Part shown: positions 1-64,000 of the stretch, in pieces
Layout: each line of letters opens with the position of its first letter
Position numbering within the stretch: position 1 is the stretch's first letter
DNA from: Nitrospira sp.
GTDB lineage: Bacteria; Nitrospirota; Nitrospiria; Nitrospirales; Nitrospiraceae
Length of the DNA: 64,000 nucleotides
Reading direction: 5' to 3'
Assembly (NCBI GenBank): GCA_005116965.1
Contig: SWDG01000025.1
Location: 137,214-201,213 of the forward strand
The notes under the pieces: model-generated
The model's input: only the letters and a program-made list of their open reading frames with translations
Told to the model about the DNA's origin: nothing
Databases searched by the model: none
Made by a program: the position numbers and the translations under genes

Positions 1-317
1 GTGTCGACACACTGATCAATCTGACCAATATGGCGGAAGCCACGGCCAAATCCGCCAAAGGCGGCAAAGGGGGCGATCAACCATTCGACGACCTTCACAA
101 TCAGTTCCATGCCATCGACAACAGCATCTGCAGTGTCGAGAAATCGGTGAGAGAACAGCCGGCCTATGCACTGGCCGTCACACACAACAAAGAACTCGGG
201 ACGATCTTCAAGCGGCTATGGAAATTCAAGGACGATCAGCCGCAGCGAGATCAGCACCTCGACCTCTTTGTGTCTGAACTCCAAGAAATGCGTCAGACCT
301 TACAAACTCTGAGGTAA
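1..317 (+). CDS. Hypothetical protein, 5' end probably outside window
   Basis: The frame is open from base 3 and ends at a TAA before the methyltransferase gene. A Met codon occurs at base 30, but no Shine-Dalgarno sequence precedes it, so the gene probably starts upstream of the window. The visible part is about 100 residues. A Lys/Gly/Ala-rich patch (AKSAKGGKGG) is followed by a charged, likely helical region. I recognise no family. The gap to the next gene is 4 bp, so the two are probably co-transcribed. Confidence 0.55.
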   Translation, partial: VDTLINLTNMAEATAKSAKGGKGGDQPFDDLHNQFHAIDNSICSVEKSVREQPAYALAVTHNKELGTIFKRLWKFKDDQPQRDQHLDLFVSELQEMRQTLQTLR

Positions 318-321
318 CGTC

Positions 322-1179
322 GTGGCATCACCATCGCCAGAGCAAATCATTGAGACCCAGCGCCAGGATTGGAACCGCGTGGCCGGCGGCTGGGAGAAGT
401 GGGATCGCTTCTTCGACGAGCAGATGACATTCCTGAACCACCGGCTCGTGGCCGATGCTCGACTGCGATCGGGTATGCGAGTACTCGACCTCGGATCAGG
501 CACGGGCTACCCGGCTCTACTTGCCGCGCAAACCGTCGGGTCATCTGGCAACGTGACTGGTATCGATTTAGCTGAACAGATGTTAGAAGCCGCCAGACGT
601 AAGGCGGCCTCGCTGAAGCTTTCCAATATTACGTTCGCAACGGGTGATGTCACGATATTACCGTTCGAGGCCGCTTCCTTCGATGCCATAACCACCCGCT
701 TCTGCCTGATGTTCTTGCCGAAGATTCCCAAGGCCGTCGCCGAGATCGCCCGGATCTTAAAGCCAGACACCTGGGTCGCTGCAGCAGTCTGGTCTGCACC
801 GGAAAAGAATCCCTACCTCAAGATACCCATCGACGGCATCAAGCAGTTCATTGAGCTCCCGCCACCAGATCCGACAGCTCCTGGAATCTTTCGGTTGGCA
901 AAACCTGGCGAGTTAGCCAGCATGTTGGAACAAGCGGGTTTAGTCAACATCTCCGAGCAGGAATTTCTTGGAGACGTGCGATTCGCAGCCGCAGATGACT
1001 ACTTTTCCAGCCTGATGGACATCGCCGCACCGATTCAGAACCTATGGGCAAAATTGAGTGCAGACCAACAGATAGAGGCGAAACAACGTATCATTCAAAC
1101 GGCCGGGCAATATCGTAAGGGAACAGCCATCGCATTACCGATCGCCGTACGGATAGTTGCCGCACAGAAGCCTGGATAA
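322..1179 (+). CDS. Class I SAM-dependent methyltransferase
   Basis: This 285-residue protein has the class I Rossmann methyltransferase core. Motif I (VLDLGSGTG) lies at about residues 54-62, an acidic ribose-binding loop (GIDLAEQ) at about 80-86, and a GDVTILPF motif near 108. This arrangement is typical of UbiE/Methyltransf_11 enzymes, which move a methyl group from S-adenosylmethionine to a small molecule. The acceptor cannot be read from the sequence. The start is GTG, a few bases after the previous stop, and the TfoX-like gene follows 3 bp downstream, so the three genes look like one operon. Confidence 0.85.
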   Translation: MASPSPEQIIETQRQDWNRVAGGWEKWDRFFDEQMTFLNHRLVADARLRSGMRVLDLGSGTGYPALLAAQTVGSSGNVTGIDLAEQMLEAARRKAASLKLSNITFATGDVTILPFEAASFDAITTRFCLMFLPKIPKAVAEIARILKPDTWVAAAVWSAPEKNPYLKIPIDGIKQFIELPPPDPTAPGIFRLAKPGELASMLEQAGLVNISEQEFLGDVRFAAADDYFSSLMDIAAPIQNLWAKLSADQQIEAKQRIIQTAGQYRKGTAIALPIAVRIVAAQKPG

Positions 1180-1182
1180 CTG

Positions 1183-1494
1183 ATGTCGCCGAAGAGCGAC
1201 AGCTTCAAAAGCTTCATCTTGGATCAGTTAGGCGATTTGCGCGGACTCACCTGTCGCGCGATGTTCGGCGGCTACGGGCTCTATCTGAAAGCCAAGTTTT
1301 TCGGCATCATCCATAAAGGCCGCCTGTACTTCAAAGTCACGGCATCTACTACGTCGTATTACAAAGACCACGGTATGAAACCCTTCCGTCCGAATGCCAA
1401 ACAAACACTGAAATCCTTCTACGAGGTACCCGTTGACGTGATCGAAGATCCCGAGGCCTTGACGAACTGGGCCAAGCAATCCATCGAGGCCTAG
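1183..1494 (+). CDS. TfoX/Sxy N-terminal domain protein
   Basis: This 103-residue protein matches the TfoX N-terminal domain along its whole length. It has the RAMFGGYGLYL block near residue 26, a GRLYFKV strand near 45 and a conserved YYEVPxDVxED-like C-terminal part (FYEVPVDVIED). Full-length TfoX/Sxy regulates competence in gamma-proteobacteria, but stand-alone N-terminal domains are common small proteins of unknown role. It starts 3 bp after the methyltransferase stop, which suggests translational coupling. A competence role is not implied by the context. Confidence 0.85.
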   Translation: MSPKSDSFKSFILDQLGDLRGLTCRAMFGGYGLYLKAKFFGIIHKGRLYFKVTASTTSYYKDHGMKPFRPNAKQTLKSFYEVPVDVIEDPEALTNWAKQSIEA

Positions 1495-1612
1495 CTCGTG
1501 TTGTATCTGAACATACGTTTGCGGTGAGCCCTTCCACTTGCTCAAGACAGACCCATCGAAATCTCCTACTCGTCAGCTGACTTGCAAAAGACTTCTCTCG
1601 CAGAAACCACAA

Positions 1613-1641
1613 TTGACATCGACACACCATCTCAGTACAGT
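1613..1641 (+). promoter_or_regulatory. Sigma-70-type promoter of the DUF3597 gene
   Basis: A perfect TTGACA hexamer (1613-1618) is separated by 17 bp from TACAGT (1636-1641, 4 of 6 to consensus). A start site near 1648 would leave a leader of about 80 nt before the ATG at 1729. Confidence 0.55.
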
Positions 1642-1728
1642 CCAAAGACATCACCTTACATAGCGATCATTAGGATTCATCTCACATGGCGAATCATTCT
1701 TCGTCATGCCAATCAGGAAGGAGTAATC

Positions 1729-2148
1729 ATGGGACTGTTTAGTACGATTATGGAGAAACTGGGGCTCGGCTCTTCAGCGCATGCGACAACACCATCGGCT
1801 AACCCGTCTACATCCGCAGCACCAACGCCCTCGTCTGCAGGCGCACCTGTGTCAAAACCCATGGCCCCACCACTGGCTGCCATGTCGTCAGTTGACGTAG
1901 TGGCCAAGCTGCAAGGCCTCGCGCAGAAGCATGCGGAGAAGCTCAATTGGAAAACCTCCATTGTCGACTTGCTCAAGCTCCTCGGGATTGATAGTAGCTT
2001 GAATGCGCGCAAATCTCTCGCCACAGAGCTGGGCTGTCCGGCCGACAAGATGGGCGATTCGGCACAGATGAATATGTGGTTACACAAAGCGGTGCTGAAA
2101 AAACTGGCCGAGAACGGCGGAAATATTCCAAAAGAGCTGCTCGACTAG
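1729..2148 (+). CDS. DUF3597 domain-containing protein
   Basis: This 139-residue protein starts at the ATG preceded by AGGAAGGAG. The longer 188-residue open frame in the track has no such signal. The N-terminus (MGLFSTIMEKLGLG) is followed by an Ala/Pro/Ser/Thr-rich linker at about residues 18-55 and then a compact helical domain. That domain carries the pattern LAQKHAEKLNWKTSIVDLLK and a conserved NxxLHKAVLKKL end. DUF3597 proteins are widespread and uncharacterised. Homologues share this low-complexity linker plus helical domain. The gene is monocistronic, with its own promoter, and converges with the transporter gene. Confidence 0.85.
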   Translation: MGLFSTIMEKLGLGSSAHATTPSANPSTSAAPTPSSAGAPVSKPMAPPLAAMSSVDVVAKLQGLAQKHAEKLNWKTSIVDLLKLLGIDSSLNARKSLATELGCPADKMGDSAQMNMWLHKAVLKKLAENGGNIPKELLD

Positions 2149-2151
2149 CGT

Positions 2152-3786
2152 TTACACGCTCTTGAATTTGGTGAGCTTGGCAAACAGGATGGCAGAAAAG
2201 GGAAGTGCCAGGCCGAGCAGGAGCTGCACAATGAAGAGCTCGCCCAGCTGGCTGTAGTCGGCTGGTGTTTGAATGGTGTCGGTGGCTTGGTCTCGGACTT
2301 CCCGCGTGACGACGAAGATCTCGTTGAGATACTTGGTCCCAAGCTGGCTGAAGGACAGCGCCAGATTGGTGAACGACGCCATCACAGCAAAGAAGGTGGC
2401 CTTCAGATTGGCGGGAGCCGAATTCGCGATCTAGGCCAGCATCGGGATCATAGAGATCTGAACCAGCGGCGATTCCAGTGCCGTGTCAACCAAAGCAATG
2501 AAGCGCGCATCGACAACTCCTCCGCTGATCCTCCCGGTCCATTCGTGTAATCCATAGTAGAGCCCCGCAATCGGAAGCGCGAGGATCGTCCCAACGATGG
2601 TTAAGAAACCAACCACGTACATGATGGATCGTTCAGCCATAAATCGCCGAAACACAAACATCCCCACCAAGGCAACAACGCCACCGATCAGGGAGAGGAC
2701 CGACAGGAACTGTTGATCGAACTTCAAGTGATCGATCATCCACCAGGTCGCGCCTGGGCCAGCCCCTGGAATCGCACGTAACGAAAAGACCACGGCTGCG
2801 GTGCCGACCAACGTGAGTCGTTTGTCGGGTTCCAGTTCCCGCATCAGCCTCGACATCAAAAACAGGACGATGGTCATCGAGCCGGTAAACACGATCTCTT
2901 CGCGGTACGGAAATCCTCCCAGCCCCACAGTGAGAGTGAAGAGAACAAAGGCCATGCTGCCGATGAGGATCCACCAATTCGGCTTCGTCGGTTCGCTTTG
3001 GGAGTCCCGCACGGTCACCATCTGTCGCGCCTGTTCCGAGGAGAATCCCTCCTGAACAAGTCGGTGCTTCTGTCGATGCTGTAGCCACCACGCCAACCCG
3101 ACTCCCAACACCGACACAGCAGGAATCGCCATGGCCATCACATAGATCTGTTTGTAGAGCCGAACGAGGTCGGCCTGCGGCAATCCCTCGGTTCCGCTGA
3201 AGACATAGACATTCACCAGCGCGACCACGATACCGCCTCCAACAATCGCAACACGCCCGAGCGTCTGCATGGTTGTATGCATGAGCTTGCGAGTCTGGTC
3301 ATCGAAAGACCGGCCCTGATCATCGACTCGCGGAACGGCTTCAACCGTCATCGCATCAGCAACGGCGTCTTGAATCACATATCCAACAGGAGCCAGCAGC
3401 GCGCTGAGGACATACCAGACTTCCGCCGGCCAGATGGCGGTCATCGCCTCGCGATCGCCAATCAACAGGGCCATGATGCCCAGGCTGATCATCAGCAGCC
3501 CGGCCCCCACCCCAACGAGCCAGCTCTTCCATCGCCAAAGAAGATCGACGGTATGCCCGATCGGCATCTTCAGAGCCCAGGGAATCCCGGCCCAAAATCC
3601 AAGCGCGGCAAGAAATGACGCGGAAAGGCCGAGATAGTCCTTGACGAAGAAGGTCCCGACGATTCCGGTAAGGCCAGAAATCCCGTACGCCACATAGACC
3701 ATGAGCGGCGGCAGATAGGACAACCGCATCTCGCGGCCAAGCGAAAGAATGTTCCGATCGATCCATTGTGCGACGGACGTGAGCAT
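2152..3786 (-). pseudogene. Folate/biopterin (BT1)-family MFS transporter, interrupted by in-frame amber codon
   Basis: The reading frame encodes a polytopic membrane protein of about 544 residues with roughly 12 hydrophobic segments. It resembles the folate-biopterin transporter (BT1/FBT) branch of the MFS. A TAG codon at 2431-2433 stops translation after about 451 residues. Beyond it the same frame continues as IANSAPANLKATFFAVMASF and then a TKYLNEIFVV motif, to a natural stop at 2152. Homologues usually have an aromatic or hydrophobic residue at the stop position, and TGG to TAG is the simplest lesion. The ATG at 3786 (or GTG at 3789) overlaps the stop of the ferredoxin-MBL gene. Without the tail, the last one or two helices are lost. 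It may be true decay, readthrough or a base-call error. Confidence 0.8.
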
Positions 3787-3788
3787 CA

Positions 3789-4670
3789 CTACGGCGCAAC
3801 CCTCCCCTTCGTACGACGTTCAACCAGCGCCTGCAGGTGCGCGTGCATCTCGGTCGAAGAGAGCCGTACTCGATCACCATGTCCAGCCAGCACCCATTCA
3901 AATCGATAGTCGAGGAGTTTACGGAGAGAGTCCAGCATGGTCCATTTTCTCCAGATCAAGCGCGTAGGGGCTTCCAGCGACTGTGCGTGTGAATCCCACC
4001 AAAGATGATCGCCGGTGAAGAGGAATCGCTCCCGATAGAGCAACGCCATACTCCCGGCTGTATGGCCTGGTACAGGAATGATGTGAAACTCAGACCCCAC
4101 ACAGACCGGCTCTTCCCCAGTAATGACCTGTTCTGCAGTGGGTGCGGCATCCACATCGGCCCGATGGATGATCCGCTTGGCCCCGAAATGTGCGGCATAC
4201 CTATCCGCATCGGCCACATCGTCTTTGTGAGTCAGAAAGATGTGGGTGATGCCTCCTCGCTGCTCAAAGACATCAACCAGATGTTTGAGATACCGCGGGG
4301 AATCGATCAACCAATTACCGTCAGGATGATCAATGAAAAAACTGTTGGCACCGAACGACTTCTCCGAATTAAAGCCGCAATAACTCACCCCGTCTTCAAG
4401 CGAAAGCGGGAAGCTTGCCATCGCCTGGTGCAGCCGCGACTTGTCACTATGCTCTGTGCCGATTGACCCCACCGGACACGCAAGCAATGCCTGATAAGCC
4501 TGATGCGTCTGCACATCATCCTGCGGCTGGTTGTGGACTGCGGAATAGTCCCCGATCTCCTCGAAACTCCGCGGTGCCAACTGACGACAGGTGTCACAAT
4601 TGATACACGTGGCATCCACGTAGAAGTTACCCTGAGCGTTGGAATCGAGTCGTTTGTTTTGGTCTGCCAT
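3789..4670 (-). CDS. Ferredoxin-MBL fold hydrolase fusion
   Basis: This 293-residue protein has two parts. Residues 20-70 form a ferredoxin-like module with CINCDTC and a later CPVG cysteine, enough for one [4Fe-4S] cluster. Residues about 95-290 are a metallo-beta-lactamase fold with VPGHTAGS (His203), TGDH (Asp221) and AGHGD (His264). The usual HxHxDH motif is replaced by THKDDVADAD (147-156), as in a recognised divergent subgroup. The ATG at 4670 was chosen because the 61 residues upstream of it in the track overlap the glycosylase gene and look non-homologous. It lies 4 bp after the glycosylase stop and overlaps the transporter start. The substrate is unknown. Confidence 0.85.
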   Translation of the reverse strand: MADQNKRLDSNAQGNFYVDATCINCDTCRQLAPRSFEEIGDYSAVHNQPQDDVQTHQAYQALLACPVGSIGTEHSDKSRLHQAMASFPLSLEDGVSYCGFNSEKSFGANSFFIDHPDGNWLIDSPRYLKHLVDVFEQRGGITHIFLTHKDDVADADRYAAHFGAKRIIHRADVDAAPTAEQVITGEEPVCVGSEFHIIPVPGHTAGSMALLYRERFLFTGDHLWWDSHAQSLEAPTRLIWRKWTMLDSLRKLLDYRFEWVLAGHGDRVRLSSTEMHAHLQALVERRTKGRVAP

Positions 4671-4674
4671 CAGA

Positions 4675-5307
4675 TTACTTTTGTCTCTGCTTTTCCCGAT
4701 CAGCGGCTCGCCAGAGATACCAGGATGCAATGGTCCGATACGGTTTCCATCGCTCTCCGTATCGTAACATAGTGCGTGCAGTCGGCAGGAGACGACGACC
4801 ATAGGCGATCCGGAATCCATTCCGCACACCAAAATCGTCGACCGGCAGGACATCCGGACGCCCCAGCTGAAAGATCAACATCATCTCGACCGTCCATCGC
4901 CCAATTCCTCGCACTTTGATCAGCTGCTCGATAATGGCCTCATCTTCCCATCCCTTCATCATGCGGTTTGTCGGTACCGTCCCATCAAGTGTTTTTGTGG
5001 CCAGATCACGAAGCGCCAGGACTTTGGGCTGAGAAAATCCAGCGTTTCTGATGGAACTCACCTTCATCGCCAAGAGATCCTCCGGGCGAGGGAACCGCCG
5101 TCCAGGAAAGAGCGCGATAAACCGTTTGAGGATACTCTCGGCCGCTTTGCCATGAAGCTGTTGATAGGCAATCGCTCGGGCAAGTGATTCGAATGGCGAG
5201 CGGCGGACGTTCGGCCTCAGGGAGCAAGGACCAATCTCCCCGATCAACCGACACATCACTGAATCAACCTTGGAGAGATGGCTGGTCGGTGAACTCACAG
5301 TACGCAT
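4675..5307 (-). CDS. DNA-3-methyladenine glycosylase II (AlkA-type HhH-GPD)
   Basis: This 210-residue HhH-GPD glycosylase cuts the N-glycosidic bond of alkylated purines to start base excision repair. The helix-hairpin-helix is VRGIGRWTVEMM (about 132-143). The following LPVDDFGVRNG holds the expected catalytic aspartate near residue 158. FESLARAIAYQQLHGKAA near residue 40 is the conserved first helix. It lacks the N-terminal TBP-like domain of E. coli AlkA, as short bacterial versions do. It probably shares a transcript with the downstream ferredoxin-MBL gene. Confidence 0.9.
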   Translation of the reverse strand: MRTVSSPTSHLSKVDSVMCRLIGEIGPCSLRPNVRRSPFESLARAIAYQQLHGKAAESILKRFIALFPGRRFPRPEDLLAMKVSSIRNAGFSQPKVLALRDLATKTLDGTVPTNRMMKGWEDEAIIEQLIKVRGIGRWTVEMMLIFQLGRPDVLPVDDFGVRNGFRIAYGRRLLPTARTMLRYGERWKPYRTIASWYLWRAADREKQRQK

Positions 5308-5331
5308 GGAAGCCGACTATCAGGCAGTCAA

Positions 5332-5721
5332 TCACCGTGTGGGCGCAATCGCGTCGGCCTCGATTTCAACCAGCATATCTGGATCGATCAGCCGTTTCAC
5401 TTCAACCATTGTCGTAGCTGGCCTGATCGTGCCAAACATCTCCCCATGTGCACGACCAACATCCTGCCATTGATCGATATTGGCCATATAAATCCTGGTC
5501 CGCACCACGTCAGCCAACCCGACACCAACTTGTTGTAGCGCAGCTTCAATGGTCTTCAAGGTCTGAACCGTCTGGGCATAGGGATCGCCTTTCCCAACTA
5601 ATCCAGAGGGAGTCATAGCCGTTGTTCCAGAGACGTGGATGTGGTCACCCACGCGTACCGCACGCGAATAACCGATCTTACCCTCCCAAGGCCCTCCAGC
5701 GGAAACGTTCTGGCGCGTCAT
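5332..5721 (-). CDS. RidA/YjgF family enamine/imine deaminase-like protein
   Basis: This 129-residue protein spans a full RidA fold, with GDHIHVSGTTA near residue 25 and the family signature region near VRTRIYMANIDQW (about 90-100). The arginine in VRTRIYM corresponds to the residue that contacts the carboxylate in RidA proteins. Canonical members hydrolyse reactive 2-aminoacrylate-type enamines. This sequence belongs to the broader YjgF subgroup, so the exact substrate is uncertain. The ATG follows TAGGGAGCAACT, a good ribosome binding site. The neighbours are an SDR upstream and a glycosylase downstream, on the same strand. Confidence 0.9.
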   Translation of the reverse strand: MTRQNVSAGGPWEGKIGYSRAVRVGDHIHVSGTTAMTPSGLVGKGDPYAQTVQTLKTIEAALQQVGVGLADVVRTRIYMANIDQWQDVGRAHGEMFGTIRPATTMVEVKRLIDPDMLVEIEADAIAPTR

Positions 5722-5754
5722 AGTTGCTCCCTAGTCATCTGCGTTTGATACCTG

Positions 5755-6486
5755 CTACATCACAATGCCCCCGCCGACTTGGATCGTCTGACCTGTGAGC
5801 CACCGAGCTTCTTCACTCACGATAAAGGCCACGACGTCAGCAATATCTTTTGGGACACCGAGTCGTTTCATCGGCGTCAGCTGAATCCCGATCTGCCGAT
5901 ACTCCTCCGTCATCATGCCCGTTTCGGTAAAACCGGGCGAGACAGTATTCACCGTGACCCCCTTCGAAGCCAATTCTTGCGCCAGCCCCTTGGTGTACTG
6001 CTCAAGCGCCGCCTTGCTCCCAAGATGGGCCGTGGCGCCGGGAAAGTGGAGATGGGTCCCACCGGTCGAGATATTCACAATCCGTCCCCCATCTTTGAGC
6101 ACCTTTGCTGCTTCCTGCATGGCAAAGTACGGCCCTTTGGCATTCAGGGCTATGACACTATCGAACTCCTCTTCCGTCGTTTCATCTAGTGGCTTCGGCA
6201 TAAACTTGCCCGCATTATTCACAAGAATATCCAGCCTATTGAATTGCTTCACCGTGTCAATCACAAGACGGCGGGCCTCCGCCACCTGGCTCATATTGGC
6301 CTGGACAGCGAGTGCCTTGCCCCCCTTGCCCTGAATCCCCACGACCACCTGTTGAGCCTTTTCTGAACTCTTCGAATAGTTAACCACGACGATCGCACCA
6401 TCCTCCGCCAGTCGTTCTGCAATTGCTCGACCGATTCCGTTCGAAGCCCCGGTCACAATCGCCACTTTCCCGCTCAACTCTTTCAT
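5755..6486 (-). CDS. Short-chain dehydrogenase/reductase with His in place of catalytic Tyr
   Basis: This 243-residue classical SDR has TGASNGIGR (NAD(P)-binding, 12-20), NNAG (90-93) and a conserved GQTIQVGGG C-terminal segment. Ser140 and Lys158 of the catalytic triad are present. The residue at the Tyr position of YxxxK is His154 (HLGSK); the codon is CAT, one transition from TAT. Family members with this flanking sequence normally read YLGSK. Reductase activity may therefore be weak or absent, unless the base is an error. A strong AGAGGAG ribosome site precedes the ATG. RidA lies downstream and the nitroreductase upstream. Confidence 0.88.
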   Translation of the reverse strand: MKELSGKVAIVTGASNGIGRAIAERLAEDGAIVVVNYSKSSEKAQQVVVGIQGKGGKALAVQANMSQVAEARRLVIDTVKQFNRLDILVNNAGKFMPKPLDETTEEEFDSVIALNAKGPYFAMQEAAKVLKDGGRIVNISTGGTHLHFPGATAHLGSKAALEQYTKGLAQELASKGVTVNTVSPGFTETGMMTEEYRQIGIQLTPMKRLGVPKDIADVVAFIVSEEARWLTGQTIQVGGGIVM

Positions 6487-6519
6487 TGGCTGAACTCCTC
6501 TTCTTAGACCAGAATCGGG

Positions 6520-7113
6520 CTATGGAATTCGGGTTCCCCACTGTCCCCAATATGTCCATTCTCCGATCGGCCGGCGACTCCGTGGTTGTAATTCCCGTTC
6601 CCGCAGCCGTTCGGGCAGACTATCCGGATCGCCTGGATAGCCAATCGCAATCATCGCAACCGGCTCGCAGCCGGACGGAATACCAAGATCAGCCCGCGCC
6701 TTCTCCATATCAAACCCCGCCATCTGACGAGCCATCAACCCATAGGCCGCCGCCTGCAAGATAAGGTTCTCCGTCGCCAATCCTGTATCGTGAAAGGCAT
6801 GCCGGTTCGGCTTGCCAGTCATCTCGAAGGACATACTGGCCACGGAAAGCACTAACACCGGGGCTCGCGCAGCCCATGTGCGGTTGCCTTCCACCAAACA
6901 CGCGATCAGTCGATTCCACTCCGTTTCATGATCTTTGGTCGCCACGATAAACCGCCACGGCTGCTCGTTGTTAGATGATGGCGCCCAGCGGGCCGCCTCG
7001 AACAGCGTCCGCAGTGTATCGGCCTCCACGAACCGTTCATCAAATGCGCGAGGGCTCCAACGGCTGGCGAGCAACTCATGAATGGGGAATTGGGTATGTC
7101 CCTGCTGATCCAC
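6520..7113 (-). CDS. Nitroreductase family protein
   Basis: This 197-residue FMN-dependent nitroreductase-like protein has the N-terminal SRWSPRAF motif (Arg/Ser phosphate contacts, about residues 17-24). It also has the PSSNNEQPWRFIV block (about 46-58) and a GLATENLILQAAAYGL helix that packs under the flavin. Such enzymes reduce nitroaromatics, quinones or enones with NAD(P)H. It starts with GTG, with AGGAT upstream, about 6 bp past the stop of the outer-membrane efflux gene. It may therefore be the fourth gene of the RND operon, which would fit a role against toxic aromatics. Confidence 0.9.
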   Translation of the reverse strand: MDQQGHTQFPIHELLASRWSPRAFDERFVEADTLRTLFEAARWAPSSNNEQPWRFIVATKDHETEWNRLIACLVEGNRTWAARAPVLVLSVASMSFEMTGKPNRHAFHDTGLATENLILQAAAYGLMARQMAGFDMEKARADLGIPSGCEPVAMIAIGYPGDPDSLPERLRERELQPRSRRPIGEWTYWGQWGTRIP

Positions 7114-7118
7114 AGGCT

Positions 7119-8528
7119 CTATCCTTTCTTCTCCTCCGCTGATGGCGTCTCAGGGGTCCACCCGCCGCCAAGCGCTTTGTACAACTGCACGGTCGAGGCC
7201 AACAGCAACCGGCGTGTGCTGGTCAGTGCCAACTCCGCCTCGAACAGACTTCTTCGGGCCACCAAGACATCGAGATAGTTCGCCAATCCCCCCTTGTATC
7301 GTAATTCCGCCAGCTTGAGTGCCGACTGTAACGCAGCAACCTGTTGTTGCTGCGCCTCACCTTGCACACGAGTCGTACGCACGGCGACCAGTGCGTCTTC
7401 CACCTCACGAAAGGCGGTCAAGATGGTTTGCTGGTACTGCGCCAGCGCTTGCTTGTGTTGTGCCTCGACGGCTTCTTGTTGAAAGCCCAACACTTGTGCG
7501 TTGAGCAACGGCGTCGCGATCGCAGCGCTGAACACGCCGAATGAAGAGGGATCGGTAAACAGCAAGGAGAGCGTGGGATGCGCCACACCCAGTAAACCAG
7601 TCAATGTGATTTTTGGGAAACGATCGGCTTTCGCGGCACCGATACGAGCCGTGGCGGCAGCCAACTGTTGCTCAGCCACCAAGATATCAGGCCGCCTCTG
7701 CAGTAACTCGGACGGCAAACCGGCAGGAACAGTGGGAGGCACAATCTGTTCCTCCAATGAACGGCCGCGCGCGATGCTAAAGGGCTTCCGTCCCAACAAG
7801 ACGCTCAAGTGATTCTCAGCTTGGATCATCTGCCGTTCAAGCTCGGCCGTGCGAGCCGCAGCATTGGCCCGCTCCGCCTCAAACTGATCCGCATCGAGTT
7901 TTGAGGTCATGCCTTGACGCAATCGAGCCTGCGCGATACGGACAGATTCTTCCCACGACTGCAAGGTCCGCTTCGCAACATCAAGCTGGAGATCAAACTG
8001 GAGTAGATTGAAATAGGCTTCCGCAACGGCACTGACCAATTGAACGGTCACGGCACGGCGGTTCTCTTCTTTCGATAATAGATCGGCACGCGCAGCCTCG
8101 TTGGTCCGTCTGATCCGTCCCCAGAGATCGACCTCCCACGCCAGGTTGCCCAACAGATAATAGTTGAAGGGGCTGGCAAACCCAGGGAAAAGGAAGTTTG
8201 CCTTTCGGCCGACCGGGAGGCTGGAGGACAACGAGATACCAGGAAGGTAGTCTGATCGCGCGACGAGCGCTCTGGCTCTAAATTCTTCGACAGTTGCAAC
8301 TGCTCGCTGAAGATCATGATTTTCCGCAAGCGCCATCCGAATGAGCTGTTGAAGCTGTTCATCGCGAAGGAGGTCCCACCAAGGCAAGTTCGCCAAGGAC
8401 GGCAGTTCAGAAGAACCGTCGGCCATTCGGAAGCGATCCTCTCCATTAGCTGGGGGCCGTTTGTAATCCGGCCCCATCGAACAGGACAGCAGGAACATCG
8501 AGAACAAGATAGAAAAGACAGCACGCAC
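7119..8528 (-). CDS. RND efflux outer-membrane lipoprotein (NodT/OprM family)
   Basis: This 469-residue outer-membrane channel of the TolC/OprM type has a lipoprotein signal with lipobox LLSC near residue 16, followed by the family motif GPDYKRP. It contains two OEP repeats, including NLAWEVDLWGRIRR and RRPDILVAEQQL, which are hallmarks of NodT proteins. It would form the trimeric exit duct for the RND pump encoded just upstream. The start is GTG, with AGGAG ten bases before it, 7 bp after the pump stop. The gene order adaptor-pump-channel is standard for HAE1 operons. Confidence 0.95.
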   Translation of the reverse strand: MRAVFSILFSMFLLSCSMGPDYKRPPANGEDRFRMADGSSELPSLANLPWWDLLRDEQLQQLIRMALAENHDLQRAVATVEEFRARALVARSDYLPGISLSSSLPVGRKANFLFPGFASPFNYYLLGNLAWEVDLWGRIRRTNEAARADLLSKEENRRAVTVQLVSAVAEAYFNLLQFDLQLDVAKRTLQSWEESVRIAQARLRQGMTSKLDADQFEAERANAAARTAELERQMIQAENHLSVLLGRKPFSIARGRSLEEQIVPPTVPAGLPSELLQRRPDILVAEQQLAAATARIGAAKADRFPKITLTGLLGVAHPTLSLLFTDPSSFGVFSAAIATPLLNAQVLGFQQEAVEAQHKQALAQYQQTILTAFREVEDALVAVRTTRVQGEAQQQQVAALQSALKLAELRYKGGLANYLDVLVARRSLFEAELALTSTRRLLLASTVQLYKALGGGWTPETPSAEEKKG

Positions 8529-8535
8529 GTGATGA

Positions 8536-11500
8536 TTACTCCTGCGACAACTGCGGTGGCGTCATCTCGTCTGATGCCGCAACCGGTTGCGTCCTACGAC
8601 GGGTGAACTTTCGAAGCACGACATAAAACAACGGAACGAAAAATATTGCAAGAAACGTTGCCGCCAACATCCCGCCCATGACTCCAGTCCCGATCGACTG
8701 ACGGCTTGCCGCACCAGCGCCCCTGGCCACCACCAATGGCACCATGCCAAAAATAAAGGCCATCGACGTCATAATAATCGGTCGAAACCGCAGTCGCGCG
8801 GCTTCGATCGCGGCTTCGATCAAGGGACGCCCTGCTTCGTATCGGGTATTGGCGAACTCGACGATCAGAATGGCATTCTTGGCCGTCAAGCCGATCAACG
8901 TCACCAATCCGATCTGGAAATAGATATCATTTTCGAAGCCGCGTAGCCACACGGCGGTGAGCGCGCCGAAAATTCCAAAGGGAACGGCCAGAATCACGGC
9001 GAAGGGAACGACCCAACTCTCGAACTGTGCCGCCAACACGAGGAACACCATCAACAGACCAACGATGAAGACCAGGTTGGACTGGCCGCCCATCCGCCGT
9101 TCCTGAAACGAAAGGCCGCTCCAATCAATCCCATACCCTTGTGGAACCAACACGTCTTTCGCCACACGCTCCAGCGCTTCGAGCGCTTGTCCAGAGCTGA
9201 AACCCGGCGCAGCCGCGCCCATCAGCAATGCCGTATTATACCCATTGAAGTGCTTCACAGGATCCGGCCCGCTCTGATACTCCGCCGTCACCACCGTATC
9301 GAGCGGAATCATATTGGTCCCCTGCGCATTCTGAGCCCGCAAATAGATTTTTGACAAGTCTTGTGGGGTCGACCGAAACTCGGGTTCCGCCTCGGTCTGC
9401 ACGTGATAGACGCGACCAAACTTCACAAAGTCGTTAATATAGAAATTCCCGAAATACGCTTGCAATGTATCAAAGATTTCCGAGATGGGCACACCTAAGG
9501 CTTTCGCCCGTTCCCGATTCACATGGGCATAGACCCGCGGCGAGGACACACGGAAATTCGTCCCCACCCGCCCAATCGCTGGCTCCTGTTGCACCCGTTC
9601 CACAAACTGCTGTGCAACCTCAGCAAACCGCTTAAAATCTTCGCCGGTGGGATCTTGCAACTGCACGGAGAATCCCCCAGCCGCACCGACCCCCTCAATC
9701 GCCGGCGCATTGAATGCCAACAAGAGCGCTTCAGGAATCTTCTCAAACTCAGCGTACGCCGCACCGACCATCGCCTTCACATGGTTCTGCGGCTCCGGCC
9801 GCTCATCCCACGGTATCAGCGGCACAAACATCGTGGCAGAGTTCGGCCCTCTCGTACCAAAGACGAAGTTTTGGCCGGACAGCGCGTCCGTCGAATTGAC
9901 CGCCGGATTCGCTTGAAACACCCGCTCGATTTTCTCAAGCACCGCATCCGTCCGCTGCTTCGAAGCCCCATCCGGCAGCTGTGCGACCACGATGAAGTAC
10001 CCTTGATCCTCTTCAGGCACAAAACTCTTCGGTAACGACTGGAACAGCCAGAATGAGAAGGCAAGCAGCACACCAAAGACCGCCATCACCCGTATAGGTC
10101 TGGCCAAGATCGCACCAACCGTATTGGTATAGCCACGCTGCGTATGTCGAAACAGCCGGTCAAACAGCACCCAGAATACGGCCCGCTCTCCGTGCTGCGA
10201 TTTCAAAACGACCGCACAGAGCGCTGGGCTGAGGGTCAGCGCCACGAATCCTGACACCGTCACGGAGATGGCAATCGTGGCGGCAAACTGCTTATAGAGC
10301 GCCCCGGTGATCCCGCCGACAAAACCGACAGGCGCGAAGACCGCGACCAGGACCAACACGATCGCAATGATGGGCGCCGTCACTTCACTCATCGCCCGTT
10401 TGGCTGCCTCTTTGGCCGACACACGATCTTCGCGCATATGGCGCTCGACATTTTCCACCACCACGATCGCGTCGTCGACCACGATCCCGATCGCGAGCAC
10501 CATTCCAAACAACGTAATGGTGTTGATCGAGAACCCCAGGGCGTAGAGCCCCATAAATGTGCCAATGAGCGAAACCGGCACGGCCACCATAGGAATGACG
10601 GTCGCACGCCAACTCTCAAGGAACAGATAGACGACGAGTACCACCAAAATCATCGCTTCTGCCAACGTCTTCACCACTTCCCTGATCGAGACTTCGATGA
10701 AGTGGGTGGTGTCGTAGGGAACGTCATACGACACGCCTGGTGGGAAATTCTTAGACAGTTCGTCCATCTTGGCTCGTGCGCCACGGACCATTTCAAGGGC
10801 GTTCGCACCGGGAGACAAAAACGTGAGGATGAATGTGGTGGGCTTACTGTTCCAGCGAGCCTCAAGACCATAGGACTGTGCACCCACTTCGACCCGAGCC
10901 ACATCCTTCAAGCGGACCAAGGAACCATCCGGAAGGGCACGCACGATCAACTCCTCAAACTCCTTGACCTCCGTCAGCCGCCCCTTCGCGATAATCGGGA
11001 TCGTGAGTTCCGTGCCCTTCAGTGCTGGTTCCCGCCCGATCGTCCCGGCCGGATAATCACGATTCTGCTCTCGAATAATCGCCGTGATATCGCTCGGTAC
11101 CAGTCCCAGCTTTGCCATATGCAACGGATTGAGAATGATCCGCATGCTGTAACTCGATTGTCCGAACACCCAGGCATCTCCGACACCCTTCACGCGTTTG
11201 AGATCATCGACCACCCGTCGTGCTGCGTAATTCGAGAGGAACACGGAGTCGTGTTGAGGATCAGTCGACTTCAGCACAAACACCGCCAGTAGGTTGCGGG
11301 TTGCCTTTTTGACAGACACGCCTTGCCGAATGACTTCCGCCGGCAACTGGGGTTCCGCGAGCTTTTCACGATTTTGGGTTTGGACCTGGGCGATATCCGG
11401 ATTGGTCCCAACCTCAAACGTCAGCGTGATGGACACATGGCCATCGTTGCTGCTGGTGGATTCAAAGTATAAGAGGTTATCAATGCCGGGGAGCATCACT

Positions 11501-11700
11501 TCGATCGGCCTCGCCACGGCTTCGGCTGCGACTTCCGCACTCGCGCCAGGATAATCCGCTTCAATCTGCACGACCGGTGGGTTCATCTCCGGAAACTGCG
11601 CCACCGGAAGGAACTGCAACGCAAGCAGCCCCATCACCACAATGATGATCGACACCACTGACGCAAGAATCGGACGGTCTATGAAGACGTGCAATTTCAT
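8536..11700 (-). CDS. HAE1-family RND multidrug efflux permease
   Basis: This inner-membrane RND pump of about 1054 residues is full length for the AcrB/MexB family. It starts with FIDRPILASVVSIIIVVMG as TM1. TM4 carries GIVVDDAIVVVENVER, with the paired Asp residues needed for proton relay, and TM10 carries GLTAKNAILIVEFA. Both large periplasmic porter loops are present. The family exports drugs, detergents and hydrophobic toxins using the proton gradient. The first ATG (11700) is preferred over the TTG one codon upstream. It is flanked by its adaptor and channel, so this is a complete tripartite system. No local regulator is visible. Confidence 0.96.
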   Translation of the reverse strand: MKLHVFIDRPILASVVSIIIVVMGLLALQFLPVAQFPEMNPPVVQIEADYPGASAEVAAEAVARPIEVMLPGIDNLLYFESTSSNDGHVSITLTFEVGTNPDIAQVQTQNREKLAEPQLPAEVIRQGVSVKKATRNLLAVFVLKSTDPQHDSVFLSNYAARRVVDDLKRVKGVGDAWVFGQSSYSMRIILNPLHMAKLGLVPSDITAIIREQNRDYPAGTIGREPALKGTELTIPIIAKGRLTEVKEFEELIVRALPDGSLVRLKDVARVEVGAQSYGLEARWNSKPTTFILTFLSPGANALEMVRGARAKMDELSKNFPPGVSYDVPYDTTHFIEVSIREVVKTLAEAMILVVLVVYLFLESWRATVIPMVAVPVSLIGTFMGLYALGFSINTITLFGMVLAIGIVVDDAIVVVENVERHMREDRVSAKEAAKRAMSEVTAPIIAIVLVLVAVFAPVGFVGGITGALYKQFAATIAISVTVSGFVALTLSPALCAVVLKSQHGERAVFWVLFDRLFRHTQRGYTNTVGAILARPIRVMAVFGVLLAFSFWLFQSLPKSFVPEEDQGYFIVVAQLPDGASKQRTDAVLEKIERVFQANPAVNSTDALSGQNFVFGTRGPNSATMFVPLIPWDERPEPQNHVKAMVGAAYAEFEKIPEALLLAFNAPAIEGVGAAGGFSVQLQDPTGEDFKRFAEVAQQFVERVQQEPAIGRVGTNFRVSSPRVYAHVNRERAKALGVPISEIFDTLQAYFGNFYINDFVKFGRVYHVQTEAEPEFRSTPQDLSKIYLRAQNAQGTNMIPLDTVVTAEYQSGPDPVKHFNGYNTALLMGAAAPGFSSGQALEALERVAKDVLVPQGYGIDWSGLSFQERRMGGQSNLVFIVGLLMVFLVLAAQFESWVVPFAVILAVPFGIFGALTAVWLRGFENDIYFQIGLVTLIGLTAKNAILIVEFANTRYEAGRPLIEAAIEAARLRFRPIIMTSMAFIFGMVPLVVARGAGAASRQSIGTGVMGGMLAATFLAIFFVPLFYVVLRKFTRRRTQPVAASDEMTPPQLSQE

Positions 11701-11713
11701 CAACGATGTGTCT

Positions 11714-12901
11714 TCAGGATTGGGGAATGGTGGGAGTTGATTCCGTCACTGAAGGCTTTGTCTGACTCCACGGAACCGCCTTCACCGGCGCGCCAGGACC
11801 GATTTTCATCATCCCATTCACGACCACACGATCACCCTGCTTGAGGCCCGTATCAATCAGCCACTGCTCCCCCCTCCAGTCGGAGGCGACCACGCCACGA
11901 ATCTGGACCTTCTCGTCCTGATCAATGACAAAGACGAACGGCCCTTGGGGCCCCTGCAACACGGCTCGCTGCGGGACAAGAATCGCGTCGGTCTTCGTAT
12001 CACCGGTAAATCGAACCTTGACGAACTGCCCCGGCAAGAGAGTACGCGTGGGATTGGGAAACGTGATGCGTGTTTGCCGTGAGCTAGTTTCCGCTCGCAA
12101 ACCAGGCTCCAACAAATCGAGCACCCCTTCCTGTGGATAAACGGTCCCATCCATGAGCGTAAGCCGACCTCGCAACTGATAGACTCCCGGATGGGTGATT
12201 CGCTTTGCCTCGATGTCCCGTCGTCGCTTCAGGATGAACGTCTCCGGCACGTTGACCACCACATACATGGGATCAACCCGATGGATCGTGGTCAAGAGAT
12301 CGGTTTGAGCCGAGACCAACCGCCCTTCATAATAGCGACTGCGCTCAATAAGCCCGGTGATGGGGGCCGTAATGAGGGTATTATCCAGATCGAACTGCGC
12401 CTTCATCAGATCGGCCTGAGCCCCTGCTAGTGCAGCATGTGCCGACAGCTCTTCTGCAATCGCATCATCCACGTCCTTCTGGCTGACGGCCTGTTCAGCA
12501 AGCAAGGGTTTCACCCGTGCGAGATTCTGCCCGGCTTGGACGACGCGGGCCTCCGCTTGTGCAATCTTGGCCTTCGCACTCGCTGCCACCGCCTTAAACG
12601 GAACAGGGTCGATCTGATACAGCCGATCACCTTTTTTCACATCGCGGCCTTCTGGATAGAGGACCGCCTTCAAAAGTCCCGTCACCTGCGAACGGATCTC
12701 CACCGGACGAGAGGCTTCGGCTTGGCCAATAAATTCAGGTTCATCAGGAACGGTCTGCGTCTGAACCGTGACGACTTCCACTTGGGGTATCGGCGGCGCT
12801 GGCATGGAACCGGCCTCTTGCTTGCACCCAGTCGAGAGCGCGATCGCCACCAGGGCAAGACACGTCGAGACACCGTGTACCAACTGACGCTGTTTCAGCA
12901 T
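11714..12901 (-). CDS. RND periplasmic adaptor lipoprotein (MFP)
   Basis: This protein of about 395 residues is of the AcrA/MexA type. A signal peptide ends in lipobox LSTGC near residue 26, so it is anchored in the inner membrane. It contains the lipoyl half-motifs, a coiled-coil hairpin (about residues 95-165: AKIAQAEARVVQAGQNLARV and following), a TLITAPITGLIERS segment and a beta-barrel. It bridges the pump and the outer-membrane channel. I chose the ATG at 12901 because AAGGTGG precedes it; a GTG three codons upstream is also in frame. It is the first gene of the RND operon. Confidence 0.94.
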   Translation of the reverse strand: MLKQRQLVHGVSTCLALVAIALSTGCKQEAGSMPAPPIPQVEVVTVQTQTVPDEPEFIGQAEASRPVEIRSQVTGLLKAVLYPEGRDVKKGDRLYQIDPVPFKAVAASAKAKIAQAEARVVQAGQNLARVKPLLAEQAVSQKDVDDAIAEELSAHAALAGAQADLMKAQFDLDNTLITAPITGLIERSRYYEGRLVSAQTDLLTTIHRVDPMYVVVNVPETFILKRRRDIEAKRITHPGVYQLRGRLTLMDGTVYPQEGVLDLLEPGLRAETSSRQTRITFPNPTRTLLPGQFVKVRFTGDTKTDAILVPQRAVLQGPQGPFVFVIDQDEKVQIRGVVASDWRGEQWLIDTGLKQGDRVVVNGMMKIGPGAPVKAVPWSQTKPSVTESTPTIPQS

Positions 12902-12959
12902 ACGACCCACCTTATTCTGTATTCCTCACCAAACAAGAGCCCAAGAAGACAAACGTGGC

Positions 12960-12989
12960 ATTGTACGCAGGTCACTCAGTCCGCAGCAA
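12960..12989 (-). promoter_or_regulatory. Possible sigma-70 promoter of the RND operon
   Basis: On the minus strand, TTGCTG (12984-12989) and TACAAT (12960-12965, 5 of 6) are 18 bp apart, about 60 bp upstream of the adaptor start. The -35 box is only a moderate match. Confidence 0.4.
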
Positions 12990-13042
12990 GCCAGCACCCG
13001 ATAAAACTGCTCCTCTTTCCAACAACCACACACCACCACTGT

Positions 13043-13384
13043 TCAAGATTGATCATCAGTCCTGCTCGATGTCTGCTTCCTACACGTCTCCTTCGAGGGT
13101 GCACATCTCTCCAACCTTGTGATCTCTTGAACCACACACGTCGTCAAGCAGCCGGACGCCCGCAGTTCCGCTCCCTGCTGCCACAGACTGGCCAAGAGCG
13201 CCTTGCCATCGGCATCAATGAACGTCACGCCGGTCAAGTCGATCACCGCACAACGTTCGTGGTCCTCAGACATCTTACGGCAATAGGCATTGAGCTCCTC
13301 TACCCAGGGACCGGCTAGACGACCCTCAACCACGAGAGAAACGCTCGACCGCGCTGCATCTCGCTGAGGGGTGATCTTCAACAT
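13043..13384 (-). CDS. STAS-domain protein
   Basis: This 113-residue protein has a STAS/SpoIIAA-like fold. It shows alternating strands (SVSLVVEGRLAGPWVEEL), the loop CAVIDLTGVTFIDADGKALL (about 55-75) where anti-sigma antagonists carry the regulatory Ser, and a downstream helix. Here the position after TFID is Ala-Asp rather than a clear Ser, so phosphorylation control is doubtful. An untypical Cys/Ser/Lys-rich tail follows. The gene starts 10 bp after the zinc-ribbon gene, and both lie behind a sigma-54-type promoter. A partner role in a signalling switch is plausible but not shown. Confidence 0.8.
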   Translation of the reverse strand: MLKITPQRDAARSSVSLVVEGRLAGPWVEELNAYCRKMSEDHERCAVIDLTGVTFIDADGKALLASLWQQGAELRASGCLTTCVVQEITRLERCAPSKETCRKQTSSRTDDQS

Positions 13385-13394
13385 GAACTCACCC

Positions 13395-13649
13395 TCACAG
13401 CAGTCTTCCCTCGTAGGTTCGGCCCACGTCAGTTCCGAGCTGCAACTGCCGATTCTGGAGAATCACTGGATCGACGACCTCCCCACATTGCACACAACGC
13501 CTGACCAGAGAACCGGCCTGGGCTCCACCGGCAATGGAATCGAACGACTCTTCCACCACCATCAGCCCCATGCATCTGGAACAACGGATCGAACCGGCAA
13601 GGTTCTCCCGGCCTTTCAAATTCTTCTGGGACAATCCTGTGGTTGCCAC
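13395..13649 (-). CDS. Small zinc-ribbon protein
   Basis: This 84-residue protein has two Cys pairs, CSRC (about residues 23-26) and CVQC (about 52-55), spaced as in a zinc ribbon. The context IRCSRCMGLMVVEESFD and RRCVQCGEVVDPVI recurs in small proteins of unknown function. The start is GTG preceded by GGGAGG, a very strong ribosome site. It is the first gene of a two-gene unit with the STAS protein. A DNA, RNA or protein-binding role is only a guess. Confidence 0.7.
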   Translation of the reverse strand: MATTGLSQKNLKGRENLAGSIRCSRCMGLMVVEESFDSIAGGAQAGSLVRRCVQCGEVVDPVILQNRQLQLGTDVGRTYEGRLL

Positions 13650-13688
13650 GACAACCTCCCTTGTTTAAGGGCTCACGTATTGGGATGC

Positions 13689-13703
13689 GCAACATGTATG
13701 CCA
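13689..13703 (-). promoter_or_regulatory. Sigma-54-type (-24/-12) promoter
   Basis: The minus strand reads TGGCATACATGTTGC, with the invariant GG and GC dinucleotides exactly ten bases apart. The -12 element lies about 40 bp upstream of the GTG of the zinc-ribbon gene, which leaves a short leader. A sigma-54 activator is encoded about 4 kb away. Confidence 0.6.
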
Positions 13704-13919
13704 ATAGCAACTTGAATAGCTGACACTATTTAAGTAGTGGGAATCATTCTGAAGATGCTTGGCCGAAAGAGACGATCAAACTGAAGGATTGTAAGGTAAT
13801 CTGCCGATCCCACGGCACGCTGCCGAAAGAGCGGCACCGTACAGCTCAACACCTTCACGGGCTGGGCTGCAGAGAGTCAGACCTATGGACTGAGCCGCTG
13901 CCCAGGGTGGTGCCGCATA

Positions 13920-15062
13920 TTAATCCAGTGTCTGGCGATACCGCTTAACCCCGATCGCCAACACCACGACCGCGAATAGAGCGATCGGCCAGAGCTGGAG
14001 CGCCACCTCCTCTACTCCATTACCCTTCAGCATGATCCCTCGGACAATCCGCAGAAAATGCGTGAGCGGCAGCACCTCCCCGATCGACTGCGCCCATTGC
14101 GGCATGCCACGAAACGGGAACATAAAGCCCGACAGCAGAAGGGAAGGCAAAAAGAAAAAGAACGACAACTGGACGGCCTGCAATTGGTTCTGCGCCAAAG
14201 TGGAAAATGTGATCCCCATTGCCAGGTTGGCCACGATGAAGATCAAAGCCGACACAAACAGCATCGGAATATTGCCGTAGACCGGCACGTTGAACAGCAG
14301 ATGGGACGCCAGAAGTATCAGCACCACCTGAATAAAGCCGACCAAAATATAGGGCAACACCTTCCCCAGCATGACCTCAAACGGCCTGGTCGGCATCGAG
14401 AGGAGATTTTCCATCGTGCCCCGTTCCCGTTCACGTGTAATGGCCAGACCGGTGATCATCACCATTGTCATGGTTAACACGACACCCATCAGCCCCGGCA
14501 CGATGTTGTATTGCGTGATGCCTTCGGGGTTATAGCGCGCGTGAATGTGTACATTGATCGGACTATCACTTCCGGCAAGATAGGCTAAGGGACCTGTCAG
14601 ATCTCGGGTGAGCGCCGTCGTCGCCAACTGGCGCAATGCGCCGATGGCATTGCTGGTCGCAGCCGGATCGGTTGCGTCGGCCTCAACGAGGATCGCCGGT
14701 CGTTCGCCGCGAAGCACGTCGCGGGAGAAGTTCGGTGGAATATTGACGACGAACTGTGCCTCACCGCGTGCCAATACCTCCTCCGCCTCCTGTTCGGTCG
14801 CCACATTACGAACAAACTCGAAGTAATTGCTGTTGCGAATCGCGTGCAGAAGCGTTCGCCCATGAGGACCGTGGTCAGCCAGCAACACCACCGTCGGCAG
14901 GTGTTTCGGATCCGCGTTGATCGCGAAGCCAAAGAGAACGAGCTGGATCAGCGGGATACCGACCATCATCCCGAAAGTCACGCGGTCGCGACGCATCTGA
15001 ATGAATTCCTTCACGACAATTGCCCCAAAACGGGACAGGGAGAACGTAGAAGACGGGCTCAT
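13920..15062 (-). CDS. ABC-2 type transporter permease
   Basis: This 380-residue permease has the ABC2_membrane_3 layout. One N-terminal TM segment (FGMMVGIPLIQLVLFGFAINAD, about residue 30) is followed by a large extracytoplasmic domain to about residue 175. A cluster of five hydrophobic segments begins at GLMGVVLTMTMVMITGLAI. It resembles YhhJ/YbhR-type subunits that pair with an HlyD-like adaptor. Its start overlaps the ATPase stop (ATGA). YbhFSR-like systems usually have two permease genes; only one is present here, so a homodimer is likely. The operon ends here. Confidence 0.9.
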   Translation of the reverse strand: MSPSSTFSLSRFGAIVVKEFIQMRRDRVTFGMMVGIPLIQLVLFGFAINADPKHLPTVVLLADHGPHGRTLLHAIRNSNYFEFVRNVATEQEAEEVLARGEAQFVVNIPPNFSRDVLRGERPAILVEADATDPAATSNAIGALRQLATTALTRDLTGPLAYLAGSDSPINVHIHARYNPEGITQYNIVPGLMGVVLTMTMVMITGLAITRERERGTMENLLSMPTRPFEVMLGKVLPYILVGFIQVVLILLASHLLFNVPVYGNIPMLFVSALIFIVANLAMGITFSTLAQNQLQAVQLSFFFFLPSLLLSGFMFPFRGMPQWAQSIGEVLPLTHFLRIVRGIMLKGNGVEEVALQLWPIALFAVVVLAIGVKRYRQTLD

Positions 15063-15999
15063 GACGTGAAATGATCCGGTGCCTGTTGCATGAGGTGGAT
15101 AAAGGCATCTTCAAGCCCCGTGTCGACCCGATGCCATTCATAAGGCGCTCGGCGAAACGCTGCCACTGCTGCGTCGAGCGCGTCCGGATCGTCTCCACTG
15201 ACATGGAGTCGGTCTCCGAACGCCACAGCCTGTTGCACGCCAGACTGTTGCCGGATCTGTCCAGCCAACTGATGGAGGTCCGGACCACTGACCGACCACG
15301 TCGTCAGGCTCGCACGCTGAATGACGTCAGAGACCGTCCCATCGGCGAGCAGCGTCCCGTAAGCGATATAGGCGAGTCGATGGCAACGCTCGGCTTCATC
15401 CATGTAATGGGTCGTGATGAGAAATGTGAGCCCCTCGGCAGCCAGCTCATGAATCTGTTCCCAGAACTCTCGTCTCGCTTTGGGATCGACGCCGGCTGTC
15501 GGCTCATCAAGTAAGAGCAATTGCGGCCGATGGATCAAGCAGGCAGCCAGCGCCAACCTCTGTTTCCAGCCGCCTGACAGGTGGCCCGCAAGCTGTTGCC
15601 GCCGACCTGCAAGCCCCAGCCGTTCGAGACTCCGCTCGACGGCCTCCCGCCGATTGGGAATTCCGAACATGCGTCCGACAAAGTCTAAATTTTCGGCGAT
15701 GCTCAAGTCCTCATAGAAACTGAACCGCTGGGTCATATAGCCGACAACGGTTTTGATCATTTCGCTCTCCGTAATCACGTCATACCCAGACAAGTCCCGC
15801 TCCCTTCATCAGCCTGTAAGAGGCCGCAGAGCATACGAATGAAGGTCGTCTTTCCACTGCCGTTGGGACCCAGGAAGCCGTAAATTTCCCCTCGACGCAC
15901 TTGCAGCCCAATATGGTCCACAACAGTCCGCGCCCCGAACCGCTTCGTCATGCCCCGCACGTCGATGACGAGGTCTTCTCCGGTTCGAACCTGCGTCAT
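15059..15999 (-). pseudogene. ABC transporter ATP-binding protein, frameshifted
   Basis: Two adjacent frames together encode a normal ATPase of about 313 residues. The first (15999 to about 15790) carries Walker A GPNGSGKTT at about 44-52. The second carries the signature LSGGWKQRL, Walker B LLLLDEP and the His switch ITTHYMDEAE. The expected join DEGSGTCLGYDVITE is broken at about 15787-15790, where restoring one G in a short G run (CTGGGTAT) rejoins the frames. As written, translation stops after 74 residues. The ATG overlaps the adaptor stop, and the frame's end overlaps the permease start. The rest of the operon is intact, so a consensus error is as likely as true inactivation. Confidence 0.85.
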
Positions 16000-16985
16000 C
16001 GGGCAACTCCAAATCGCATGTCCACCGGTTGGCCAGGATGCAAATTGCCTGCGACCTCCTGGTCAAACAGAACTTCAACCATAAAGACCAATTTTTCTCG
16101 GCTTCCCTGGCTGTAGATCACAGGTGGCGTATATTCAGCCCGTGGCGAAATATAGCTCACGGTTCCATGAATCGAGCCTTGTATACCATCGACCAAGACC
16201 TGTACCGGATCACCGAGCGTGATCGTCCCAAGCTTGGCTTGAGAGACAAATGCACGCACCTTGATGTGGTCAGGTGGTAACAAGACAACGACAGGCCGTC
16301 CGGCCGGCACCCATTCGCCCTCTCGATACAGCGTGTCGAAGACAAACCCTGTCTTGGGTGCGAGTTGACGCTTCTGCGCAAGATCCCATTCCGCCTTCGC
16401 GAGCGCTGCCTCCTTTGCTCGGACTTCTGCTTGAGCCTCAGCGATTTGATCCGTGCGAGAACCTAAAAGAGCCGTACTCAAGTCTGCTTCGAGCTGTGAG
16501 ACGCGCTGCTGGTTTTGATCCCGCGCAGATCGGGCCCGATCCACCTCAACCTCCACCGCCGCACCGGGCACTGCCGCAAGCCCTTCCTGACGTACGACTT
16601 CGCGCAGCGAGAGCTGCAATGCTGTTTGGGCTTGTTGTAATTGCGCCCTCAGAGAGGCAATCTCAGAGGGTCGTTTGCCTTTTCTCCGATCTTCGAGAGT
16701 CGCCCGTGCTTGGCTCAATTTTCGTTCTGCTTCATCCCTCGTGGCTTTCTCAGAGCTTTGATCGAGTGCAAACAGAGAATCTCCCGCCTTCACCTGCATA
16801 CCACGCCGCACCGATAAGGTAGCTAAAGCCCCGCCATAGGGAGACGCCACATAGACATACTCTCCTTCCGCATAGCCCTGGACCAGATCGGAGGGAGCCT
16901 TATCGCAGCCTGTCATGCGACCGACCACCATCAGGGCGAGTAGACCGAGAAGAAACCGCTTTGAGATCCTTCGGCCATGGCTCAT
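15996..16985 (-). CDS. HlyD-family periplasmic adaptor lipoprotein of the ABC exporter
   Basis: This 329-residue membrane-fusion protein has a signal peptide with a probable lipobox MTGC near residue 27. A biotinyl-lipoyl half (VASPYGGALATLSVRRGMQVKAGDSLF) is followed by a long coiled-coil region (about 75-195, with repeated RAQLQQAQTAL-type heptads) and a second lipoyl/barrel region. It resembles YbhG/YhiI adaptors, which pair with ABC-2 exporters. The start overlaps the TetR gene stop (TGATG) and the end overlaps the ATPase start (ATGA). The cargo is not evident. Confidence 0.9.
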   Translation of the reverse strand: MSHGRRISKRFLLGLLALMVVGRMTGCDKAPSDLVQGYAEGEYVYVASPYGGALATLSVRRGMQVKAGDSLFALDQSSEKATRDEAERKLSQARATLEDRRKGKRPSEIASLRAQLQQAQTALQLSLREVVRQEGLAAVPGAAVEVEVDRARSARDQNQQRVSQLEADLSTALLGSRTDQIAEAQAEVRAKEAALAKAEWDLAQKRQLAPKTGFVFDTLYREGEWVPAGRPVVVLLPPDHIKVRAFVSQAKLGTITLGDPVQVLVDGIQGSIHGTVSYISPRAEYTPPVIYSQGSREKLVFMVEVLFDQEVAGNLHPGQPVDMRFGVAR

Positions 16986-17614
16986 CAGCTCACCGCTTTC
17001 CCTTTGGGAACCAGCGCACCTTCCAAGATGAGGTGGATGACAGCCGAATAGCCCTTCTCCACCGTGAGACCTAGCTCTATCAGCTTGGGTGGATTCATGA
17101 TGGTCTGGACGGCGCCTAGTAAAATTTCGATAATCAGGTGAATTGAGATGTCGCGCCTGATCACACCGGCTTTCTTGCCGTCTTCGAATAGCCCGCCGAA
17201 ATAGCGTCGGATCAGCTCATGTCGCCGTTGCTCGATCAGCTGAAACAGTTCTGGACTCTCACGCCCAATGTCTCGCACGAAAGCCGGCTGGATCTCCGCC
17301 GTGTGCCGTTGCAAACAGCTGAGGAACTGATGGAGTGCCATGTCGACATCAGCAGCTTGTGCCTTCGCTAACTGTTCAAGATCCGCTTCCACCTCTCTGA
17401 ATTTGTCCTTCAACACGGCCTCAATCAGCGCGGCCTTGCTTGGAAAGGACACATAGAGGGTCTTTTTACTCATGCCCAATTCGGCGGCCAGGTCATCCAT
17501 GCTCACGGAGCGAAATCCGTGGGCAAGGAATTGGCAGCGCGCTGCACGAATGACTCGTTGAGCGGCAGAACGCCCGACCGAAGACACGTGCCCTTTAGAC
17601 TTGCCTATCGACAT
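16985..17614 (-). CDS. TetR/AcrR-family transcriptional repressor
   Basis: This 209-residue protein has an N-terminal helix-turn-helix (about residues 18-64: RVIRAARCQFLAHGF, then DLAAELGMSKKTLYVSFPSKAAL). A helical ligand-binding domain and a TetR_C-like end follow. It is the first gene of the operon, ahead of the adaptor, ATPase and permease. A perfect inverted repeat sits about 19 bp upstream of its start. Autorepression with control of the exporter operon is therefore the straightforward reading. The inducer is unknown. Confidence 0.93.
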   Translation of the reverse strand: MSIGKSKGHVSSVGRSAAQRVIRAARCQFLAHGFRSVSMDDLAAELGMSKKTLYVSFPSKAALIEAVLKDKFREVEADLEQLAKAQAADVDMALHQFLSCLQRHTAEIQPAFVRDIGRESPELFQLIEQRRHELIRRYFGGLFEDGKKAGVIRRDISIHLIIEILLGAVQTIMNPPKLIELGLTVEKGYSAVIHLILEGALVPKGKAVS

Positions 17615-17632
17615 ACCACCTCACTGCACCAT

Positions 17633-17660
17633 AGAAACTATTATAGTATCAATAGTTTCT
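17633..17660 (-). promoter_or_regulatory. TetR operator: perfect 10-bp inverted repeat
   Basis: The arms AGAAACTATT (17633-17642) and AATAGTTTCT (17651-17660) are exact reverse complements around an 8-bp spacer. On the minus strand TATAAT (17640-17645) falls inside the palindrome and TTGACA (17670-17675) lies upstream. Their 24-bp spacing is too long for a standard pair, so the true -10 may be the nearby GATACT. Overlap of the operator with the promoter fits repression by the adjacent TetR protein. Confidence 0.8.
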
Positions 17661-17805
17661 TCGCGGTGCTGTCAAGCAACGATTCTTGCAGGGACACAGC
17701 AAGACCATACACCACGAACTGCTGACACTTCAGGAAATGAAACGCTCAAAAAGGCGTCACCGTCCGACAAGACAGCCGAAAGGACCAGAAGTGGAAGTCG
17801 TACTG

Positions 17806-19371
17806 CTACTGAGGGCGGGAAATGCCGAGTTTCTGCATTTTTGATTGAAGAGTCGTTCGCTTCAGCCCTAACCGCGTCGCGGCACCCTCTGAACCACCGA
17901 TGATCCATTTTGTGTCATGTAGCGCGCGCAAGATCTGCTCACGCTCGGCCTCTTCCAGTGTTGTGGTGGGACCTGGAAGGTGACTCGCCGTCTGAAGTTC
18001 CCCGATAGGCACCTGCAGATCCGTCCCTTGCGTGAGAATGACGGAACGTTCCACGAGATTCTCCAGTTCACGAATGTTCCCCGGCCAGGCATACCGGGAG
18101 AGCACATCGAGCGTTTTAGCGGGAACCGTCTGGATATTCTTTTTCATCCGAACGGCATAGTGCTGCGTGAAATAGCGAACCAAGATGGGAATATCTTCAC
18201 GGCGCTCACGCAACGGTGGCGCAGTGATTGGGAAGACATTCAATCGGTAATACAAGTCGCTTCGAAACTGATTGACCTCCACCAACCGCTTCAGATCTCT
18301 ATTGGTTGCGGCAATCAAGCGAACGCTGACCTGTATGGTCTTAGTGCTGCCGAGCCGCTCGAATTCCTGTTCCTGTAGAACGCGCAGCAGTTTTGACTGT
18401 AACTCCAGCGGGATTTCTCCTACTTCGTCGAGAAAGATCGTCCCTTTATCGGCCAACTCGAATCGGCCGGCTTTCTGCGAAATCGCCCCGGTGAACGCGC
18501 CTCGTTCATGCCCGAAGAGCTCGCTCTCCAACAACCCGGTTGGGATCGCAGCACAGTTCAGCTTGATGAACGTGCGCTCGCTTCGACCGCTCAGTCGATG
18601 GATGGCCCGAGCGATAAGTTCCTTCCCGGTGCCGGTCTCTCCTTGGATGAGGACCGTCGAATCGGTCGGAGCCACGACTTCGACTTGTTTGAGCACTTGA
18701 TTGAGAGACTTGCTGTCGCCGATGATGTCATCAAATCCGTGCTCGACGCGAAGCTCCTCTTCGAGGTACAGCTTTTCTTTCGCCAGCTTATCTTTGAGCT
18801 CCGCAATTTCCTGGAAGGCCAGCGCATTCTCTACCGCGACGGCTACCTGATTAGCCACCTGTTGGAGGAACTCCAGATCCACATCACCATAGGCCTCTTT
18901 CCCCAGACTCAGGAATCCCATGGCACCCAATCGGCGCGCCGCAGTGGTCAGCGGCATGAAACAAAACGAGCTGACACCATCTTCCCTCATACATCTCGTC
19001 ACCGTGGGCCATCGGTCTTCACGTGCCAGATCGGAGACCAGAAGAGGTTGCTGGGTTTGCCAAACCACGCCCGCAGGGCTTCCTTCGATGGCCCCCTCAT
19101 GTCCCCCGACAAGGTCGGCAGGCACGTTGGCCTGGATCGTATGCAACCGCATGGTATTTCGAACCGGATTGTGGACAGACAGCGCGACAAAATTAACCTG
19201 CACAACCCGAGGGAGTCGATGGGCGAGATCGCGAAACAGTTGATCGATGTCACGCTGTGCGGAGATCGCCTGCGCGACCTCGAGGAGCGCCTGGTAGCGT
19301 TCCGCGAGATCCTCACAGGGAGAAATGCCCTGCCTATCCATAGCCTGGTAGTATGAACCATCCACGGGCAA
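17806..19371 (-). CDS. Sigma-54-dependent activator with N-terminal GAF domain
   Basis: This 521-residue protein has three parts. A GAF domain spans about 22-185. A linker coiled coil (about 188-205) leads to a sigma-54 AAA+ domain (about 213-440) with Walker A GETGTGKE, GAFTGA, Walker B FLDEVGEI and the arginine-finger region PPLRERREDI. A C-terminal Fis-type helix-turn-helix (AATRLGLKRTTLQSKMQKLGI) completes it. It resembles FhlA/NorR-type activators that sense small ligands. The start is uncertain: TTG at 19371, GTG at 19365 and ATG at 19341 are all in frame. It appears monocistronic. Its target may include the sigma-54-type promoter near 13.7 kb, which is an inference. Confidence 0.92.
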   Translation of the reverse strand: MPVDGSYYQAMDRQGISPCEDLAERYQALLEVAQAISAQRDIDQLFRDLAHRLPRVVQVNFVALSVHNPVRNTMRLHTIQANVPADLVGGHEGAIEGSPAGVVWQTQQPLLVSDLAREDRWPTVTRCMREDGVSSFCFMPLTTAARRLGAMGFLSLGKEAYGDVDLEFLQQVANQVAVAVENALAFQEIAELKDKLAKEKLYLEEELRVEHGFDDIIGDSKSLNQVLKQVEVVAPTDSTVLIQGETGTGKELIARAIHRLSGRSERTFIKLNCAAIPTGLLESELFGHERGAFTGAISQKAGRFELADKGTIFLDEVGEIPLELQSKLLRVLQEQEFERLGSTKTIQVSVRLIAATNRDLKRLVEVNQFRSDLYYRLNVFPITAPPLRERREDIPILVRYFTQHYAVRMKKNIQTVPAKTLDVLSRYAWPGNIRELENLVERSVILTQGTDLQVPIGELQTASHLPGPTTTLEEAEREQILRALHDTKWIIGGSEGAATRLGLKRTTLQSKMQKLGISRPQ

Positions 19372-19427
19372 TGGCTCAAGAGCTCACGGCAGACAAGCAC
19401 GCTGTGTCTATGAAGCGCTCAACGTCG

Positions 19428-19664
19428 TCAGAGCGTCTGGTGCGTCCCATCACAGAACGGCGGAGTCTTCGTGTGCTTGCACTGGCACAACGCGACGTCT
19501 TTCTTTGCATCCACGGTGAACTCAACCGGTTCAAATCCGGTCCCTTCGTGTGACCCATCACAAAACGGTTGGTCTCTCGATCGTCCACAGGAGCACCAGT
19601 AATAGGTACCCGGCTCCAGCGAAATCACTGACGGCTCTTTTGCGGCAATGCGTGGTTGTCCCAT
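19428..19664 (-). CDS. CDGSH iron-sulfur domain protein (two motifs)
   Basis: This 78-residue protein starts at the ATG preceded by GGAGGGAGGAG, not at the longer track start. It contains two complete CDGSH-type motifs. The first is CSC with FCDGSH (Cys24, Cys26, Cys35, His39); the second is CQC with FCDGTH (Cys60, Cys62, Cys71, His75). Each can bind a [2Fe-2S] cluster through three Cys and one His. Bacterial two-motif versions are soluble and small; their redox role is undefined. The gene stands alone, divergent from the antiporter gene. Confidence 0.92.
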
Positions 19665-19860
19665 GAGCACTCCTCCCTCCAAGATGGTTGAGATGAGATC
19701 GCGCGGCTGAGTATATCCTTTCGCCATAGAGTTTCGCACGTCCCGTAGTGGCGGCATAATTCGCCTCGTCTATGGTATTTTGGTCTCCCGGTCTTGTCGC
19801 TTTGCTACCGGTCGGCCACGGCAGGTCAATCGCGAAGAGAGTTCGCGTGAGAGGCGTTAC

Positions 19861-21561
19861 GTGCAGCCTGATCCCGTATTCTTTCAAGATCTTGCCATTG
19901 TATTCCTTGCGGCTGTCGCAGGTGGCGTACTCGCTCGGCTTGCCGGGCAGCCATTGATCCTTGGCTACGTGCTGGGCGGGATCGCCATTGGCCCATTTAC
20001 CCCGGGACCTACTATCTCGGGATCTCACACGTTCGATCTCTTTGCGGAGATCGGCGTCATTCTCTTGATGTTTTCGATCGGGCTTGAGTTTTCCGTGAAG
20101 GACCTGATGCGCGTCAAATGGGTGGCTCTGGCGGGCGGCCCGCTCGGCATTCTCTTGTCCGTCGGATTAGCCATCCTGATGGGAAGCCTGATCGGGTGGT
20201 CTACGATCCAAAGCATCGTGATCGGAGCGGTCATTTCTATGGCGAGCACCATGGTCCTCGCCCGCCTCCTCGTCGATCGGGGCGAACTTCGTTCAAAACA
20301 TGGACGGGTGATGATCGGCATTACCCTTGTCGAAGACGTGGCCGTCGTCGCGATGACGGTGCTCATGCCGGCCCTTGGAGAGTTCGACTCGGGACGATTG
20401 CTCGTCATCGGTCAAGCCTTGGCAAAAGCGCTCTTGATTCTCGTGCCGGTGGGATATTTGGGCACAAAAGTTATCCCACCGATCATGACCCACGTCGCCA
20501 GGACCCAGAACCAGGAACTATTCCTACTCGTCACCCTGGCAATCAGCCTTGGGACCGCCGCCGTCACGCAGATGGTCGGACTCTCGCTCGCCTTGGGGGC
20601 CTTCCTGGCGGGCCTCATTATCAGCGCATCCAACTATGGGCACGAGACCTTGGCCCGACTGCTCTCGTTGCGAGATGCCTTCGTCGCGCTCTTTTTTGTC
20701 ACCATCGGCATTCTGATCGATCCGCGGGTCATCGTCGATAACCTTTCTCTGCTTGCCACTATGATTGGCTTGATCGTGGCCGGTAAACTCTTGATTTGGA
20801 CGACCGTCGTGCGGCTATTTGGCTACCCCTGGATGACCGCATTCCTGGTGGGTATTGGCCTCACTCAAATCGGCGAATTTTCGTTTGTCCTTGTACAGGT
20901 GGCAAAAACGGCAGGCCATGTTGGAAGTGAAGTGTACAATGCGACGCTTGCCGCTTCACTCATCACTATTCTCATGAACGCGGCGCTCGTCAGATATGTG
21001 CCCGGATGGCTTGTCCAGAGGCGTCTCACCCATGATCAGAGCGACATCGTGTCCTGGCCGCCGGAAGGCGAACCGCTCCGACAGCATGTTGTGCTGTGCG
21101 GATTTGGACGAGTCGGCAGCTCGCTCGGAAAAGCGTTGGATGCGTTTGGCCTTTCCTATGTGGTCATCGACCGAAATCCGGACATCATTCGCCGGTTACA
21201 AGTCCAACACACTGCCTGCCTCTATGGAGACGCCTCCCACCGCGAATTGCTCGTGAAGGCCGGAGCGGCGGACGCGTCGCTGATCATCGTGGCATTGCCT
21301 GAAATTGAGCCCGCTGCATTAACGGTGGGTCGCATTCGCGATCTCAATCCAAAAGTCCCGATTGTAGCCCGGGCGCATGGACTCGCGGAAGCGGAACGAC
21401 TCGGTGCACTTGGCGCGACCGAAGTTATTCAGCCAGAAGTCGAGGCATCAGCGACATTGATCCGGCATACCTTGACCTGGTTCGGGGTTCCGAAGAACCG
21501 CATTCTGGACTACGTGGTTCAGTACCGGCAGTCCATGGAAACGAAGGGGCAAACAGGTTAA
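19861..21561 (+). CDS. KefB/RosB-type cation:proton antiporter with TrkA-N domain
   Basis: This protein has about 566 residues from the GTG at 19861, which has GAGAGG upstream and gives the usual family N-terminus. The track start at 19780 adds 27 residues without family features. A CPA2 antiporter domain of about 12 helices (LILGYVLGGIAIGP, then EIGVILLMFSIGLEFSVKDL) fills residues 1 to about 380. A TrkA-N domain follows, with the Rossmann motif HVVLCGFGRVGSSLG and YVVIDRNP. The family exchanges K+ or Na+ for protons, with NAD(H) or glutathione-conjugate gating in some members. There is no KefF/KefG partner nearby. Confidence 0.92.
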   Translation: MQPDPVFFQDLAIVFLAAVAGGVLARLAGQPLILGYVLGGIAIGPFTPGPTISGSHTFDLFAEIGVILLMFSIGLEFSVKDLMRVKWVALAGGPLGILLSVGLAILMGSLIGWSTIQSIVIGAVISMASTMVLARLLVDRGELRSKHGRVMIGITLVEDVAVVAMTVLMPALGEFDSGRLLVIGQALAKALLILVPVGYLGTKVIPPIMTHVARTQNQELFLLVTLAISLGTAAVTQMVGLSLALGAFLAGLIISASNYGHETLARLLSLRDAFVALFFVTIGILIDPRVIVDNLSLLATMIGLIVAGKLLIWTTVVRLFGYPWMTAFLVGIGLTQIGEFSFVLVQVAKTAGHVGSEVYNATLAASLITILMNAALVRYVPGWLVQRRLTHDQSDIVSWPPEGEPLRQHVVLCGFGRVGSSLGKALDAFGLSYVVIDRNPDIIRRLQVQHTACLYGDASHRELLVKAGAADASLIIVALPEIEPAALTVGRIRDLNPKVPIVARAHGLAEAERLGALGATEVIQPEVEASATLIRHTLTWFGVPKNRILDYVVQYRQSMETKGQTG

Positions 21562-21731
21562 ATTCGCGCAACGCTCAAGCGAGAGCGAGAATCAACTGCA
21601 GCCCATGGAAACACACGGCACTGCGCTCATTGCGCACATCGGATTGTAATTGTGAGAGCGGTTCTACGCGACATCGGAATACTCGACAAAACGCGTCCGC
21701 CCGACCATAACCCACGGCTACCTTTTTTAGA

Positions 21732-22070
21732 TCATTCCACCTCGATCGTAACGACCGCTTCGGTGCCCAATGCATCGTGATCGTGGCTCGCCGTCACAAG
21801 CTTGATCTCATGCGAGCCGCGCGTAAGCCCCTTGAGTATGCCTTTGAACCCTCTTTGATACGCCCCGTCCAGGTAACAATGGACGTGGGTGGCCTGAGCG
21901 CCCTTCGACAGCCTATACCGCACTTCGACGGAATCCCCTCTGATCACTTCGCCCTGCATCGGGCTCACGATCGTGAGTCGGCTGCCGTCGGCATCGGCTG
22001 CCCGACCATCCACGCCGATTCCCAATGACAACAGGCCAAAGAACACTGACATCACAATGACACGAATCAT
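21732..22070 (-). CDS. Exported hypothetical protein
   Basis: This 112-residue protein starts at the ATG preceded by GAGGTGCGAA. A signal peptide (MIRVIVMSVFFGLLSLGIGV, cleavage near DGRAADA) is followed by one Ig-like beta-sandwich domain. Features are LTIVSPMQGEVIRGDSVEVRYRL, HVHCYLDGAYQ and a GSHEIKLV strand before a final TIEVE. This resembles periplasmic domains that follow the pattern of DUF-type fibronectin/Ig folds. The histidine-rich HDHDA loop might bind metal, but that is speculation. There is no operon partner. Confidence 0.75.
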   Translation of the reverse strand: MIRVIVMSVFFGLLSLGIGVDGRAADADGSRLTIVSPMQGEVIRGDSVEVRYRLSKGAQATHVHCYLDGAYQRGFKGILKGLTRGSHEIKLVTASHDHDALGTEAVVTIEVE

Positions 22071-22310
22071 TTCGCACCTCTTTGAATGATGATCGGCGAT
22101 GAAGTTTTCGTGCTCTTTCCTCATGGAAAGCATCAGCCGGATGCTACCCTCCTGCGCTACACCGATGACCTTTGATGGATCCTCGGACAGCCAAAGGCCT
22201 TTTCAAAATCAGACCCAATCCATCGCTTGCCCAGATCGTTGTTCCCTCCACATCGGCAGCGGAGATGACGTTCGGCGACTTCCCTTCCGTTGCTGAGAAA
22301 GATATCAGGA

Positions 22311-22757
22311 TCATAGATACAGCGGTTTAATCGGCGACACAACCGCCGTCGGGTTGTTTTTCCATACCGACTCATCGGCGTCGACATAGAGTTCCACTTC
22401 ATTGCCGTCGGGATCTTTGAGGTAGAGGCTCTGACTCACAGTATGATCGCTCATGCCATCGATCGGGATCCCAGCCCCGTCCAGCTCTCGTTTTACCTGG
22501 CGAAGCTCGTCAAGACTGTCGCCGACTTTGATCCCGATATGATAGAGCCCTCGATGCCGTCCTGTCGGCGGTCCCGGTGCATCCCCGACTTGAATCAGCA
22601 ACAGCTCGTGATGCGTGCGACCAGATGTCAGTGCAGCTGCGGCTCCGTTGAAGATCCGCCCGACTTCCTTGAACCCTAATAGATCCCGGTAAAACGCAAG
22701 TGATCGTTCCAGTTCCTTCACATAGAAGACAACATGACCAAGGTAATGGGCTTTCAT
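22311..22757 (-). CDS. VOC (glyoxalase/bleomycin resistance) family protein
   Basis: This 148-residue protein starts at the ATG behind GAGGTGAGGAC. Two beta-alpha-beta-beta-beta modules are visible. The first has HVVFYVKELERSLAFYRDLLGF (about 7-28), with a metal-ligand His at the start. The second has LYHIGIKVGDSLDEL (His about 76) and ends with LYLKDPDGNEVELYVD, which holds the conserved Glu. These are the ligands of a glyoxalase-I-like or dioxygenase-like metal site. The start overlaps the phosphatase stop (ATGA). The first 17 codons are closely paralleled by a decayed copy at 24.8 kb. Confidence 0.9.
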   Translation of the reverse strand: MKAHYLGHVVFYVKELERSLAFYRDLLGFKEVGRIFNGAAAALTSGRTHHELLLIQVGDAPGPPTGRHRGLYHIGIKVGDSLDELRQVKRELDGAGIPIDGMSDHTVSQSLYLKDPDGNEVELYVDADESVWKNNPTAVVSPIKPLYL

Positions 22758-23344
22758 GTCCTCACCTCTTGAGAGACGTTCCACCGGCCAATCACCCGAG
22801 TGTCTCGCTCATACCCAAGCACACTGATTGCGGCGGTACCGAGGACAAACAACCGCCCGCCTGCGGGTGGGAGACCTAGCCAACAGGCGGTCAAAATGCG
22901 CAGGATATGGGCATGGGCGAAGAGGGCCACTGGTCCATGAATGGTCGATGCTCCCTGAATCACTCGCTGCGCACGACACCCGACCTGCTCAATCGCCTCG
23001 CCTTCCGGGACAGATGTTGTCCAGATTGACCAGTCAGGCTGTTCCTGCCTAATCTCCTGCGTCGTCTTGCCTTCATAGATGCCATAGTCCCACTCCAGTA
23101 AGTCCTCACTCAGGCTGGCCACGTCACTATATCCAGCCAGCCGACAGGTGTCACGTGCACGACGCAACGGGCTGCAGAGCACCAACGAGAATTGCTGACC
23201 GGCTAAGACGTGTCTGAGCTCAGCAGCCTGACGCTCACCGGATGGAGTCAGCGGAACATCGGTGCGACCTGTATGCCGCTTGGCGGCACTCCACTCTGTC
23301 TCCCCGTGCCGAATCAGCCACAGTTTGTGTCGCAACTCACTCAT
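22754..23344 (-). CDS. Histidine phosphatase (phosphoglycerate mutase-like) family protein
   Basis: This 196-residue protein starts at MSELRHK. The phosphohistidine motif LIRHGETEW lies at about 9-17, a second arginine at LCSPLRRARDT (about 60-70), the catalytic Glu in LLEWDYGIYEGKT, and the second His in LFAHAHILRIL (about 150). All residues of the branch-1 histidine phosphatase site are present. The family dephosphorylates sugars and small phosphates; GpmB- or CobC-like specificity cannot be distinguished. It is translationally coupled to the VOC gene downstream. Confidence 0.93.
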   Translation of the reverse strand: MSELRHKLWLIRHGETEWSAAKRHTGRTDVPLTPSGERQAAELRHVLAGQQFSLVLCSPLRRARDTCRLAGYSDVASLSEDLLEWDYGIYEGKTTQEIRQEQPDWSIWTTSVPEGEAIEQVGCRAQRVIQGASTIHGPVALFAHAHILRILTACWLGLPPAGGRLFVLGTAAISVLGYERDTRVIGRWNVSQEVRT

Positions 23345-23480
23345 TTCCTGAGCCTCGTCCCTATTTCTACTGCGGTGAACGCCTTCATGAATTTCGGACA
23401 AACCCCAGGCTTGGCACAGCCATGATGGCGCAGATCATCTCGAGCATGAATGGCTTCGCTTCCACCTGTTCGGTGTGGCA

Positions 23481-24170
23481 TTAATTGCCCCGCTTCAGCT
23501 CCGCAAGCAACAGATCAGCAACCGCCCCACCCGAGGCTGGATTCTGCCCGGTGATAACACGGCCATCCGCGACCGCAAAGGGTGCCCACGCCTTGTCGGC
23601 TTTTTTATAAATCGCCCCGCGGGCGACCATCTCCGTCTCAGTGAGGAATGGAACAAACTTGTCGAGCTCGGCCAACTTCTCTTCGTCGTTCGAAAAGCCC
23701 GTGACCTGTTTCCCTTTGATGAGCGGCAATCCGTCCGACATCTTAATATTCAACAACCCCGCAGCGCCGTGACACACCGACGACACGTACCCCCCGCCCT
23801 CATACACTTTCCGACTGATCGTCTGGAGTGGTTTATTCTCAGGAAAGTCCCAGATCACCCCGTGGCCGCCAGCATAATAGACCGCCACATACTCACTTGG
23901 ATTGACCTCACTCGGTTTCAGTGTGTTGCCAAGGCGATTCATGAATTCTTTCTTCTGGTACCATTCCCAATCGACAGGCTCGGCCATCGCAAGGCTATGC
24001 GGATCAATCGGGGTGTAGCCTCCACGAGGGCTGACATAGTCGACCTGATACCCTGCCGCTTCGACTTTTTTGACAAAGTGAACAGCCTCTCCAAGCCATA
24101 ACCCCGTTGCCCGGTTCAAGTTCGGATACTTCTCAACACTGGTAAGCACGACAAGGATTTTTTTGTTCAT
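23481..24170 (-). CDS. DJ-1/PfpI family (type 1 glutamine amidotransferase-like) protein
   Basis: This 229-residue protein starts at the ATG behind GGAGGG. It has the DJ-1/PfpI fold with the nucleophile elbow SVCHGAAGLL (Cys near residue 130) and an upstream acid/oxyanion region YYAGGHGVIWDFPEN. This is the Hsp31/HchA-like layout, whose members act as glyoxalase III or protein and nucleotide deglycases. The catalytic Cys-His pair is intact. It sits among VOC and redox genes, consistent with detoxification of reactive carbonyls. Confidence 0.92.
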   Translation of the reverse strand: MNKKILVVLTSVEKYPNLNRATGLWLGEAVHFVKKVEAAGYQVDYVSPRGGYTPIDPHSLAMAEPVDWEWYQKKEFMNRLGNTLKPSEVNPSEYVAVYYAGGHGVIWDFPENKPLQTISRKVYEGGGYVSSVCHGAAGLLNIKMSDGLPLIKGKQVTGFSNDEEKLAELDKFVPFLTETEMVARGAIYKKADKAWAPFAVADGRVITGQNPASGGAVADLLLAELKRGN

Positions 24171-24201
24171 GAGGTCCCTCCTGCATTCGTTAGTCAAACC
24201 G

Positions 24202-24665
24202 TCACAGCCGCTTCTCCTCAAGATCGTAGACATCAAACCACACATAGACGGGACGGTGGTTCGGCACAAACCTGGGGATATACTCTTCCATGTACTGTTG
24301 GGCCTGGAGACTCATATCACTCAAGCGCATATCGCGCATTGCATTGTTCCATTTCAACACGTCGGCCGGATCCTTAACCTTGGAATTACCCACAATCCAC
24401 GTCGCGAGTTCTTCATCAGTCGCTCCCGCCGCCACCACATCCTTAAATTGTTCCGGGGTGATGCCAGTGAACGAGAACCATTGGCGGCTAGCGAGCAGGG
24501 CCAATAGGTATACTCGCCGTTCACCCCGAGCAGGAAAGCCCTACATTTATCGACACAGCGGGCAGCAATGACATCGCCACCCAGCTTCTCACGCGGGCTA
24601 CGCGGATAGCTTGTGCGGAGTTCCTTCGCAAACGTCTTTACCTTTTTGAGATTTGCTTTCACCAT
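24202..24665 (-). pseudogene. DUF5069 domain protein, frameshifted
   Basis: The first frame starts at MVKANLKKVKTFAKEL and reads TSYPRSPREKLGGDVIAARC to GEYTYWPCSLA. The second frame resumes with RQWFSFTGITPEQFKDVVAAG, then GATDEELATWI, to the stop at 24202. Together these are a DUF5069 protein of about 154 residues with one base missing at about 24484-24494. As written the product is scrambled after about residue 58. DUF5069 proteins are small, cytoplasmic and uncharacterised. The gene follows the VOC remnant and precedes the DJ-1 gene. Confidence 0.8.
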
Positions 24666-24753
24666 CCTCTCCTTTGCTGCTCTAGCGCTCTGCCGAAAAG
24701 AAAGGCCGAGACAAGGGCAGGATGACAAGCATGAAGCTGTTCCAACCGAGCGA

Positions 24754-24807
24754 TCACTCCAAATCCAGCACGTAGAACACGACGTGGTCAAAATATTGGG
24801 CTTTCAC
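24754..24807 (-). pseudogene. Remnant of a VOC-family gene (first 17 codons)
   Basis: From a GTG with AGAGGTGAG upstream, the minus strand reads VKAQYFDHVVFYVLDLE and then TGA. The intact VOC gene at 22.3-22.8 kb begins MKAHYLGHVVFYVKELERSL, with the same leader sequence. The stop corresponds to the Arg codon (CGA to TGA). After SL the similarity ends, and the DUF5069 start follows about 90 bp on. This looks like a duplicated VOC gene, truncated and mutated. Its translation signal is intact, so it could still make a short peptide. Confidence 0.65.
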
Positions 24808-24812
24808 CTGAC

Positions 24813-25226
24813 TCACCTCTTATGATGAATAGACTGCATCAGTAATGCTCTGACCGCTGCGTGCGCCAGCACCACATCGGGGCTCCGTTGCAGCGCATCG
24901 TGATACTGCCGGCTGAATCCCTCACCCTCTTCCGTGGGTATCAGGAGCGTCTGCACAGACGCTAGCAGATGTGGGATTGCCTCGCGGGATGCGGAGTCAT
25001 TCGATTCGCTCAGTTCATCGAGCTTGGCGATTGATTGGGAAAGCGGACGCAACCAGGCGAACCAGGCATCGTTCAACGCGAGCTGCAAAAACGCACCATT
25101 CGAGGGAATCCGTCCGTGCACACGCTCATAGGCCACTCGCTCATCGTCAAGCAAGGCTTTGTGCAGACGAAGTAGCGCGCGAAATAGATTGTCCAGCGAG
25201 GCGTCTCGACTCTGAGGTTTGGGCAT
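24813..25226 (-). CDS. Hypothetical helical protein
   Basis: This 137-residue protein is predicted to be wholly alpha-helical, with no signal peptide or cysteines. Features include a motif-like RALLRLHKALLDDERVAYERVHG (about 15-40), NDAWFAWLRPLSQSIAKLDEL (about 53-74) and a C-terminal helix ALMQSIHHKR-type end. I recall similar conserved hypothetical proteins with the LHKALLDDER pattern, but no function. A good ribosome site (CGAGGAAG) precedes the ATG. It lies 15 bp after the Rieske-flavodoxin gene and so is probably in its operon. Confidence 0.75.
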   Translation of the reverse strand: MPKPQSRDASLDNLFRALLRLHKALLDDERVAYERVHGRIPSNGAFLQLALNDAWFAWLRPLSQSIAKLDELSESNDSASREAIPHLLASVQTLLIPTEEGEGFSRQYHDALQRSPDVVLAHAAVRALLMQSIHHKR

Positions 25227-25241
25227 AGCGATACTTCCTCG

Positions 25242-26348
25242 TTACCCGGTTGGCTCACTATCGAGCTGATGCGCCTTTCGCCCACCCCGGGCAAGCGGGT
25301 GCTCAGGTAGTTGACCAGCGACCATCAACTCGGCCATATCCACAGCACGGGCCACAAGCTCCTGCGCTCCCTCACGCAGCTCTCGACTGTTCTGAACTTC
25401 GACAACATTTCGTTCCATGTCCTCGGCGCTCCAACCTCTCGAATGGGCGATGAACGGGAACTGTGGAAACTGGCAGCCGACTTCGGCGAAAAATGTCATG
25501 AGTTGTCCGGCTACGCCTTGGACATTGTCTTGGCCGCCCATGATGATGAATGCCGCCACTTTATTCTTGAGCAGGTGCTTGTTCGCGATAGTCTCCTGGT
25601 TTTGAATACAGTTCATCCGCTCAACCATTTTGTAATACAAACTGCTGGCGTTGCCCCAACGAATCGGTGTGGCAATCAGAATCACATCGGCCCAATGGAC
25701 AATCGCTTCATACACGCGGTCGAGCTGATCCGTCGGGTCCAGTTGCGTGATCGAACAGGGCCAGGTACAGGCCTTCGCCGATTTGGAATAGTAGCCTTCG
25801 CATGGGCGAAAGTTCAGATCCCGCAACTTGATGTACTGGGTCTCAAGTTGTAGCTTGTGCCGCGCATGGTCTAACGCCGCTTCAAGCAATGCATCCGACC
25901 CGCTGAAGCGAGGATGGTCACGCGTCATCGCCGTGGTCGAAATCCCCACGACCCGGATCGGTCCAGCCTGGCGGACGACTGGTCTCGCCAAAGGATGCGG
26001 TTTGTGAGCCTGCTTCTTGCGCTTTGTTGCGGATGACAAATCGATATACAAACGGCCATTCTCAATCTTAATTGTGTAGGCAGGTACCTGATCTTGTTCA
26101 TACCCTGCTTCGCCCTGACCAGTTTTGTGATGGAACTTCCAGTAATGCCAGGGACAAACGACATAGTCGCCGGCAAGCTGACCTTCCCCCAACGGCCCAC
26201 CGACGTGATTGCAGACTCCGGAGATCGCGGCAAATGCACCGTCCTTGTACGTCAGGACGATCGGAATTTTACCGCACATAACCCGCTGCAAGGGTTTGGC
26301 CTTCAGTTCTTCGTAATTTCCAATATCCGTCCATTGCGGGGCAGGCAT
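25242..26348 (-). CDS. Rieske ferredoxin-NADPH-dependent FMN reductase fusion
   Basis: This 368-residue fusion has a Rieske [2Fe-2S] domain at about 5-105, with CNHVGG (Cys46, His48) and CPWHYWKF (Cys65, His68). A Lys/His/Pro-rich linker (about 105-130) leads to a flavodoxin-like FMN_red domain. That domain has VVGISTTAMTRDHPRFSGSDAL at the phosphate loop and later VILIATPIRWGNASSLYYK. The arrangement suggests electron flow between flavin and Rieske cluster within one chain. The flavin domain has its own CEGYYSKSAKACTWPC cysteines, possibly a second metal site. The start is ATG behind AAGGAG. The neighbours are SnoaL, VOC and DsbA genes. Confidence 0.9.
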   Translation of the reverse strand: MPAPQWTDIGNYEELKAKPLQRVMCGKIPIVLTYKDGAFAAISGVCNHVGGPLGEGQLAGDYVVCPWHYWKFHHKTGQGEAGYEQDQVPAYTIKIENGRLYIDLSSATKRKKQAHKPHPLARPVVRQAGPIRVVGISTTAMTRDHPRFSGSDALLEAALDHARHKLQLETQYIKLRDLNFRPCEGYYSKSAKACTWPCSITQLDPTDQLDRVYEAIVHWADVILIATPIRWGNASSLYYKMVERMNCIQNQETIANKHLLKNKVAAFIIMGGQDNVQGVAGQLMTFFAEVGCQFPQFPFIAHSRGWSAEDMERNVVEVQNSRELREGAQELVARAVDMAELMVAGQLPEHPLARGGRKAHQLDSEPTG

Positions 26349-26383
26349 GAGCAACTCCTTGAAAAATTGACTTGCTTGGTTTC

Positions 26384-26755
26384 TTACCGCTTAGAGCCTG
26401 TATCATAATAAAACCGCTCATGAACGATCCTGCCATTCTTCCACTTGGTCACCACGACCTGCTCCATATGCACAGCCTGCCCGCTCGTGGCAATGAAGTC
26501 GAGGCTGCATTCGTAGAAAGTCACGTTGTCGCCGACGCCTGAGGCCGTAACATTGAACCCTTTCCATTCCTTGACGCCGCTCAAGAACTGCTTTTCCCGC
26601 TCAATGTTAGCGGCGAGCCCTTTGGTCGGCGGGTTGGCGTTATCCTGCATCACAGTGTCCTGGTCGTAAAACTCACTCATGGCGTCAATGATTTTGCCCT
26701 GGCGGATATAATCGCAGAGATCATTCAACCGCTGTTGCAGAGTGATGGCACTCAT
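26384..26755 (-). CDS. SnoaL/NTF2-like domain protein
   Basis: This 123-residue cone-shaped NTF2-like fold protein has an N-terminal helix (LQQRLNDLCDYIRQGK) and the segment AMSEFYDQDTVMQDN typical of SnoaL-like proteins. Strands ending in VVVTKWKNGRIVHERFYYD line the pocket. Such proteins bind or isomerise small hydrophobic molecules; the Asp and His residues are compatible with catalysis but do not specify a substrate. The start overlaps the stop of the VOC gene (ATGA), so the two are co-translated. Confidence 0.88.
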   Translation of the reverse strand: MSAITLQQRLNDLCDYIRQGKIIDAMSEFYDQDTVMQDNANPPTKGLAANIEREKQFLSGVKEWKGFNVTASGVGDNVTFYECSLDFIATSGQAVHMEQVVVTKWKNGRIVHERFYYDTGSKR

Positions 26756-27186
26756 GTCTTCTTCTCCTTGTTCAATTTATCGGTAAATGTAATGCCTGCC
26801 TTCTGAACCTCCTGATACGGCAACAGCCAGACCAGCGATTCATCGCTGAGATCGCCGACCTGGAAACGATTCCCCCAGGGATCGCGGAAATCGCATCGCA
26901 AGTCGGACGCCGGTTTCAGCTTGTACTTATTGATCAGTTTCTTCCGCACTTCCTTGATCTGCTTCGCATCCCGGACCATCAAGCCAAAATGTTTCACACG
27001 GTCCGGCTGGAGCGTATCCACCTCGAAAATGGCCATGAACTGATGCTCCCCGAGCTTGCACCAAGCCGCCCCTTCACCACCGCGCAACATCTTGAGGCCG
27101 AACACATCCTCATAGAACTTCACCGCCTTTTTGGCATCGGTCACTTCGATCACGACATGGTTACATCCGTAGACTTGAACGGCCAT
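26752..27186 (-). CDS. VOC family protein
   Basis: This 144-residue protein has VOC modules: GCNHVVIEVTDAKKAVKFYEDVFGLKML (about 8-35), with the first metal-ligand His, and KHFGLMVRDAKQI (about 66-80), with the second. It continues with DLRCDFRDPWGNRFQVGDLSDESLVW. The position after FRDPWGN that often holds the Glu ligand reads Arg-Phe-Gln, so the metal site may be incomplete. It overlaps DsbA upstream (TAATG) and the SnoaL-like gene downstream (ATGA), in a tightly packed operon. Confidence 0.88.
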   Translation of the reverse strand: MAVQVYGCNHVVIEVTDAKKAVKFYEDVFGLKMLRGGEGAAWCKLGEHQFMAIFEVDTLQPDRVKHFGLMVRDAKQIKEVRKKLINKYKLKPASDLRCDFRDPWGNRFQVGDLSDESLVWLLPYQEVQKAGITFTDKLNKEKKT

Positions 27187-27857
27187 TACACACCCGCCTT
27201 TCCCACTGACAATTCCACTGCACTCTGCCTGAAGGCAGCCAATAACTGCTCTGAAGGTTGCGCCCCGGAGAGCGCGTTGACTCCGTTGAACACGAAATAC
27301 GGAACACTTCGAATGCCCAAACGATGACCGGCCGCTTCCTCCGCCTTCACCTCCCCGACACCTTCATCACCAGTCAGAAATGTTTCGGTCGCTGCTTGAT
27401 CGAGCCCTGCCTGAGCCGCGGCTAGAGACAACGTCTCGATATTCCCAATATCTCCACCCTCCACGAAATAACGGCGAAAGAGTATCTCCACCATCTCATC
27501 CTGCTTCCCATGATGCCCCGCCAACCAGATGAGGCGATGCGCGGCAAATGTGTTCGGCGTGCGAGCAATGCGCTCAAAGGCGAACTGGATGCCTTCTTCG
27601 GTACCTGCTGCCGAGACGTGATCATAGATCGCTTGAGCAGCCGCAGGGCTCCCGAACTTCGCGTCAAGGTACTGTCGTCGATCCATCCCGTTGCGCGGCA
27701 TGGTCGGATTCAATTGAAAGGGCCGCCATCGGATAGTCACAGGGACACCATCCCATGTCTTGAGCGCCCGTTCCAGCCGCCGCTTCCCCACATAGCACCA
27801 GGGGCAGATCACATCCGAGCACACATCAATTTGCAAGGCTGCATCCTGGCTATTCAT
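27186..27857 (-). CDS. DsbA family (FrnE-like) oxidoreductase
   Basis: This thioredoxin-fold protein of about 223 residues has CPWC near residue 19 (VICPWCYVGKRRLE) and a helical insertion. The cis-proline loop is IRSVPYFVFNG (about residue 190). There is no signal peptide, so it is cytosolic, like FrnE proteins that act as disulfide isomerases in oxidative stress or in polyketide pathways. I prefer the ATG at 27857 over GTG at 27866. Upstream is the TTCACGCTTCACGAACGACG-type spacer. It heads the dsbA-VOC-SnoaL stretch. Confidence 0.92.
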   Translation of the reverse strand: MNSQDAALQIDVCSDVICPWCYVGKRRLERALKTWDGVPVTIRWRPFQLNPTMPRNGMDRRQYLDAKFGSPAAAQAIYDHVSAAGTEEGIQFAFERIARTPNTFAAHRLIWLAGHHGKQDEMVEILFRRYFVEGGDIGNIETLSLAAAQAGLDQAATETFLTGDEGVGEVKAEEAAGHRLGIRSVPYFVFNGVNALSGAQPSEQLLAAFRQSAVELSVGKAGV

Positions 27858-27891
27858 ACGCTTCACGCTTCACGAACGACGAACAACAAGA

Positions 27892-28776
27892 TCATGACAG
27901 GTGGCCCATCTTTCCCGCTTGATAATCGTTCACAGCTTGTACGAGTTCGGCTTTGGTATTCATGACGAACGGACCGTGCCGCGCAATCGGCTCATCGATA
28001 GGCTCACCACTCATGAGCAAAATCCGACTATCTGACTTGGCCTCAATCGTCACCAGTGATCCATTCCGCCTGCACACAAACAATTCCGCCTCTCCGGCGT
28101 CACGGGAACCATTCACCGACACCAAGCCTTGCACCACAAAAACAGACGTATTGTGCCCGTCCTGAAGATGCAACTCCGCGCGATGACTAGCGGCTAGCTT
28201 CAAATCATAGAGTTCGATCGGTGTCACTGTATGGGCTGGCCCCTTCTGTCCCTGAGCCGTTCCGGCAATCACACGCAGTCGGCCTGCTCCACCTTCGAGT
28301 TCGACCTTTGGAATATCGACGTTTAGGATCGTCTGGTAACGGGGCGCCGACATTTTCTGTGCGCGCGGCAGATTCACCCACAATTGAATGGCGTGCAACG
28401 TCCCACCCTTCTTGGCCCACTGCTTCTCGTGCCGCTCTTCGTGCACGACTCCGGATGCCGCCGTCATCCACTGCACATCACCCGGCCCAATCACGCCGGC
28501 ATTGCCGGCGGAATCCCGGTGAGCCACCAAGCCCTCATAGACAATCGTCACGGTTTCAAACCCACGGTGAGGATGTTCGCCGACGCCCCGCGGGTGATCG
28601 GTTGGTTCAAAATAGTGTGGCCCGGCATAGTCCAGCATGAGAAACGGACTGACCTCTCGATCGAGGTCGTTGCTCGGGAACAGATTCCGCACTGGGAAGC
28701 CATCTCCGACCATATGGGCCGATCCTGGTTGATAGATCCCTGCCACTTCTTTGACAACCGCTATCCCTGTAGCCAT
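27892..28776 (-). CDS. Pirin family protein
   Basis: This 294-residue bicupin starts at the ATG behind GGAGGACC. The N-terminal cupin has the pirin iron ligands: HPHRGFETVTIV (two His, Glu) and SGVVHEER (His). It also has the pirin signature LDYAGPHYFEPTDHPRGVGEHPHRG. The C-terminal Pirin_C domain begins near residue 170 (HTVTPIELYDLKL). Bacterial pirins such as YhhW can oxidise flavonols (quercetinase) or act in redox signalling. The gene lies between the truncated NmrA-like gene and DsbA, with short spacers. Confidence 0.94.
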   Translation of the reverse strand: MATGIAVVKEVAGIYQPGSAHMVGDGFPVRNLFPSNDLDREVSPFLMLDYAGPHYFEPTDHPRGVGEHPHRGFETVTIVYEGLVAHRDSAGNAGVIGPGDVQWMTAASGVVHEERHEKQWAKKGGTLHAIQLWVNLPRAQKMSAPRYQTILNVDIPKVELEGGAGRLRVIAGTAQGQKGPAHTVTPIELYDLKLAASHRAELHLQDGHNTSVFVVQGLVSVNGSRDAGEAELFVCRRNGSLVTIEAKSDSRILLMSGEPIDEPIARHGPFVMNTKAELVQAVNDYQAGKMGHLS

Positions 28777-28787
28777 GTGGTCCTCCT

Positions 28788-29430
28788 TCACACCATTGTT
28801 CGTAGCGCCTCATCCAGCGTCACCGTACCCCGCACGAGCTTGTCAGGGTGCTCATACCCGATTGCGCCTTTGGAGAACGCCGTGTACATTTCTTCAAACA
28901 ATCTCGCCGCCTCGTCCGAAAACCCAAACGATGTGAACGTCGGGACCACGGCACTGAGTGGGGCATGTTGGGCCGTCACCGTTTTCCCAAGGATCTGACT
29001 GAGTGCCGACGCCGCTTGATCCGGGCTGTACTCCTCCGGACCTGCCATTTCCACGATCTGCTTACCATAGCCACCAGTCATCAATCGTTCCGCACCAATC
29101 CTGCCGATGTCCTTGGTCGAAATCATGGGAATCTTCGCCGGTGGCGCGATGAATGTCGGAAGCACACCCTGAGCCTTGGCCGCCCCAATGACCGGTGCCC
29201 AGTTGTCCATGAAATAACAGGGACGGAGAATGGTCAGACGCTTAGCATGACAGCCAAGTGCATACTCTCCATAACTCGCGGCTCGAATCGGGCCGGTCCC
29301 ACCATGCAGATGTCCTCCCACCGATGACAGCAACACAACATGTTCGACTCCACTCTTCTGAACGGCTTCTGCCGCACGATCCATTCTCTGTCGTTGATCT
29401 GCCAACCACTCGTTGGGCGAGAAACTCGTC
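28788..29430 (-). pseudogene. NmrA-like NAD(P)-binding protein, N-terminus missing
   Basis: About 205 residues of an NmrA/azoreductase-type SDR remain: VEHVVLLSSVGGHLHGGTGPIR, LRPCYFMDNWAPV and a C-terminal PDQAASALSQILGK block. The first 90-100 residues with the GATGxxG dinucleotide-binding loop are absent. In frame, homologous-looking sequence can be followed back only to about 29405-29430 (SPNEWLADQRQRMDRA). There the opposite-strand glycosidase fragment begins. A TTG at 29405 could start translation, but the product would lack the cofactor site. The 3' end is intact, with pirin 12 bp downstream. Confidence 0.8.
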
Positions 29431-30614
29431 CTGGCGATCCACTGAACTACCCATCAGCATGGCAACGTGATGGAGCGTACGTTCTAGTCGCACTCGCGAG
29501 AGCTGGAAAGATAGACCTGGCGAGGAAACTCGCAAAGGATTTTGCTGAGCGTGATTTCTTTGGTGGGTTTGGACCGGAAGCCGATGCTCCGGGTTTGGGA
29601 ATTTGGGCGCTTATGGCTACTGCTGAGCAAGTTCAACTAACGGATTTTTATAACTGGTTATGGCCTCATATCAGAAGAAAAGCAAATTTCATTGATATGA
29701 TGCTCAACACAAAATCAACCATACATCAAAAGGTTGTTGGACCTATTGTTCCTAGATATATAAAGGATCCAGATTTAACGCTAGTCGCAGAGCCTCCACG
29801 TGATGGTCTTATTCTTGGAAAGATGCATCATCATCGGCCAGCGCTTTTCATTAACGCTGTTAGTTTTCAGGGTCTGCGTGATGCCATTAAGCTTGCGCGC
29901 AAGTTAGGCTATACTCAAGACGCAGAGCGTTGGGAGGTAACAGCTAAACACCTAAAGATGGCTTGGGAAAAATCATTTCGACCGCCGTGGTCGGATAACC
30001 CCCTTACTTACATCAGTGCTCTTTGGCCTAGTTGGATCGCCACGGACACGCGAGAGGAATTGGAGGAACATCTAACTAAGAGGTGGGCAAAGAAGCATAC
30101 TGGTCATAATTACACGACACGTCCGCCGTGGCCATATTTCGAAATAGCTGAAGCGCATCAATGGCTTTATCTTGGTAAGACCGAAAGAACCTGGTCTACC
30201 TTACAATGGTTTTGGGATAACCAAAGCTCACCCGGTCTTTATTCTTGGTGGGGAGGGGAAAGTGAAGAAAATTCATTTGGTTCATGGGAGAATGTCCGTG
30301 GTTGGGTCAGTCCTGCAGGTGTCACGCCTCATCACTGGACGGCGGCTGAGATGGCATTATTGCAGATGGACATGCTGGGGTATATTGATGATGCATCACA
30401 TTCAGAATTAGTTATTGGCGATGGAGTTCCAGCTGAATGGATTACACAAGACATGAGTGTCAAGGGGCTGAGACTTAATGGATTGAAGGTGGATTGGCAA
30501 TGGCAGGATAGAATAATGACCATCCACATCAAAGGAACGAATAGAATCGATGTAAAACTAGGTGCCAGCTTCCCTGAGAGCGCAAAGGTAAAAATATTTT
30601 ACCTTGATTCATAG
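29430..30614 (+). pseudogene. Six-hairpin glycosidase-like protein, N-terminus missing; AT-rich
   Basis: The frame carries about 395 residues of an (alpha/alpha)6-barrel-like protein. Features are YPSAWQRDGAYVLVALARAG, DFFGGFGPEADAPG, PWPYFEIAEAHQWLYLG and PHHWTAAEMALLQMDMLGY, typical of glycoside hydrolase C-terminal barrels. The first 30 residues of the track ORF are shadow sequence from the NmrA-like gene, so the true N-terminus is lost. Base composition falls sharply (about one third GC in 29641-29700), and codon choice is unlike its neighbours. This suggests foreign origin. Its 3' end abuts a transposase fragment. The substrate is unknown. Confidence 0.7.
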
Positions 30615-30634
30615 CGAAGATGTTTGAGGGTAGC

Positions 30635-30790
30635 TTAGGAGGTTGTAGTTGACTCCTGACCTTCCCCCAATTTGATGGACTCCAGGTTAGGCGACTGCGC
30701 CCTCGCTTCGTACTCGGCCGGTGAGTCATAGCCGAGGGTTGAGTGCCGACGCGTCCGATTGTAGAACACCTTGATGTATTCGAAGATGTC
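30635..30790 (-). mobile_element. IS3-family transposase (OrfB) 3' fragment A
   Basis: The minus-strand frame reads [29 protein letters not shown] and a short tail before TAA at 30635. This is the C-terminal end of the IS3-family integrase core (YIxxFYNxxRRHSxLGYxSP). Only about 50 codons survive. It is absent from the ORF track because it has no start codon. Confidence 0.8.
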
Positions 30791-30830
30791 TGACCCCGGT
30801 CGTCAATAGTGGACGCCATGAAGTGCAGCC

Positions 30831-31088
30831 TCACGCCGCTGGCTGCTGACGGGTCCATTGCTGGGCAAACACCGCCGGCGAGCGATTTCCCAGCCTGGAA
30901 TGCCGACGCTGACGGTTATAGAAAAGCTCGATGTACTCCGTGATCTCTCGCCGAGCCTGCTCCCGTGTTTCATACCGCCGGTGGTGCACCAGCTCATTCT
31001 TGAGTGTTCCCCAGAAACTCTCCATCGGCGCGTTATCATAGCAGTTGCCCTTCCGACTCATGGACGGGGTCAGACCGAACTGCCGCAA
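30831..31088 (-). mobile_element. IS3-family transposase (OrfB) 3' fragment B
   Basis: This 85-codon fragment contains LTPSMSRKGNCYDNAPMESF, then WGTLKNELVHHRRYETREQA and YIELFYNRQRRHSRLGNRSP. This is the second half of the rve integrase core, including the catalytic Glu in MESFWGTLK. The DD part of the DDE site is missing, so it is inactive. It differs from fragment A in sequence and so derives from another IS3 element. GGTCTGACCCCG marks its broken 5' edge. Confidence 0.88.
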
Positions 31089-31144
31089 TTGCGGGAATTA
31101 TCAAGATGTCCGTTGAAAGTTTCTGAGTGGCTTCCATGGTTGTT

Positions 31145-31626
31145 TTACGCCGCCTTCTTTGTCGAAGCGGACTGCGGCTCCGCCTGCTCAGCCTCGATGG
31201 TCTCGAGGACCTGCGCAATTTCTGCAAAGCCTTTCACGCGCTTGAACTGCTCCTCGCAGTAGAACAACACCATCCCTAGCCACCGTTGGAGCATCGCACT
31301 CCCTCGTGAAGGTTTGATATTCCGTTCACTGTGCCGGACCAGGGAGAACATGCTCTCGATCGGGTTGGTCGACAGCAGCGTCTTGCGGAGCAAGACCGGC
31401 ACCTTCAGCCGATGCAGTGTCGACAGCTCCTCGAACGCCTCTAGGAGCGACTCCGCCGCCGACTCGTTCTTGGTCCGCAGCCACGCCTCCAGCTCCAGCA
31501 GCATTCGTCTGGCGTCGACGTAGCTGGCCTGCTCCAAGGCCACCACGAGCCGCCGATGCGCCTCGGTTCGATACGCTTAGCCAAGTGCGGCTGCAGGTTC
31601 TGGCTCTTATGAATGGCGCAGCGTTG
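31145..31626 (-). mobile_element. IS256 (mutator)-family transposase 3' fragment, frameshifted
   Basis: The frame ending at 31145 encodes WLRTKNESAAESLLEAFEEL, TLLSTNPIESMFSLVRHSER and MLQRWLGMVLFYCEEQFKRV, the C-terminal third of an IS256-family transposase. Upstream, another frame reads QQRCAIHKSQNLQPHLAKRI; one missing base near 31575 separates the two parts. Everything upstream of about 31626, including the first catalytic aspartates, is gone. Confidence 0.82.
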
Positions 31627-32019
31627 TTGTAGGAGATTTTTGCCGAACTGCCCCGGTCCTGTAAAATGGGGTCTGGCATGCGTGTTGACTTGTGTACGAC
31701 AAGAAGCAACTCACGCTGCCGGATGAACCATGATGGTTAGATGACTCGTTGCACTGAAGTGAGCCAGACATGCAGGTGAGCGATCGCGTGCTCGACGGTG
31801 ACGGGTTCACGCCACCCTCCCAGGACGTTCCTTAGGGACACGTATTAGAAGAGAGGGTTCGATGCACGGTGGCGAGTCAGCCCGACAGACGTTGGCCAGG
31901 AGGAAGACTGCCGGGAGTTTGATATGACAAGACTTGAGCAGGTATCGCGTAGCAGCTCGGGGCAGCGCTGATCAGAGGGCAAACTTCATCTGCCTTGGTG
32001 GCTCAACTGAGCATTCAAC
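31627..32019 (+). other. Gene-free stretch; possible group II intron 5' remnant
   Basis: No convincing protein is encoded in these about 390 bp. From about 31690 the plus strand is rich in short complementary segments, such as CGGATGAACC next to GGTTAGATGACTCG. Phrases like GGTGGCGAGTCAGCCCGACA and GACTTGAGCAGGTATCGCG remind me of the 5' domains of bacterial group II introns ahead of the maturase gene. No domain V and no reverse transcriptase are present. The assignment is weak and rests on pattern memory only. Confidence 0.25.
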
Positions 32020-32463
32020 CTACTCCCACCCCCTGACTTCATAGCCCTTCTCCTTCAGGCAGCTTGTGACGGCATCGGCATAGGGAGGGTCTGGTTCCAG
32101 CGGCTTGAACGTGCCTCCGAGTAATCCTACGACCAATCCAATCCCGCTACCGGCGGCAGCTCCGATCGTCACTCCGGGCAATCCTCCAACCACCCCCGCC
32201 GATGCGCCGACCGCACCCCCAAGTGTCATGCCGAGTACCGCTCCGGTTGCTGCATTCGCGCTCCGGTGAACCCCAGGACTCAGCGCAGCCTCCTCTGTTT
32301 TCTTCCGACACGCATCTATTTCCTGTTGAGCAACCTGCTGGCCATACATGTGGAGCTGCTTATTCGATCGCAAAATGGGCTGGGGTCCCGTACAAGCCGT
32401 GACAGTCAGCAGCAGCAGCAGCAGCACGATTCCAATCAGCCGCCACGATAATAGAGTGGCCAC
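32020..32463 (-). CDS. Glycine-zipper lipoprotein (paralogue 1)
   Basis: This 147-residue protein has a lipoprotein signal (LLLLLLTVTAC, lipid-modified Cys near 24). The domain begins GPQPILRSNKQLHMYGQQVAQQEIDACRKK. A long Gly/Ala-rich zipper (about 70-120: GAVLGMTLGGAVGASAGVVGG and following) could insert in or lie on a membrane. The conserved tail is YADAVTSCLKEKGYEVRGWE. It is clearly paralogous to the protein at 32.7-33.1 kb, sharing the PILxSN, QDIxAC-like and CLxEKGYEVxGW blocks. The two Cys outside the lipobox may form a disulfide. Likely location: outer membrane. Function unknown. Confidence 0.85.
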   Translation of the reverse strand: MATLLSWRLIGIVLLLLLLTVTACTGPQPILRSNKQLHMYGQQVAQQEIDACRKKTEEAALSPGVHRSANAATGAVLGMTLGGAVGASAGVVGGLPGVTIGAAAGSGIGLVVGLLGGTFKPLEPDPPYADAVTSCLKEKGYEVRGWE

Positions 32464-32680
32464 AGCAGTCTCCTCGGGTGCGTTCTTGTGTTTTCTTCAC
32501 TTCTCACCCTTTGGAGGAAATGTCGAGGATTTTTGGATTGTGCACCTCTTTCTGTGTTTTCACACCTTCTCTTGCAGACCGGATGGGCGGACACTCAACT
32601 GCGCGCATTGTCCGAGCATATTCCGATCGTGCGCGGACAGCGAGCACGAGTGTTCACCCGTCCGGTCTATGCCTCCCCCC

Positions 32681-33112
32681 TCACTGCCACCCCGTCACCT
32701 CATACCCTTTCTCTTGCAGACATCGATTAACATAATTCGTGTAGGCCTGGCTCGGCTGGCTTGACGGACCGACAACGGCTGAAAATAGTCCGGTCAGGAG
32801 GCCCCAGACCGCACCGCTGGCTGCCCCGATCATCGACCCCAGTCCGGCGGATGCACCGGAAATCATGGCACCTATCGCGCCACTGGCGGCCCCTGCACCG
32901 GCACCAACAGCCGTTCCCGTGGCGACACGTCCTGCCTTGCCGCTGCCTTCCTTTGCGCCGGCAGATTCCGCCAACTCTTTACAGGCCGCAATATCTTGCT
33001 CTGCCACTTCCTTCCCGACAGAGTCCAAATGCGCGTTGGAATACAGAATCGGTCGTGCACTCGAACAAGCCGTAACCATCAGCAACACAAGCACGACGCT
33101 GAGCTTCTTCAT
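32681..33112 (-). CDS. Glycine-zipper lipoprotein (paralogue 2)
   Basis: This 143-residue protein starts at MKKLSVVLVLLMVTAC; the track extends further, but that stretch overlaps the YggU gene. It has the same layout as its neighbour: lipobox VTAC, ARPILYSNAHLDSVGKEVAEQDIAACKEL, a zipper of GxxxG-like repeats (GAGAGAASGAIGAMISGASAG and following), and the tail YVNRCLQEKGYEVTGWQ. The 217 bp between the two genes show no coding potential. Tandem duplication with divergence is the likely origin. Confidence 0.87.
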   Translation of the reverse strand: MKKLSVVLVLLMVTACSSARPILYSNAHLDSVGKEVAEQDIAACKELAESAGAKEGSGKAGRVATGTAVGAGAGAASGAIGAMISGASAGLGSMIGAASGAVWGLLTGLFSAVVGPSSQPSQAYTNYVNRCLQEKGYEVTGWQ

Positions 33113-33132
33113 CCTCTCCACACCGCTCCTTT

Positions 33133-33438
33133 CTAGCCCGATGGCATCAATCGAGCCAACAGCCATTCCGCCGTGACTCCCTTGACAGTCAGTCGCTTAC
33201 GCCGCCCCGTCGCGCCGGCACGAAGCTGCACATTTGCACGCGGAACAGCACACCGCTCGGCGATGAAGCGAATAAGTTCGTCGTTGGCGGCACCGTCAAT
33301 CGGACGCGCCGCCAAGCGGATTTTGACCGCATCGCCATGAATTCCGACGCACTCAGTGCGTGAAGACCCGGGTTGGACCTGGATGGTCAAGAGCGCCCCG
33401 CGCTCACTGTCTCGTGCGATGACAGGAAGAGACGCCAC
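33133..33438 (-). CDS. YggU/DUF167 family protein
   Basis: This 101-residue protein covers the full DUF167 domain. VQPGSSRTECVG is followed by IRLAARPIDGAANDELIRFIAE (the family signature with GxAN), then VQLRAGATGRRKRLTVKG. Structures of this family show a small alpha/beta fold; no activity is established. It lies 14 bp downstream of the NorQ-type ATPase and about 20 bp upstream of the lipoprotein gene, so it may be in the same transcript. Confidence 0.93.
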   Translation of the reverse strand: MASLPVIARDSERGALLTIQVQPGSSRTECVGIHGDAVKIRLAARPIDGAANDELIRFIAERCAVPRANVQLRAGATGRRKRLTVKGVTAEWLLARLMPSG

Positions 33439-33452
33439 AGAAATTGAGGAAC

Positions 33453-34268
33453 TCAGAAGATCGCTTTGACGAAGTCGAGTATGGCCCGTTGCATGTCTGA
33501 ATCGTCAGTGATCGGGCGGGCGACGGCAACATCACACGCTCGTTCTGGCGGCACACCTTGCTTGATCAATGTGCCGGCATACACCAACAGCCTGGTGCTG
33601 ACCCCCTCCTCAAGCCCGTGGCTTCTGAGGTTGCGAACTTTTTGGCCGAGCTTGACGAGTTTCCCCGAGATGGCTGCATCCACCCCCGCTTCACGCTGGA
33701 CGACGAGGGTTTCGATATCGGGAGCAGGATAATCAAACTCGATCGCGATGAATCGCTGCTTCGTGCTTTGCTTCAGATCTTTGAGGACGCTTTGATAGCC
33801 AGGGTTGTAGGAGATCACCAGCATAAACTCGTCGGCGGCTTCCACGATCTGGCCTTTTTTCTCGATCGGAAGCACTCGCCGGTCATCGCTGAGCGGATGG
33901 ATGATGACGGTCGTGTCCTTCCGAGCTTCCACCACCTCGTCGAGATACACAATGGCCCCATGCTTCACCCCAACGGTCAAGGGTCCATCCATCCATACGG
34001 TATCTTGCCCCTTCAGGAGGTAACGGCCCACCAAGTCAGAGGCTGTCAGATCTTCATGACAGGCGACCGTGATCAACGGTCGGCCGAGCTTGTAGGCCAT
34101 ATATTGGACGAAACGGGTTTTCCCGCAGCCGGTCGGCCCCTTCAGCATCACCGGCAGTTTTTTCTCGGCAGCAATGGTGAACAGACCGATCTCCCCGCAG
34201 ACCTCCGCGTAAAACGGCTCCTGTTGGATTCGATATTGCGCGACATCAACTTCCCGTGACTGCTGCAT
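33453..34268 (-). CDS. CbbQ/NirQ/NorQ-type MoxR AAA+ ATPase
   Basis: This 271-residue AAA+ protein starts at the ATG behind AAGGA. Walker A is GPTGCGKTR (about 44-52), Walker [12 protein letters not shown] (about 105), sensor-1 ISYNPGYQS, and a CbbQ_C region [16 protein letters not shown] ends it. Relatives activate Rubisco or insert cofactors into nitric oxide reductase, with a von Willebrand-domain partner (CbbO/NorD). No such partner and no Rubisco or NO reductase gene lies in the window. Its client is therefore unknown. It is downstream of the hybrid histidine kinase. Confidence 0.93.
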
Positions 34269-34391
34269 CAACGCTTCGTTCCTTCTCAAGGTATCCAATC
34301 GATCCGACTGATCTCAGCCGATCGCAAAGTGATCTCACAATAAACGGAATAAACGGCGAAGATCAAGCGATGGAGCTTCGGCGCAGCTTCT

Positions 34392-36704
34392 CTACGCCAC
34401 CTTCTTCCCATCAAGCACTTCACGAACTCTTTGGGTCAATACATGAGGCGTGAACGGTTTCTGGAGAAAAGCCGTGCCCCGTTTGACCCCACCCTGTTCG
34501 AATACCGGATGATCAGGGTAGCCGGACATGTACAAAACCTTGATCTCGGGTCGCACAACCGTCAGTTTTTCTGCGACCTCCGGCCCGCTCATTTGCGGCA
34601 TCGCGACATCCGTCAGCAACAAATGGATCGGGCCCGGATGCTTCGCGCCGGCCAGGAGCGCTTCGATGCCGTGACGCGCGACCAGCACCTCGTAGCCGCT
34701 CAGACGAAGCGCTTCCTGTACAAGCCCGCGCACCGAGGGGTCGTCCTCGACGACGAGGATCGTTTCTCGCCCGATCGCTCTGCCGACCGTTTCACTGGCG
34801 ATCGGCGCGCCTTGTGCGGTCTCCTTCACTTTCGGGAAAAAGATCTTGCATGTGGTGCCCTGTCCCGGCTTGCTCTCGATCCCGATCGTGCCACCGCTTT
34901 GTTTCACGATACCGTACACGGTAGACAACCCGAGACCCGTGCCCTTGCCTTTTTCCTTGGTGGTAAAAAATGGCTCGAATAAGTGCGATTGGGTTTCTTC
35001 GCTCATTCCCTGGCCAGTGTCCCTGATCGACATGAGCACGTAGGTGCCCTCGTCGAGCATCATGGTTTCACGCCGAGGTCCTTTCCCGATCGTGACATTT
35101 CGAGTTTGGATGGTCAGCTGACCACCTGTCGGCATGGCGTCGCGAGCATTCACGGCCAGATTCATGATCACTTGCTCGATCTGCCCTGGATCAGCCTTGA
35201 TCGATCCTAGCTGTGGATCGAGGTCCGCACAGAGTTCAACAATATCCTCGCCTAGCAGCCGCCGCAACATCCCGTCCATGTTCATGACAAGCGCGTTCAG
35301 ATCCACGATCTTGGTTGCCACAAATTGCCGGCGGCTGAATGCCAAGAGTTGACTGGTCAGGCCGGCGGCCCGATCAGCGGCCTTTTTGACTTCTTCCATT
35401 TCACGTCGCGCGGGATCCGTCTGCGCCAAGCGACTCAGGATCAACTCGCTGTATCCACGAATCACCGTCAAAAGATTGTTGAAATCGTGGGCGACACCGC
35501 CGGCGAGCCGCCCCACGGCCTCCATCTTCTGCGCTTGACGCAGTTGCGCTTCCGTCAAACGCAACGCCTCTTGCGCGCTTGTGCGTTCACCGAATTGCCC
35601 GATTTTCAGGCCGACATCGGTGATCATACTGAGCAACTCGCTATCCGGCTCATGGACTTGATGGCTGAAGAACTCAATGACGCCCTCGATTTCACCCCCG
35701 ATACAAATCGGAAACCCGAACGCGCCATGAAGCCCGGTTTTGGCAGCCAACTCCGCACGAACAAAGGTAGGATCGAGTGTCACATCTGTAATCCACACCG
35801 GTTGCCCGCTTTTCCAAATTCGACCCGGCAATCCGACCCCTGGTTTGAATGTCTGGGTCTGCATCTGTGCGATGAACTCATCCGCGACCAGGGATGCGAC
35901 TTGCCAGTAATCAAGGCACCGCAACGAGCCCGATTGTTTATCCAGTCTCCAGAATACCCCGAGATCCCATTCGAGACTCTCTCCGACCGCTTGAATGATT
36001 TTCGGCACCGCTTCTTCGAGTCGCACGGCCTCCGACAGGACACGCGTCACCGCATATTGAGAGGCCAGCCGTCGTTCGGCCCGACGACGATCCGTAATGT
36101 CGCGCACAAACGCGCTGAAGATGTACGCTTCACCGATACGGGCAGGCGAGACGGCGAGCTCGACTGGAAACTCGTGGCCTTCCTTATGCCGCGCGGCGAT
36201 CTCAATTCGACGATTCAACACCGGAGCGACTCCGGTCTTGAGATACTCTCGAATCCCTTGCGCGTGGGCTTCCCGATCACGTGCGGGGATGATCGTGTCT
36301 GAAAGCAATTTCCCCATCGCCTCTTCGCGGGTCCATCCAAAAATCGCCGTCGCTTGGGCATTCCATTCAGTCACAATTCCAGCGGCATCCATAGTGATGA
36401 CTCCATCGAGCGCCGTATCGACGATCGCTCGATTACGTTCCTGACTCTGTAACAACGCCGCCTCGGCGGCCCGCGCCCAGGCACTTTCCTGTTGAGCCTG
36501 CCGATACTCCGCTCGCAATCGGATCGTCGACCACAACAGCAATCCCAACAGCGGGAGCCAAACGGCCGCCACGATGCTTCGCTCGACATGGCCGAGCAGG
36601 AAGGTCCCCACGCCGAGGATAACCAGCGTGATCAAGACCATCACAAACGTCAACCATTCATATCGGCGCGTCGTTGAAGGGGTTCGCTCTTCCGATGGGG
36701 TCAT
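34392..36704 (-). CDS. Hybrid sensor histidine kinase (PAS-GAF-HisKA-HATPase-REC)
   Basis: This protein has about 770 residues from the ATG at 36704, which overlaps the DUF2156 gene stop (ATGA). Two TM helices at about 17-60 are joined by a very short loop, so sensing is probably cytoplasmic or within the membrane. A PAS domain follows (TALDGVITMDAAGIVTEWNA and following, about 80-205), then a GAF domain (about 225-370). HisKA carries GGVAHDFNNLLTV (His near 410) and HATPase carries NLAVNARDAMP and GTGLGLSTVYG. A C-terminal receiver has VVEDDPS and LLLTDVAMP, with a phospho-acceptor Asp. There is no output domain, so a separate regulator must receive the signal. Confidence 0.93.
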   Translation of the reverse strand: MTPSEERTPSTTRRYEWLTFVMVLITLVILGVGTFLLGHVERSIVAAVWLPLLGLLLWSTIRLRAEYRQAQQESAWARAAEAALLQSQERNRAIVDTALDGVITMDAAGIVTEWNAQATAIFGWTREEAMGKLLSDTIIPARDREAHAQGIREYLKTGVAPVLNRRIEIAARHKEGHEFPVELAVSPARIGEAYIFSAFVRDITDRRRAERRLASQYAVTRVLSEAVRLEEAVPKIIQAVGESLEWDLGVFWRLDKQSGSLRCLDYWQVASLVADEFIAQMQTQTFKPGVGLPGRIWKSGQPVWITDVTLDPTFVRAELAAKTGLHGAFGFPICIGGEIEGVIEFFSHQVHEPDSELLSMITDVGLKIGQFGERTSAQEALRLTEAQLRQAQKMEAVGRLAGGVAHDFNNLLTVIRGYSELILSRLAQTDPARREMEEVKKAADRAAGLTSQLLAFSRRQFVATKIVDLNALVMNMDGMLRRLLGEDIVELCADLDPQLGSIKADPGQIEQVIMNLAVNARDAMPTGGQLTIQTRNVTIGKGPRRETMMLDEGTYVLMSIRDTGQGMSEETQSHLFEPFFTTKEKGKGTGLGLSTVYGIVKQSGGTIGIESKPGQGTTCKIFFPKVKETAQGAPIASETVGRAIGRETILVVEDDPSVRGLVQEALRLSGYEVLVARHGIEALLAGAKHPGPIHLLLTDVAMPQMSGPEVAEKLTVVRPEIKVLYMSGYPDHPVFEQGGVKRGTAFLQKPFTPHVLTQRVREVLDGKKVA

Positions 36705-38191
36705 GCGGTCATCCTTGTGATCACCCACGTGTCCAGAATCGCGGATGGATGGTAGGCCAACTTGGCCGCACGGAGTCCCGGAAGACCGGCATCATCCATG
36801 GCATTGATAGCGGTCGCCCCTTGTGCCATGGCGGTTCGACAAGTTTCGCGGAAGACCCACTGAGCCAGACCAGGGATAGAACGGTCCCCAACCTCTAATA
36901 AAATGCACCAGGTTTGCGGCGTCAACCAGTAGCCGAAGGTATAGGCGGCAATGTCATCGTTGACTCTCACGACGGTCCCTAACAAGCCAATCTGTTCATG
37001 CTCTTGCAAGACACGCGTATGAGCCATTTCCGCATCCTCCAGAAGCAGCTTTCCCATCTGATCGAGATGGCCGTTCCGCTTCTGCTCCGCCCATCGCCCA
37101 TAGAGACGCACGCAGTCAGCCTGATCGTCAGCACGATATGGCTCGCCTGTGATTGTCTGTTCGCGGGTCGCACGATTGCAGAGCGCCCGTTGGGATTTAT
37201 AGTGGTCTCCTGCCAAGGCCGCTAGCGCCCCGACGGGGTAGAGATAGTCGCCATCTTTCTGACGGAATTGAATCTTGCCGCACTCCAGCAGTTGCCGTTG
37301 TGACTCCATCACGTTTTCGATTCGACTCACCGGCGACGGTCCGTTCCACGACTGCATCATCACGAACGCCTGCTCTACCGCTTGATCCAGGGGGCCAGCC
37401 CCAAGCGGTGGCAGTGGCATGAACCATCCGTCCGGAGACTTGGCAAACAGAAACAACGTCTGATCGATCTCCAGCCACCAGTAGGGAAGCAGCGAGGTCC
37501 ATATATAATGGTAGGGAAATGCAAACGCAGCCGGCGTGTCATGGCCAAGCACATGAGCACGCTCGAGCGCCTTCGCGAACTGCGGCGCGTCCAACAGCGT
37601 CAGTGGACGGAGCTGGGGATCAACCCGCTCAGGAACAAGACGAGCCGTGAGGTGCGGAAGCGCCTTGAGTACGATCACATCGTCCTGAAAGCGACCGATG
37701 AGACGAGGGTGTGCCACAATCTCCTCAACAATCGTCTCATCCGTCAGGGAAGTCGCGACACGTTCCCCATACTCTCGAATGGCACGTGAAGGCGCGTCGC
37801 GCATGAATGGACATTTGGAATCCCACCCAAGCAGGACTTCCCGACCCGACGCATCCCACATCAACGCCAGCGGATACAGCTGACAATCCAATGGGCGAAC
37901 ATCATAAATTCCACACCGGCCCGACTGCGAATCAAACGCGGGACAGAGATATCCTTCGTCCATCGGATTCTTGACAAGATCGACCTGCGAGCCGGACGTA
38001 TCGGAAAAGAACGAATCAGGCACTCCATGTGCCACTGCATCGGCGATTTCTTGACCGGTAAAGTAGGGACGAAGAAAACTGTCGGCTTCCGGGAAACGAC
38101 AGCACACATCACAACGAACACACGCTGAATCCGGAACCAGCTGAGGCAGAACCCTCATCGTCTGTTTGGAATCCACTATCCTGAGGTCCAT
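36701..38191 (-). CDS. Cys-rich YkgJ-type domain fused to DUF2156 domain
   Basis: This protein of about 496 residues has two parts. The N-terminal part has CVRCDVCCRFPEADSF and CGIYDVRPLDCQLYP, the CxxCxxCC and RPxxC pattern of YkgJ/FliB-type iron or zinc-binding domains. The C-terminal part from about residue 190 resembles DUF2156, the tandem-GNAT fold of the MprF aminoacyl-tRNA:lipid transferase domain: FAFPYHYIWTSLLPYWWLE, and NGHLDQMGKLLLEDAEM near the end. The start at 38191 is a choice; 38158 is also in frame. It overlaps the kinase gene downstream and is divergent from the ATP-grasp/KamA genes. An acyl or aminoacyl transferase role is an inference. Confidence 0.85.
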   Translation of the reverse strand: MDLRIVDSKQTMRVLPQLVPDSACVRCDVCCRFPEADSFLRPYFTGQEIADAVAHGVPDSFFSDTSGSQVDLVKNPMDEGYLCPAFDSQSGRCGIYDVRPLDCQLYPLALMWDASGREVLLGWDSKCPFMRDAPSRAIREYGERVATSLTDETIVEEIVAHPRLIGRFQDDVIVLKALPHLTARLVPERVDPQLRPLTLLDAPQFAKALERAHVLGHDTPAAFAFPYHYIWTSLLPYWWLEIDQTLFLFAKSPDGWFMPLPPLGAGPLDQAVEQAFVMMQSWNGPSPVSRIENVMESQRQLLECGKIQFRQKDGDYLYPVGALAALAGDHYKSQRALCNRATREQTITGEPYRADDQADCVRLYGRWAEQKRNGHLDQMGKLLLEDAEMAHTRVLQEHEQIGLLGTVVRVNDDIAAYTFGYWLTPQTWCILLEVGDRSIPGLAQWVFRETCRTAMAQGATAINAMDDAGLPGLRAAKLAYHPSAILDTWVITRMTA

Positions 38192-38386
38192 CGAGATCCA
38201 ATCATACGATGCATGCCGAACGGTGGCAAGGAAGGTTTGCTTCCGATCATCTCGCACTCTGTCCGCATTGCATCAGATCTATCTCCCTGAGAAGTTCGCT
38301 GACCCCTTGTCGGTCGCTGATGTGCGTGCTAGCATTGCACCCTTTGCACCATTCTGAGGCCGAGCTTCCGCCAGGCCGGAACGCGC

Positions 38387-39877
38387 GTGAAGGGGTTTTC
38401 GTTGGCACAGACTGACGCTTCCTGTCCGACACTCTCTCCTGAGGCAGCCCGCGACCGCTGCGCGACTATTCGCGAGCAGTTGAGTCGCGCAAACTTGTTC
38501 GGATCTCCATCCGCCGTGCCACTGCAAGTCTCCGCTTCAGACCTACAGGCGGTGACCTCCTGGCGAGTCAGTCCCTGCCCATTGTATCTGTCATCTGAAC
38601 AGCTACGGTTCTTCACTAATTTGGGACCACACCTGCTGTCGTTCTATCGAGGATTGAATCGGCTGTACACCGAAAGCGTCAAAGGAATTCAACCAACCTG
38701 GGTTGCAGGCTACCTCGATCAAGGGAAGCCGGCTGCATTAGTACAATACAGCCGGATGAAACGGTTTCGCGATACCCTGCCCGCCGTCATCAGACCCGAT
38801 ATTATCCCCACACAGGACGGCATGGTGATCACCGAACTGGATTCGGTTCCAGGAGGGATCGGGCTCACCGCCTGTCTGTCTCGCATCTATCACGATCTCG
38901 GTGGCAATGACGCGCAGATCATCGGGGGGCCGCACGGCATGATCCGAGGGTTTGCTCGTATGCTGCGATCTCTCCAGGATCAGCAGGGAGGATGCATCGC
39001 GATTCTGGTCTCCGACGAATCGAAAGACTATCGGCCGGAAATGTCCTGGTTGGCCGCTCAGCTCCGCGAAGAGGGATTGTCTGTCTGGTGTGTCGAACCA
39101 CGCGAGATTCGGTTTACGGAGGACGGACTTCGCCTCCACACCAACGGAAGCGAGCAGGCGATCAGCGTCCTCTATCGATTTTATGAACTATTCGACTTGT
39201 TGAACATTCCTAAAGCCGAGCTAGTCCAATATGCCGCGAAGAAAGGTTGGGTCTCCGTGACCCCTCCCTATAAGCCGGCGCTAGAGGAAAAATCGGCCTT
39301 CGCCCTACTCCATCACCCAATCCTCCGCCCATTTTGGGAAAAAGAACTCGGTGCAGACTGCCTGCTGCATTTGACCACGATCATGCCGAAAACCTGGCTG
39401 CTCGACCCGGCACCGCTTCCTGCGATCGCGACGATTCCTGACCTGCATGTAGGGAACCGTCCGGTAGCGAACTGGGCCGACCTTGAAAAGGCGTCACAGA
39501 AGGAACGCCAGTTCGTCATCAAGCCGTCCGGCTTTTCAGAACTGGCCTGGGGAAGCCGTGGTGTTTCGATCGGGCATGACATGCCTCAGACCGAATGGGT
39601 TGAGGCTCTTCGGAAAGCCCTTGCATCCTTTCCGACCACACCCTATATCTTGCAAGAGTTCCATAAGGGGCGGTTGTTTGAGATGGACTTTATGGATGAG
39701 CACCAACAGACCATGGCGCACATGTCAGGCCGGGCGCGACTCTCCCCTTATTACTTTGTTTCGGAAGGAAGAGTCGAACTCGCCGGCATCCTGGCTACCA
39801 TCTGCCCAGCCGACAAAAAGATTCTTCATGGCATGAAAGACGCGATTATGGTCCCTTGCGCCCTACGACCGGACTAA
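38387..39877 (+). CDS. ATP-grasp-like protein of unknown function
   Basis: This 496-residue protein begins with a 180-residue N-terminal region (VTSWRVSPCPLYLSSEQL; ITELDSVPGGIGLTACLSRI). A segment reminiscent of ATP-grasp enzymes follows: FVIKPSGFSELAWGSRGVSIG near residue 380, then LQEFHKGRLFEMDFMD near 425, where metal-ligand acids are expected. It recalls the glutathionylspermidine-synthetase-like group, but I cannot name a family with certainty. ATP-grasp enzymes join a carboxylate to an amine using ATP. It is the first plus-strand gene opposite DUF2156 and lies two genes before KamA, which suggests it acts on an amino-acid-like substrate. Confidence 0.7.
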   Translation: MKGFSLAQTDASCPTLSPEAARDRCATIREQLSRANLFGSPSAVPLQVSASDLQAVTSWRVSPCPLYLSSEQLRFFTNLGPHLLSFYRGLNRLYTESVKGIQPTWVAGYLDQGKPAALVQYSRMKRFRDTLPAVIRPDIIPTQDGMVITELDSVPGGIGLTACLSRIYHDLGGNDAQIIGGPHGMIRGFARMLRSLQDQQGGCIAILVSDESKDYRPEMSWLAAQLREEGLSVWCVEPREIRFTEDGLRLHTNGSEQAISVLYRFYELFDLLNIPKAELVQYAAKKGWVSVTPPYKPALEEKSAFALLHHPILRPFWEKELGADCLLHLTTIMPKTWLLDPAPLPAIATIPDLHVGNRPVANWADLEKASQKERQFVIKPSGFSELAWGSRGVSIGHDMPQTEWVEALRKALASFPTTPYILQEFHKGRLFEMDFMDEHQQTMAHMSGRARLSPYYFVSEGRVELAGILATICPADKKILHGMKDAIMVPCALRPD

Positions 39878-39901
39878 GTTCCTCAAAAACAATAAATGGC
39901 C

Positions 39902-40029
39902 GGCAGGATGTTCAAAAAGGCCTTTCAGCAAGGCCGCAGCGAACGAAGAGGCGAGGCGTACTTTTTTCGTACGTTAAGCCTCTGAGGCGAAGCGAGAACG
40001 AAGCTGGAGGACTTTTTCAACATCCTGCC
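39902..40029. repeat. Long imperfect palindromic repeat (REP/MITE-like)
   Basis: The ends GGCAGGATGTTCAAAAAG (39902-39919) and CTTTTTCAACATCCTGCC (40012-40029) are reverse complements with one mismatch. The interior has further complementary pairs, such as GAGGCGAGGCGTAC with GTACGTTAAGCCTC around a T run. The whole 128 bp could fold as one long hairpin, lies between two genes and encodes nothing. It has the look of a genome-dispersed repeat. As an RNA it could also terminate the upstream transcript. Confidence 0.85.
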
Positions 40030-40084
40030 AAAATGGACGTTTCACTTTCTCCTGTATTCCTGGTAGCCTTATAGGACTTTGGCT

Positions 40085-40417
40085 TTGACTCTTTTCCATG
40101 TCGACTGGTGCCCTGACTGTCTGGTGGTCCGCCGAAAGCTTGCCGACTTGGGGCTGACCTATGAAGATGTCGTCGTGCCGGACAACAGGCGCATGCGCAC
40201 GCAAGTTCACGAGGTATCCGGCCAATATTATGTCCCGGTCCTCAAGGATGGCGACCTCGTGCTGACGGAAACCGCCGACATTCTGGCCTATCTAGACGAG
40301 CGGTCTCGCACCGATCGGGCTGGAGCCACAGCAACAACCGAGTTTCAGTCACAAGCCCGCGCGACACCCGATGTTGCGGGCGAAGACGACGACCACCCTT
40401 CTTGCCGGATCAACTGA
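40085..40417 (+). CDS. Glutaredoxin-like/GST N-terminal thiol protein
   Basis: This protein of about 110 residues has a thioredoxin fold: LFHVDWCPDCLVVRRKLADLG (CPDC near residue 9), YYVPVLKDGDLVLTETADIL with the cis-Pro loop, and YLDERS. An unstructured 35-residue tail ends in a lone Cys. Both TTG at 40085 (AGGA eight bases upstream) and TTG at 40079 are possible starts; I prefer 40085. It ends just before the KamA gene. It may supply reductant or protect thiols for the neighbouring enzymes, which is inferred from position only. Confidence 0.8.
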   Translation: MTLFHVDWCPDCLVVRRKLADLGLTYEDVVVPDNRRMRTQVHEVSGQYYVPVLKDGDLVLTETADILAYLDERSRTDRAGATATTEFQSQARATPDVAGEDDDHPSCRIN

Positions 40418-40434
40418 CCACCGAAGGACGACCC

Positions 40435-41628
40435 ATGGAAGAATGGCAACAGATCCTCGCCAAAAGTATCGTCAAACCAAAGGACCTCGCTGAACGGTTT
40501 GGTCTCGATGAGAAAGAACTAGAAGCGATCGTCGGCCCCTACCCGATGAGGATTACTCCGACGGTACTTGAGACGATCAAATCGAAGGACGATGCGATCT
40601 GGAAGCAAGTCGTCCCCGAAATCGCGGAGTTGGACGACATCGACGCAGAAGACGATCCACTGGAAGAAGATCTCATGAGCCCGGTGCCCCATCTGGTCCA
40701 CCGATATCCAGATCGGGTGCTGCTCATGGTCACCAATCAATGTCCGATCTATTGCCGGTTCTGTACCAGAAAGCGACTGGTGGGCAAACCTGGTTTTCTG
40801 AAAAAAGGCGAGTTAGACCGCGCAATTCAGTATCTTCGTGAGCACACGGAAGTACGTGATGTCATCCTGTCAGGCGGCGACCCACTGCTGCTCCCCGATT
40901 TTCTCCTCGAACGCATCTTCAAGGCCCTGCGGACCATTCCTCACCTGGAACTCATCCGCATCGGATCGCGGGTCCCAGGGTCGTTGCCGCAACGAATCAC
41001 CCCCAAGCTCTGCGAGATGGTGAAAAAGTATCACCCTATTTACATGAACCTGCATTTCAACCACCCGGACGAACTGACGCCTGAGGTGAAGGCTGCCTGC
41101 GGCATGCTCGCGGATACCGGCATCCCACTGGGCGCCCAGACAGTCCTCCTCAAAGGCGTGAACGACAATCCAGACGTTATGAAACGCCTCGTCCATCAGC
41201 TGCTCCTTGCGCGGGTGAAGCCCTATTATCTCTATCAGGCCGACTTGACCAAGGGGACGAATCATTTCCGGACATCCGTCGAAACCGGGCTGAACATCAT
41301 CAAGGCGCTCCAAGGCCATACGAGTGGAATGGCCGTGCCCCATTTCGTCATCGATGCACCGGGCGGCGGCGGCAAGATTCCACTGCTGCCGGATGACTAT
41401 CTGGTCCACATGGACAAGGACGGAGCCCTCCTCCGGAATTATGAGAATAAGACGTTTCACTATCCCCAGCCAAAGGCTGACAACCGGCGGGAACTTCCGA
41501 TGGTCGGTGTCGACGCCTCGCTCGATAACGCAGAAGAATCCTATGTGACGTGTGGTAACAGCTACCCTGACCGCGACGGCTATGCCGCCTGGGGGAACAG
41601 CTGCGGCGGAGATGCGGACGACCTGTGA
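40435..41628 (+). CDS. KamA-family radical SAM aminomutase (lysine 2,3-aminomutase-like)
   Basis: This 397-residue protein has the radical SAM motif CPIYCRFC (Cys103, 107, 110). The PLP lysine lies in DAPGGGGKIPLL (about 300-310). The two Asp residues that hold the lysine amino group in lysine 2,3-aminomutase are conserved (YLYQADLTKG and FVIDAPGGG). This predicts L-lysine to beta-lysine or a close reaction. It lacks some C-terminal zinc-site features of clostridial KamA and has a Cys-containing tail (TCGNSYPDRDGYAAWGNSCGG). The ATG follows GGACGACCC. The stop overlaps the dCTP deaminase start (GTGA). Without EF-P genes nearby, an EpmB role is neither supported nor excluded. Confidence 0.92.
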   Translation: MEEWQQILAKSIVKPKDLAERFGLDEKELEAIVGPYPMRITPTVLETIKSKDDAIWKQVVPEIAELDDIDAEDDPLEEDLMSPVPHLVHRYPDRVLLMVTNQCPIYCRFCTRKRLVGKPGFLKKGELDRAIQYLREHTEVRDVILSGGDPLLLPDFLLERIFKALRTIPHLELIRIGSRVPGSLPQRITPKLCEMVKKYHPIYMNLHFNHPDELTPEVKAACGMLADTGIPLGAQTVLLKGVNDNPDVMKRLVHQLLLARVKPYYLYQADLTKGTNHFRTSVETGLNIIKALQGHTSGMAVPHFVIDAPGGGGKIPLLPDDYLVHMDKDGALLRNYENKTFHYPQPKADNRRELPMVGVDASLDNAEESYVTCGNSYPDRDGYAAWGNSCGGDADDL

Positions 41629-42782
41629 CCACTCACTCATCTCGAGCCGGCATCCTCCCCTATCAAGACATCAAACGCTTGATCGCAAACCGAGCCATCA
41701 GCGCCTCCCCGTCTATCGAGAGCCGGCAGATCCAGCCAGCCAGCCTTGATCTCCGCCTTGGCCGGAAAGCCTATCGACTGATCAGCAGCTTCTTGCCAGA
41801 ACTGTCGGCCATTTCCTCGCGTCTGAACGTCCTAGATTTTTACCAGTCGGACCTCGTGATGTACGAGATGGATCTGACCGACGGAGCGATTCTGGAGAAG
41901 GGGCATGTGTATCTCGTTCCATTGCTGGAACAGCTGGCCCTCCCGAAGACGATCCGTGCACGGGCGAATCCAAAGAGCACGACCGGTCGGCTGGATGTCT
42001 TTACCCGCGTGGTGACGGATCTCACCTCCGGATTCGATGAAATTCGCGCCGGCTATCGAGGCCAGCTCTTCCTGGAGGTCGTCCCACGCTCATTTGCCAT
42101 CAAAGTTCGCACGGGACAGTCATTGAACCAAATCCGGTTTGTGTCTGGCGAGGTCACGGTGCCGGACCGAGCGCTTCAGGCGCTTCATCGGAACACACCA
42201 TTGCTGTACCATAATGTGGCTTCCCCAAAGGCCGTCGGCAGCCGAGACTTTCGTGTTGAGCATGGATTATTCCTCCGCATTGACCTCGCCGGCACGGATC
42301 AGCGAGACTCCCGTATCATCGGGTACCGTGCGAAGAAGAACAGCCACGTCATCGATCTGGAGAAAGTCGGCCATTATGCTGCAGCTGACTTTTGGGAACC
42401 GCTCCACCGCCATCGTCACGACAGCTTGTTATTGGAGCCCGAAGAGTTTTATATCCTGGCCTCGAAGGAGCGCATTCGCGTGCCGGCCGGCTACGCCGCC
42501 GAAATGGTGGCCTACGAAGCGGCCTGCGGGGAACTCCGGACTCACTATGCGGGGTTGTTCGACCCTGGATTCGGGTATGGATCGAAGGGAGAGATCACCG
42601 GCACACAAGTTGTGCTGGAAGTTCGCCCACACGACGTGCCATTCTTGATCCATGATGGACAGACCTTCTTTAAAGTCGTCTATGACAGGATGATGGGAAT
42701 GCCGACACAGCTCTATGGATCGGGGTTGGGATCTTCCTATCAACGACAGACCTTATCGCTCAGTAAACATTTTAAAGTCTAA
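41625..42782 (+). CDS. 2'-deoxycytidine 5'-triphosphate deaminase (PF06559 type)
   Basis: This 385-residue protein is about twice the size of Dcd and contains two dUTPase/Dcd-like halves. The first has SIESRQIQPASLDLRLGRKAYR and RANPKSTTGRLDVFTRV. The second has EPEEFYILASKERIRVPAGYAAEM and GLFDPGFGYGSKGEITGTQVVLEVR. The SxR and GxxH-like phosphate and catalytic regions of Dcd are recognisable in both. The enzyme supplies dUTP for thymidylate synthesis. The start GTG overlaps the KamA stop, so the two genes are translationally coupled. The functional link between them is unclear. Confidence 0.93.
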   Translation: MTTHSSRAGILPYQDIKRLIANRAISASPSIESRQIQPASLDLRLGRKAYRLISSFLPELSAISSRLNVLDFYQSDLVMYEMDLTDGAILEKGHVYLVPLLEQLALPKTIRARANPKSTTGRLDVFTRVVTDLTSGFDEIRAGYRGQLFLEVVPRSFAIKVRTGQSLNQIRFVSGEVTVPDRALQALHRNTPLLYHNVASPKAVGSRDFRVEHGLFLRIDLAGTDQRDSRIIGYRAKKNSHVIDLEKVGHYAAADFWEPLHRHRHDSLLLEPEEFYILASKERIRVPAGYAAEMVAYEAACGELRTHYAGLFDPGFGYGSKGEITGTQVVLEVRPHDVPFLIHDGQTFFKVVYDRMMGMPTQLYGSGLGSSYQRQTLSLSKHFKV

Positions 42783-42784
42783 CC

Positions 42785-43198
42785 ATGGCTCTATCCGATC
42801 TACCACCGCCTCACAACGAATCGCTGGCCCCATCACGTCCGACCGAACCGGAAGAACAAGGGGCGGGAAACGAGCATCAGATCCACGTCATCGGCTTGAT
42901 GGTCGGAACCGCGCTGATGTTTATCGGCTTTCTCAATGTGTTTCTGTCCATCAGCGGCGGCTTTGAAATCAATCTGGTGCCCTTTCTCATCTATTTTGGC
43001 GGACTGGCGATATGGGCCAATGCGGCCATTGAAACGCCGACCTTCCGGTATGGAGTCATGGCCCTTGCCATCACCTTAGCCTTGGGCCTTTTTCAGTATG
43101 GGGAAGTCCTGTTTTGGCACAAGCAGATCCTCTTCTGGGTCACCATCATCATCGTGATGTACTTCATGTTTGTCGAACCTAAGAAACCCACAACGTGA
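42785..43198 (+). CDS. Small integral membrane protein, unknown function
   Basis: This 137-residue protein has an N-terminal hydrophilic Pro/Glu-rich segment of about 30 residues. Four hydrophobic helices follow: VIGLMVGTALMFIGFLNVFLS, LVPFLIYFGGLAIWANA, GVMALAITLALGLFQYG and ILFWVTIIIVMYFMFV. No charged residues lie within the helices except near their ends. No family was recognised. It begins 2 bp after the dCTP deaminase stop and ends 6 bp before the glycosyltransferase, so it belongs to the same operon. Confidence 0.82.
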   Translation: MALSDLPPPHNESLAPSRPTEPEEQGAGNEHQIHVIGLMVGTALMFIGFLNVFLSISGGFEINLVPFLIYFGGLAIWANAAIETPTFRYGVMALAITLALGLFQYGEVLFWHKQILFWVTIIIVMYFMFVEPKKPTT

Positions 43199-43204
43199 TC
43201 TCTG

Positions 43205-43900
43205 ATGGCGATCACTGTCGTCATTCCAACCTTAAACGAAGAAAAGAACCTTCCACAAACCCTTGCGCGCCTATCGGCGGCTGCCCTGAGGGAGATCATC
43301 ATCGTTGACGGCGGCAGCACCGACAGCACCGTCAGCCTCGCTGAAGAATTTTGCGCCCATACGCTCAATGCCCGCATCATGACGTCGTCACGCGGGCGCG
43401 CGCGCCAAATGAACGAAGGGGCAAAAGTCAGCCAGGGGGAGATCTTACTCTTCCTGCATGCCGACACCCAGTTGCCGGCACAAGCCGGACCGATCATAGA
43501 ACTAGCCTTGAGCAAGCACCCCTCAGCTGTGGGCGGGCGTTTCAACGTTCGATTCGACAATCCCTCGGTTTGGGGCCGAGTCATCAGTTTCTTTATGAAT
43601 CGCCGGTCGCGCGTGACGGGCATCGCGACCGGCGACCAAGCTCTCTTTGTCCGCCGTCACGTGTTCGAACGGCTCGGAGGCTTTTCCGAGATTCCGCTGA
43701 TGGAAGATATCGAATTCAGCAGTCGGCTGCAGCAAGCGGGGCGAACGGTGGCGCTCCGGAACGCTGTCATCACCTCCTTTCGTCGGTGGGATACACAGGG
43801 CCCGCTGAGAACCATTCTCTTGATGTGGGCCCTGCGCTTTCTGTACTGGGCAGGAGTCAGCCCTCACCGGCTCAAGAACTTTTACGCTACTATCCGATGA
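43205..43900 (+). CDS. TIGR04283-type family 2 glycosyltransferase
   Basis: This 231-residue GT-A protein has VVIPTLNEEKNLPQTL (nucleotide-sugar loop), IIVDGGSTDST, the SRGRARQMNEGA segment, LLFLHADTQLP (DxD-like) and a membrane-proximal C-terminus. These match TIGR04283, named for arsenosugar biosynthesis in some genomes. The stop overlaps the TIGR04282 gene start (ATGA); the two families are regularly adjacent. No arsenic methyltransferase is seen, so the sugar product is open. Confidence 0.9.
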   Translation: MAITVVIPTLNEEKNLPQTLARLSAAALREIIIVDGGSTDSTVSLAEEFCAHTLNARIMTSSRGRARQMNEGAKVSQGEILLFLHADTQLPAQAGPIIELALSKHPSAVGGRFNVRFDNPSVWGRVISFFMNRRSRVTGIATGDQALFVRRHVFERLGGFSEIPLMEDIEFSSRLQQAGRTVALRNAVITSFRRWDTQGPLRTILLMWALRFLYWAGVSPHRLKNFYATIR

Positions 43901-44634
43901 AACCAACAACAACCCCTCACCAGACAGCCCTGGTGGTTTTTGCCAAAGCGCCGATTCCTGGCCAGGTCAAGACACGCCTCTGCCCGCCGCTCACTCCCGA
44001 TGAAGCCGCTACACTCCATGGGAGCTTCGTCCTTGATACCCTAGAGCGAACAAAAGCTGCTGTCGCGACGTTGAAGTTGCCAATCGATCGGTATCTGGCC
44101 TGCGCCCCGTCGGCGACGCACGTCTTTTTCAAGATTATGGAGGAACGGCAAGGCGTAAAGCTGATCGATCAAGTTGGCGCCGACCTCGGTGCGCGCATGA
44201 GCCAGTCTTTTCAAATATTGTTCTCGCAAGGATACCGACAAGTTGTCCTCATTGGGACGGATGTGCCGACACTTCCGCTCGACCATGTTAAACAAGCACT
44301 CACCGCGCTGGAGAATCATGATCTCGTGCTCGGTCCAGCGTTGGACGGAGGGTACTATCTGATCGGCCTCAAGCGGATGGCACCGGGACTCTTCACCGAT
44401 ATGCCATGGTCGACCGATCAGGTTCTCAGACTCACACAGGAGAAAGCAGCGACGATCGGCCTCAAGGCTTCCTTGATTCAACCGTGGCGCGATGTCGATT
44501 CCCTGGCCGATCTAGAAGCCCTCATACAAGCTTGCAACGCCGAGGCCAAGAAGGCGAAGAATGATCGGGTGTTTTCAAGCCGCACAACCGGCGTACTTCA
44601 GGCACTCGCCAAACGACTTTGTTCGAGAGCATAA
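43897..44634 (+). CDS. TIGR04282/DUF2064 glycosyltransferase-like protein
   Basis: This 245-residue protein starts at the ATG overlapping the previous stop; the 427-residue track ORF includes out-of-frame shadow sequence. It shows VVFAKAPIPGQVKTRLCPPL (nucleotide-binding signature), VVLIGTDVPTLPLDHV and LGPALDGGYYLIGLK, all diagnostic of DUF2064/CofC-like nucleotidyl or glycosyl transferases. It is predicted to activate or transfer the sugar used by its TIGR04283 partner. The arsenosugar label is inherited from the family and not proven here. Confidence 0.9.
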   Translation: MKPTTTPHQTALVVFAKAPIPGQVKTRLCPPLTPDEAATLHGSFVLDTLERTKAAVATLKLPIDRYLACAPSATHVFFKIMEERQGVKLIDQVGADLGARMSQSFQILFSQGYRQVVLIGTDVPTLPLDHVKQALTALENHDLVLGPALDGGYYLIGLKRMAPGLFTDMPWSTDQVLRLTQEKAATIGLKASLIQPWRDVDSLADLEALIQACNAEAKKAKNDRVFSSRTTGVLQALAKRLCSRA

Positions 44635-44666
44635 TAGCGTTCCTAACTGTTCAATCGAGGGGCCAC

Positions 44667-45401
44667 ATGAACCAGCACGTCGCACTCATCACCGGAGGGG
44701 CGAAAGGCATCGGGCGGGGGATCGCCCTCGATCTCGCTTCCCGGCAGTGGAACATTGCCTTCTGTTACAGGACCAGCGACACGGAGGCTAAGACAACGGC
44801 GCAGGAGATCACGCAGCGAGGAGGACAAGCGCTGGCCATCCGGTGCGATGTTTCCGACTCCGTAGCGGCCAAGAACATGGTCACGCAGGTTGAAAAGGAA
44901 TGGGGGCGAATCGATGTCCTGATCAATGGCGCAGGCCCCTATCATCGCATCAACCTGTTCGACGAAACCATCGAAGGCTGGAACGACATGTTCGATGGCA
45001 ACTTGCATCCTATCTTCTATCTGGCTCAAGCTGTCGCGCCGGGCATGAAGGCCCGCAAGGCTGGCCGTATCATCAGCTTCAGCATGGCCAATGCGGACCA
45101 GATGGAAGCACAGCCCGACGTGACCGCCCACTACATCGCCAAGGCCGGCGTGCTGATCCTGACGCGTACTTTGGCGAAGTTGTTGGCCCCCTATGGCATT
45201 ACCGTCAATACCATCTCGCCAGGCTTCATCGATTCTGGCAGTGCGCCGCCGCAAGAACTTGCGGCAATGACGAAGCGTATCCCCGCCGGCTACATTGGAA
45301 CGGTCGATGACACCGTGGCAGCTGTTCGTTATCTGCTGAGTGAAGACGCGCGGTACGTGAACGGAGCGAATATCCAAATCAGTGGAGGTTGGGGAATATG
45401 A
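44667..45401 (+). CDS. Short-chain dehydrogenase/reductase with shifted catalytic motif
   Basis: This 244-residue SDR starts at the ATG behind CGAGGGG. It has TGGAKGIGRGIA (9-20), INGAG (86-90) and a C-terminal GANIQISGGWGI. The catalytic stretch is TAHYIAKAG: the position four residues before Lys159, where Tyr is expected, is His155, and a Tyr stands one residue later. The usual form would be TAYHIAK or TAYYIAK, so the two residues look swapped. It could be an active variant or a degenerate site. It is the last clear gene of the plus-strand operon. Confidence 0.87.
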   Translation: MNQHVALITGGAKGIGRGIALDLASRQWNIAFCYRTSDTEAKTTAQEITQRGGQALAIRCDVSDSVAAKNMVTQVEKEWGRIDVLINGAGPYHRINLFDETIEGWNDMFDGNLHPIFYLAQAVAPGMKARKAGRIISFSMANADQMEAQPDVTAHYIAKAGVLILTRTLAKLLAPYGITVNTISPGFIDSGSAPPQELAAMTKRIPAGYIGTVDDTVAAVRYLLSEDARYVNGANIQISGGWGI

Positions 45402-45634
45402 AGAGATGGAACGACATTCAGGTTACTTCCTTGCTCACTGAGCGCGCACCCGGAATGATCGTAGTTTCAAATCAAGGATTGTGCTCGCTCAATGTGCGCA
45501 GTGGAACCAACCTGAATGCCGTTCCTGAGAAGGGACAGGAGGGTAGCGGCGCTCGGCCAATACGCGCAGGGAAACCAACCTGGATACTGTTCTTTGGGGA
45601 GAAGGGAGTTCAGGAAATGGAGGGGTACAGATGA
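45398..45634 (+). CDS. Doubtful small ORF linking SDR and zinc-binding gene
   Basis: This 78-codon frame has an ATG that overlaps the SDR stop (ATGA) and a TGA that overlaps the next gene start (ATGA). That double coupling is the only argument for it. The sequence (MKRWNDIQVTSLLTERAPGM and following) resembles no family known to me and spans an imperfect direct repeat. It may be spacer that happens to be open. Confidence 0.3.
   Translation: MKRWNDIQVTSLLTERAPGMIVVSNQGLCSLNVRSGTNLNAVPEKGQEGSGARPIRAGKPTWILFFGEKGVQEMEGYR
45495..45610. repeat. Imperfect direct repeat, 68-bp period
   Basis: GCGCAGTGGAACCAACCTG (from about 45496) recurs as GCGCAGGGAAACCAACCTG (from about 45564). Similarity continues through a following GTTC and AGAAGGGA. 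Two copies are seen. Confidence 0.55.
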
Positions 45635-46035
45635 AATCGGAACGGGAACGCGAAGCTCACAGTCGTTTCGTTCAGGCGCTTCAACACGAACATGTGACCT
45701 GCGCCAAGCCCGGTTGCAGCGGGCCGATGCAGGTGACGGATCACACCCCGCATAACGGAAAGGTCAAGAAGTATGAAGCCGAATGTGAGCAATGCCATGC
45801 GGTGGAACAGATCACAGGCAAAGAAGAGCACGCGCCTCCCTGGGACATCGCCTCAATCACGATGATGGCCGAGATCCACCTACTCCATGACCAACCGGCC
45901 TGCCCCTACGACGACACCCCCATTACCTTCATCTCTTTACCCAATCCCCGGCGCAAAGCTCGGTACCGCCTTCTGTGCTACTACTGCGGTCGGCACACAG
46001 AAATGAACTGGCCTCCTCGGGAAGCAAAAAGCTAA
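45631..46035 (+). CDS. Hypothetical protein with multiple CxxC motifs
   Basis: This 134-residue protein has CAKPGC (about 24-29), CEQC (about 52-55), a Cys in DQPACPYDD (about 90) and CYYC (about 115-118). It could form one or two zinc-ribbon sites. Charged termini and no signal peptide suggest a cytosolic protein. No family is recognised. The neighbours give no functional hint, and it converges with the alpha/beta hydrolase gene. Confidence 0.75.
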   Translation: MKSEREREAHSRFVQALQHEHVTCAKPGCSGPMQVTDHTPHNGKVKKYEAECEQCHAVEQITGKEEHAPPWDIASITMMAEIHLLHDQPACPYDDTPITFISLPNPRRKARYRLLCYYCGRHTEMNWPPREAKS

Positions 46036-46068
46036 TTCGGCGAGTGCATCGCACCCTGTACCTTGACT

Positions 46069-46836
46069 TCAGTATGCAGCGAGCGCCTTCCGAATGAACT
46101 CCCCAAGCTGGCGAAAGTAGGCTCGCCCACCCACCAGATACGTGTCGTTATGTCCGGCACCTTCGACCACATACCAGTCCTTCGGCGGTTTGGCCGCGTC
46201 GAAAACCTGGCGACCAAACTCAATGGGAATAATCTCATCCTTGTCCCCATGGATGATCAGCTTTGGAAGCGACAGCTTCGGCAACCGGTCGATCAATAGA
46301 TGTGTTGCTCCAAGGAGCCAATGCACGGGTAACCCACCATAATAGAACTTGGCCACTGCTTCGATGGAAGGAAACGATGATTCAAGGATAAGGCCTAAGG
46401 CCGGTTGTTGTACTGCAAGTTCACCTGCCACGGATGCTCCCAGCGATCGGCCGAACAGCACGATTCGTTCTGGACGGATCTTTCTGATTCGCGTGAGGTA
46501 CTCATACGCACCGTACGCATCCTGGTAGAGTCCTACCTCGCTGGGGCTAGAGCCCTGACTCTTCCCATATCCGCGATAGTCGAACAAGAATATCGATAGT
46601 CCCATCTGGTAGAGGAGCTTGAGATTGTCAAGGCGATTGATGATGTTTCCGGCATTGCCATGGCACCAGAGCATCACCGGACGATCAGCTGCCGCCTCGA
46701 CATACCAGCCGAACAGTCTCGCTCCATCGGCGGCTTGGAACCACACATCCTCAAGCGGCAATCCGCTGAGCCTTGCCCAATCTCGGTCTTGCCACGGTTC
46801 GGGATGATAGACGAAGAATTGGTCGAGAAAACTCAC
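46069..46836 (-). CDS. Alpha/beta hydrolase (ABHD13/17-like)
   Basis: This 255-residue serine hydrolase has an oxyanion HGNAGNI (about 59-65), a nucleophile elbow FGRSLGASVA (Ser near 130), Asp in IIHGDKDEIIP (about 199) and His in EGAGHNDTY (about 228). These form a complete triad. The layout HGNAGN plus DYRGYGKSQG is shared with BEM46/ABHD13-type hydrolases. It has no strong signal peptide, though the N-terminus (FLDQFFVYHPEPW) may associate with a membrane. The substrate is unknown. Confidence 0.92.
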   Translation of the reverse strand: MSFLDQFFVYHPEPWQDRDWARLSGLPLEDVWFQAADGARLFGWYVEAAADRPVMLWCHGNAGNIINRLDNLKLLYQMGLSIFLFDYRGYGKSQGSSPSEVGLYQDAYGAYEYLTRIRKIRPERIVLFGRSLGASVAGELAVQQPALGLILESSFPSIEAVAKFYYGGLPVHWLLGATHLLIDRLPKLSLPKLIIHGDKDEIIPIEFGRQVFDAAKPPKDWYVVEGAGHNDTYLVGGRAYFRQLGEFIRKALAAY

Positions 46837-46881
46837 GGAGGGAGGATAACGGAACTTTTTTCAGGAAGGAAGGGATGGCGT

Positions 46882-48789
46882 CTAGAAAAACGCCTGCACG
46901 CTGAACAGGACATCATTGTCCCTGTCCCGATGGTTGTACTCCAGCCTGACCGTCCAATTTTGAGCCAGCGTGAAGCGCGAACTAACATACCATCGGAAAT
47001 CGTCGGACTTGTCCCCCAACGGAAATTTTAGATAGGATCCCGTCGCCATGAGTTTCCATCGCTCCGTGAGATCGGCCAACATCCCGACTGTGCCGCCACC
47101 ACCCACCCGATGCAGCTCATGATAGGCCTTGCTGATGTTGACCTCGGTTTCCGCAAAGGCGAATAGGACTTCCCGATTGAGTAACCGCAATTCCTTTGCC
47201 CCTCCGATCCCAGCGTTGAAGAGGCCGTTGCTGCAGAGCTGACAATCATGATGCCGGATGGTGTTCATGCCGATGTTGAGCTTCCAGGAGGGTGCGTGAA
47301 AGACAGAATCGATCGGCGAGAGGGACAAAAGATTCAGCAACGTGGCTCGTTCTACCCTGGTCTGACCCGCTCGGTTGTAATGCCGTACCGTGATGGAGGC
47401 CATTTCAATCTGCGCATCGGGAGTATACCCAACCTCTGGATCGAGCAAGTCGTGATAGCCGCCTCGGAAGGTCGCTTCTTCAAACGTATCGTTATTGCGC
47501 CAACCGCCTCCGATGACTGCACGTGAGGTCTTATGGCCCAGTTCTGGCTGTTTCGCAAATGGGCGCACGGTAAACTCCTCGGATGGGATGCGAAGCTGAC
47601 TGCGGGTTGTCAAAACCGTCCTATTGCGTTCCTTCCACTCCGGTTTTGGGGAGTCACTCGTCTCAAGCCGATACCGCAAATAGTCCGACGCCAGATCAAG
47701 CACAAAGGCTTGTTTGGGAGGGGCCAGCCGGGTATAGATCGGCGAAGCTACCTCGCTGAGGTCTTCTGTGATCCGATGAGCCAGATCTCGCTCTTCAGCG
47801 GGCAAGGACTCCCGCTTTCGTTTGATCACCGTGCTGCGAGATGGCCTGTACGTGATATCTGACACCAAGCTGGGTTTTGAGACGACCAATCGAATCGTAT
47901 CGGCAGGGACAGTCCACCCAATAAACTCATCCGTCAAATGTAGATCTGGATTGGCATAGTCCAAGAGCGCAAGAATATGGTACGAGCAATTCTCCTTAAA
48001 AAAGAAATAGTCGAAGTAGGCATTTCCTAATTCCCATGCATGCATCAGAAAACGCCGCAATTGGTTTCCCGTGAGATTCAGGCGATATTCCCAAATATCG
48101 CGGTTTTCGATGTCTCGATACTGCTGCACCTTGAGGTAATAGGGAATCGTCGAAAAATACCCCTTATAGCTTCCAAAGATGCCTCGTATAGGATAGGCAA
48201 GCCCGGCGTCGGGAGGTACATCTGCTGCATAGTTGATGGTATAGGCGAGAATGCGGGTCTGTTCGGTCTGGCCTTTTTGATCAACACGAAACAAGGTATG
48301 GCCGAACATGGAGGCTGGATTATTCAGAAAAGCTGAAGGGAAGATCAGAGAAATTGATTGGACCTCGAAATCCTCGTACCACCGATCAAATCGTTCGCAG
48401 GAAAGCGCTGGAAGCCGAGTCGGATCAAACTGCAGTTGCTCTTTCAGCCAGTGATACCGAGCGATGAACGCGCACTGAGCCGGCTGTCGAGAGCGACCGA
48501 CCAGTTCAACAGAGAAGAATTGTGCAAGGGTCGCCGCAAGCTCAGAAGACGGATCCGTCTTCCCATTGGAAGACAAGAAAAATCCTGGATCATCCTGCTC
48601 ACTTTCATATCCTCCCAAAATTCCTTTCCGATAGTGCAACAGTAGGTGCCACTCACGTTGCTCGGCAAGCTTCTTTTCTTGAGCTTGTTCGATCAGCTGT
48701 GTGAGATAAACTCCAGGATCGGCTCGCAGGACATTGGAAGGGAAGGGAGCTAATAAACAGGTTAGAAACGCGAGAAGAAAGACCAGCAC
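46882..48789 (-). CDS. DUF4105 domain outer-membrane-associated protein
   Basis: This 635-residue protein has a signal peptide (MLVFLLAFLTCLLAPFPSNVLRA). The DUF4105 core lies at about 110-330 and shows SLIFPSAFLNNPASMFGHTL, GIFGSYKGYFSTIPYYLKVQ and FFKENCSYHILALLDYA. The conserved His, Lys, Asn and Cys residues look like a catalytic NlpC-like site. The C-terminal half is rich in alternating strands (WKLNIGMNTIRHHDC to YNHRDRDNDVLFSVQAFF), with a terminal Phe typical of outer-membrane barrels. The start is GTG directly downstream of a terminator, so it needs its own promoter or read-through. Function unknown. Confidence 0.88.
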   Translation of the reverse strand: MLVFLLAFLTCLLAPFPSNVLRADPGVYLTQLIEQAQEKKLAEQREWHLLLHYRKGILGGYESEQDDPGFFLSSNGKTDPSSELAATLAQFFSVELVGRSRQPAQCAFIARYHWLKEQLQFDPTRLPALSCERFDRWYEDFEVQSISLIFPSAFLNNPASMFGHTLFRVDQKGQTEQTRILAYTINYAADVPPDAGLAYPIRGIFGSYKGYFSTIPYYLKVQQYRDIENRDIWEYRLNLTGNQLRRFLMHAWELGNAYFDYFFFKENCSYHILALLDYANPDLHLTDEFIGWTVPADTIRLVVSKPSLVSDITYRPSRSTVIKRKRESLPAEERDLAHRITEDLSEVASPIYTRLAPPKQAFVLDLASDYLRYRLETSDSPKPEWKERNRTVLTTRSQLRIPSEEFTVRPFAKQPELGHKTSRAVIGGGWRNNDTFEEATFRGGYHDLLDPEVGYTPDAQIEMASITVRHYNRAGQTRVERATLLNLLSLSPIDSVFHAPSWKLNIGMNTIRHHDCQLCSNGLFNAGIGGAKELRLLNREVLFAFAETEVNISKAYHELHRVGGGGTVGMLADLTERWKLMATGSYLKFPLGDKSDDFRWYVSSRFTLAQNWTVRLEYNHRDRDNDVLFSVQAFF

Positions 48790-48795
48790 GGCGTG

Positions 48796-48839
48796 AAAAA
48801 AGGCAACAAGGGCCCTGACATCTCTGCCAGGGCCCCTTG
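48796..48839 (-). terminator. Rho-independent terminator after the DUF3015 gene
   Basis: CAAGGGGCCCTG and CAGGGCCCTTG (minus strand) form an 11-bp GC-rich stem with one bulged base, followed by GCCTTTTTT. It lies directly after the DUF3015 stop and just before the DUF4105 start. Confidence 0.85.
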
Positions 48840-48846
48840 TGCGAAT

Positions 48847-49356
48847 TTAGCGTACCGATGCTTGCGCGAGGACTGGATGGCCCGCGACCGCATCATTCAG
48901 AGACTTCACCAATGCGACCGGAGAAGCTTCTCCAGCTTGAACCAGGGACGTATACCGTTCCTGGGTCATGGCGAAGAACGCAGCGTGGCGCTCCGCTGGT
49001 ACACCCATCAGCGTCGCAAGCGAGGCCAAGTGTTCGCCCTGCCCTTGAGCCATCTCGGCGCTGAGCGCATCGAAATTCAGCGAGGCAAACATCGTCGTCT
49101 TATGCTCGCTCATGACCTTGCCATCGTTGGTGCATCCGGAGGTTCCAAAGCTGATGCCGAACGTCTGGCTGCCAAAGGTGCCGTTCGTGGTGGCCTGCAG
49201 CACTTGGGGAGCGATTTCCTTCTGCCCCTTATACTCACCCCAAGCCAACTTTCCCAATCCACAGCCCGGACCGGTGTCTGGATTTGCTGCCATCGCCAGA
49301 CCCGCCTGAACGCTGAAGAGCACGGCGATAGACAATACAAGCACTTTCTTCGACAT
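48847..49356 (-). CDS. DUF3015 family exported protein
   Basis: This 169-residue protein starts at the ATG behind GGAGGAGG. A signal peptide (KKVLVLSIAVLFSVQAGLAMA) precedes the DUF3015 pattern PDTGPGCGLGKLAWGEYKGQ, QVLQATTNGTFGSQTFGISF and GTSGCTNDG. A helical C-terminal half contains DALSAEMAQGQGEHLASLA. The two Cys (about 33 and 75) probably pair. It is a small periplasmic or outer-membrane protein of unknown role. It ends at a strong terminator and is monocistronic. Confidence 0.92.
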   Translation of the reverse strand: MSKKVLVLSIAVLFSVQAGLAMAANPDTGPGCGLGKLAWGEYKGQKEIAPQVLQATTNGTFGSQTFGISFGTSGCTNDGKVMSEHKTTMFASLNFDALSAEMAQGQGEHLASLATLMGVPAERHAAFFAMTQERYTSLVQAGEASPVALVKSLNDAVAGHPVLAQASVR

Positions 49357-49647
49357 AAGTCCTCCTCCGTTAGAATTGATTAAACACCCACTACTGCATG
49401 CAAAAACACCGATTGAAGTATAAACGAATCCATCTCCGATGTTTATAGAAAATTGCCGGTTTCCAAAATAGTTAACAACACCGAGTGCGGCAGACAATTA
49501 TAGAGAAATCAAATCTGAGCGCAACAACTTTTTCTTGGCCCTACGATGGATAGCTCTCTACTCATGAGACCTTCCTCACATCTCCCACGGCATACATAGG
49601 ATACGATGCCCTTGCTTCACCCAACGAGTTCGCTGAGCGCTCGCGTT

Positions 49648-50079
49648 TTACTTTTGTGGAGTAGGAGCGGGAGTCGGTGACGTCGTGTCGGGATCGAGGG
49701 AGAATCCCATTCCGGGAGGATCCTGCTCCCATGCTCCAGGCGAGACCAGACCAATAAGCGGCAGCAGAATAACCGAACCCCCTACCACATCGGCAATCCC
49801 CAAGCCACTAAGCTTTTTAGAGGTCTGGCGAAATTGGCTCTTATATCCTGGTTTCTCCACTTCAACCAGTAGTTCCCCTCGCCGGGGAACCTGGTGCTGG
49901 AGCGGCGTGACACCAATCTGCTGGCCATTGATCCGCACCGTGGCGCCCGTGGGACTTGAACTGACCGTAAAGTTCTGAGACGATCCGCCAAAAAATGAAC
50001 AGCCAGCCAGAGCGATAGTAGAGAGAAGGATCATGAGCACACGAGAATACTGTTGACCAAGATTGATTCTCAATGGCAT
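49648..50079 (-). CDS. PEGA-domain lipoprotein
   Basis: This 143-residue protein has a lipoprotein signal ending LAGC (Cys near 27). A PEGA domain follows (about 36-82): VSSSPTGATVRINGQQIGVTPL, then RGELLVEVEKPGYKS. Next come a short hydrophobic stretch (VVGGSVILLPLIGLVSPG) and a Pro/Thr-rich tail. PEGA domains are surface-associated beta folds of unclear function. The 290 bp between this gene and DUF3015 hold no recognisable gene. Confidence 0.87.
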   Translation of the reverse strand: MPLRINLGQQYSRVLMILLSTIALAGCSFFGGSSQNFTVSSSPTGATVRINGQQIGVTPLQHQVPRRGELLVEVEKPGYKSQFRQTSKKLSGLGIADVVGGSVILLPLIGLVSPGAWEQDPPGMGFSLDPDTTSPTPAPTPQK

Positions 50080-50294
50080 GAGACGTCCTCCATTTTAGTT
50101 TTCCCACGTATATCACAGCAGGGCAGGGCTCGCAAATCTCGGGTGGGAACGAGGAGATCATCGTCTTTGTCTACGAGAGGAAGAGACTCACTGAACTTTG
50201 GCACCGTGACCTGTCCCCCCACAAGCAATATTTACCCACTCTCATTCCCGCCGCACTTCACCCACGCATACAACAACGCAAACCAAATTCCAGA

Positions 50295-50323
50295 TTGACG
50301 GGCACCACATATATGACTATACT
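50295..50323 (+). promoter_or_regulatory. Strong sigma-70 promoter of the TRL-like gene
   Basis: TTGACG (50295-50300) and TATACT (50318-50323) are exactly 17 bp apart. Transcription would start near 50330, about 60 nt before the ATG at 50390. Confidence 0.75.
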
Positions 50324-50331
50324 CCTGCGGG

Positions 50332-50358
50332 TGATTGCTTAAGACACCTAAGCAATCA
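50332..50358 (+). promoter_or_regulatory. Perfect 10-bp palindrome in the 5' leader of the TRL-like gene
   Basis: TGATTGCTTA (50332-50341) and TAAGCAATCA (50349-50358) are exact reverse complements around a 7-base loop. It begins right at the predicted transcription start. It could be an operator or a 5' hairpin stabilising the mRNA. The rest of the 310-bp gap (50080-50389) shows only the promoter. Confidence 0.7.
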
Positions 50359-50389
50359 GGAAATCTAACTTCTATTTAGGAGGATCTTT

Positions 50390-50713
50390 ATGAAGCACGC
50401 ATCCCGACTATCCCTCGCGGTTATTGCCCTTGTCGGCCTGAGCTTGAGCGGTTGTCAGATCGTCCAGTCTCCCATGATGGGCGGTATCTACAATGAAACC
50501 AAATACGGCGATACCGCAACCGACGAGGCAGTATCCTCCAAGGAGGGCAAGGCATGCGGCCAGTCGATTCTCGGATGGGTCGCAACCGGTGATGCAAGCG
50601 TCCAGGCTGCGAAAGCTGCCGGAGGGATCACCAAAGTCGCCTCCGTGGACCACTCCGCCAAGAATATCTTGGGTATCCTCGGTGAATGGTGCACGATCGT
50701 TCGTGGTAACTAG
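50390..50713 (+). CDS. TRL-like lipoprotein
   Basis: This 107-residue lipoprotein has a signal ending LSGC (Cys near 22). The TRL pattern follows: GGIYNETKYGD, then GKACGQSILGWVATGDASVQAAKAAGGI and a WCTIVRGN end with a Cys. TRL-domain proteins are small envelope proteins often close to tRNA or stress loci. Their role is unknown. Expression is probably high: strong promoter, AGGAGGA ribosome site and a clear terminator. It is monocistronic. Confidence 0.9.
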   Translation: MKHASRLSLAVIALVGLSLSGCQIVQSPMMGGIYNETKYGDTATDEAVSSKEGKACGQSILGWVATGDASVQAAKAAGGITKVASVDHSAKNILGILGEWCTIVRGN

Positions 50714-50734
50714 ACAGCTATAGAGTACGCTTTG

Positions 50735-50778
50735 GAAGGGCCTTCCGGAAATTCTCCAGAAGGCCCTTTCTTTTTCTG
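50735..50778 (+). terminator. Rho-independent terminator after the TRL-like gene
   Basis: GAAGGGCCTTC and GAAGGCCCTT form an almost perfect 11-bp stem with a 13-base loop, followed by TTTCTTTTT. Confidence 0.88.
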
Positions 50779-50800
50779 CCTTCATAACCTTCGTGAAACT

Positions 50801-51451
50801 GTGGGATTCGTTTCCCTCGTTCGATTGATCGCTCTCCCCAGTGCGTTGCTCTGCTCCCTATGTGTCACTGACGTAGCGGTCGCAGCCGAGTTTGGAGACG
50901 TGGAACTGAGCGCCTATGCGCTGGGCAGCTGGCCTCGTGATCTGACGATTTTCAACCAAGAGACGACGGTACCCGCCTCGATTCAAGACGGCTTCGGTGC
51001 TGGGCTAAAAGTGGGACTCTTCCCAGCTGCGCTCCGTCGAATGGTGGGCCTCGAGCTCGATTCCAACATGCACGGTGGAGCGATTTCCTTTCCCAACGTC
51101 GCCAATGGGCAGAACAATGGGGCTGGGCGCTCCGACCTCCTCATCCTGAATACGACATTCAACTTGATCCTGCGCTATCCGGGTGAGACGATTCGTCCTT
51201 ATGTTGGGTTCGGCCTAGGCTGGTCTCACGGCACACTCCTGAACCCAAACATTGCCGGACGAGACGATAAAGATTTTGACTCAGCCCGTGCCTTGGTTCA
51301 TCAATTTCTCGGCGGAGGGCAATTTATAATCAGTCCCAAGTGGTTTCTGTTCGGGGAGTATCGATACGTTTCGGCCGACTATCACTGGGAAGGACTGGCC
51401 ATGGATTTTCGCACCCACTATGGGTTGGTGGGCGTAGGCTTGCGCTTTTAA
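50801..51451 (+). CDS. Outer-membrane beta-barrel protein
   Basis: This protein has about 216 residues from the GTG at 50801, which gives a sensible signal peptide (VRLIALPSALLCSLCVTDVAVAA). The track start at 50732 lies inside the preceding terminator. Alternating amphipathic strands follow: EFGDVELSAYALGSW, RPYVGFGLGWSHGTLL, FLFGEYRYVSADYHWEGLAM and a final YGLVGVGLRF with C-terminal Phe. This is an OmpA/OmpW-like eight-strand pattern (porin_4/OMP_b-brl type). Function unknown. Confidence 0.85.
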   Translation: MGFVSLVRLIALPSALLCSLCVTDVAVAAEFGDVELSAYALGSWPRDLTIFNQETTVPASIQDGFGAGLKVGLFPAALRRMVGLELDSNMHGGAISFPNVANGQNNGAGRSDLLILNTTFNLILRYPGETIRPYVGFGLGWSHGTLLNPNIAGRDDKDFDSARALVHQFLGGGQFIISPKWFLFGEYRYVSADYHWEGLAMDFRTHYGLVGVGLRF

Positions 51452-51522
51452 TATCCTGGTATTGCCTGATGCCGGTTCCCCAGCACCAAGCTGACTCCGG
51501 ACTACCGCTTCAATCCTCCACT

Positions 51523-52107
51523 TCACTGAACATGAGCAGAACGACCCTGAGCGATCGCGTGCAGCTGCGCCTCGCTCCATTGCTGTAGTACCTGATGATC
51601 TCTATTGAGAAGACGCACACCACCACCATCAGCTGAATACTCCGCTTCTGAGAGTAGGGTTCCGTGTTCATCAACCAGGCGATAGCCTGTCGAACTAGCG
51701 ACGATCGCGGCACGGCGTTCGACGATACCATGACGTTCATAGACCACGGTTGCACCATCCTCCAAAGGAATCCATCGGATTGTGGTATCACCCAAGGTGG
51801 TTACCTTGGTGCCGTCACTGCCCATGTCAGAAGCCTTGATGGGGCTTTCCCCGGTCCAAAAGTGCATCGAGTTAAAGATAAACGTGTCCAACAACGCCGA
51901 GAACATATAGGCCGGGATGATCAACATGCCGAAGAAGACGATTTCTTTCATCCATTTGTCGTTGACTTGCCCACTACCTTTGACATTGCTGTTCCAACGA
52001 TAGACATTCTTCGTGAGATTGAACGGACCGTAGCACGCAGTACTCATCGTCATCACACCCAGCAACACCATCGTGGCAACAATTCGATGACCGAATCTGC
52101 TCATCAT
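51523..52107 (-). CDS. DUF3332 family lipoprotein
   Basis: This protein of about 194 residues starts at MMSRFGH behind GGAAAGGAGAGG. A signal peptide ends in a lipobox-like STAC (Cys near 25). The DUF3332 pattern follows: CYGPFNLTKNVYRWNSNVKG, KWMKEIVFFGMLIIPAYMFSALLDTFIFNSMHFWTG. A second hydrophobic stretch is therefore probably a TM helix. The C-terminal half (GYRLVDEHGTLLSEAEYS) is an accessory domain. The family is uncharacterised. Confidence 0.9.
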   Translation of the reverse strand: MMSRFGHRIVATMVLLGVMTMSTACYGPFNLTKNVYRWNSNVKGSGQVNDKWMKEIVFFGMLIIPAYMFSALLDTFIFNSMHFWTGESPIKASDMGSDGTKVTTLGDTTIRWIPLEDGATVVYERHGIVERRAAIVASSTGYRLVDEHGTLLSEAEYSADGGGVRLLNRDHQVLQQWSEAQLHAIAQGRSAHVQ

Positions 52108-52160
52108 CCTCTCCTTTCCCTGAATGATCACGCTGTCTTGTTCATGGTAAGAGCCTTCAT

Positions 52161-52682
52161 CTAGCCCAGTGTCTTTGGGGGCGAAATAACTCGATCCTCC
52201 AACATGATATGTTTCCCCGACAGGCGAATTCCCATCGTGATCCGCCCAACCATCCTGGGCAATGTGAAGCGCTTTGGCCCCGCCGATCCAGGATTGAACA
52301 ACAGCGTATCACCCAACCATTCATTCTTGGGTTGATGGGTGTGGCCAAAAATACAAATGTCTGGTCTGGTACGGTCGAGAAACGCTCTTCCATCTTCGGT
52401 CAACTTTCCCGCTTCAAACACGACATGCCGGATCGCGATGCGGAAACCATTCAGCTTGATGATTGCTTCAGCCGGAAAGCCGCTCTCTTCATACCCATCC
52501 ACATTGCCGGACACGGCTGTCACGGGAGCAATCATCTCAAGTTGTTCGATAACCGATCGTCTCCCGATATCGCCGGCATGGATAATAAGATCCACGCCAC
52601 GAAAGTGTCGCCTGATCGCTGGATCGAACAGGCTATGCGTATCGGCAATGACACCGAGACGGATCGCCCGCACAGGAATCAT
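52161..52682 (-). CDS. YfcE/MJ0936-type metallophosphoesterase
   Basis: This 173-residue protein has all calcineurin-like motifs: GVIADTHS (about 10-17), IIHAGDIG (about 33-40), VSGNVDGYE (about 57), RHVVFEAG and FGHTHQPK (about 111-118). It should hydrolyse phosphodiesters with two metal ions. In the second-last motif RHVVFE stands where GH is usual, so one metal ligand is displaced or replaced by His85. It overlaps the M48 gene stop (ATGA) and ends the AIM24-M48-phosphoesterase operon. Confidence 0.92.
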   Translation of the reverse strand: MIPVRAIRLGVIADTHSLFDPAIRRHFRGVDLIIHAGDIGRRSVIEQLEMIAPVTAVSGNVDGYEESGFPAEAIIKLNGFRIAIRHVVFEAGKLTEDGRAFLDRTRPDICIFGHTHQPKNEWLGDTLLFNPGSAGPKRFTLPRMVGRITMGIRLSGKHIMLEDRVISPPKTLG

Positions 52683-53836
52683 GGAAGGATACTAGGCGGT
52701 GCACCCTGCGAGGCTCGGACTTTGGGCCACTCGAATGTGAAGGGTTCGGGGTTCTGTTTCGGCATCCCTGCCAGCTGTGTCTTGAGGCGCTCGGCTCTGG
52801 CATTGCTCATCGGATGGGTGGAGAGCCATTCGACTCGTCCCTCGTCTTTTCCAGCCAGCCGTTGAAAGAACGTGATCATGCCGGACGGATCGATCTTCGC
52901 GCGATAGAGTAACTCAAGGCCGGTGAGATCCGCTTCCGTCTCCTGCGCGCGACCGAACTTCAGCGTCATCAATTCAACACCGAGCTGCTTCATCATCCCG
53001 CCTAATCCCGGCGGATTCCCCAGCACAATCGACACGACGGCCACAAAGCCCAGCTGCTTGATAATGCGTTCGAGTCCGTGCCGCTGCAGCACATGGTTCA
53101 GCTCGTGCGCGAGTACTCCGGCGACCTCCTCACCACTCTCCGCTTTTTTCATCAGTCCGGTGAAGACGACGATGTAGCCGCCTGGCAGGGCAAACGCATT
53201 CACCACATCACTCTTCACGACGGTGACCTCGAAAGTGTAGGGGTTCTCCGAAATCTGGCCGGTCAGACGATGGATCATCTCGTTGACCGCATCCACCGCT
53301 GGGCCTTCTTTCATAACATCCTGATGAGCCAGAAAGTCATGATAGGTCGACTCGCCCAGCTTCCGTTCCCACTCGACCGGGATTCGATCGACGGCGCGTT
53401 CCACCAGCACGTCACTCCCAAACCACAGTCCGAGCACGACAACCAGGAGGGCACCTCCGACAATACTCCACACCATTCGATGCCGTTGCCGCGCCTGACG
53501 GACTTGTTCGGCGGCTCGTTCAAGAGGCTGACTCAGATGATCAGGAGCCGCTTGCCGAAAGGCACGAATCACATCGGGGCTTTTGAGATAGAGTGTCCGC
53601 TGCCCTTTCAACCCTACCCATGTGGCCACGAGCTGATCATGATCCAGCCCTCCTGCGGAGACGGTCAGTTCGGAAAACTTCAAAGATTCATCCCGGCTCT
53701 CGACTCCATCACGGTCAGGGGGAAACGTGATCGTCAGTCCATGGTCTTCGACATGAACCAGGCAAGGGGTACCGCTGGCGGGAAATTCGTCGCCGAAACA
53801 GAGCGCGTTGGGTTGGACCGGCATAGAGCTCGTCAC
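52679..53836 (-). CDS. M48-family zinc metallopeptidase, membrane-anchored
   Basis: This 385-residue protein has an N-terminal cytosolic domain of about 125 residues resembling an uncharacterised DUF-like beta fold. One TM helix (MVWSIVGGALLVVVLGLWFG) follows, then the peptidase with GVLAHELNHVLQRHG (HExxH as HELNH). The third ligand is Glu in ETEADLTGLELL and a conserved STHPMSNARAERL segment follows. It resembles BepA/LoiP-type proteases in envelope quality control. The GTG at 53836 overlaps the AIM24 stop; ATG at 53824 is the alternative start. Confidence 0.93.
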   Translation of the reverse strand: MTSSMPVQPNALCFGDEFPASGTPCLVHVEDHGLTITFPPDRDGVESRDESLKFSELTVSAGGLDHDQLVATWVGLKGQRTLYLKSPDVIRAFRQAAPDHLSQPLERAAEQVRQARQRHRMVWSIVGGALLVVVLGLWFGSDVLVERAVDRIPVEWERKLGESTYHDFLAHQDVMKEGPAVDAVNEMIHRLTGQISENPYTFEVTVVKSDVVNAFALPGGYIVVFTGLMKKAESGEEVAGVLAHELNHVLQRHGLERIIKQLGFVAVVSIVLGNPPGLGGMMKQLGVELMTLKFGRAQETEADLTGLELLYRAKIDPSGMITFFQRLAGKDEGRVEWLSTHPMSNARAERLKTQLAGMPKQNPEPFTFEWPKVRASQGAPPSILP

Positions 53837-54516
53837 TCAGAGACTGGGATGAACTGTCGTACCCATGCGCCGAAACTGCCCGGGTTGCGGCTTTGGATAT
53901 ATACGACACCCGGCCCACGAAATCGGCAGACAAATCCTTCGCCCGACGTGAAGCTGGCTACCCATCCGGACGTGGCCTTTTCGATGTTGTACGTGGTCGT
54001 GGTGGACCACGCCACTAGATGACTATTATCCACGATATATTCCTGACCCGGTTTCAACTCGATCTTGTGAATGGCTCCAAAGCTGTTCAGGGCGAGCATC
54101 CCCTTCCCGCTCATTTTCAAGATGAAGAACCCCTCCCCGCCCAGCAATCCCCGGCTCATGCTCTGCATTTGGCTGTCGATGACAACCCCCTCCGCACCCG
54201 CCAGGAATCCATCCTTCTGCACCATATACTCGTTCACGCCATCGAGATCCAAAACGACAACCTCGCCCGGCACGGTCGGCGCAAGTAGCACTTCGCCGGC
54301 GCCTCGGCTGGCTCGCAACGTCTGAAAGAAGAACTTTTCTCCCGTCAGAAACTTTCGCGACAGCGCTCCTAAAAACCCTCCCTCCATCTTGCTTTCAATA
54401 TCGATGGTCGGCGAACAAGCCACCATTGCACCGGACTCGGCCTTGATATGCTCTCCTTCGGCCAGCTCCACACGCACCATCGGAAACGCGCCAGGGTACA
54501 AAATCTCGCTTTTCAT
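53833..54516 (-). CDS. TIGR00266/AIM24 family protein
   Basis: This 227-residue AIM24 double-stranded beta-helix protein has FPMVRVELAEGEHIKAESGAMVA, GGFLGALSRKFLTGEKFFFQ, VLLAPTVPGEVVVLDL and EGFVCRFRGPGVVYIQSRN. Members form trimers; the mitochondrial relative AIM24 supports inner-membrane organisation, and bacterial roles are unknown. A GAGGAGATG ribosome site precedes the ATG. It leads the operon with the M48 protease and phosphoesterase. Confidence 0.94.
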   Translation of the reverse strand: MKSEILYPGAFPMVRVELAEGEHIKAESGAMVACSPTIDIESKMEGGFLGALSRKFLTGEKFFFQTLRASRGAGEVLLAPTVPGEVVVLDLDGVNEYMVQKDGFLAGAEGVVIDSQMQSMSRGLLGGEGFFILKMSGKGMLALNSFGAIHKIELKPGQEYIVDNSHLVAWSTTTTYNIEKATSGWVASFTSGEGFVCRFRGPGVVYIQSRNPGSFGAWVRQFIPVSE

Positions 54517-54606
54517 TCTGCATCTCCTCTATTCATTTTCCCCTCACCAATCTCTGGGCGGAGCAGGCTGATGTCTCATTGCGCGCATACACCGAGCTCC
54601 GTCCAT

Positions 54607-56070
54607 TCATCCTGCCACCCAGCCGTACGCTCTTCGGCTCGGCTCCAGCCCTTCCTCCAGATAACTCATTCTCAGCCGACCTAAGGCGTCATTCTGAACC
54701 TCCCGTCGTTTAGCTTCGACATCGACCCCAAACACTCTGGCCGAGTTGAATCCAAACACCTGTTCCTTCGCCCACCTCGTCAACGGCTGATACTGATGCT
54801 TCTCGATCAACTGGTCAGGGATCTGGAATCGCCGAAAGGCTTCAATCTGCCATTGCGGCATTCCATACCAGATCGAGTCGGTTCCCCACAGGATGTGATC
54901 CATACCGAACGAGCGGATAATCTGCCCCAGTAGATGCGCGCAGATCAATGGGTATGTCGTCACCAGTTGCGCAAAGGTCGAACCCAACTCCATGTAGATA
55001 TTAGAGAGCCCCGGCTCCTGCTCCTTCATCCGGCAGAACTCCGTGGTCCAGGGGATTTCACCGGTCTTTGCAAATATTTGTTCGATCGAAGCCACGCTCC
55101 GAAACCCGGCGTGATACACCACAAAGTTGAGATCCGGGAAGTCTTTGGCCGCCTTGATCAGATCTCGTGGATGGTTGTAGTCCGGCACAGGCCCCAGGGG
55201 TAATCCCTTGTGGACGCAGATCTGCTTTACGTTGAGCTTCCGCGCCTGCTCCAACATCGGATAGGCGATGTGCTCATCGTCCATGCGCCAGCCTCGGTCG
55301 AATCCCTTCGGACAGGAACCGGTGTAGCATTTCCAGGCGTCGACCTTGAGCGTTTCAGCCTGCATGGCCATGAATTCCAAATCTGCCGCACCGAGCTGGG
55401 GGGTCGCCAGACCATGGGCCAACATCCGTTGCGACCCGGCCAACCGATTGATCTCGTCACGAATGTGGGCCATTTCTTTTGGCGGAACGACGGCTTCCTG
55501 CGGATAGGGCCCTGGCGGTGTGCTGATCACGCCGACGGTCGTCTCGCTGTCTAGAAACACTTCCTTCACAAAATTCTTCCATGACAGATCATCGAGCGTG
55601 CCTCGATCACCAGCCAGTTTCGGATTGAGCCCCATCTCGCGCATGTACTTTTTCAGCGACAGCAGAGCCTGTTTGGACACGGCCCCCTTCCGATTGGCTT
55701 CGGCATCGGAGGGATCGTAATGAGAACTCACATAGTGGGTCTGCACATCAAAAATAAAATACGGATTTCCCTGCTGCTCGGCGAACGCCGCTGTTTCGAA
55801 CAGCTCGATGTCCCCGATAGTAAAAAAGCGACCAAATGTATAGTTCATGGCCAACAGCGCAGCCGCCATCCCGCCTGTTGTGGCCAAAAACTCCCGACGG
55901 GTGACTCCGAGCCGACCAGCCGCCTTGTTCACCAACACTCCCGTTACTTGCTCGACGCGAGCCTGCTCGGCCGTTTGGCCGATCGGGAAAAACTCTTCGT
56001 TGGATACGATCTGCGTCGGAAGAGGTGTCTGGAACGTCATCCCCTTCTTCACGGAAAAACCTCGTCCCAT
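54607..56070 (-). CDS. Amidohydrolase family protein with Tat-like signal
   Basis: This 487-residue protein has the segment VTRREFLATTGGMAAALLAMNY near residue 56, which looks like a twin-arginine signal despite the long N-terminal leader. A TIM-barrel metal-dependent hydrolase of the amidohydrolase-2 type follows: IFDVQTHYV (HxH-like at the start), KQICVHKGLPLG, NFVVYHAGF and LGQIIRSFGMDHILWGTDSIWYG with the catalytic Asp. Relatives decarboxylate or hydrolyse aromatic acids. The first strand has only one His where HxH is usual. Location and substrate are open. Confidence 0.88.
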   Translation of the reverse strand: MGRGFSVKKGMTFQTPLPTQIVSNEEFFPIGQTAEQARVEQVTGVLVNKAAGRLGVTRREFLATTGGMAAALLAMNYTFGRFFTIGDIELFETAAFAEQQGNPYFIFDVQTHYVSSHYDPSDAEANRKGAVSKQALLSLKKYMREMGLNPKLAGDRGTLDDLSWKNFVKEVFLDSETTVGVISTPPGPYPQEAVVPPKEMAHIRDEINRLAGSQRMLAHGLATPQLGAADLEFMAMQAETLKVDAWKCYTGSCPKGFDRGWRMDDEHIAYPMLEQARKLNVKQICVHKGLPLGPVPDYNHPRDLIKAAKDFPDLNFVVYHAGFRSVASIEQIFAKTGEIPWTTEFCRMKEQEPGLSNIYMELGSTFAQLVTTYPLICAHLLGQIIRSFGMDHILWGTDSIWYGMPQWQIEAFRRFQIPDQLIEKHQYQPLTRWAKEQVFGFNSARVFGVDVEAKRREVQNDALGRLRMSYLEEGLEPSRRAYGWVAG

Positions 56071-56189
56071 TGTTTCGGTGAGTGCCCCATGGTGCCTCTT
56101 CAGCTCGGCGAAGCCCGCTGATTGTGTGGAATACTCGACGCTCTGTCAAGCAAGCGATGCCGGGGTAGACCTGAAGTCACAGGAAAAGA

Positions 56190-59100
56190 CTATCTAGACT
56201 TGGATGAAGAGGCTGAGGATTTCACCGGAGCGGCAGACGTGTGGCCAACAGGAATCTCTACCACCACATCGGACTGGGGATCGGCATCTTGATCTTTCCC
56301 GTCGTGTCCAACACTGTAGAGGACGCCTTTTTTCATGTTCAGTAGCATTGGCAGTCCCGTGTAGGGGTCATACAGGCTTTGCCCTGCTCTCGCAATCCGG
56401 GTGGCGAGATCACCGTCGGCAGGACCACGCCTGAGCCAAGCTTGTACACTGGCAAGCCGAAGGTGGGCATCTGTGTCAACCACGAATCCGTTGTACAGAT
56501 CCCATGGAGCAAGCGGTTCAAGCCCTACAATGTTCTCGATTGGGTTGGTGAGATGATCCATCACGCCAGACGCTGGGAAACGGATATAGTCTTTCCACTT
56601 GGGCAACGAGCCATACCGCCCTTCGCCGGCAGCTTTGTACGACGCATCATAATATTCTGCATAGTCATTGAGACGGCGTTGCATCGGCAAGGAAAGCGCC
56701 GATGCCACCATGGTGTACACCGGCAGTTCTTCGGCTCTCGCTGTTTTCAACTGAGTCTCGTATGTCTTCGCGGCAGCGACCAGTTCGCTTTGCATGGGCC
56801 AACGCATCGAGAGTTCGCCTTGATCAAGCGGGCGAAGAACTTTGGTGACGCGCCCCAGGTATTTTCCGTCAAAGTTTGAGCCTGCGAGCAACCCCGAGGC
56901 GACGGCAATGTCATCATTGATCGCCTGGAGTGCCAGCATTTTCACCGTCAGAGTCTTCGCCTGACTCAGAACGATGCGCCACGCTTCCATATCCGTCTCA
57001 AGTCGGTCGATGCCGAGATCGGTACCCTGCAGGAATCCATCCGCCACATGGAGCTGGTGAACAAAGACCATCGCAGTACAAGGCGGACTCACCATTTGGC
57101 CATATCCCCAATCTTCAAAGGGAAGTTTTTGCCACTGGCTATACCGATTGAGCGCCGACTCATGCTGATTGCCCCATTCCTTGATGGTCTGCTGATGGGA
57201 CTTGAACGCCCCGACAGGATCTGAACTGCGAACCCACCCTCGCATGATATTGGCTGAGGTATTCACTCCCTCGACCGTCCCCGAGCCTGAGCTCCCAAAA
57301 CACGCGAGCGCCAACTTGCCATCGTGGGTCTCAGGCTTCCGATCGTATCCAGCCTGTATCGGATCGTGACCGACCGACACGTCAAACCCGAGGAGAAAGA
57401 AGTAGCCGTTCTTCTTGAAATCCGACAGTGTCTGTTGAGGAGTGGTCGTAAGACTTTGGAATGTTGGAGAGGGTGATTCTTCCATGATGAACCAGGTCAG
57501 TCCGATGGCACCAATCCCTAGCGCAATGAGGATCCCCGAGAGCATCACCAGTCCGATACACGTCACCACAAGAGCACGCGTAGTCGAAAAACATGAACTG
57601 ACAAAACCGGCAATCGCCGAGCGGGCTCGAATCAGTGCCGAACTGGATTTTCGTTTTGGCTTGGGCTCTGCGACATCTTCTCGCGTCTCTGTCGCCCTGA
57701 CATGTTGAGACGACTCAAAGAGCACATCAACAGCAGCAGCCACGGACATAGACCGGCCGACGTCCTGCCGTTCTGCGCTCTCCGGCGATACCTGCGCACT
57801 TGGATCGGCGTGAGGTTGTTCGATGAATTGGATCGATTCTCCTGCTTTGATCCATTCTTCCGGTTCAGCCACTGGTTCCTGAACCGGTTCAGGAATAGAA
57901 GCTTGCGCCTCGACAAACGCCATTGCCTGCGGTTGCGGTTCATGAACCTGCACCTCGGCTGTCTCTCTTAGGCGCTGGGAAGTTTCTCCCATTTCTGGCT
58001 GCGATTCTAAAATTCTCTCTTGTGTTCGCAGAGGGGAGGGAGGTGGAATCTCATCAGTTTCCTGGCTTTGTGTCTCGCTGCTAGGTTGTGCTAGAGCGAC
58101 GGGAGACTCGGGCGTAGATTCCTGAACGAGGCTTTGATCGGCTGCGATCGCATGTTCCTCTTCCGTGTTCAAGGGGACGCCATCATCCTTTGATGGAGCG
58201 TCTGAGGGGGATGGCACAGCGTCTGCGACTGGTTCACCCACAAAAACCGGTGCCGCTACTGCTGCCGCAGGAGCTTCCGGCGGCGGCTCATCGATCGTCG
58301 GAGCGCTCATCATCCGAAACTGGGGTTCAGACTCTGCTGGAGCGGAGACCTCTTCGGTCTCGAGTGTGATGGGTTCCAACTCAGTGGCAGAAATCTCCAG
58401 ATCGGGCGATGCCGGAGTCAGTGGAGTTCGCACAATCGAGAATGAATCCGTTTCTTCAACGGACGTATCCGGTGAAGACGGAGGTTGAACCTGGCTTTCA
58501 CTCACTGTTGGAGGCAGTTCTGGTTCAGGTGGATGAGGCAATGGATCTACCGCTAGCTTCATACTCTCTGTCATTGGAGGATCGACCTGCGCGAGCGGAA
58601 TCGAAATGACCGACTCCTGAACGTGATCCCAGGGCATCGGCGCAATTGGAGATCCAGCAGAGGTGTGGTCTCCAAACAACGTTGATTCTTTGCGCTCTGG
58701 TATTTCGACCGCGTGGTCTTCTAACGCCTGTTCCTGGTGAGATCCCACTGCCAAAGCTGGAGTCGGTGCTTCCTCGACATTCGTCTCCGTGAGTTCCGAC
58801 GGGGAACCATGTGTAGAACGATCACTTCCCAACTTCCATGCACTATTGAATACTGATTCCCAGGAGAAGCCTGGTTGCTTCCATGGTTCTGAAACCTCAT
58901 TGTCTGAAACCGACACTGGGCTCGATGGGTTAGGTCTGCCTGGAGGCTGTTCTGTCACGACCTCCTTCGGTTCAGTCTCGACAGGTTGGAGTAGAGAGGG
59001 TTGGCTCTCCTCCACCTCTATTAGTGGAACACTCGACTGCTCTACTCCCAAGGATGCAGGCGCTGATATCTCTTCAACCTGGGATGACGCCATGACACTG

Positions 59101-60527
59101 GTATCTTCGGAGGACTGGATTGAGCTCACCAGCGCTTCTGGAGCAGTGGTGAGTTCCGTCAGTACAACAACCGTGAATAGGTCACTTGCATCATAGGGCG
59201 CACGTGGTTCACCCTCGGCCACCCATCCGTCTTGTTCCTGACTCTCGATAGGACCACCTGGTGACACCATCGAATCGGGCGCCAGTTGCGTCTCAGTACT
59301 CTCAACCGCGAGTACTGATCTCTCTTCAACCTGGCATAACGACATGTCGCTGATATCTTCTGCAGGCTGGATCGAACTCATTAGCGCTTCCGGAGCAGTG
59401 GTCGAGTCCTCGGGTGCGACACCCGTCAATGGGGCGCTTGGCTCAAAGGAGGCCTCGGGTTCGGCCTCGACCAACCCTCGGTCTTGTTCCTGAGCCGCAG
59501 CAGAGCCATCTCCCGACACCGATGAGGGCACGAGCGAGTGGGAACCTCCAAGCTCACCCTGTCCGGGAAGATCATTTATCTGCGATCCAGAGGAAACAGG
59601 CCCACCTTCATCAGTGCGAGGTTCGTCCGATGCAGCACTTCCCATTTCACTCGTGCTGCTCATGTTCTGCGTTTGTTCTTGTAACGGAGGATCAGAGGGC
59701 AGCAATGCTTCATCGTGCTGGTGCGCTTGAGATGTCGAAAGGTCCGTGACCGGCGGTGAGGTAAGCGATCCCGGTGAATCAGATACAGTGCCTGCGTTAG
59801 GAGAATCCGACGAGGTCACCAGAGAATCCTGGATCTCCCATGGCATCACCCCATCCATCGGTTCAGGACCTGCCGTGACACCCTGACTTGTCTCAGGCAT
59901 GTCGAGAGATGGGGCGTCAATCGATGGTCCAGGATTACTAGATGGACGGGCCAGCAGCTCCCCGGTTTGCGCGTCAAAGAAGGACGCCAACCGAAATGCC
60001 ACTGGGCTCGCGGGCGCAAGTTCCCTTATTTTGTCGTAGAGCTGGGAGGCATGATGTGGATTATCCGGGTCGCGATCTTCGATCAAGATGTCGATCGCCT
60101 TGGCGAACTCAGCCACGGCCTCGTGTGTGTCTCCTTTTTCCTGATAGAGCTCCCCAAGCTTCTCCAAGAACGGCACACATCGCGGGCCAGCCGCCAGGTA
60201 TTCATGAAGCAACGATTCCGCGAGCCAGTAGTCTTGCCGCTGAAGCGCTTCGCTGATGAGTGAGTCAAAGGCTTGTCTCGCCGGGATCAAGCTCCCGAGA
60301 CGAAGGTGGAGGGTGGCGAACAGCCGTCGCGCCTCCATATTCTGAGGGTCAAGCGCGAGTAATTCCTTCAGGGCGGTAGAAGAACGTCCATATTTCCCGG
60401 CATTCATTTGGGTGATGGCTTCCTCAAGAAGAGCGGTCTTCCTGCTGTAGCCAACCACACCACGCTTGTGCGCGCGGGAGGTCTGGGTTTTATCCGATTT
60501 TAAAGGGGGTTTCTTGTTCACGCGCAC
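56190..60527 (-). CDS. Giant TPR/low-complexity/membrane protein
   Basis: This 1445-residue protein starts at GTG behind AAGG. Residues about 30-180 are TPR-like repeats (QMNAGKYGRSSTALKELLAL and following). A roughly 750-residue Ser/Pro/Glu/Thr-rich linker follows, acidic and without predicted fold, with a duplicated block at about 345-415 and 429-500. A single TM helix lies near 983-1010 (LVMLSGILIALGIGAIGLTWFIM). A compact 400-residue C-terminal domain ends YDPYTGLPMLLNMKKGVLYSV and DGKDQDADPQSD, a motif seen at pseudopilin-like C-termini. It is divergent from a secretin, so a part in secretion or envelope assembly is possible. Family not recognised. Confidence 0.8.
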   Translation of the reverse strand: MRVNKKPPLKSDKTQTSRAHKRGVVGYSRKTALLEEAITQMNAGKYGRSSTALKELLALDPQNMEARRLFATLHLRLGSLIPARQAFDSLISEALQRQDYWLAESLLHEYLAAGPRCVPFLEKLGELYQEKGDTHEAVAEFAKAIDILIEDRDPDNPHHASQLYDKIRELAPASPVAFRLASFFDAQTGELLARPSSNPGPSIDAPSLDMPETSQGVTAGPEPMDGVMPWEIQDSLVTSSDSPNAGTVSDSPGSLTSPPVTDLSTSQAHQHDEALLPSDPPLQEQTQNMSSTSEMGSAASDEPRTDEGGPVSSGSQINDLPGQGELGGSHSLVPSSVSGDGSAAAQEQDRGLVEAEPEASFEPSAPLTGVAPEDSTTAPEALMSSIQPAEDISDMSLCQVEERSVLAVESTETQLAPDSMVSPGGPIESQEQDGWVAEGEPRAPYDASDLFTVVVLTELTTAPEALVSSIQSSEDTSVMASSQVEEISAPASLGVEQSSVPLIEVEESQPSLLQPVETEPKEVVTEQPPGRPNPSSPVSVSDNEVSEPWKQPGFSWESVFNSAWKLGSDRSTHGSPSELTETNVEEAPTPALAVGSHQEQALEDHAVEIPERKESTLFGDHTSAGSPIAPMPWDHVQESVISIPLAQVDPPMTESMKLAVDPLPHPPEPELPPTVSESQVQPPSSPDTSVEETDSFSIVRTPLTPASPDLEISATELEPITLETEEVSAPAESEPQFRMMSAPTIDEPPPEAPAAAVAAPVFVGEPVADAVPSPSDAPSKDDGVPLNTEEEHAIAADQSLVQESTPESPVALAQPSSETQSQETDEIPPPSPLRTQERILESQPEMGETSQRLRETAEVQVHEPQPQAMAFVEAQASIPEPVQEPVAEPEEWIKAGESIQFIEQPHADPSAQVSPESAERQDVGRSMSVAAAVDVLFESSQHVRATETREDVAEPKPKRKSSSALIRARSAIAGFVSSCFSTTRALVVTCIGLVMLSGILIALGIGAIGLTWFIMEESPSPTFQSLTTTPQQTLSDFKKNGYFFLLGFDVSVGHDPIQAGYDRKPETHDGKLALACFGSSGSGTVEGVNTSANIMRGWVRSSDPVGAFKSHQQTIKEWGNQHESALNRYSQWQKLPFEDWGYGQMVSPPCTAMVFVHQLHVADGFLQGTDLGIDRLETDMEAWRIVLSQAKTLTVKMLALQAINDDIAVASGLLAGSNFDGKYLGRVTKVLRPLDQGELSMRWPMQSELVAAAKTYETQLKTARAEELPVYTMVASALSLPMQRRLNDYAEYYDASYKAAGEGRYGSLPKWKDYIRFPASGVMDHLTNPIENIVGLEPLAPWDLYNGFVVDTDAHLRLASVQAWLRRGPADGDLATRIARAGQSLYDPYTGLPMLLNMKKGVLYSVGHDGKDQDADPQSDVVVEIPVGHTSAAPVKSSASSSKSR

Positions 60528-60987
60528 GATACAACCTTAGCAGATCCGAACGCTGTGTGAGCCTTCGGCAGCAGCCCACTCTGGGCTTGTCGACGCCCGT
60601 GAAGTCGGGCGCGACATGGGAGTTAAACCTTTAAGAGGTTTACAATCTCAATGCCTTACCCTCTCAAGGGTTTATTAATGCCAAGCCATTGAAAAGTAAT
60701 GCATTAGCTTGCAATTCAATCCACTCAGGCATGTGAGACCACGGGTCGTCTGGCCCACACACGTAGCCTCTCTGTATCGGTGTATTGGCGAACACACTTA
60801 ACGATGGGCTCAGGATTGTGCCTCCAAGCCTGGAAGGGATGCCCGGCAGCGAGCGCCCCTCCTCTGGATATGCACGGACGGCACGCTTTTGAGAAACATC
60901 AGCTTGGTTGTGTCTTTCGACACGCCTATGGTACGGTCAGTCCTACGTACACCGCATGAGCTGATGCCACGGAATTAATAGTCCATC
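60528..60987. other. Divergent intergenic region between TPR protein and secretin
   Basis: These 460 bp show no gene. TAAACC/GGTTTA around 60627-60645 is a short inverted repeat. On the minus strand TTGAGA with TGTAAA 17 bp away could be a weak promoter for the giant gene. GCCCG/CGGGC near 60595 is a five-bp hairpin. No clear promoter was found for the secretin. Confidence 0.4.
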
Positions 60988-62568
60988 GTGCAAGCCCGTC
61001 CAATACCTCATTGCCCATCGAACACGACCAGGGAATTTAGCACCTGCCTGAGCTTGCTGCTTCTGCTCTTCTTGGCCTTCCCTCCCCCTCTGTTTTCGCA
61101 AGGCGGAGGAGGCCAACCACTAAAAGTTGCGTTGGATTTCAACGAAGTCGAGATCCCCGTCTTTGTCCGGTTTATCAGTGAGATCACCGGAAAAAACTTT
61201 GTGCTGGATGAGACGATTAAAAAGCAGGGTGGAAAAGTATCCGTGTTTTCTCCGACTAAGGTGTCACCGGACCAGGCTTTTACCATGTTCGTCGCGGCGT
61301 TAGAAGCAGCCCGTATCGCCGTGGTCCAGAAGGGAGGAAACCTCTATCAGGTGGTCCCCATGGGAGACCTTCCGCCAGAGCGGGGTGTGTTTGTCTATAA
61401 GCTGAGACATGCCAACGCGACTGATCTTGCCGCTGTTCTTACCAATTTGGTGGCACGCTCACAAACCGTGGCGCAGATCACACCTGGAACCCGTCCACCC
61501 GTCAGACCGCTGACGGAATTCGAGGCTCCGGTCCAAGTGTTTGCCGATAAGGCGACCAACTCCATCGTGATCAGTGCAACCAAACTCGCCTGGAGTCATC
61601 TCCAAGCCGTCATTCGTGACCTCGATATCCGGCGCAAGCAGGTCTTTGTAGAAGCGGTGATCCTGGAGGTCCAAGTGGATCGCCTTCGCCAAATCGGTAC
61701 AGATCCGACTCAGGTGCTCGGTGCAGGAAAGACTGGTTTTATACAGGGAATCGGCGGGTTCAATAGAGCACCGGAAGATCTGGCAACCTTCGCCCAAGCG
61801 ATCACCGGCGTGGCGGCCGGAGGAGCGACAGGCGGCGCAGCGCCGCTCCTGAATACGCTGAACGTGCGTGCATTCATGAACCTCCTGATGAACCTGACTG
61901 ATACGAATGTCCTCTCCACACCACAGGTGCTGGCCGCCGATAACCAGAAGGCGAAGATTGTCGTCGGTGAAAATCGCCCGTTCCCAACCGGCCAGGCCCA
62001 AGGCATCACGGGGGGAACGCTCGTCACCATTGAGCGAAAAGACGTCGGCGTGACGTTAGAGTTGACCCCGCAGGTCCTCGACGGTGATTTGATTCGGCTG
62101 GAGATTAAGCAAGAGATTACGGCGATTGCTGAAAATGTAGCTCAAACCATTGGCGCTGGTTCAGCAAGTATCCCGGTTGGACCCACCACAACGAAGCGAT
62201 CCATGGAAACGACGACAGTCGCGCAGGATCAACAAACCCTCGTCATCGGAGGATTGGTGCGTGACAATGTCACGCTGAGTGAAAAGAAAATTCCCGTGTT
62301 GGGAGACATTCCGTGGATTGGATGGCTATTCAAATCACAGAGTCGTCAGATTGAGAAGCTGAATCTCCTCGTCTTTCTCACGCCGCACTTAGTCCGAGAC
62401 GACGCAGATGTGGTTGAATTGAACGCCAGAAAAGCTAGAGATATCAATATCTTGCAACGAGACAACCGGATTGAAGAACCGACGAAACTCAAGCAAGATG
62501 TGCTGGAACGGCTCGAACTCCCCTCAACAGTCCCTTCTCCTTTGACGGATAAGCCTAATAAGCCCTAA
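60988..62568 (+). CDS. Short GspD-type secretin
   Basis: This 526-residue protein has a signal peptide (CLSLLLLLFLAFPPPLFS). An N0-like domain (LDFNEVEIPVFVRFISEITGKNFVLDE) is followed by one N1-type KH domain (GVFVYKLRHANATDLAAVLTNL, then VFADKATNSIVISA). The secretin barrel has VFVEAVILEV, LSTPQVLAADNQKAKIVVGE and VPVLGDIPWIGWLF-like PVLGDIPWIGWLFK with LVFLTPHLV. One or two N-domains are missing compared with standard GspD (about 650). It should form the outer-membrane ring of a secretion or pilus-like system. No other system genes lie in the window. The GTG start has no clear ribosome site. Confidence 0.92.
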   Translation: MQARPIPHCPSNTTREFSTCLSLLLLLFLAFPPPLFSQGGGGQPLKVALDFNEVEIPVFVRFISEITGKNFVLDETIKKQGGKVSVFSPTKVSPDQAFTMFVAALEAARIAVVQKGGNLYQVVPMGDLPPERGVFVYKLRHANATDLAAVLTNLVARSQTVAQITPGTRPPVRPLTEFEAPVQVFADKATNSIVISATKLAWSHLQAVIRDLDIRRKQVFVEAVILEVQVDRLRQIGTDPTQVLGAGKTGFIQGIGGFNRAPEDLATFAQAITGVAAGGATGGAAPLLNTLNVRAFMNLLMNLTDTNVLSTPQVLAADNQKAKIVVGENRPFPTGQAQGITGGTLVTIERKDVGVTLELTPQVLDGDLIRLEIKQEITAIAENVAQTIGAGSASIPVGPTTTKRSMETTTVAQDQQTLVIGGLVRDNVTLSEKKIPVLGDIPWIGWLFKSQSRQIEKLNLLVFLTPHLVRDDADVVELNARKARDINILQRDNRIEEPTKLKQDVLERLELPSTVPSPLTDKPNKP

Positions 62569-62826
62569 GACCGGCGTTCCTAACACAACCGCATGGGCTG
62601 TGTATTTCGTGAAGCCCGCTTCGCCCGCCCATCCCGCGTTGATGAGTCCGTGAAGTGTGCGAGGCGAGCGTTGTTCTATCTTGCGAGAAAGGTTGCACCT
62701 GAGCCATTCTTATTTGCGCTTCACGAATCAGGTTTCACGGCCCCATGGAAAAGCCATAGCCCCCCCTCCGAGGAATGGCCCCTGGCCCTCTACCGGGATA
62801 GACTGCGGCCTATGGAGGACACAACA

Positions 62827-63180
62827 ATGGCTGACACGACCATTAACTGGCGAATCCATCCTCGGCTGCCTGTGGCCTATCCTGCGATATTCGGGGGTGC
62901 TCCATTTGTGGGAGAAGGGGTGGTGTCTGACCTGTCCGCAGCAGGCTGTGCCGTCACCTGTGAGCGAACCGTCCTCATGGGGAGCTACATTAAGCTGAGC
63001 GTCCTCCTGCCTGATCCGACCTCCTCCCTGTTCATCGAGCTAGGGAAAGTCCGCTGGGTCAAGGAACATACTTTCGGCGTCGAGTTCATTCGCCTGCCGA
63101 TGATAACCCGTCACCGATTAGATCGAGTCATATCTCAAGCGCCGGCCCTAGACGTACACTGCTTGCCGGCATTGGTCTGA
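62827..63180 (+). CDS. PilZ-domain protein
   Basis: This 117-residue protein starts at the ATG eight bases after GGAGG; the longer track ORF includes an unrelated upstream stretch. The c-di-GMP-binding pattern is partly present: HPRLPVAYPAIF (where RxxxR is usual, with only one Arg) and VVSDLSAAGCAV (D/NxSxxG, about residue 35-45). GKVRWVKEHTFGVEF is conserved PilZ sequence. Loss of one Arg may weaken nucleotide binding. It lies about 258 bp after the secretin with no operon link visible. The spacer 62569-62826 holds no clear gene. Confidence 0.85.
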   Translation: MADTTINWRIHPRLPVAYPAIFGGAPFVGEGVVSDLSAAGCAVTCERTVLMGSYIKLSVLLPDPTSSLFIELGKVRWVKEHTFGVEFIRLPMITRHRLDRVISQAPALDVHCLPALV

Positions 63181-63427
63181 GCTTCAATAGAGCTCCTCAA
63201 ATCAGCCCAATCGGCCCGGCCCGATCGCGCTACGCCAAAGGCTAGAATCCAATGAGAGAGCATAGGATCTAGTGGGCGCCTGCCACGACCTCGGCAAGCT
63301 GCTGCAGGACGAAGCTAGAGTCAGGACCTCGCAGGCCAGACAGATAAAGAGACGACAATCCCCCTAGCGTGAATGAAGCAATCCGCGATGTATTGGATGG
63401 AGAGGGAGAGATTGCTCTCAGGGTTGA

Positions 63428-63456
63428 TGTTCAGCCAGGCCAACCCTGGCTGAACA
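63428..63456. repeat. Perfect 12-bp inverted repeat (hairpin) between convergent genes
   Basis: TGTTCAGCCAGG (63428-63439) and CCTGGCTGAACA (63445-63456) are exact reverse complements around a five-base loop. No T run follows on either strand. It sits between the convergent PilZ and barrel genes, so it may slow transcription or be a protein site. The rest of the 321-bp gap shows no supported gene. Confidence 0.75.
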
Positions 63457-63501
63457 CCACGTTGCACCGCGATAAGAAACCGGCGTTACTTGTGTACGAC
63501 T

Positions 63502-64000
63502 CTACGGCCTCACGTCAAAGTGAATTGACATGCCCGCATGCGCGAAGATCGTATCGATCGTGGATTCATAGCGATTACCAACAAGGTCCCCTCCAAAACA
63601 ACACCCCCCCACAAAGGCATCAGCGGACTGCCCGAACCGATCTGTCGTCAGGTTGTCGTGATGGGCATGGATATACTTCGCCTCCGCAAACACGGACACG
63701 TACTTGAAGAGATGCGCCTTAATTCCGCCCACGCCCAGAAACGCGATCGTTGTATCCCGTTCTTCGGTGATGGCGCGGATAAAACCCGTCCCCCTTTGTG
63801 CACCTGGTCTCTGCGCCATCTGATGCGCGCCCACGCCGATCCCGACGTACGGAAACCACCGCCCGTTAGGATAGGCCTCGGAAATCGCCATGGGGTAGCG
63901 AATCAGAAAATTGGGGCCGACGTAGATGCCCATGTTCTCCGTCGTGGTGCCGCGATTGACGGACCCTGTAAAATTGCCTGGACTAGTCCCGGTAGGGTCA
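63502..64000 (-). CDS. Outer-membrane beta-barrel protein, N-terminus outside window
   Basis: The frame stays open to the window edge, and the track ORF starts at an internal Met. The 166 visible residues alternate strands: MGIYVGPNFLIRYPMAISEA, RWFPYVGIGVGAHQMA, IAFLGVGGIKAHLFKYVSVFAEAKYIHA and the end IFAHAGMSIHFDVRP. This is typical of OmpA/OMP_b-brl small barrels. The double Cys in GGCCFGG is unusual in a barrel. Function unknown. Confidence 0.82.
   Translation of the reverse strand, partial: DPTGTSPGNFTGSVNRGTTTENMGIYVGPNFLIRYPMAISEAYPNGRWFPYVGIGVGAHQMAQRPGAQRGTGFIRAITEERDTTIAFLGVGGIKAHLFKYVSVFAEAKYIHAHHDNLTTDRFGQSADAFVGGCCFGGDLVGNRYESTIDTIFAHAGMSIHFDVRP

Follow-up and report, generated by a model that had tools for sequence, protein, structure and literature searches.

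A conserved divergent gene pair in Nitrospira

The stretch of DNA analysed here (the window) is 64,000 nucleotides long and comes from a 3.7-Mb Nitrospira genome with a completeness of 99%. We describe two open reading frames (ORFs) in this window, which are encoded divergently as follows.

56190..60527, minus strand: giant protein with a TPR head, an acidic linker and a single transmembrane (TM) helix, 1445 residues, GTG start (ORF, Pfam and orthologues)
60528..60987, no strand: divergent intergenic region, 460 bp
60988..62568, plus strand: short GspD secretin with a signal peptide, 526 residues (profiles, BLASTP and the orthologue in an outgroup operon)

Orthologues were found for both proteins, which are hence encoded by genuine conserved genes, and chance ORFs are excluded. 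A first-pass annotation of the window had described the two genes as divergent neighbours and proposed that conservation of the pair be checked; indeed, all of the 49 loci that hold both the giant and the secretin have the divergent orientation, and the spacing between the genes in relatives is 360–3372 bp with a median of 621 bp. A linkage peculiar to the source genome is ruled out, as the pairing recurs in the loci of relatives. The conserved linkage is non-specific evidence, nonetheless, because the synteny of an unrelated neighbour, AIM24, is comparably conserved (68 of the 80 loci have AIM24 close to the giant). Profiles of defence systems gave no match.

A short GspD encoded outside the gsp operon

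The domains recognised in the secretin are as follows.

61132..61353, plus strand: GspD N0 domain (PF21305), residues 49–122 (Pfam, 7.4e-16)
61387..61641, plus strand: single Secretin_N (KH-like) domain at the N3 position, residues 134–218 (Pfam and BLASTP)
61888..62397, plus strand: Secretin (outer-membrane channel) domain, residues 301–470 (PF00263, 2.6e-46)

The earlier description of this protein as a secretin with fewer N-domains than GspD proved correct. In the Pfam search, N0, Secretin_N and Secretin were each hit once, whereas E. coli GspD as a control gave three Secretin_N. In BLASTP, residues 16–135 of the secretin were aligned with residues 6–113 of E. coli GspD (N0) and residues 129–472 with residues 263–597; namely, residues about 114–262 of E. 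coli GspD were skipped, and N1 and N2 are absent. The secretin thus has one Secretin_N stretch instead of the canonical three KH-like domains, N1–N3. Given that the AlphaFold model of the secretin (with 12 close orthologues) reached a mean pLDDT of only 39, the loss of N1 and N2 is read from the sequence alignment.

In terms of profiles, the secretin scored 349.4 bits against GspD (TIGR02517) but 149.6 bits against PilQ and less against the others. The GspD score is 2 bits below the curated cut-off of 351.35, which is expected for a protein with domains missing, and the nearest solved structures are the secretins of type II secretion systems (T2SS). When compared with GspD (TIGR02517; E. coli GspD and P. 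aeruginosa XcpQ, 5wln), the secretin shares the N0 domain, the KH-like domain by the channel and the secretin domain, and its N3 and channel together are 31% identical to those of E. coli GspD. It is unlike GspD, however, in having no N1/N2, in its length (526 vs 650 residues) and in being encoded outside the gsp operon, beside an unrelated gene. From the loss of N1 and N2, the periplasmic vestibule should be shorter. The two N-domains that the secretin has kept are the ones with roles assigned in known systems, in which N0 is the binding site for GspC and the pore does not assemble without N3 (PMC8134430). Such a stripped-down GspD, reduced to N0, N3 and the channel while the rest of its type II system is complete, is a natural test of the purpose of N1 and N2. 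Our search of the literature on short GspD, Nitrospira type II secretion and Nitrospira secretins found no earlier description among the papers listed.

Homologues of gspE, gspF and gspG had also been proposed as a target for searching, and an ordinary gsp operon including all three was indeed found on the minus strand of another contig (C4), in the order gspC-E-F-G-H-I-J-N-L-M-K. GspC, E, G, I, J, K, L and M of this operon were recognised by profile matches of varying strength and GspN weakly (GspE passes TIGR02533 with 703 bits against a cut-off of 630), while GspF was assigned by family search and GspH by the gene order and a pilin-like N-terminus. gspD is absent from the operon. Its loss to an assembly gap was ruled out, since gspC and gspE are contiguous, being separated by 194 bp here and by about 200–300 bp in the relatives checked. 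The first-pass annotation would have yielded to a complete type II cluster elsewhere with its own full-length GspD and no conserved linkage of the pair; the type II cluster that does exist elsewhere lacks its own GspD, however, and the pair is conserved as neighbours.

In a sister family used as an outgroup (f4), the orthologue of gspD is located between gspC and gspE in an operon that is otherwise identical, with the order gspC-gspD-gspE-F-G-H-I-J-N-L-M. The GspD of this operon has 527 residues with N0 and one Secretin_N, and the f4 orthologues are 45–50% identical to the secretin in the window and 525–528 residues long where complete. Furthermore, short secretins of 45% identity or more were tallied by hand against an orthologue of gspC or gspE in 69 genomes: both were found in 41, only the secretin in two, only the T2SS in none and neither in 26. 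The two secretin-only genomes are incomplete metagenome-assembled genomes (80% and 67% complete).

In Nitrospira, the association of the secretin with the gsp genes is phyletic, with the support of the f4 operon, and involves no physical linkage. Such lack of linkage could be taken to mean that the secretin serves another machine, either a pilus of type IV or a system resembling one, instead of the gsp operon on C4, the more so because N0 is likewise combined with one KH-like domain in the PilQ-like arrangement. The source genome has three secretins in all, of which the second is a TPR-secretin on contig C21, encoded within a pilus-like cluster that has separate genes for a pseudopilin, GspF and GspE, and the third is a PilQ-sized protein on contig C6. 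A role in pili is nonetheless very improbable, because the top profile is GspD with PilQ lower, the f4 orthologue is inside the gsp operon, the co-occurrence with gspC/gspE is near-perfect and the two remaining secretins are encoded at other sites, one of them within the pilus-like cluster. The link to type II secretion drawn in the first-pass annotation is thus upheld by the GspD profile, the f4 operon and the co-occurrence. From the position of the f4 orthologue within the operon and the co-occurrence over 69 genomes, it is close to certain by computation that the secretin is the GspD of an ordinary T2SS, namely that of the C4 operon. The missing N1 and N2 make it a variant of GspD and do not exclude it from GspD, because the operon-encoded GspD of the outgroup is equally short.

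An operon without gspD in Nitrospira, an f4 orthologue in that very gap and the near-perfect co-occurrence together mean that gspD left its operon, and this relocation took place in an ancestor of Nitrospira. Relocation is uncommon in T2SS: a single locus encodes 96.5% of those detected, and Legionella, with its scattered genes, is the known exception (PMC4793230). A core component of an operon can hence relocate and remain so throughout a genus, and annotation based on operons could call the T2SS of Nitrospira secretin-less.

Architecture of the giant protein

The regions of the giant are as follows.

59973..60437, minus strand: cytoplasmic TPR head, residues about 31–185, the most conserved part (Pfam TPR_16, conservation)
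57648..59972, minus strand: disordered acidic linker, residues 186–960, variable in length and sequence (composition, topology)
57483..57575, minus strand: single TM helix, residues about 985–1015, with a positive N-flank, N-in/C-out (charge pattern)
56193..57446, minus strand: periplasmic alpha-helical C-terminal domain, residues 1028–1445, with the Cys pair 1076/1150 (model, orthologues)

Pfam, composition and the orthologues all agree with the earlier description of a 1445-residue protein with a TPR head, a disordered acidic linker and one TM helix. TPRs were hit at residues 34–147 (TPR_16, 7.6e-9), and nothing convincing was found by Pfam beyond them. The linker (residues about 190–960) is of low complexity, with 17.6% D/E, 4% K/R, 45% P/E/S/T and a net charge of about −110. 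Orthologues of about 1240–1745 residues occur throughout the genus. Among 21 relatives, the identity is 71–94% in the head and 57–93% in the C-terminal domain but 20–80% in the linker (20–33% in the more distant ones), the length of which varies from 607 to 1069 residues.

In all of the 63 orthologues, the N-flank of the TM helix is the more positive one, which gives an N-in/C-out topology, and neither a signal-peptide-like segment nor a second TM helix was found in any of them. The linker is therefore cytoplasmic, because it is N-terminal of the TM helix and on its positive side, and the proposal that it spans the periplasm had to be abandoned. The C-terminal domain was, in turn, placed in the periplasm by the same topology, in line with its earlier description as exported. 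This domain after the TM helix has about 420 residues and was modelled well as alpha-helical with a small terminal hairpin, DPYTG...YSVGHDGKD (pLDDT 83, pTM 0.85). The model matched no fold in PDB at E ≤ 0.001, and no match was obtained when the profile of this domain was searched against solved structures or when the domain was searched for in plasmids. The C-terminus had been called pseudopilin-like as well, but this is ruled out as a reading beyond mere resemblance; no N-methylation or T2SSG profile was matched, the comparison with GspG of the same genome in hhalign gave E = 0.46, and the model is alpha-helical.

Exactly two Cys residues follow the TM helix in 63 of 63 orthologues, and Cys1076 and Cys1150 probably form a periplasmic disulfide. 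This reading fits with the absence of both Cys residues from short paralogues of 470–540 residues in Nitrospiraceae. These paralogues share with the giant the periplasmic domain (33% identical) and one N-terminal TM helix but are without the TPR head and the linker, as well as the two invariant Cys residues. Several genera of Nitrospiraceae have only this form, and the short protein with a TM helix plus the domain may hence be the older one. Also, we noticed that the short paralogues adjoin a BtuFCD-like transporter and a TonB receptor in three genomes.

Despite its variability, the linker contains conserved motifs centred on tryptophan.

59829..59846, minus strand: MPWEIQ, residues 228–233 (conserved in orthologues)
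58827..58889, minus strand: EPWKQPGFSWESVFNSAWKLG, residues 547–567 (conserved in orthologues)
58614..58637, minus strand: MPWDHVQE, residues 631–638 (conserved in orthologues)

One family of the motifs, (P/A)MPW[DE]xV[QE]E, is present in 1–5 copies in most orthologues of the giant, and a second motif is FSW[EK]S[VI]F...AWK. The observed mean of tryptophan motifs per linker is 1.87, in comparison with 0.035 in shuffles. When genomes were searched with the DNA pattern of the MPWDHVQE type, furthermore, one match per genome was found in eight of eight Nitrospira genomes, always at the locus of the giant, while four outgroup genomes had no match and the reversed control gave zero. The motifs are most numerous (4–5 copies) in the giants of the N. 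defluvii clade.

Separability of the two proteins and the role of the giant

Ten Nitrospira species including 'Ca. N. defluvii' were found to have the locus of the giant without the adjoining secretin, and they form one fully supported clade in the tree. In five of the ten, again including 'Ca. N. defluvii', the genome-wide search found neither gspC nor the short gspD and no orthologue of gspE; the best GspE matches were paralogues with 40–43% identity and one partial match at 49%. The same search of five other Nitrospira found all of gspC, gspD and gspE, with 80–84% identity for GspE. The sister family f4 has, conversely, the T2SS with the short GspD but no giant. The two genes are thus separable both ways, each existing without the other, while the persistence of the giant without the T2SS rests on one clade and probably reflects a single loss event.

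The first-pass annotation had joined the giant and the secretin into one unusual export machine, in which the disordered linker bridges the periplasm, and the conserved divergent arrangement as well as the single TM helix and exported domain of the giant would suit such a machine. Because the N. defluvii clade keeps the giant without the T2SS in the five species searched and f4 has the T2SS without the giant, however, the pair is no obligate export machine. The linker lies N-terminal of the TM helix on the positive-inside side with no signal peptide, moreover, and the remaining machinery is an ordinary gsp operon. The two proteins are therefore probably not one apparatus, and we give hardly any credence to the single machine.

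The giant might instead be an accessory of the T2SS in the manner of GspA/GspB (OutB), the periplasmic domain binding GspD/GspC and the cytoplasmic part positioning the machine, with a second role kept in the N. defluvii clade. Indeed, GspA/GspB are also bitopic proteins of the inner membrane, with genes close to those of the T2SS in some bacteria, and there are precedents for their scaffolding secretins from the inner membrane (PMC9239104); also, the relocated gspD landed and stayed beside the giant, with the divergent pairing in every locus that has both. The giant, however, has no HR (GspB), AAA+ ATPase (GspA) or peptidoglycan-binding domain in Pfam/NCBIfam, and persists in the N. defluvii clade without gspC, gspD and gspE. 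The giant is also missing from the outgroup, whose T2SS includes the same short GspD, the neighbour AIM24 is as well conserved, and the motif copies peak in the secretin-less clade. We thus regard the accessory role as rather unlikely. The 49/49 pairing leaves room for such a role in the T2SS-bearing species, but it is not needed to explain the data.

The data are, in our opinion, quite likely explained by a relocated GspD of minimal form, the neighbour of which is an independent membrane scaffold that is loosely analogous to FimV/HubP. The secretin is a reduced GspD, in which N0, the dock for GspC in known systems, and the KH-like domain at the N3 position are retained with the channel, and its gene, having left the gsp operon in an ancestor of Nitrospira, landed divergently beside an unrelated gene. 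By its computed topology, the giant is a bitopic inner-membrane protein with the TPR head and the acidic tail in the cytoplasm and the helical domain in the periplasm. As judged from its architecture and motifs, it is most likely a membrane-anchored scaffold or hub; the tail would display the tryptophan-centred linear motifs, the TPR head would bind clients, and the periplasmic domain would anchor the assembly to a partner in the periplasm or the cell wall. FimV/HubP have one TM helix, a long cytoplasmic region that is acidic, variable in length and little conserved, a cytoplasmic TPR and a periplasmic domain (PMC12918733), to all of which the giant has counterparts. The order is, nonetheless, reversed in the giant, with the TPR N-terminal and the periplasmic domain C-terminal and of a different alpha-helical fold, and neither LysM nor FimV domain was found in it (Pfam, NCBIfam). 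FimV/HubP hence serve as a loose functional analogy, and we do not assign the giant to that family.

A bolder version of this scaffold reading is that the giant mirrors FimV/HubP as a scaffold of a new type in the envelope, with the TPR head and the motif-bearing tail in the cytoplasm joined through one helix to a novel periplasmic fold. Such a scaffold might have arisen in Nitrospiraceae by fusion of a TPR-linker to an older TM-periplasmic-domain protein and might organise several envelope machines, including the T2SS where present; we put this forward only tentatively, as a possibility with the odds against it. Of about 110 sampled genomes of Nitrospiraceae, 102 have the C-terminal domain of the giant, the rest of the phylum gave a single match that was weak and partial, and the giant is a Nitrospiraceae-only family. 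It is thus a conserved membrane protein confined to this family, with a predicted fold of high confidence that has no PDB match and with defined linear motifs. Most of the Nitrospira examined have the T2SS, but none of the N. defluvii-type genomes that were searched does, which is a physiological difference among nitrifiers.

Additional gsp-like genes and a pilus-like cluster

Many Nitrospira genomes were found to carry a second gspC paralogue (36-44% identical), which suggests that these genomes are equipped with a second T2SS-like system. Examples on the contigs of four genomes are:

Second gspC paralogues: G007:C30, G025:C90, G029:C9 and G032:C49

Also, we noticed an additional gene for the short secretin GspD, 65% identical, in the Nitrospira relative G025 (locus L092, G025:C37:32000-50000; 487-10838), where it is accompanied by gspE, gspF and a gspC-like gene, and where genes for a multicopper oxidase and for a MauG-like di-haem cytochrome c peroxidase are interspersed among the gsp genes; this cluster might be a T2SS dedicated to an exported oxidase. 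Furthermore, the genome under study itself has a distinct pilus-like cluster (L019, C21:92000-110000; 4055-12102) encoding a 780-aa TPR-secretin, two pseudopilins, and GspF-type and GspE-type proteins, for which the MSHA-like family, among others, is a candidate.

Neighbours and relatives of the giant TPR protein

In several genomes (loci L209, L203 and, in G021, L089), the giant gene is followed by genes for a sigma-70-like factor and a small protein, possibly an anti-sigma factor; the window has neither. Short paralogues of the giant, composed of the TM helix plus the periplasmic domain, adjoin a BtuFCD-like ABC transporter and a TonB receptor in three Nitrospira genomes (L090, L091 and L093).

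The giant locus under other taxon labels

The Nitrospira giant locus, synteny included, was also present on two contigs, L157 (JABWBV010000215.1) and L156 (CAADGK010000052.1), labelled as Anaerolineales and Nitrosospira; these are probably MAG contigs wrongly binned or wrongly labelled.
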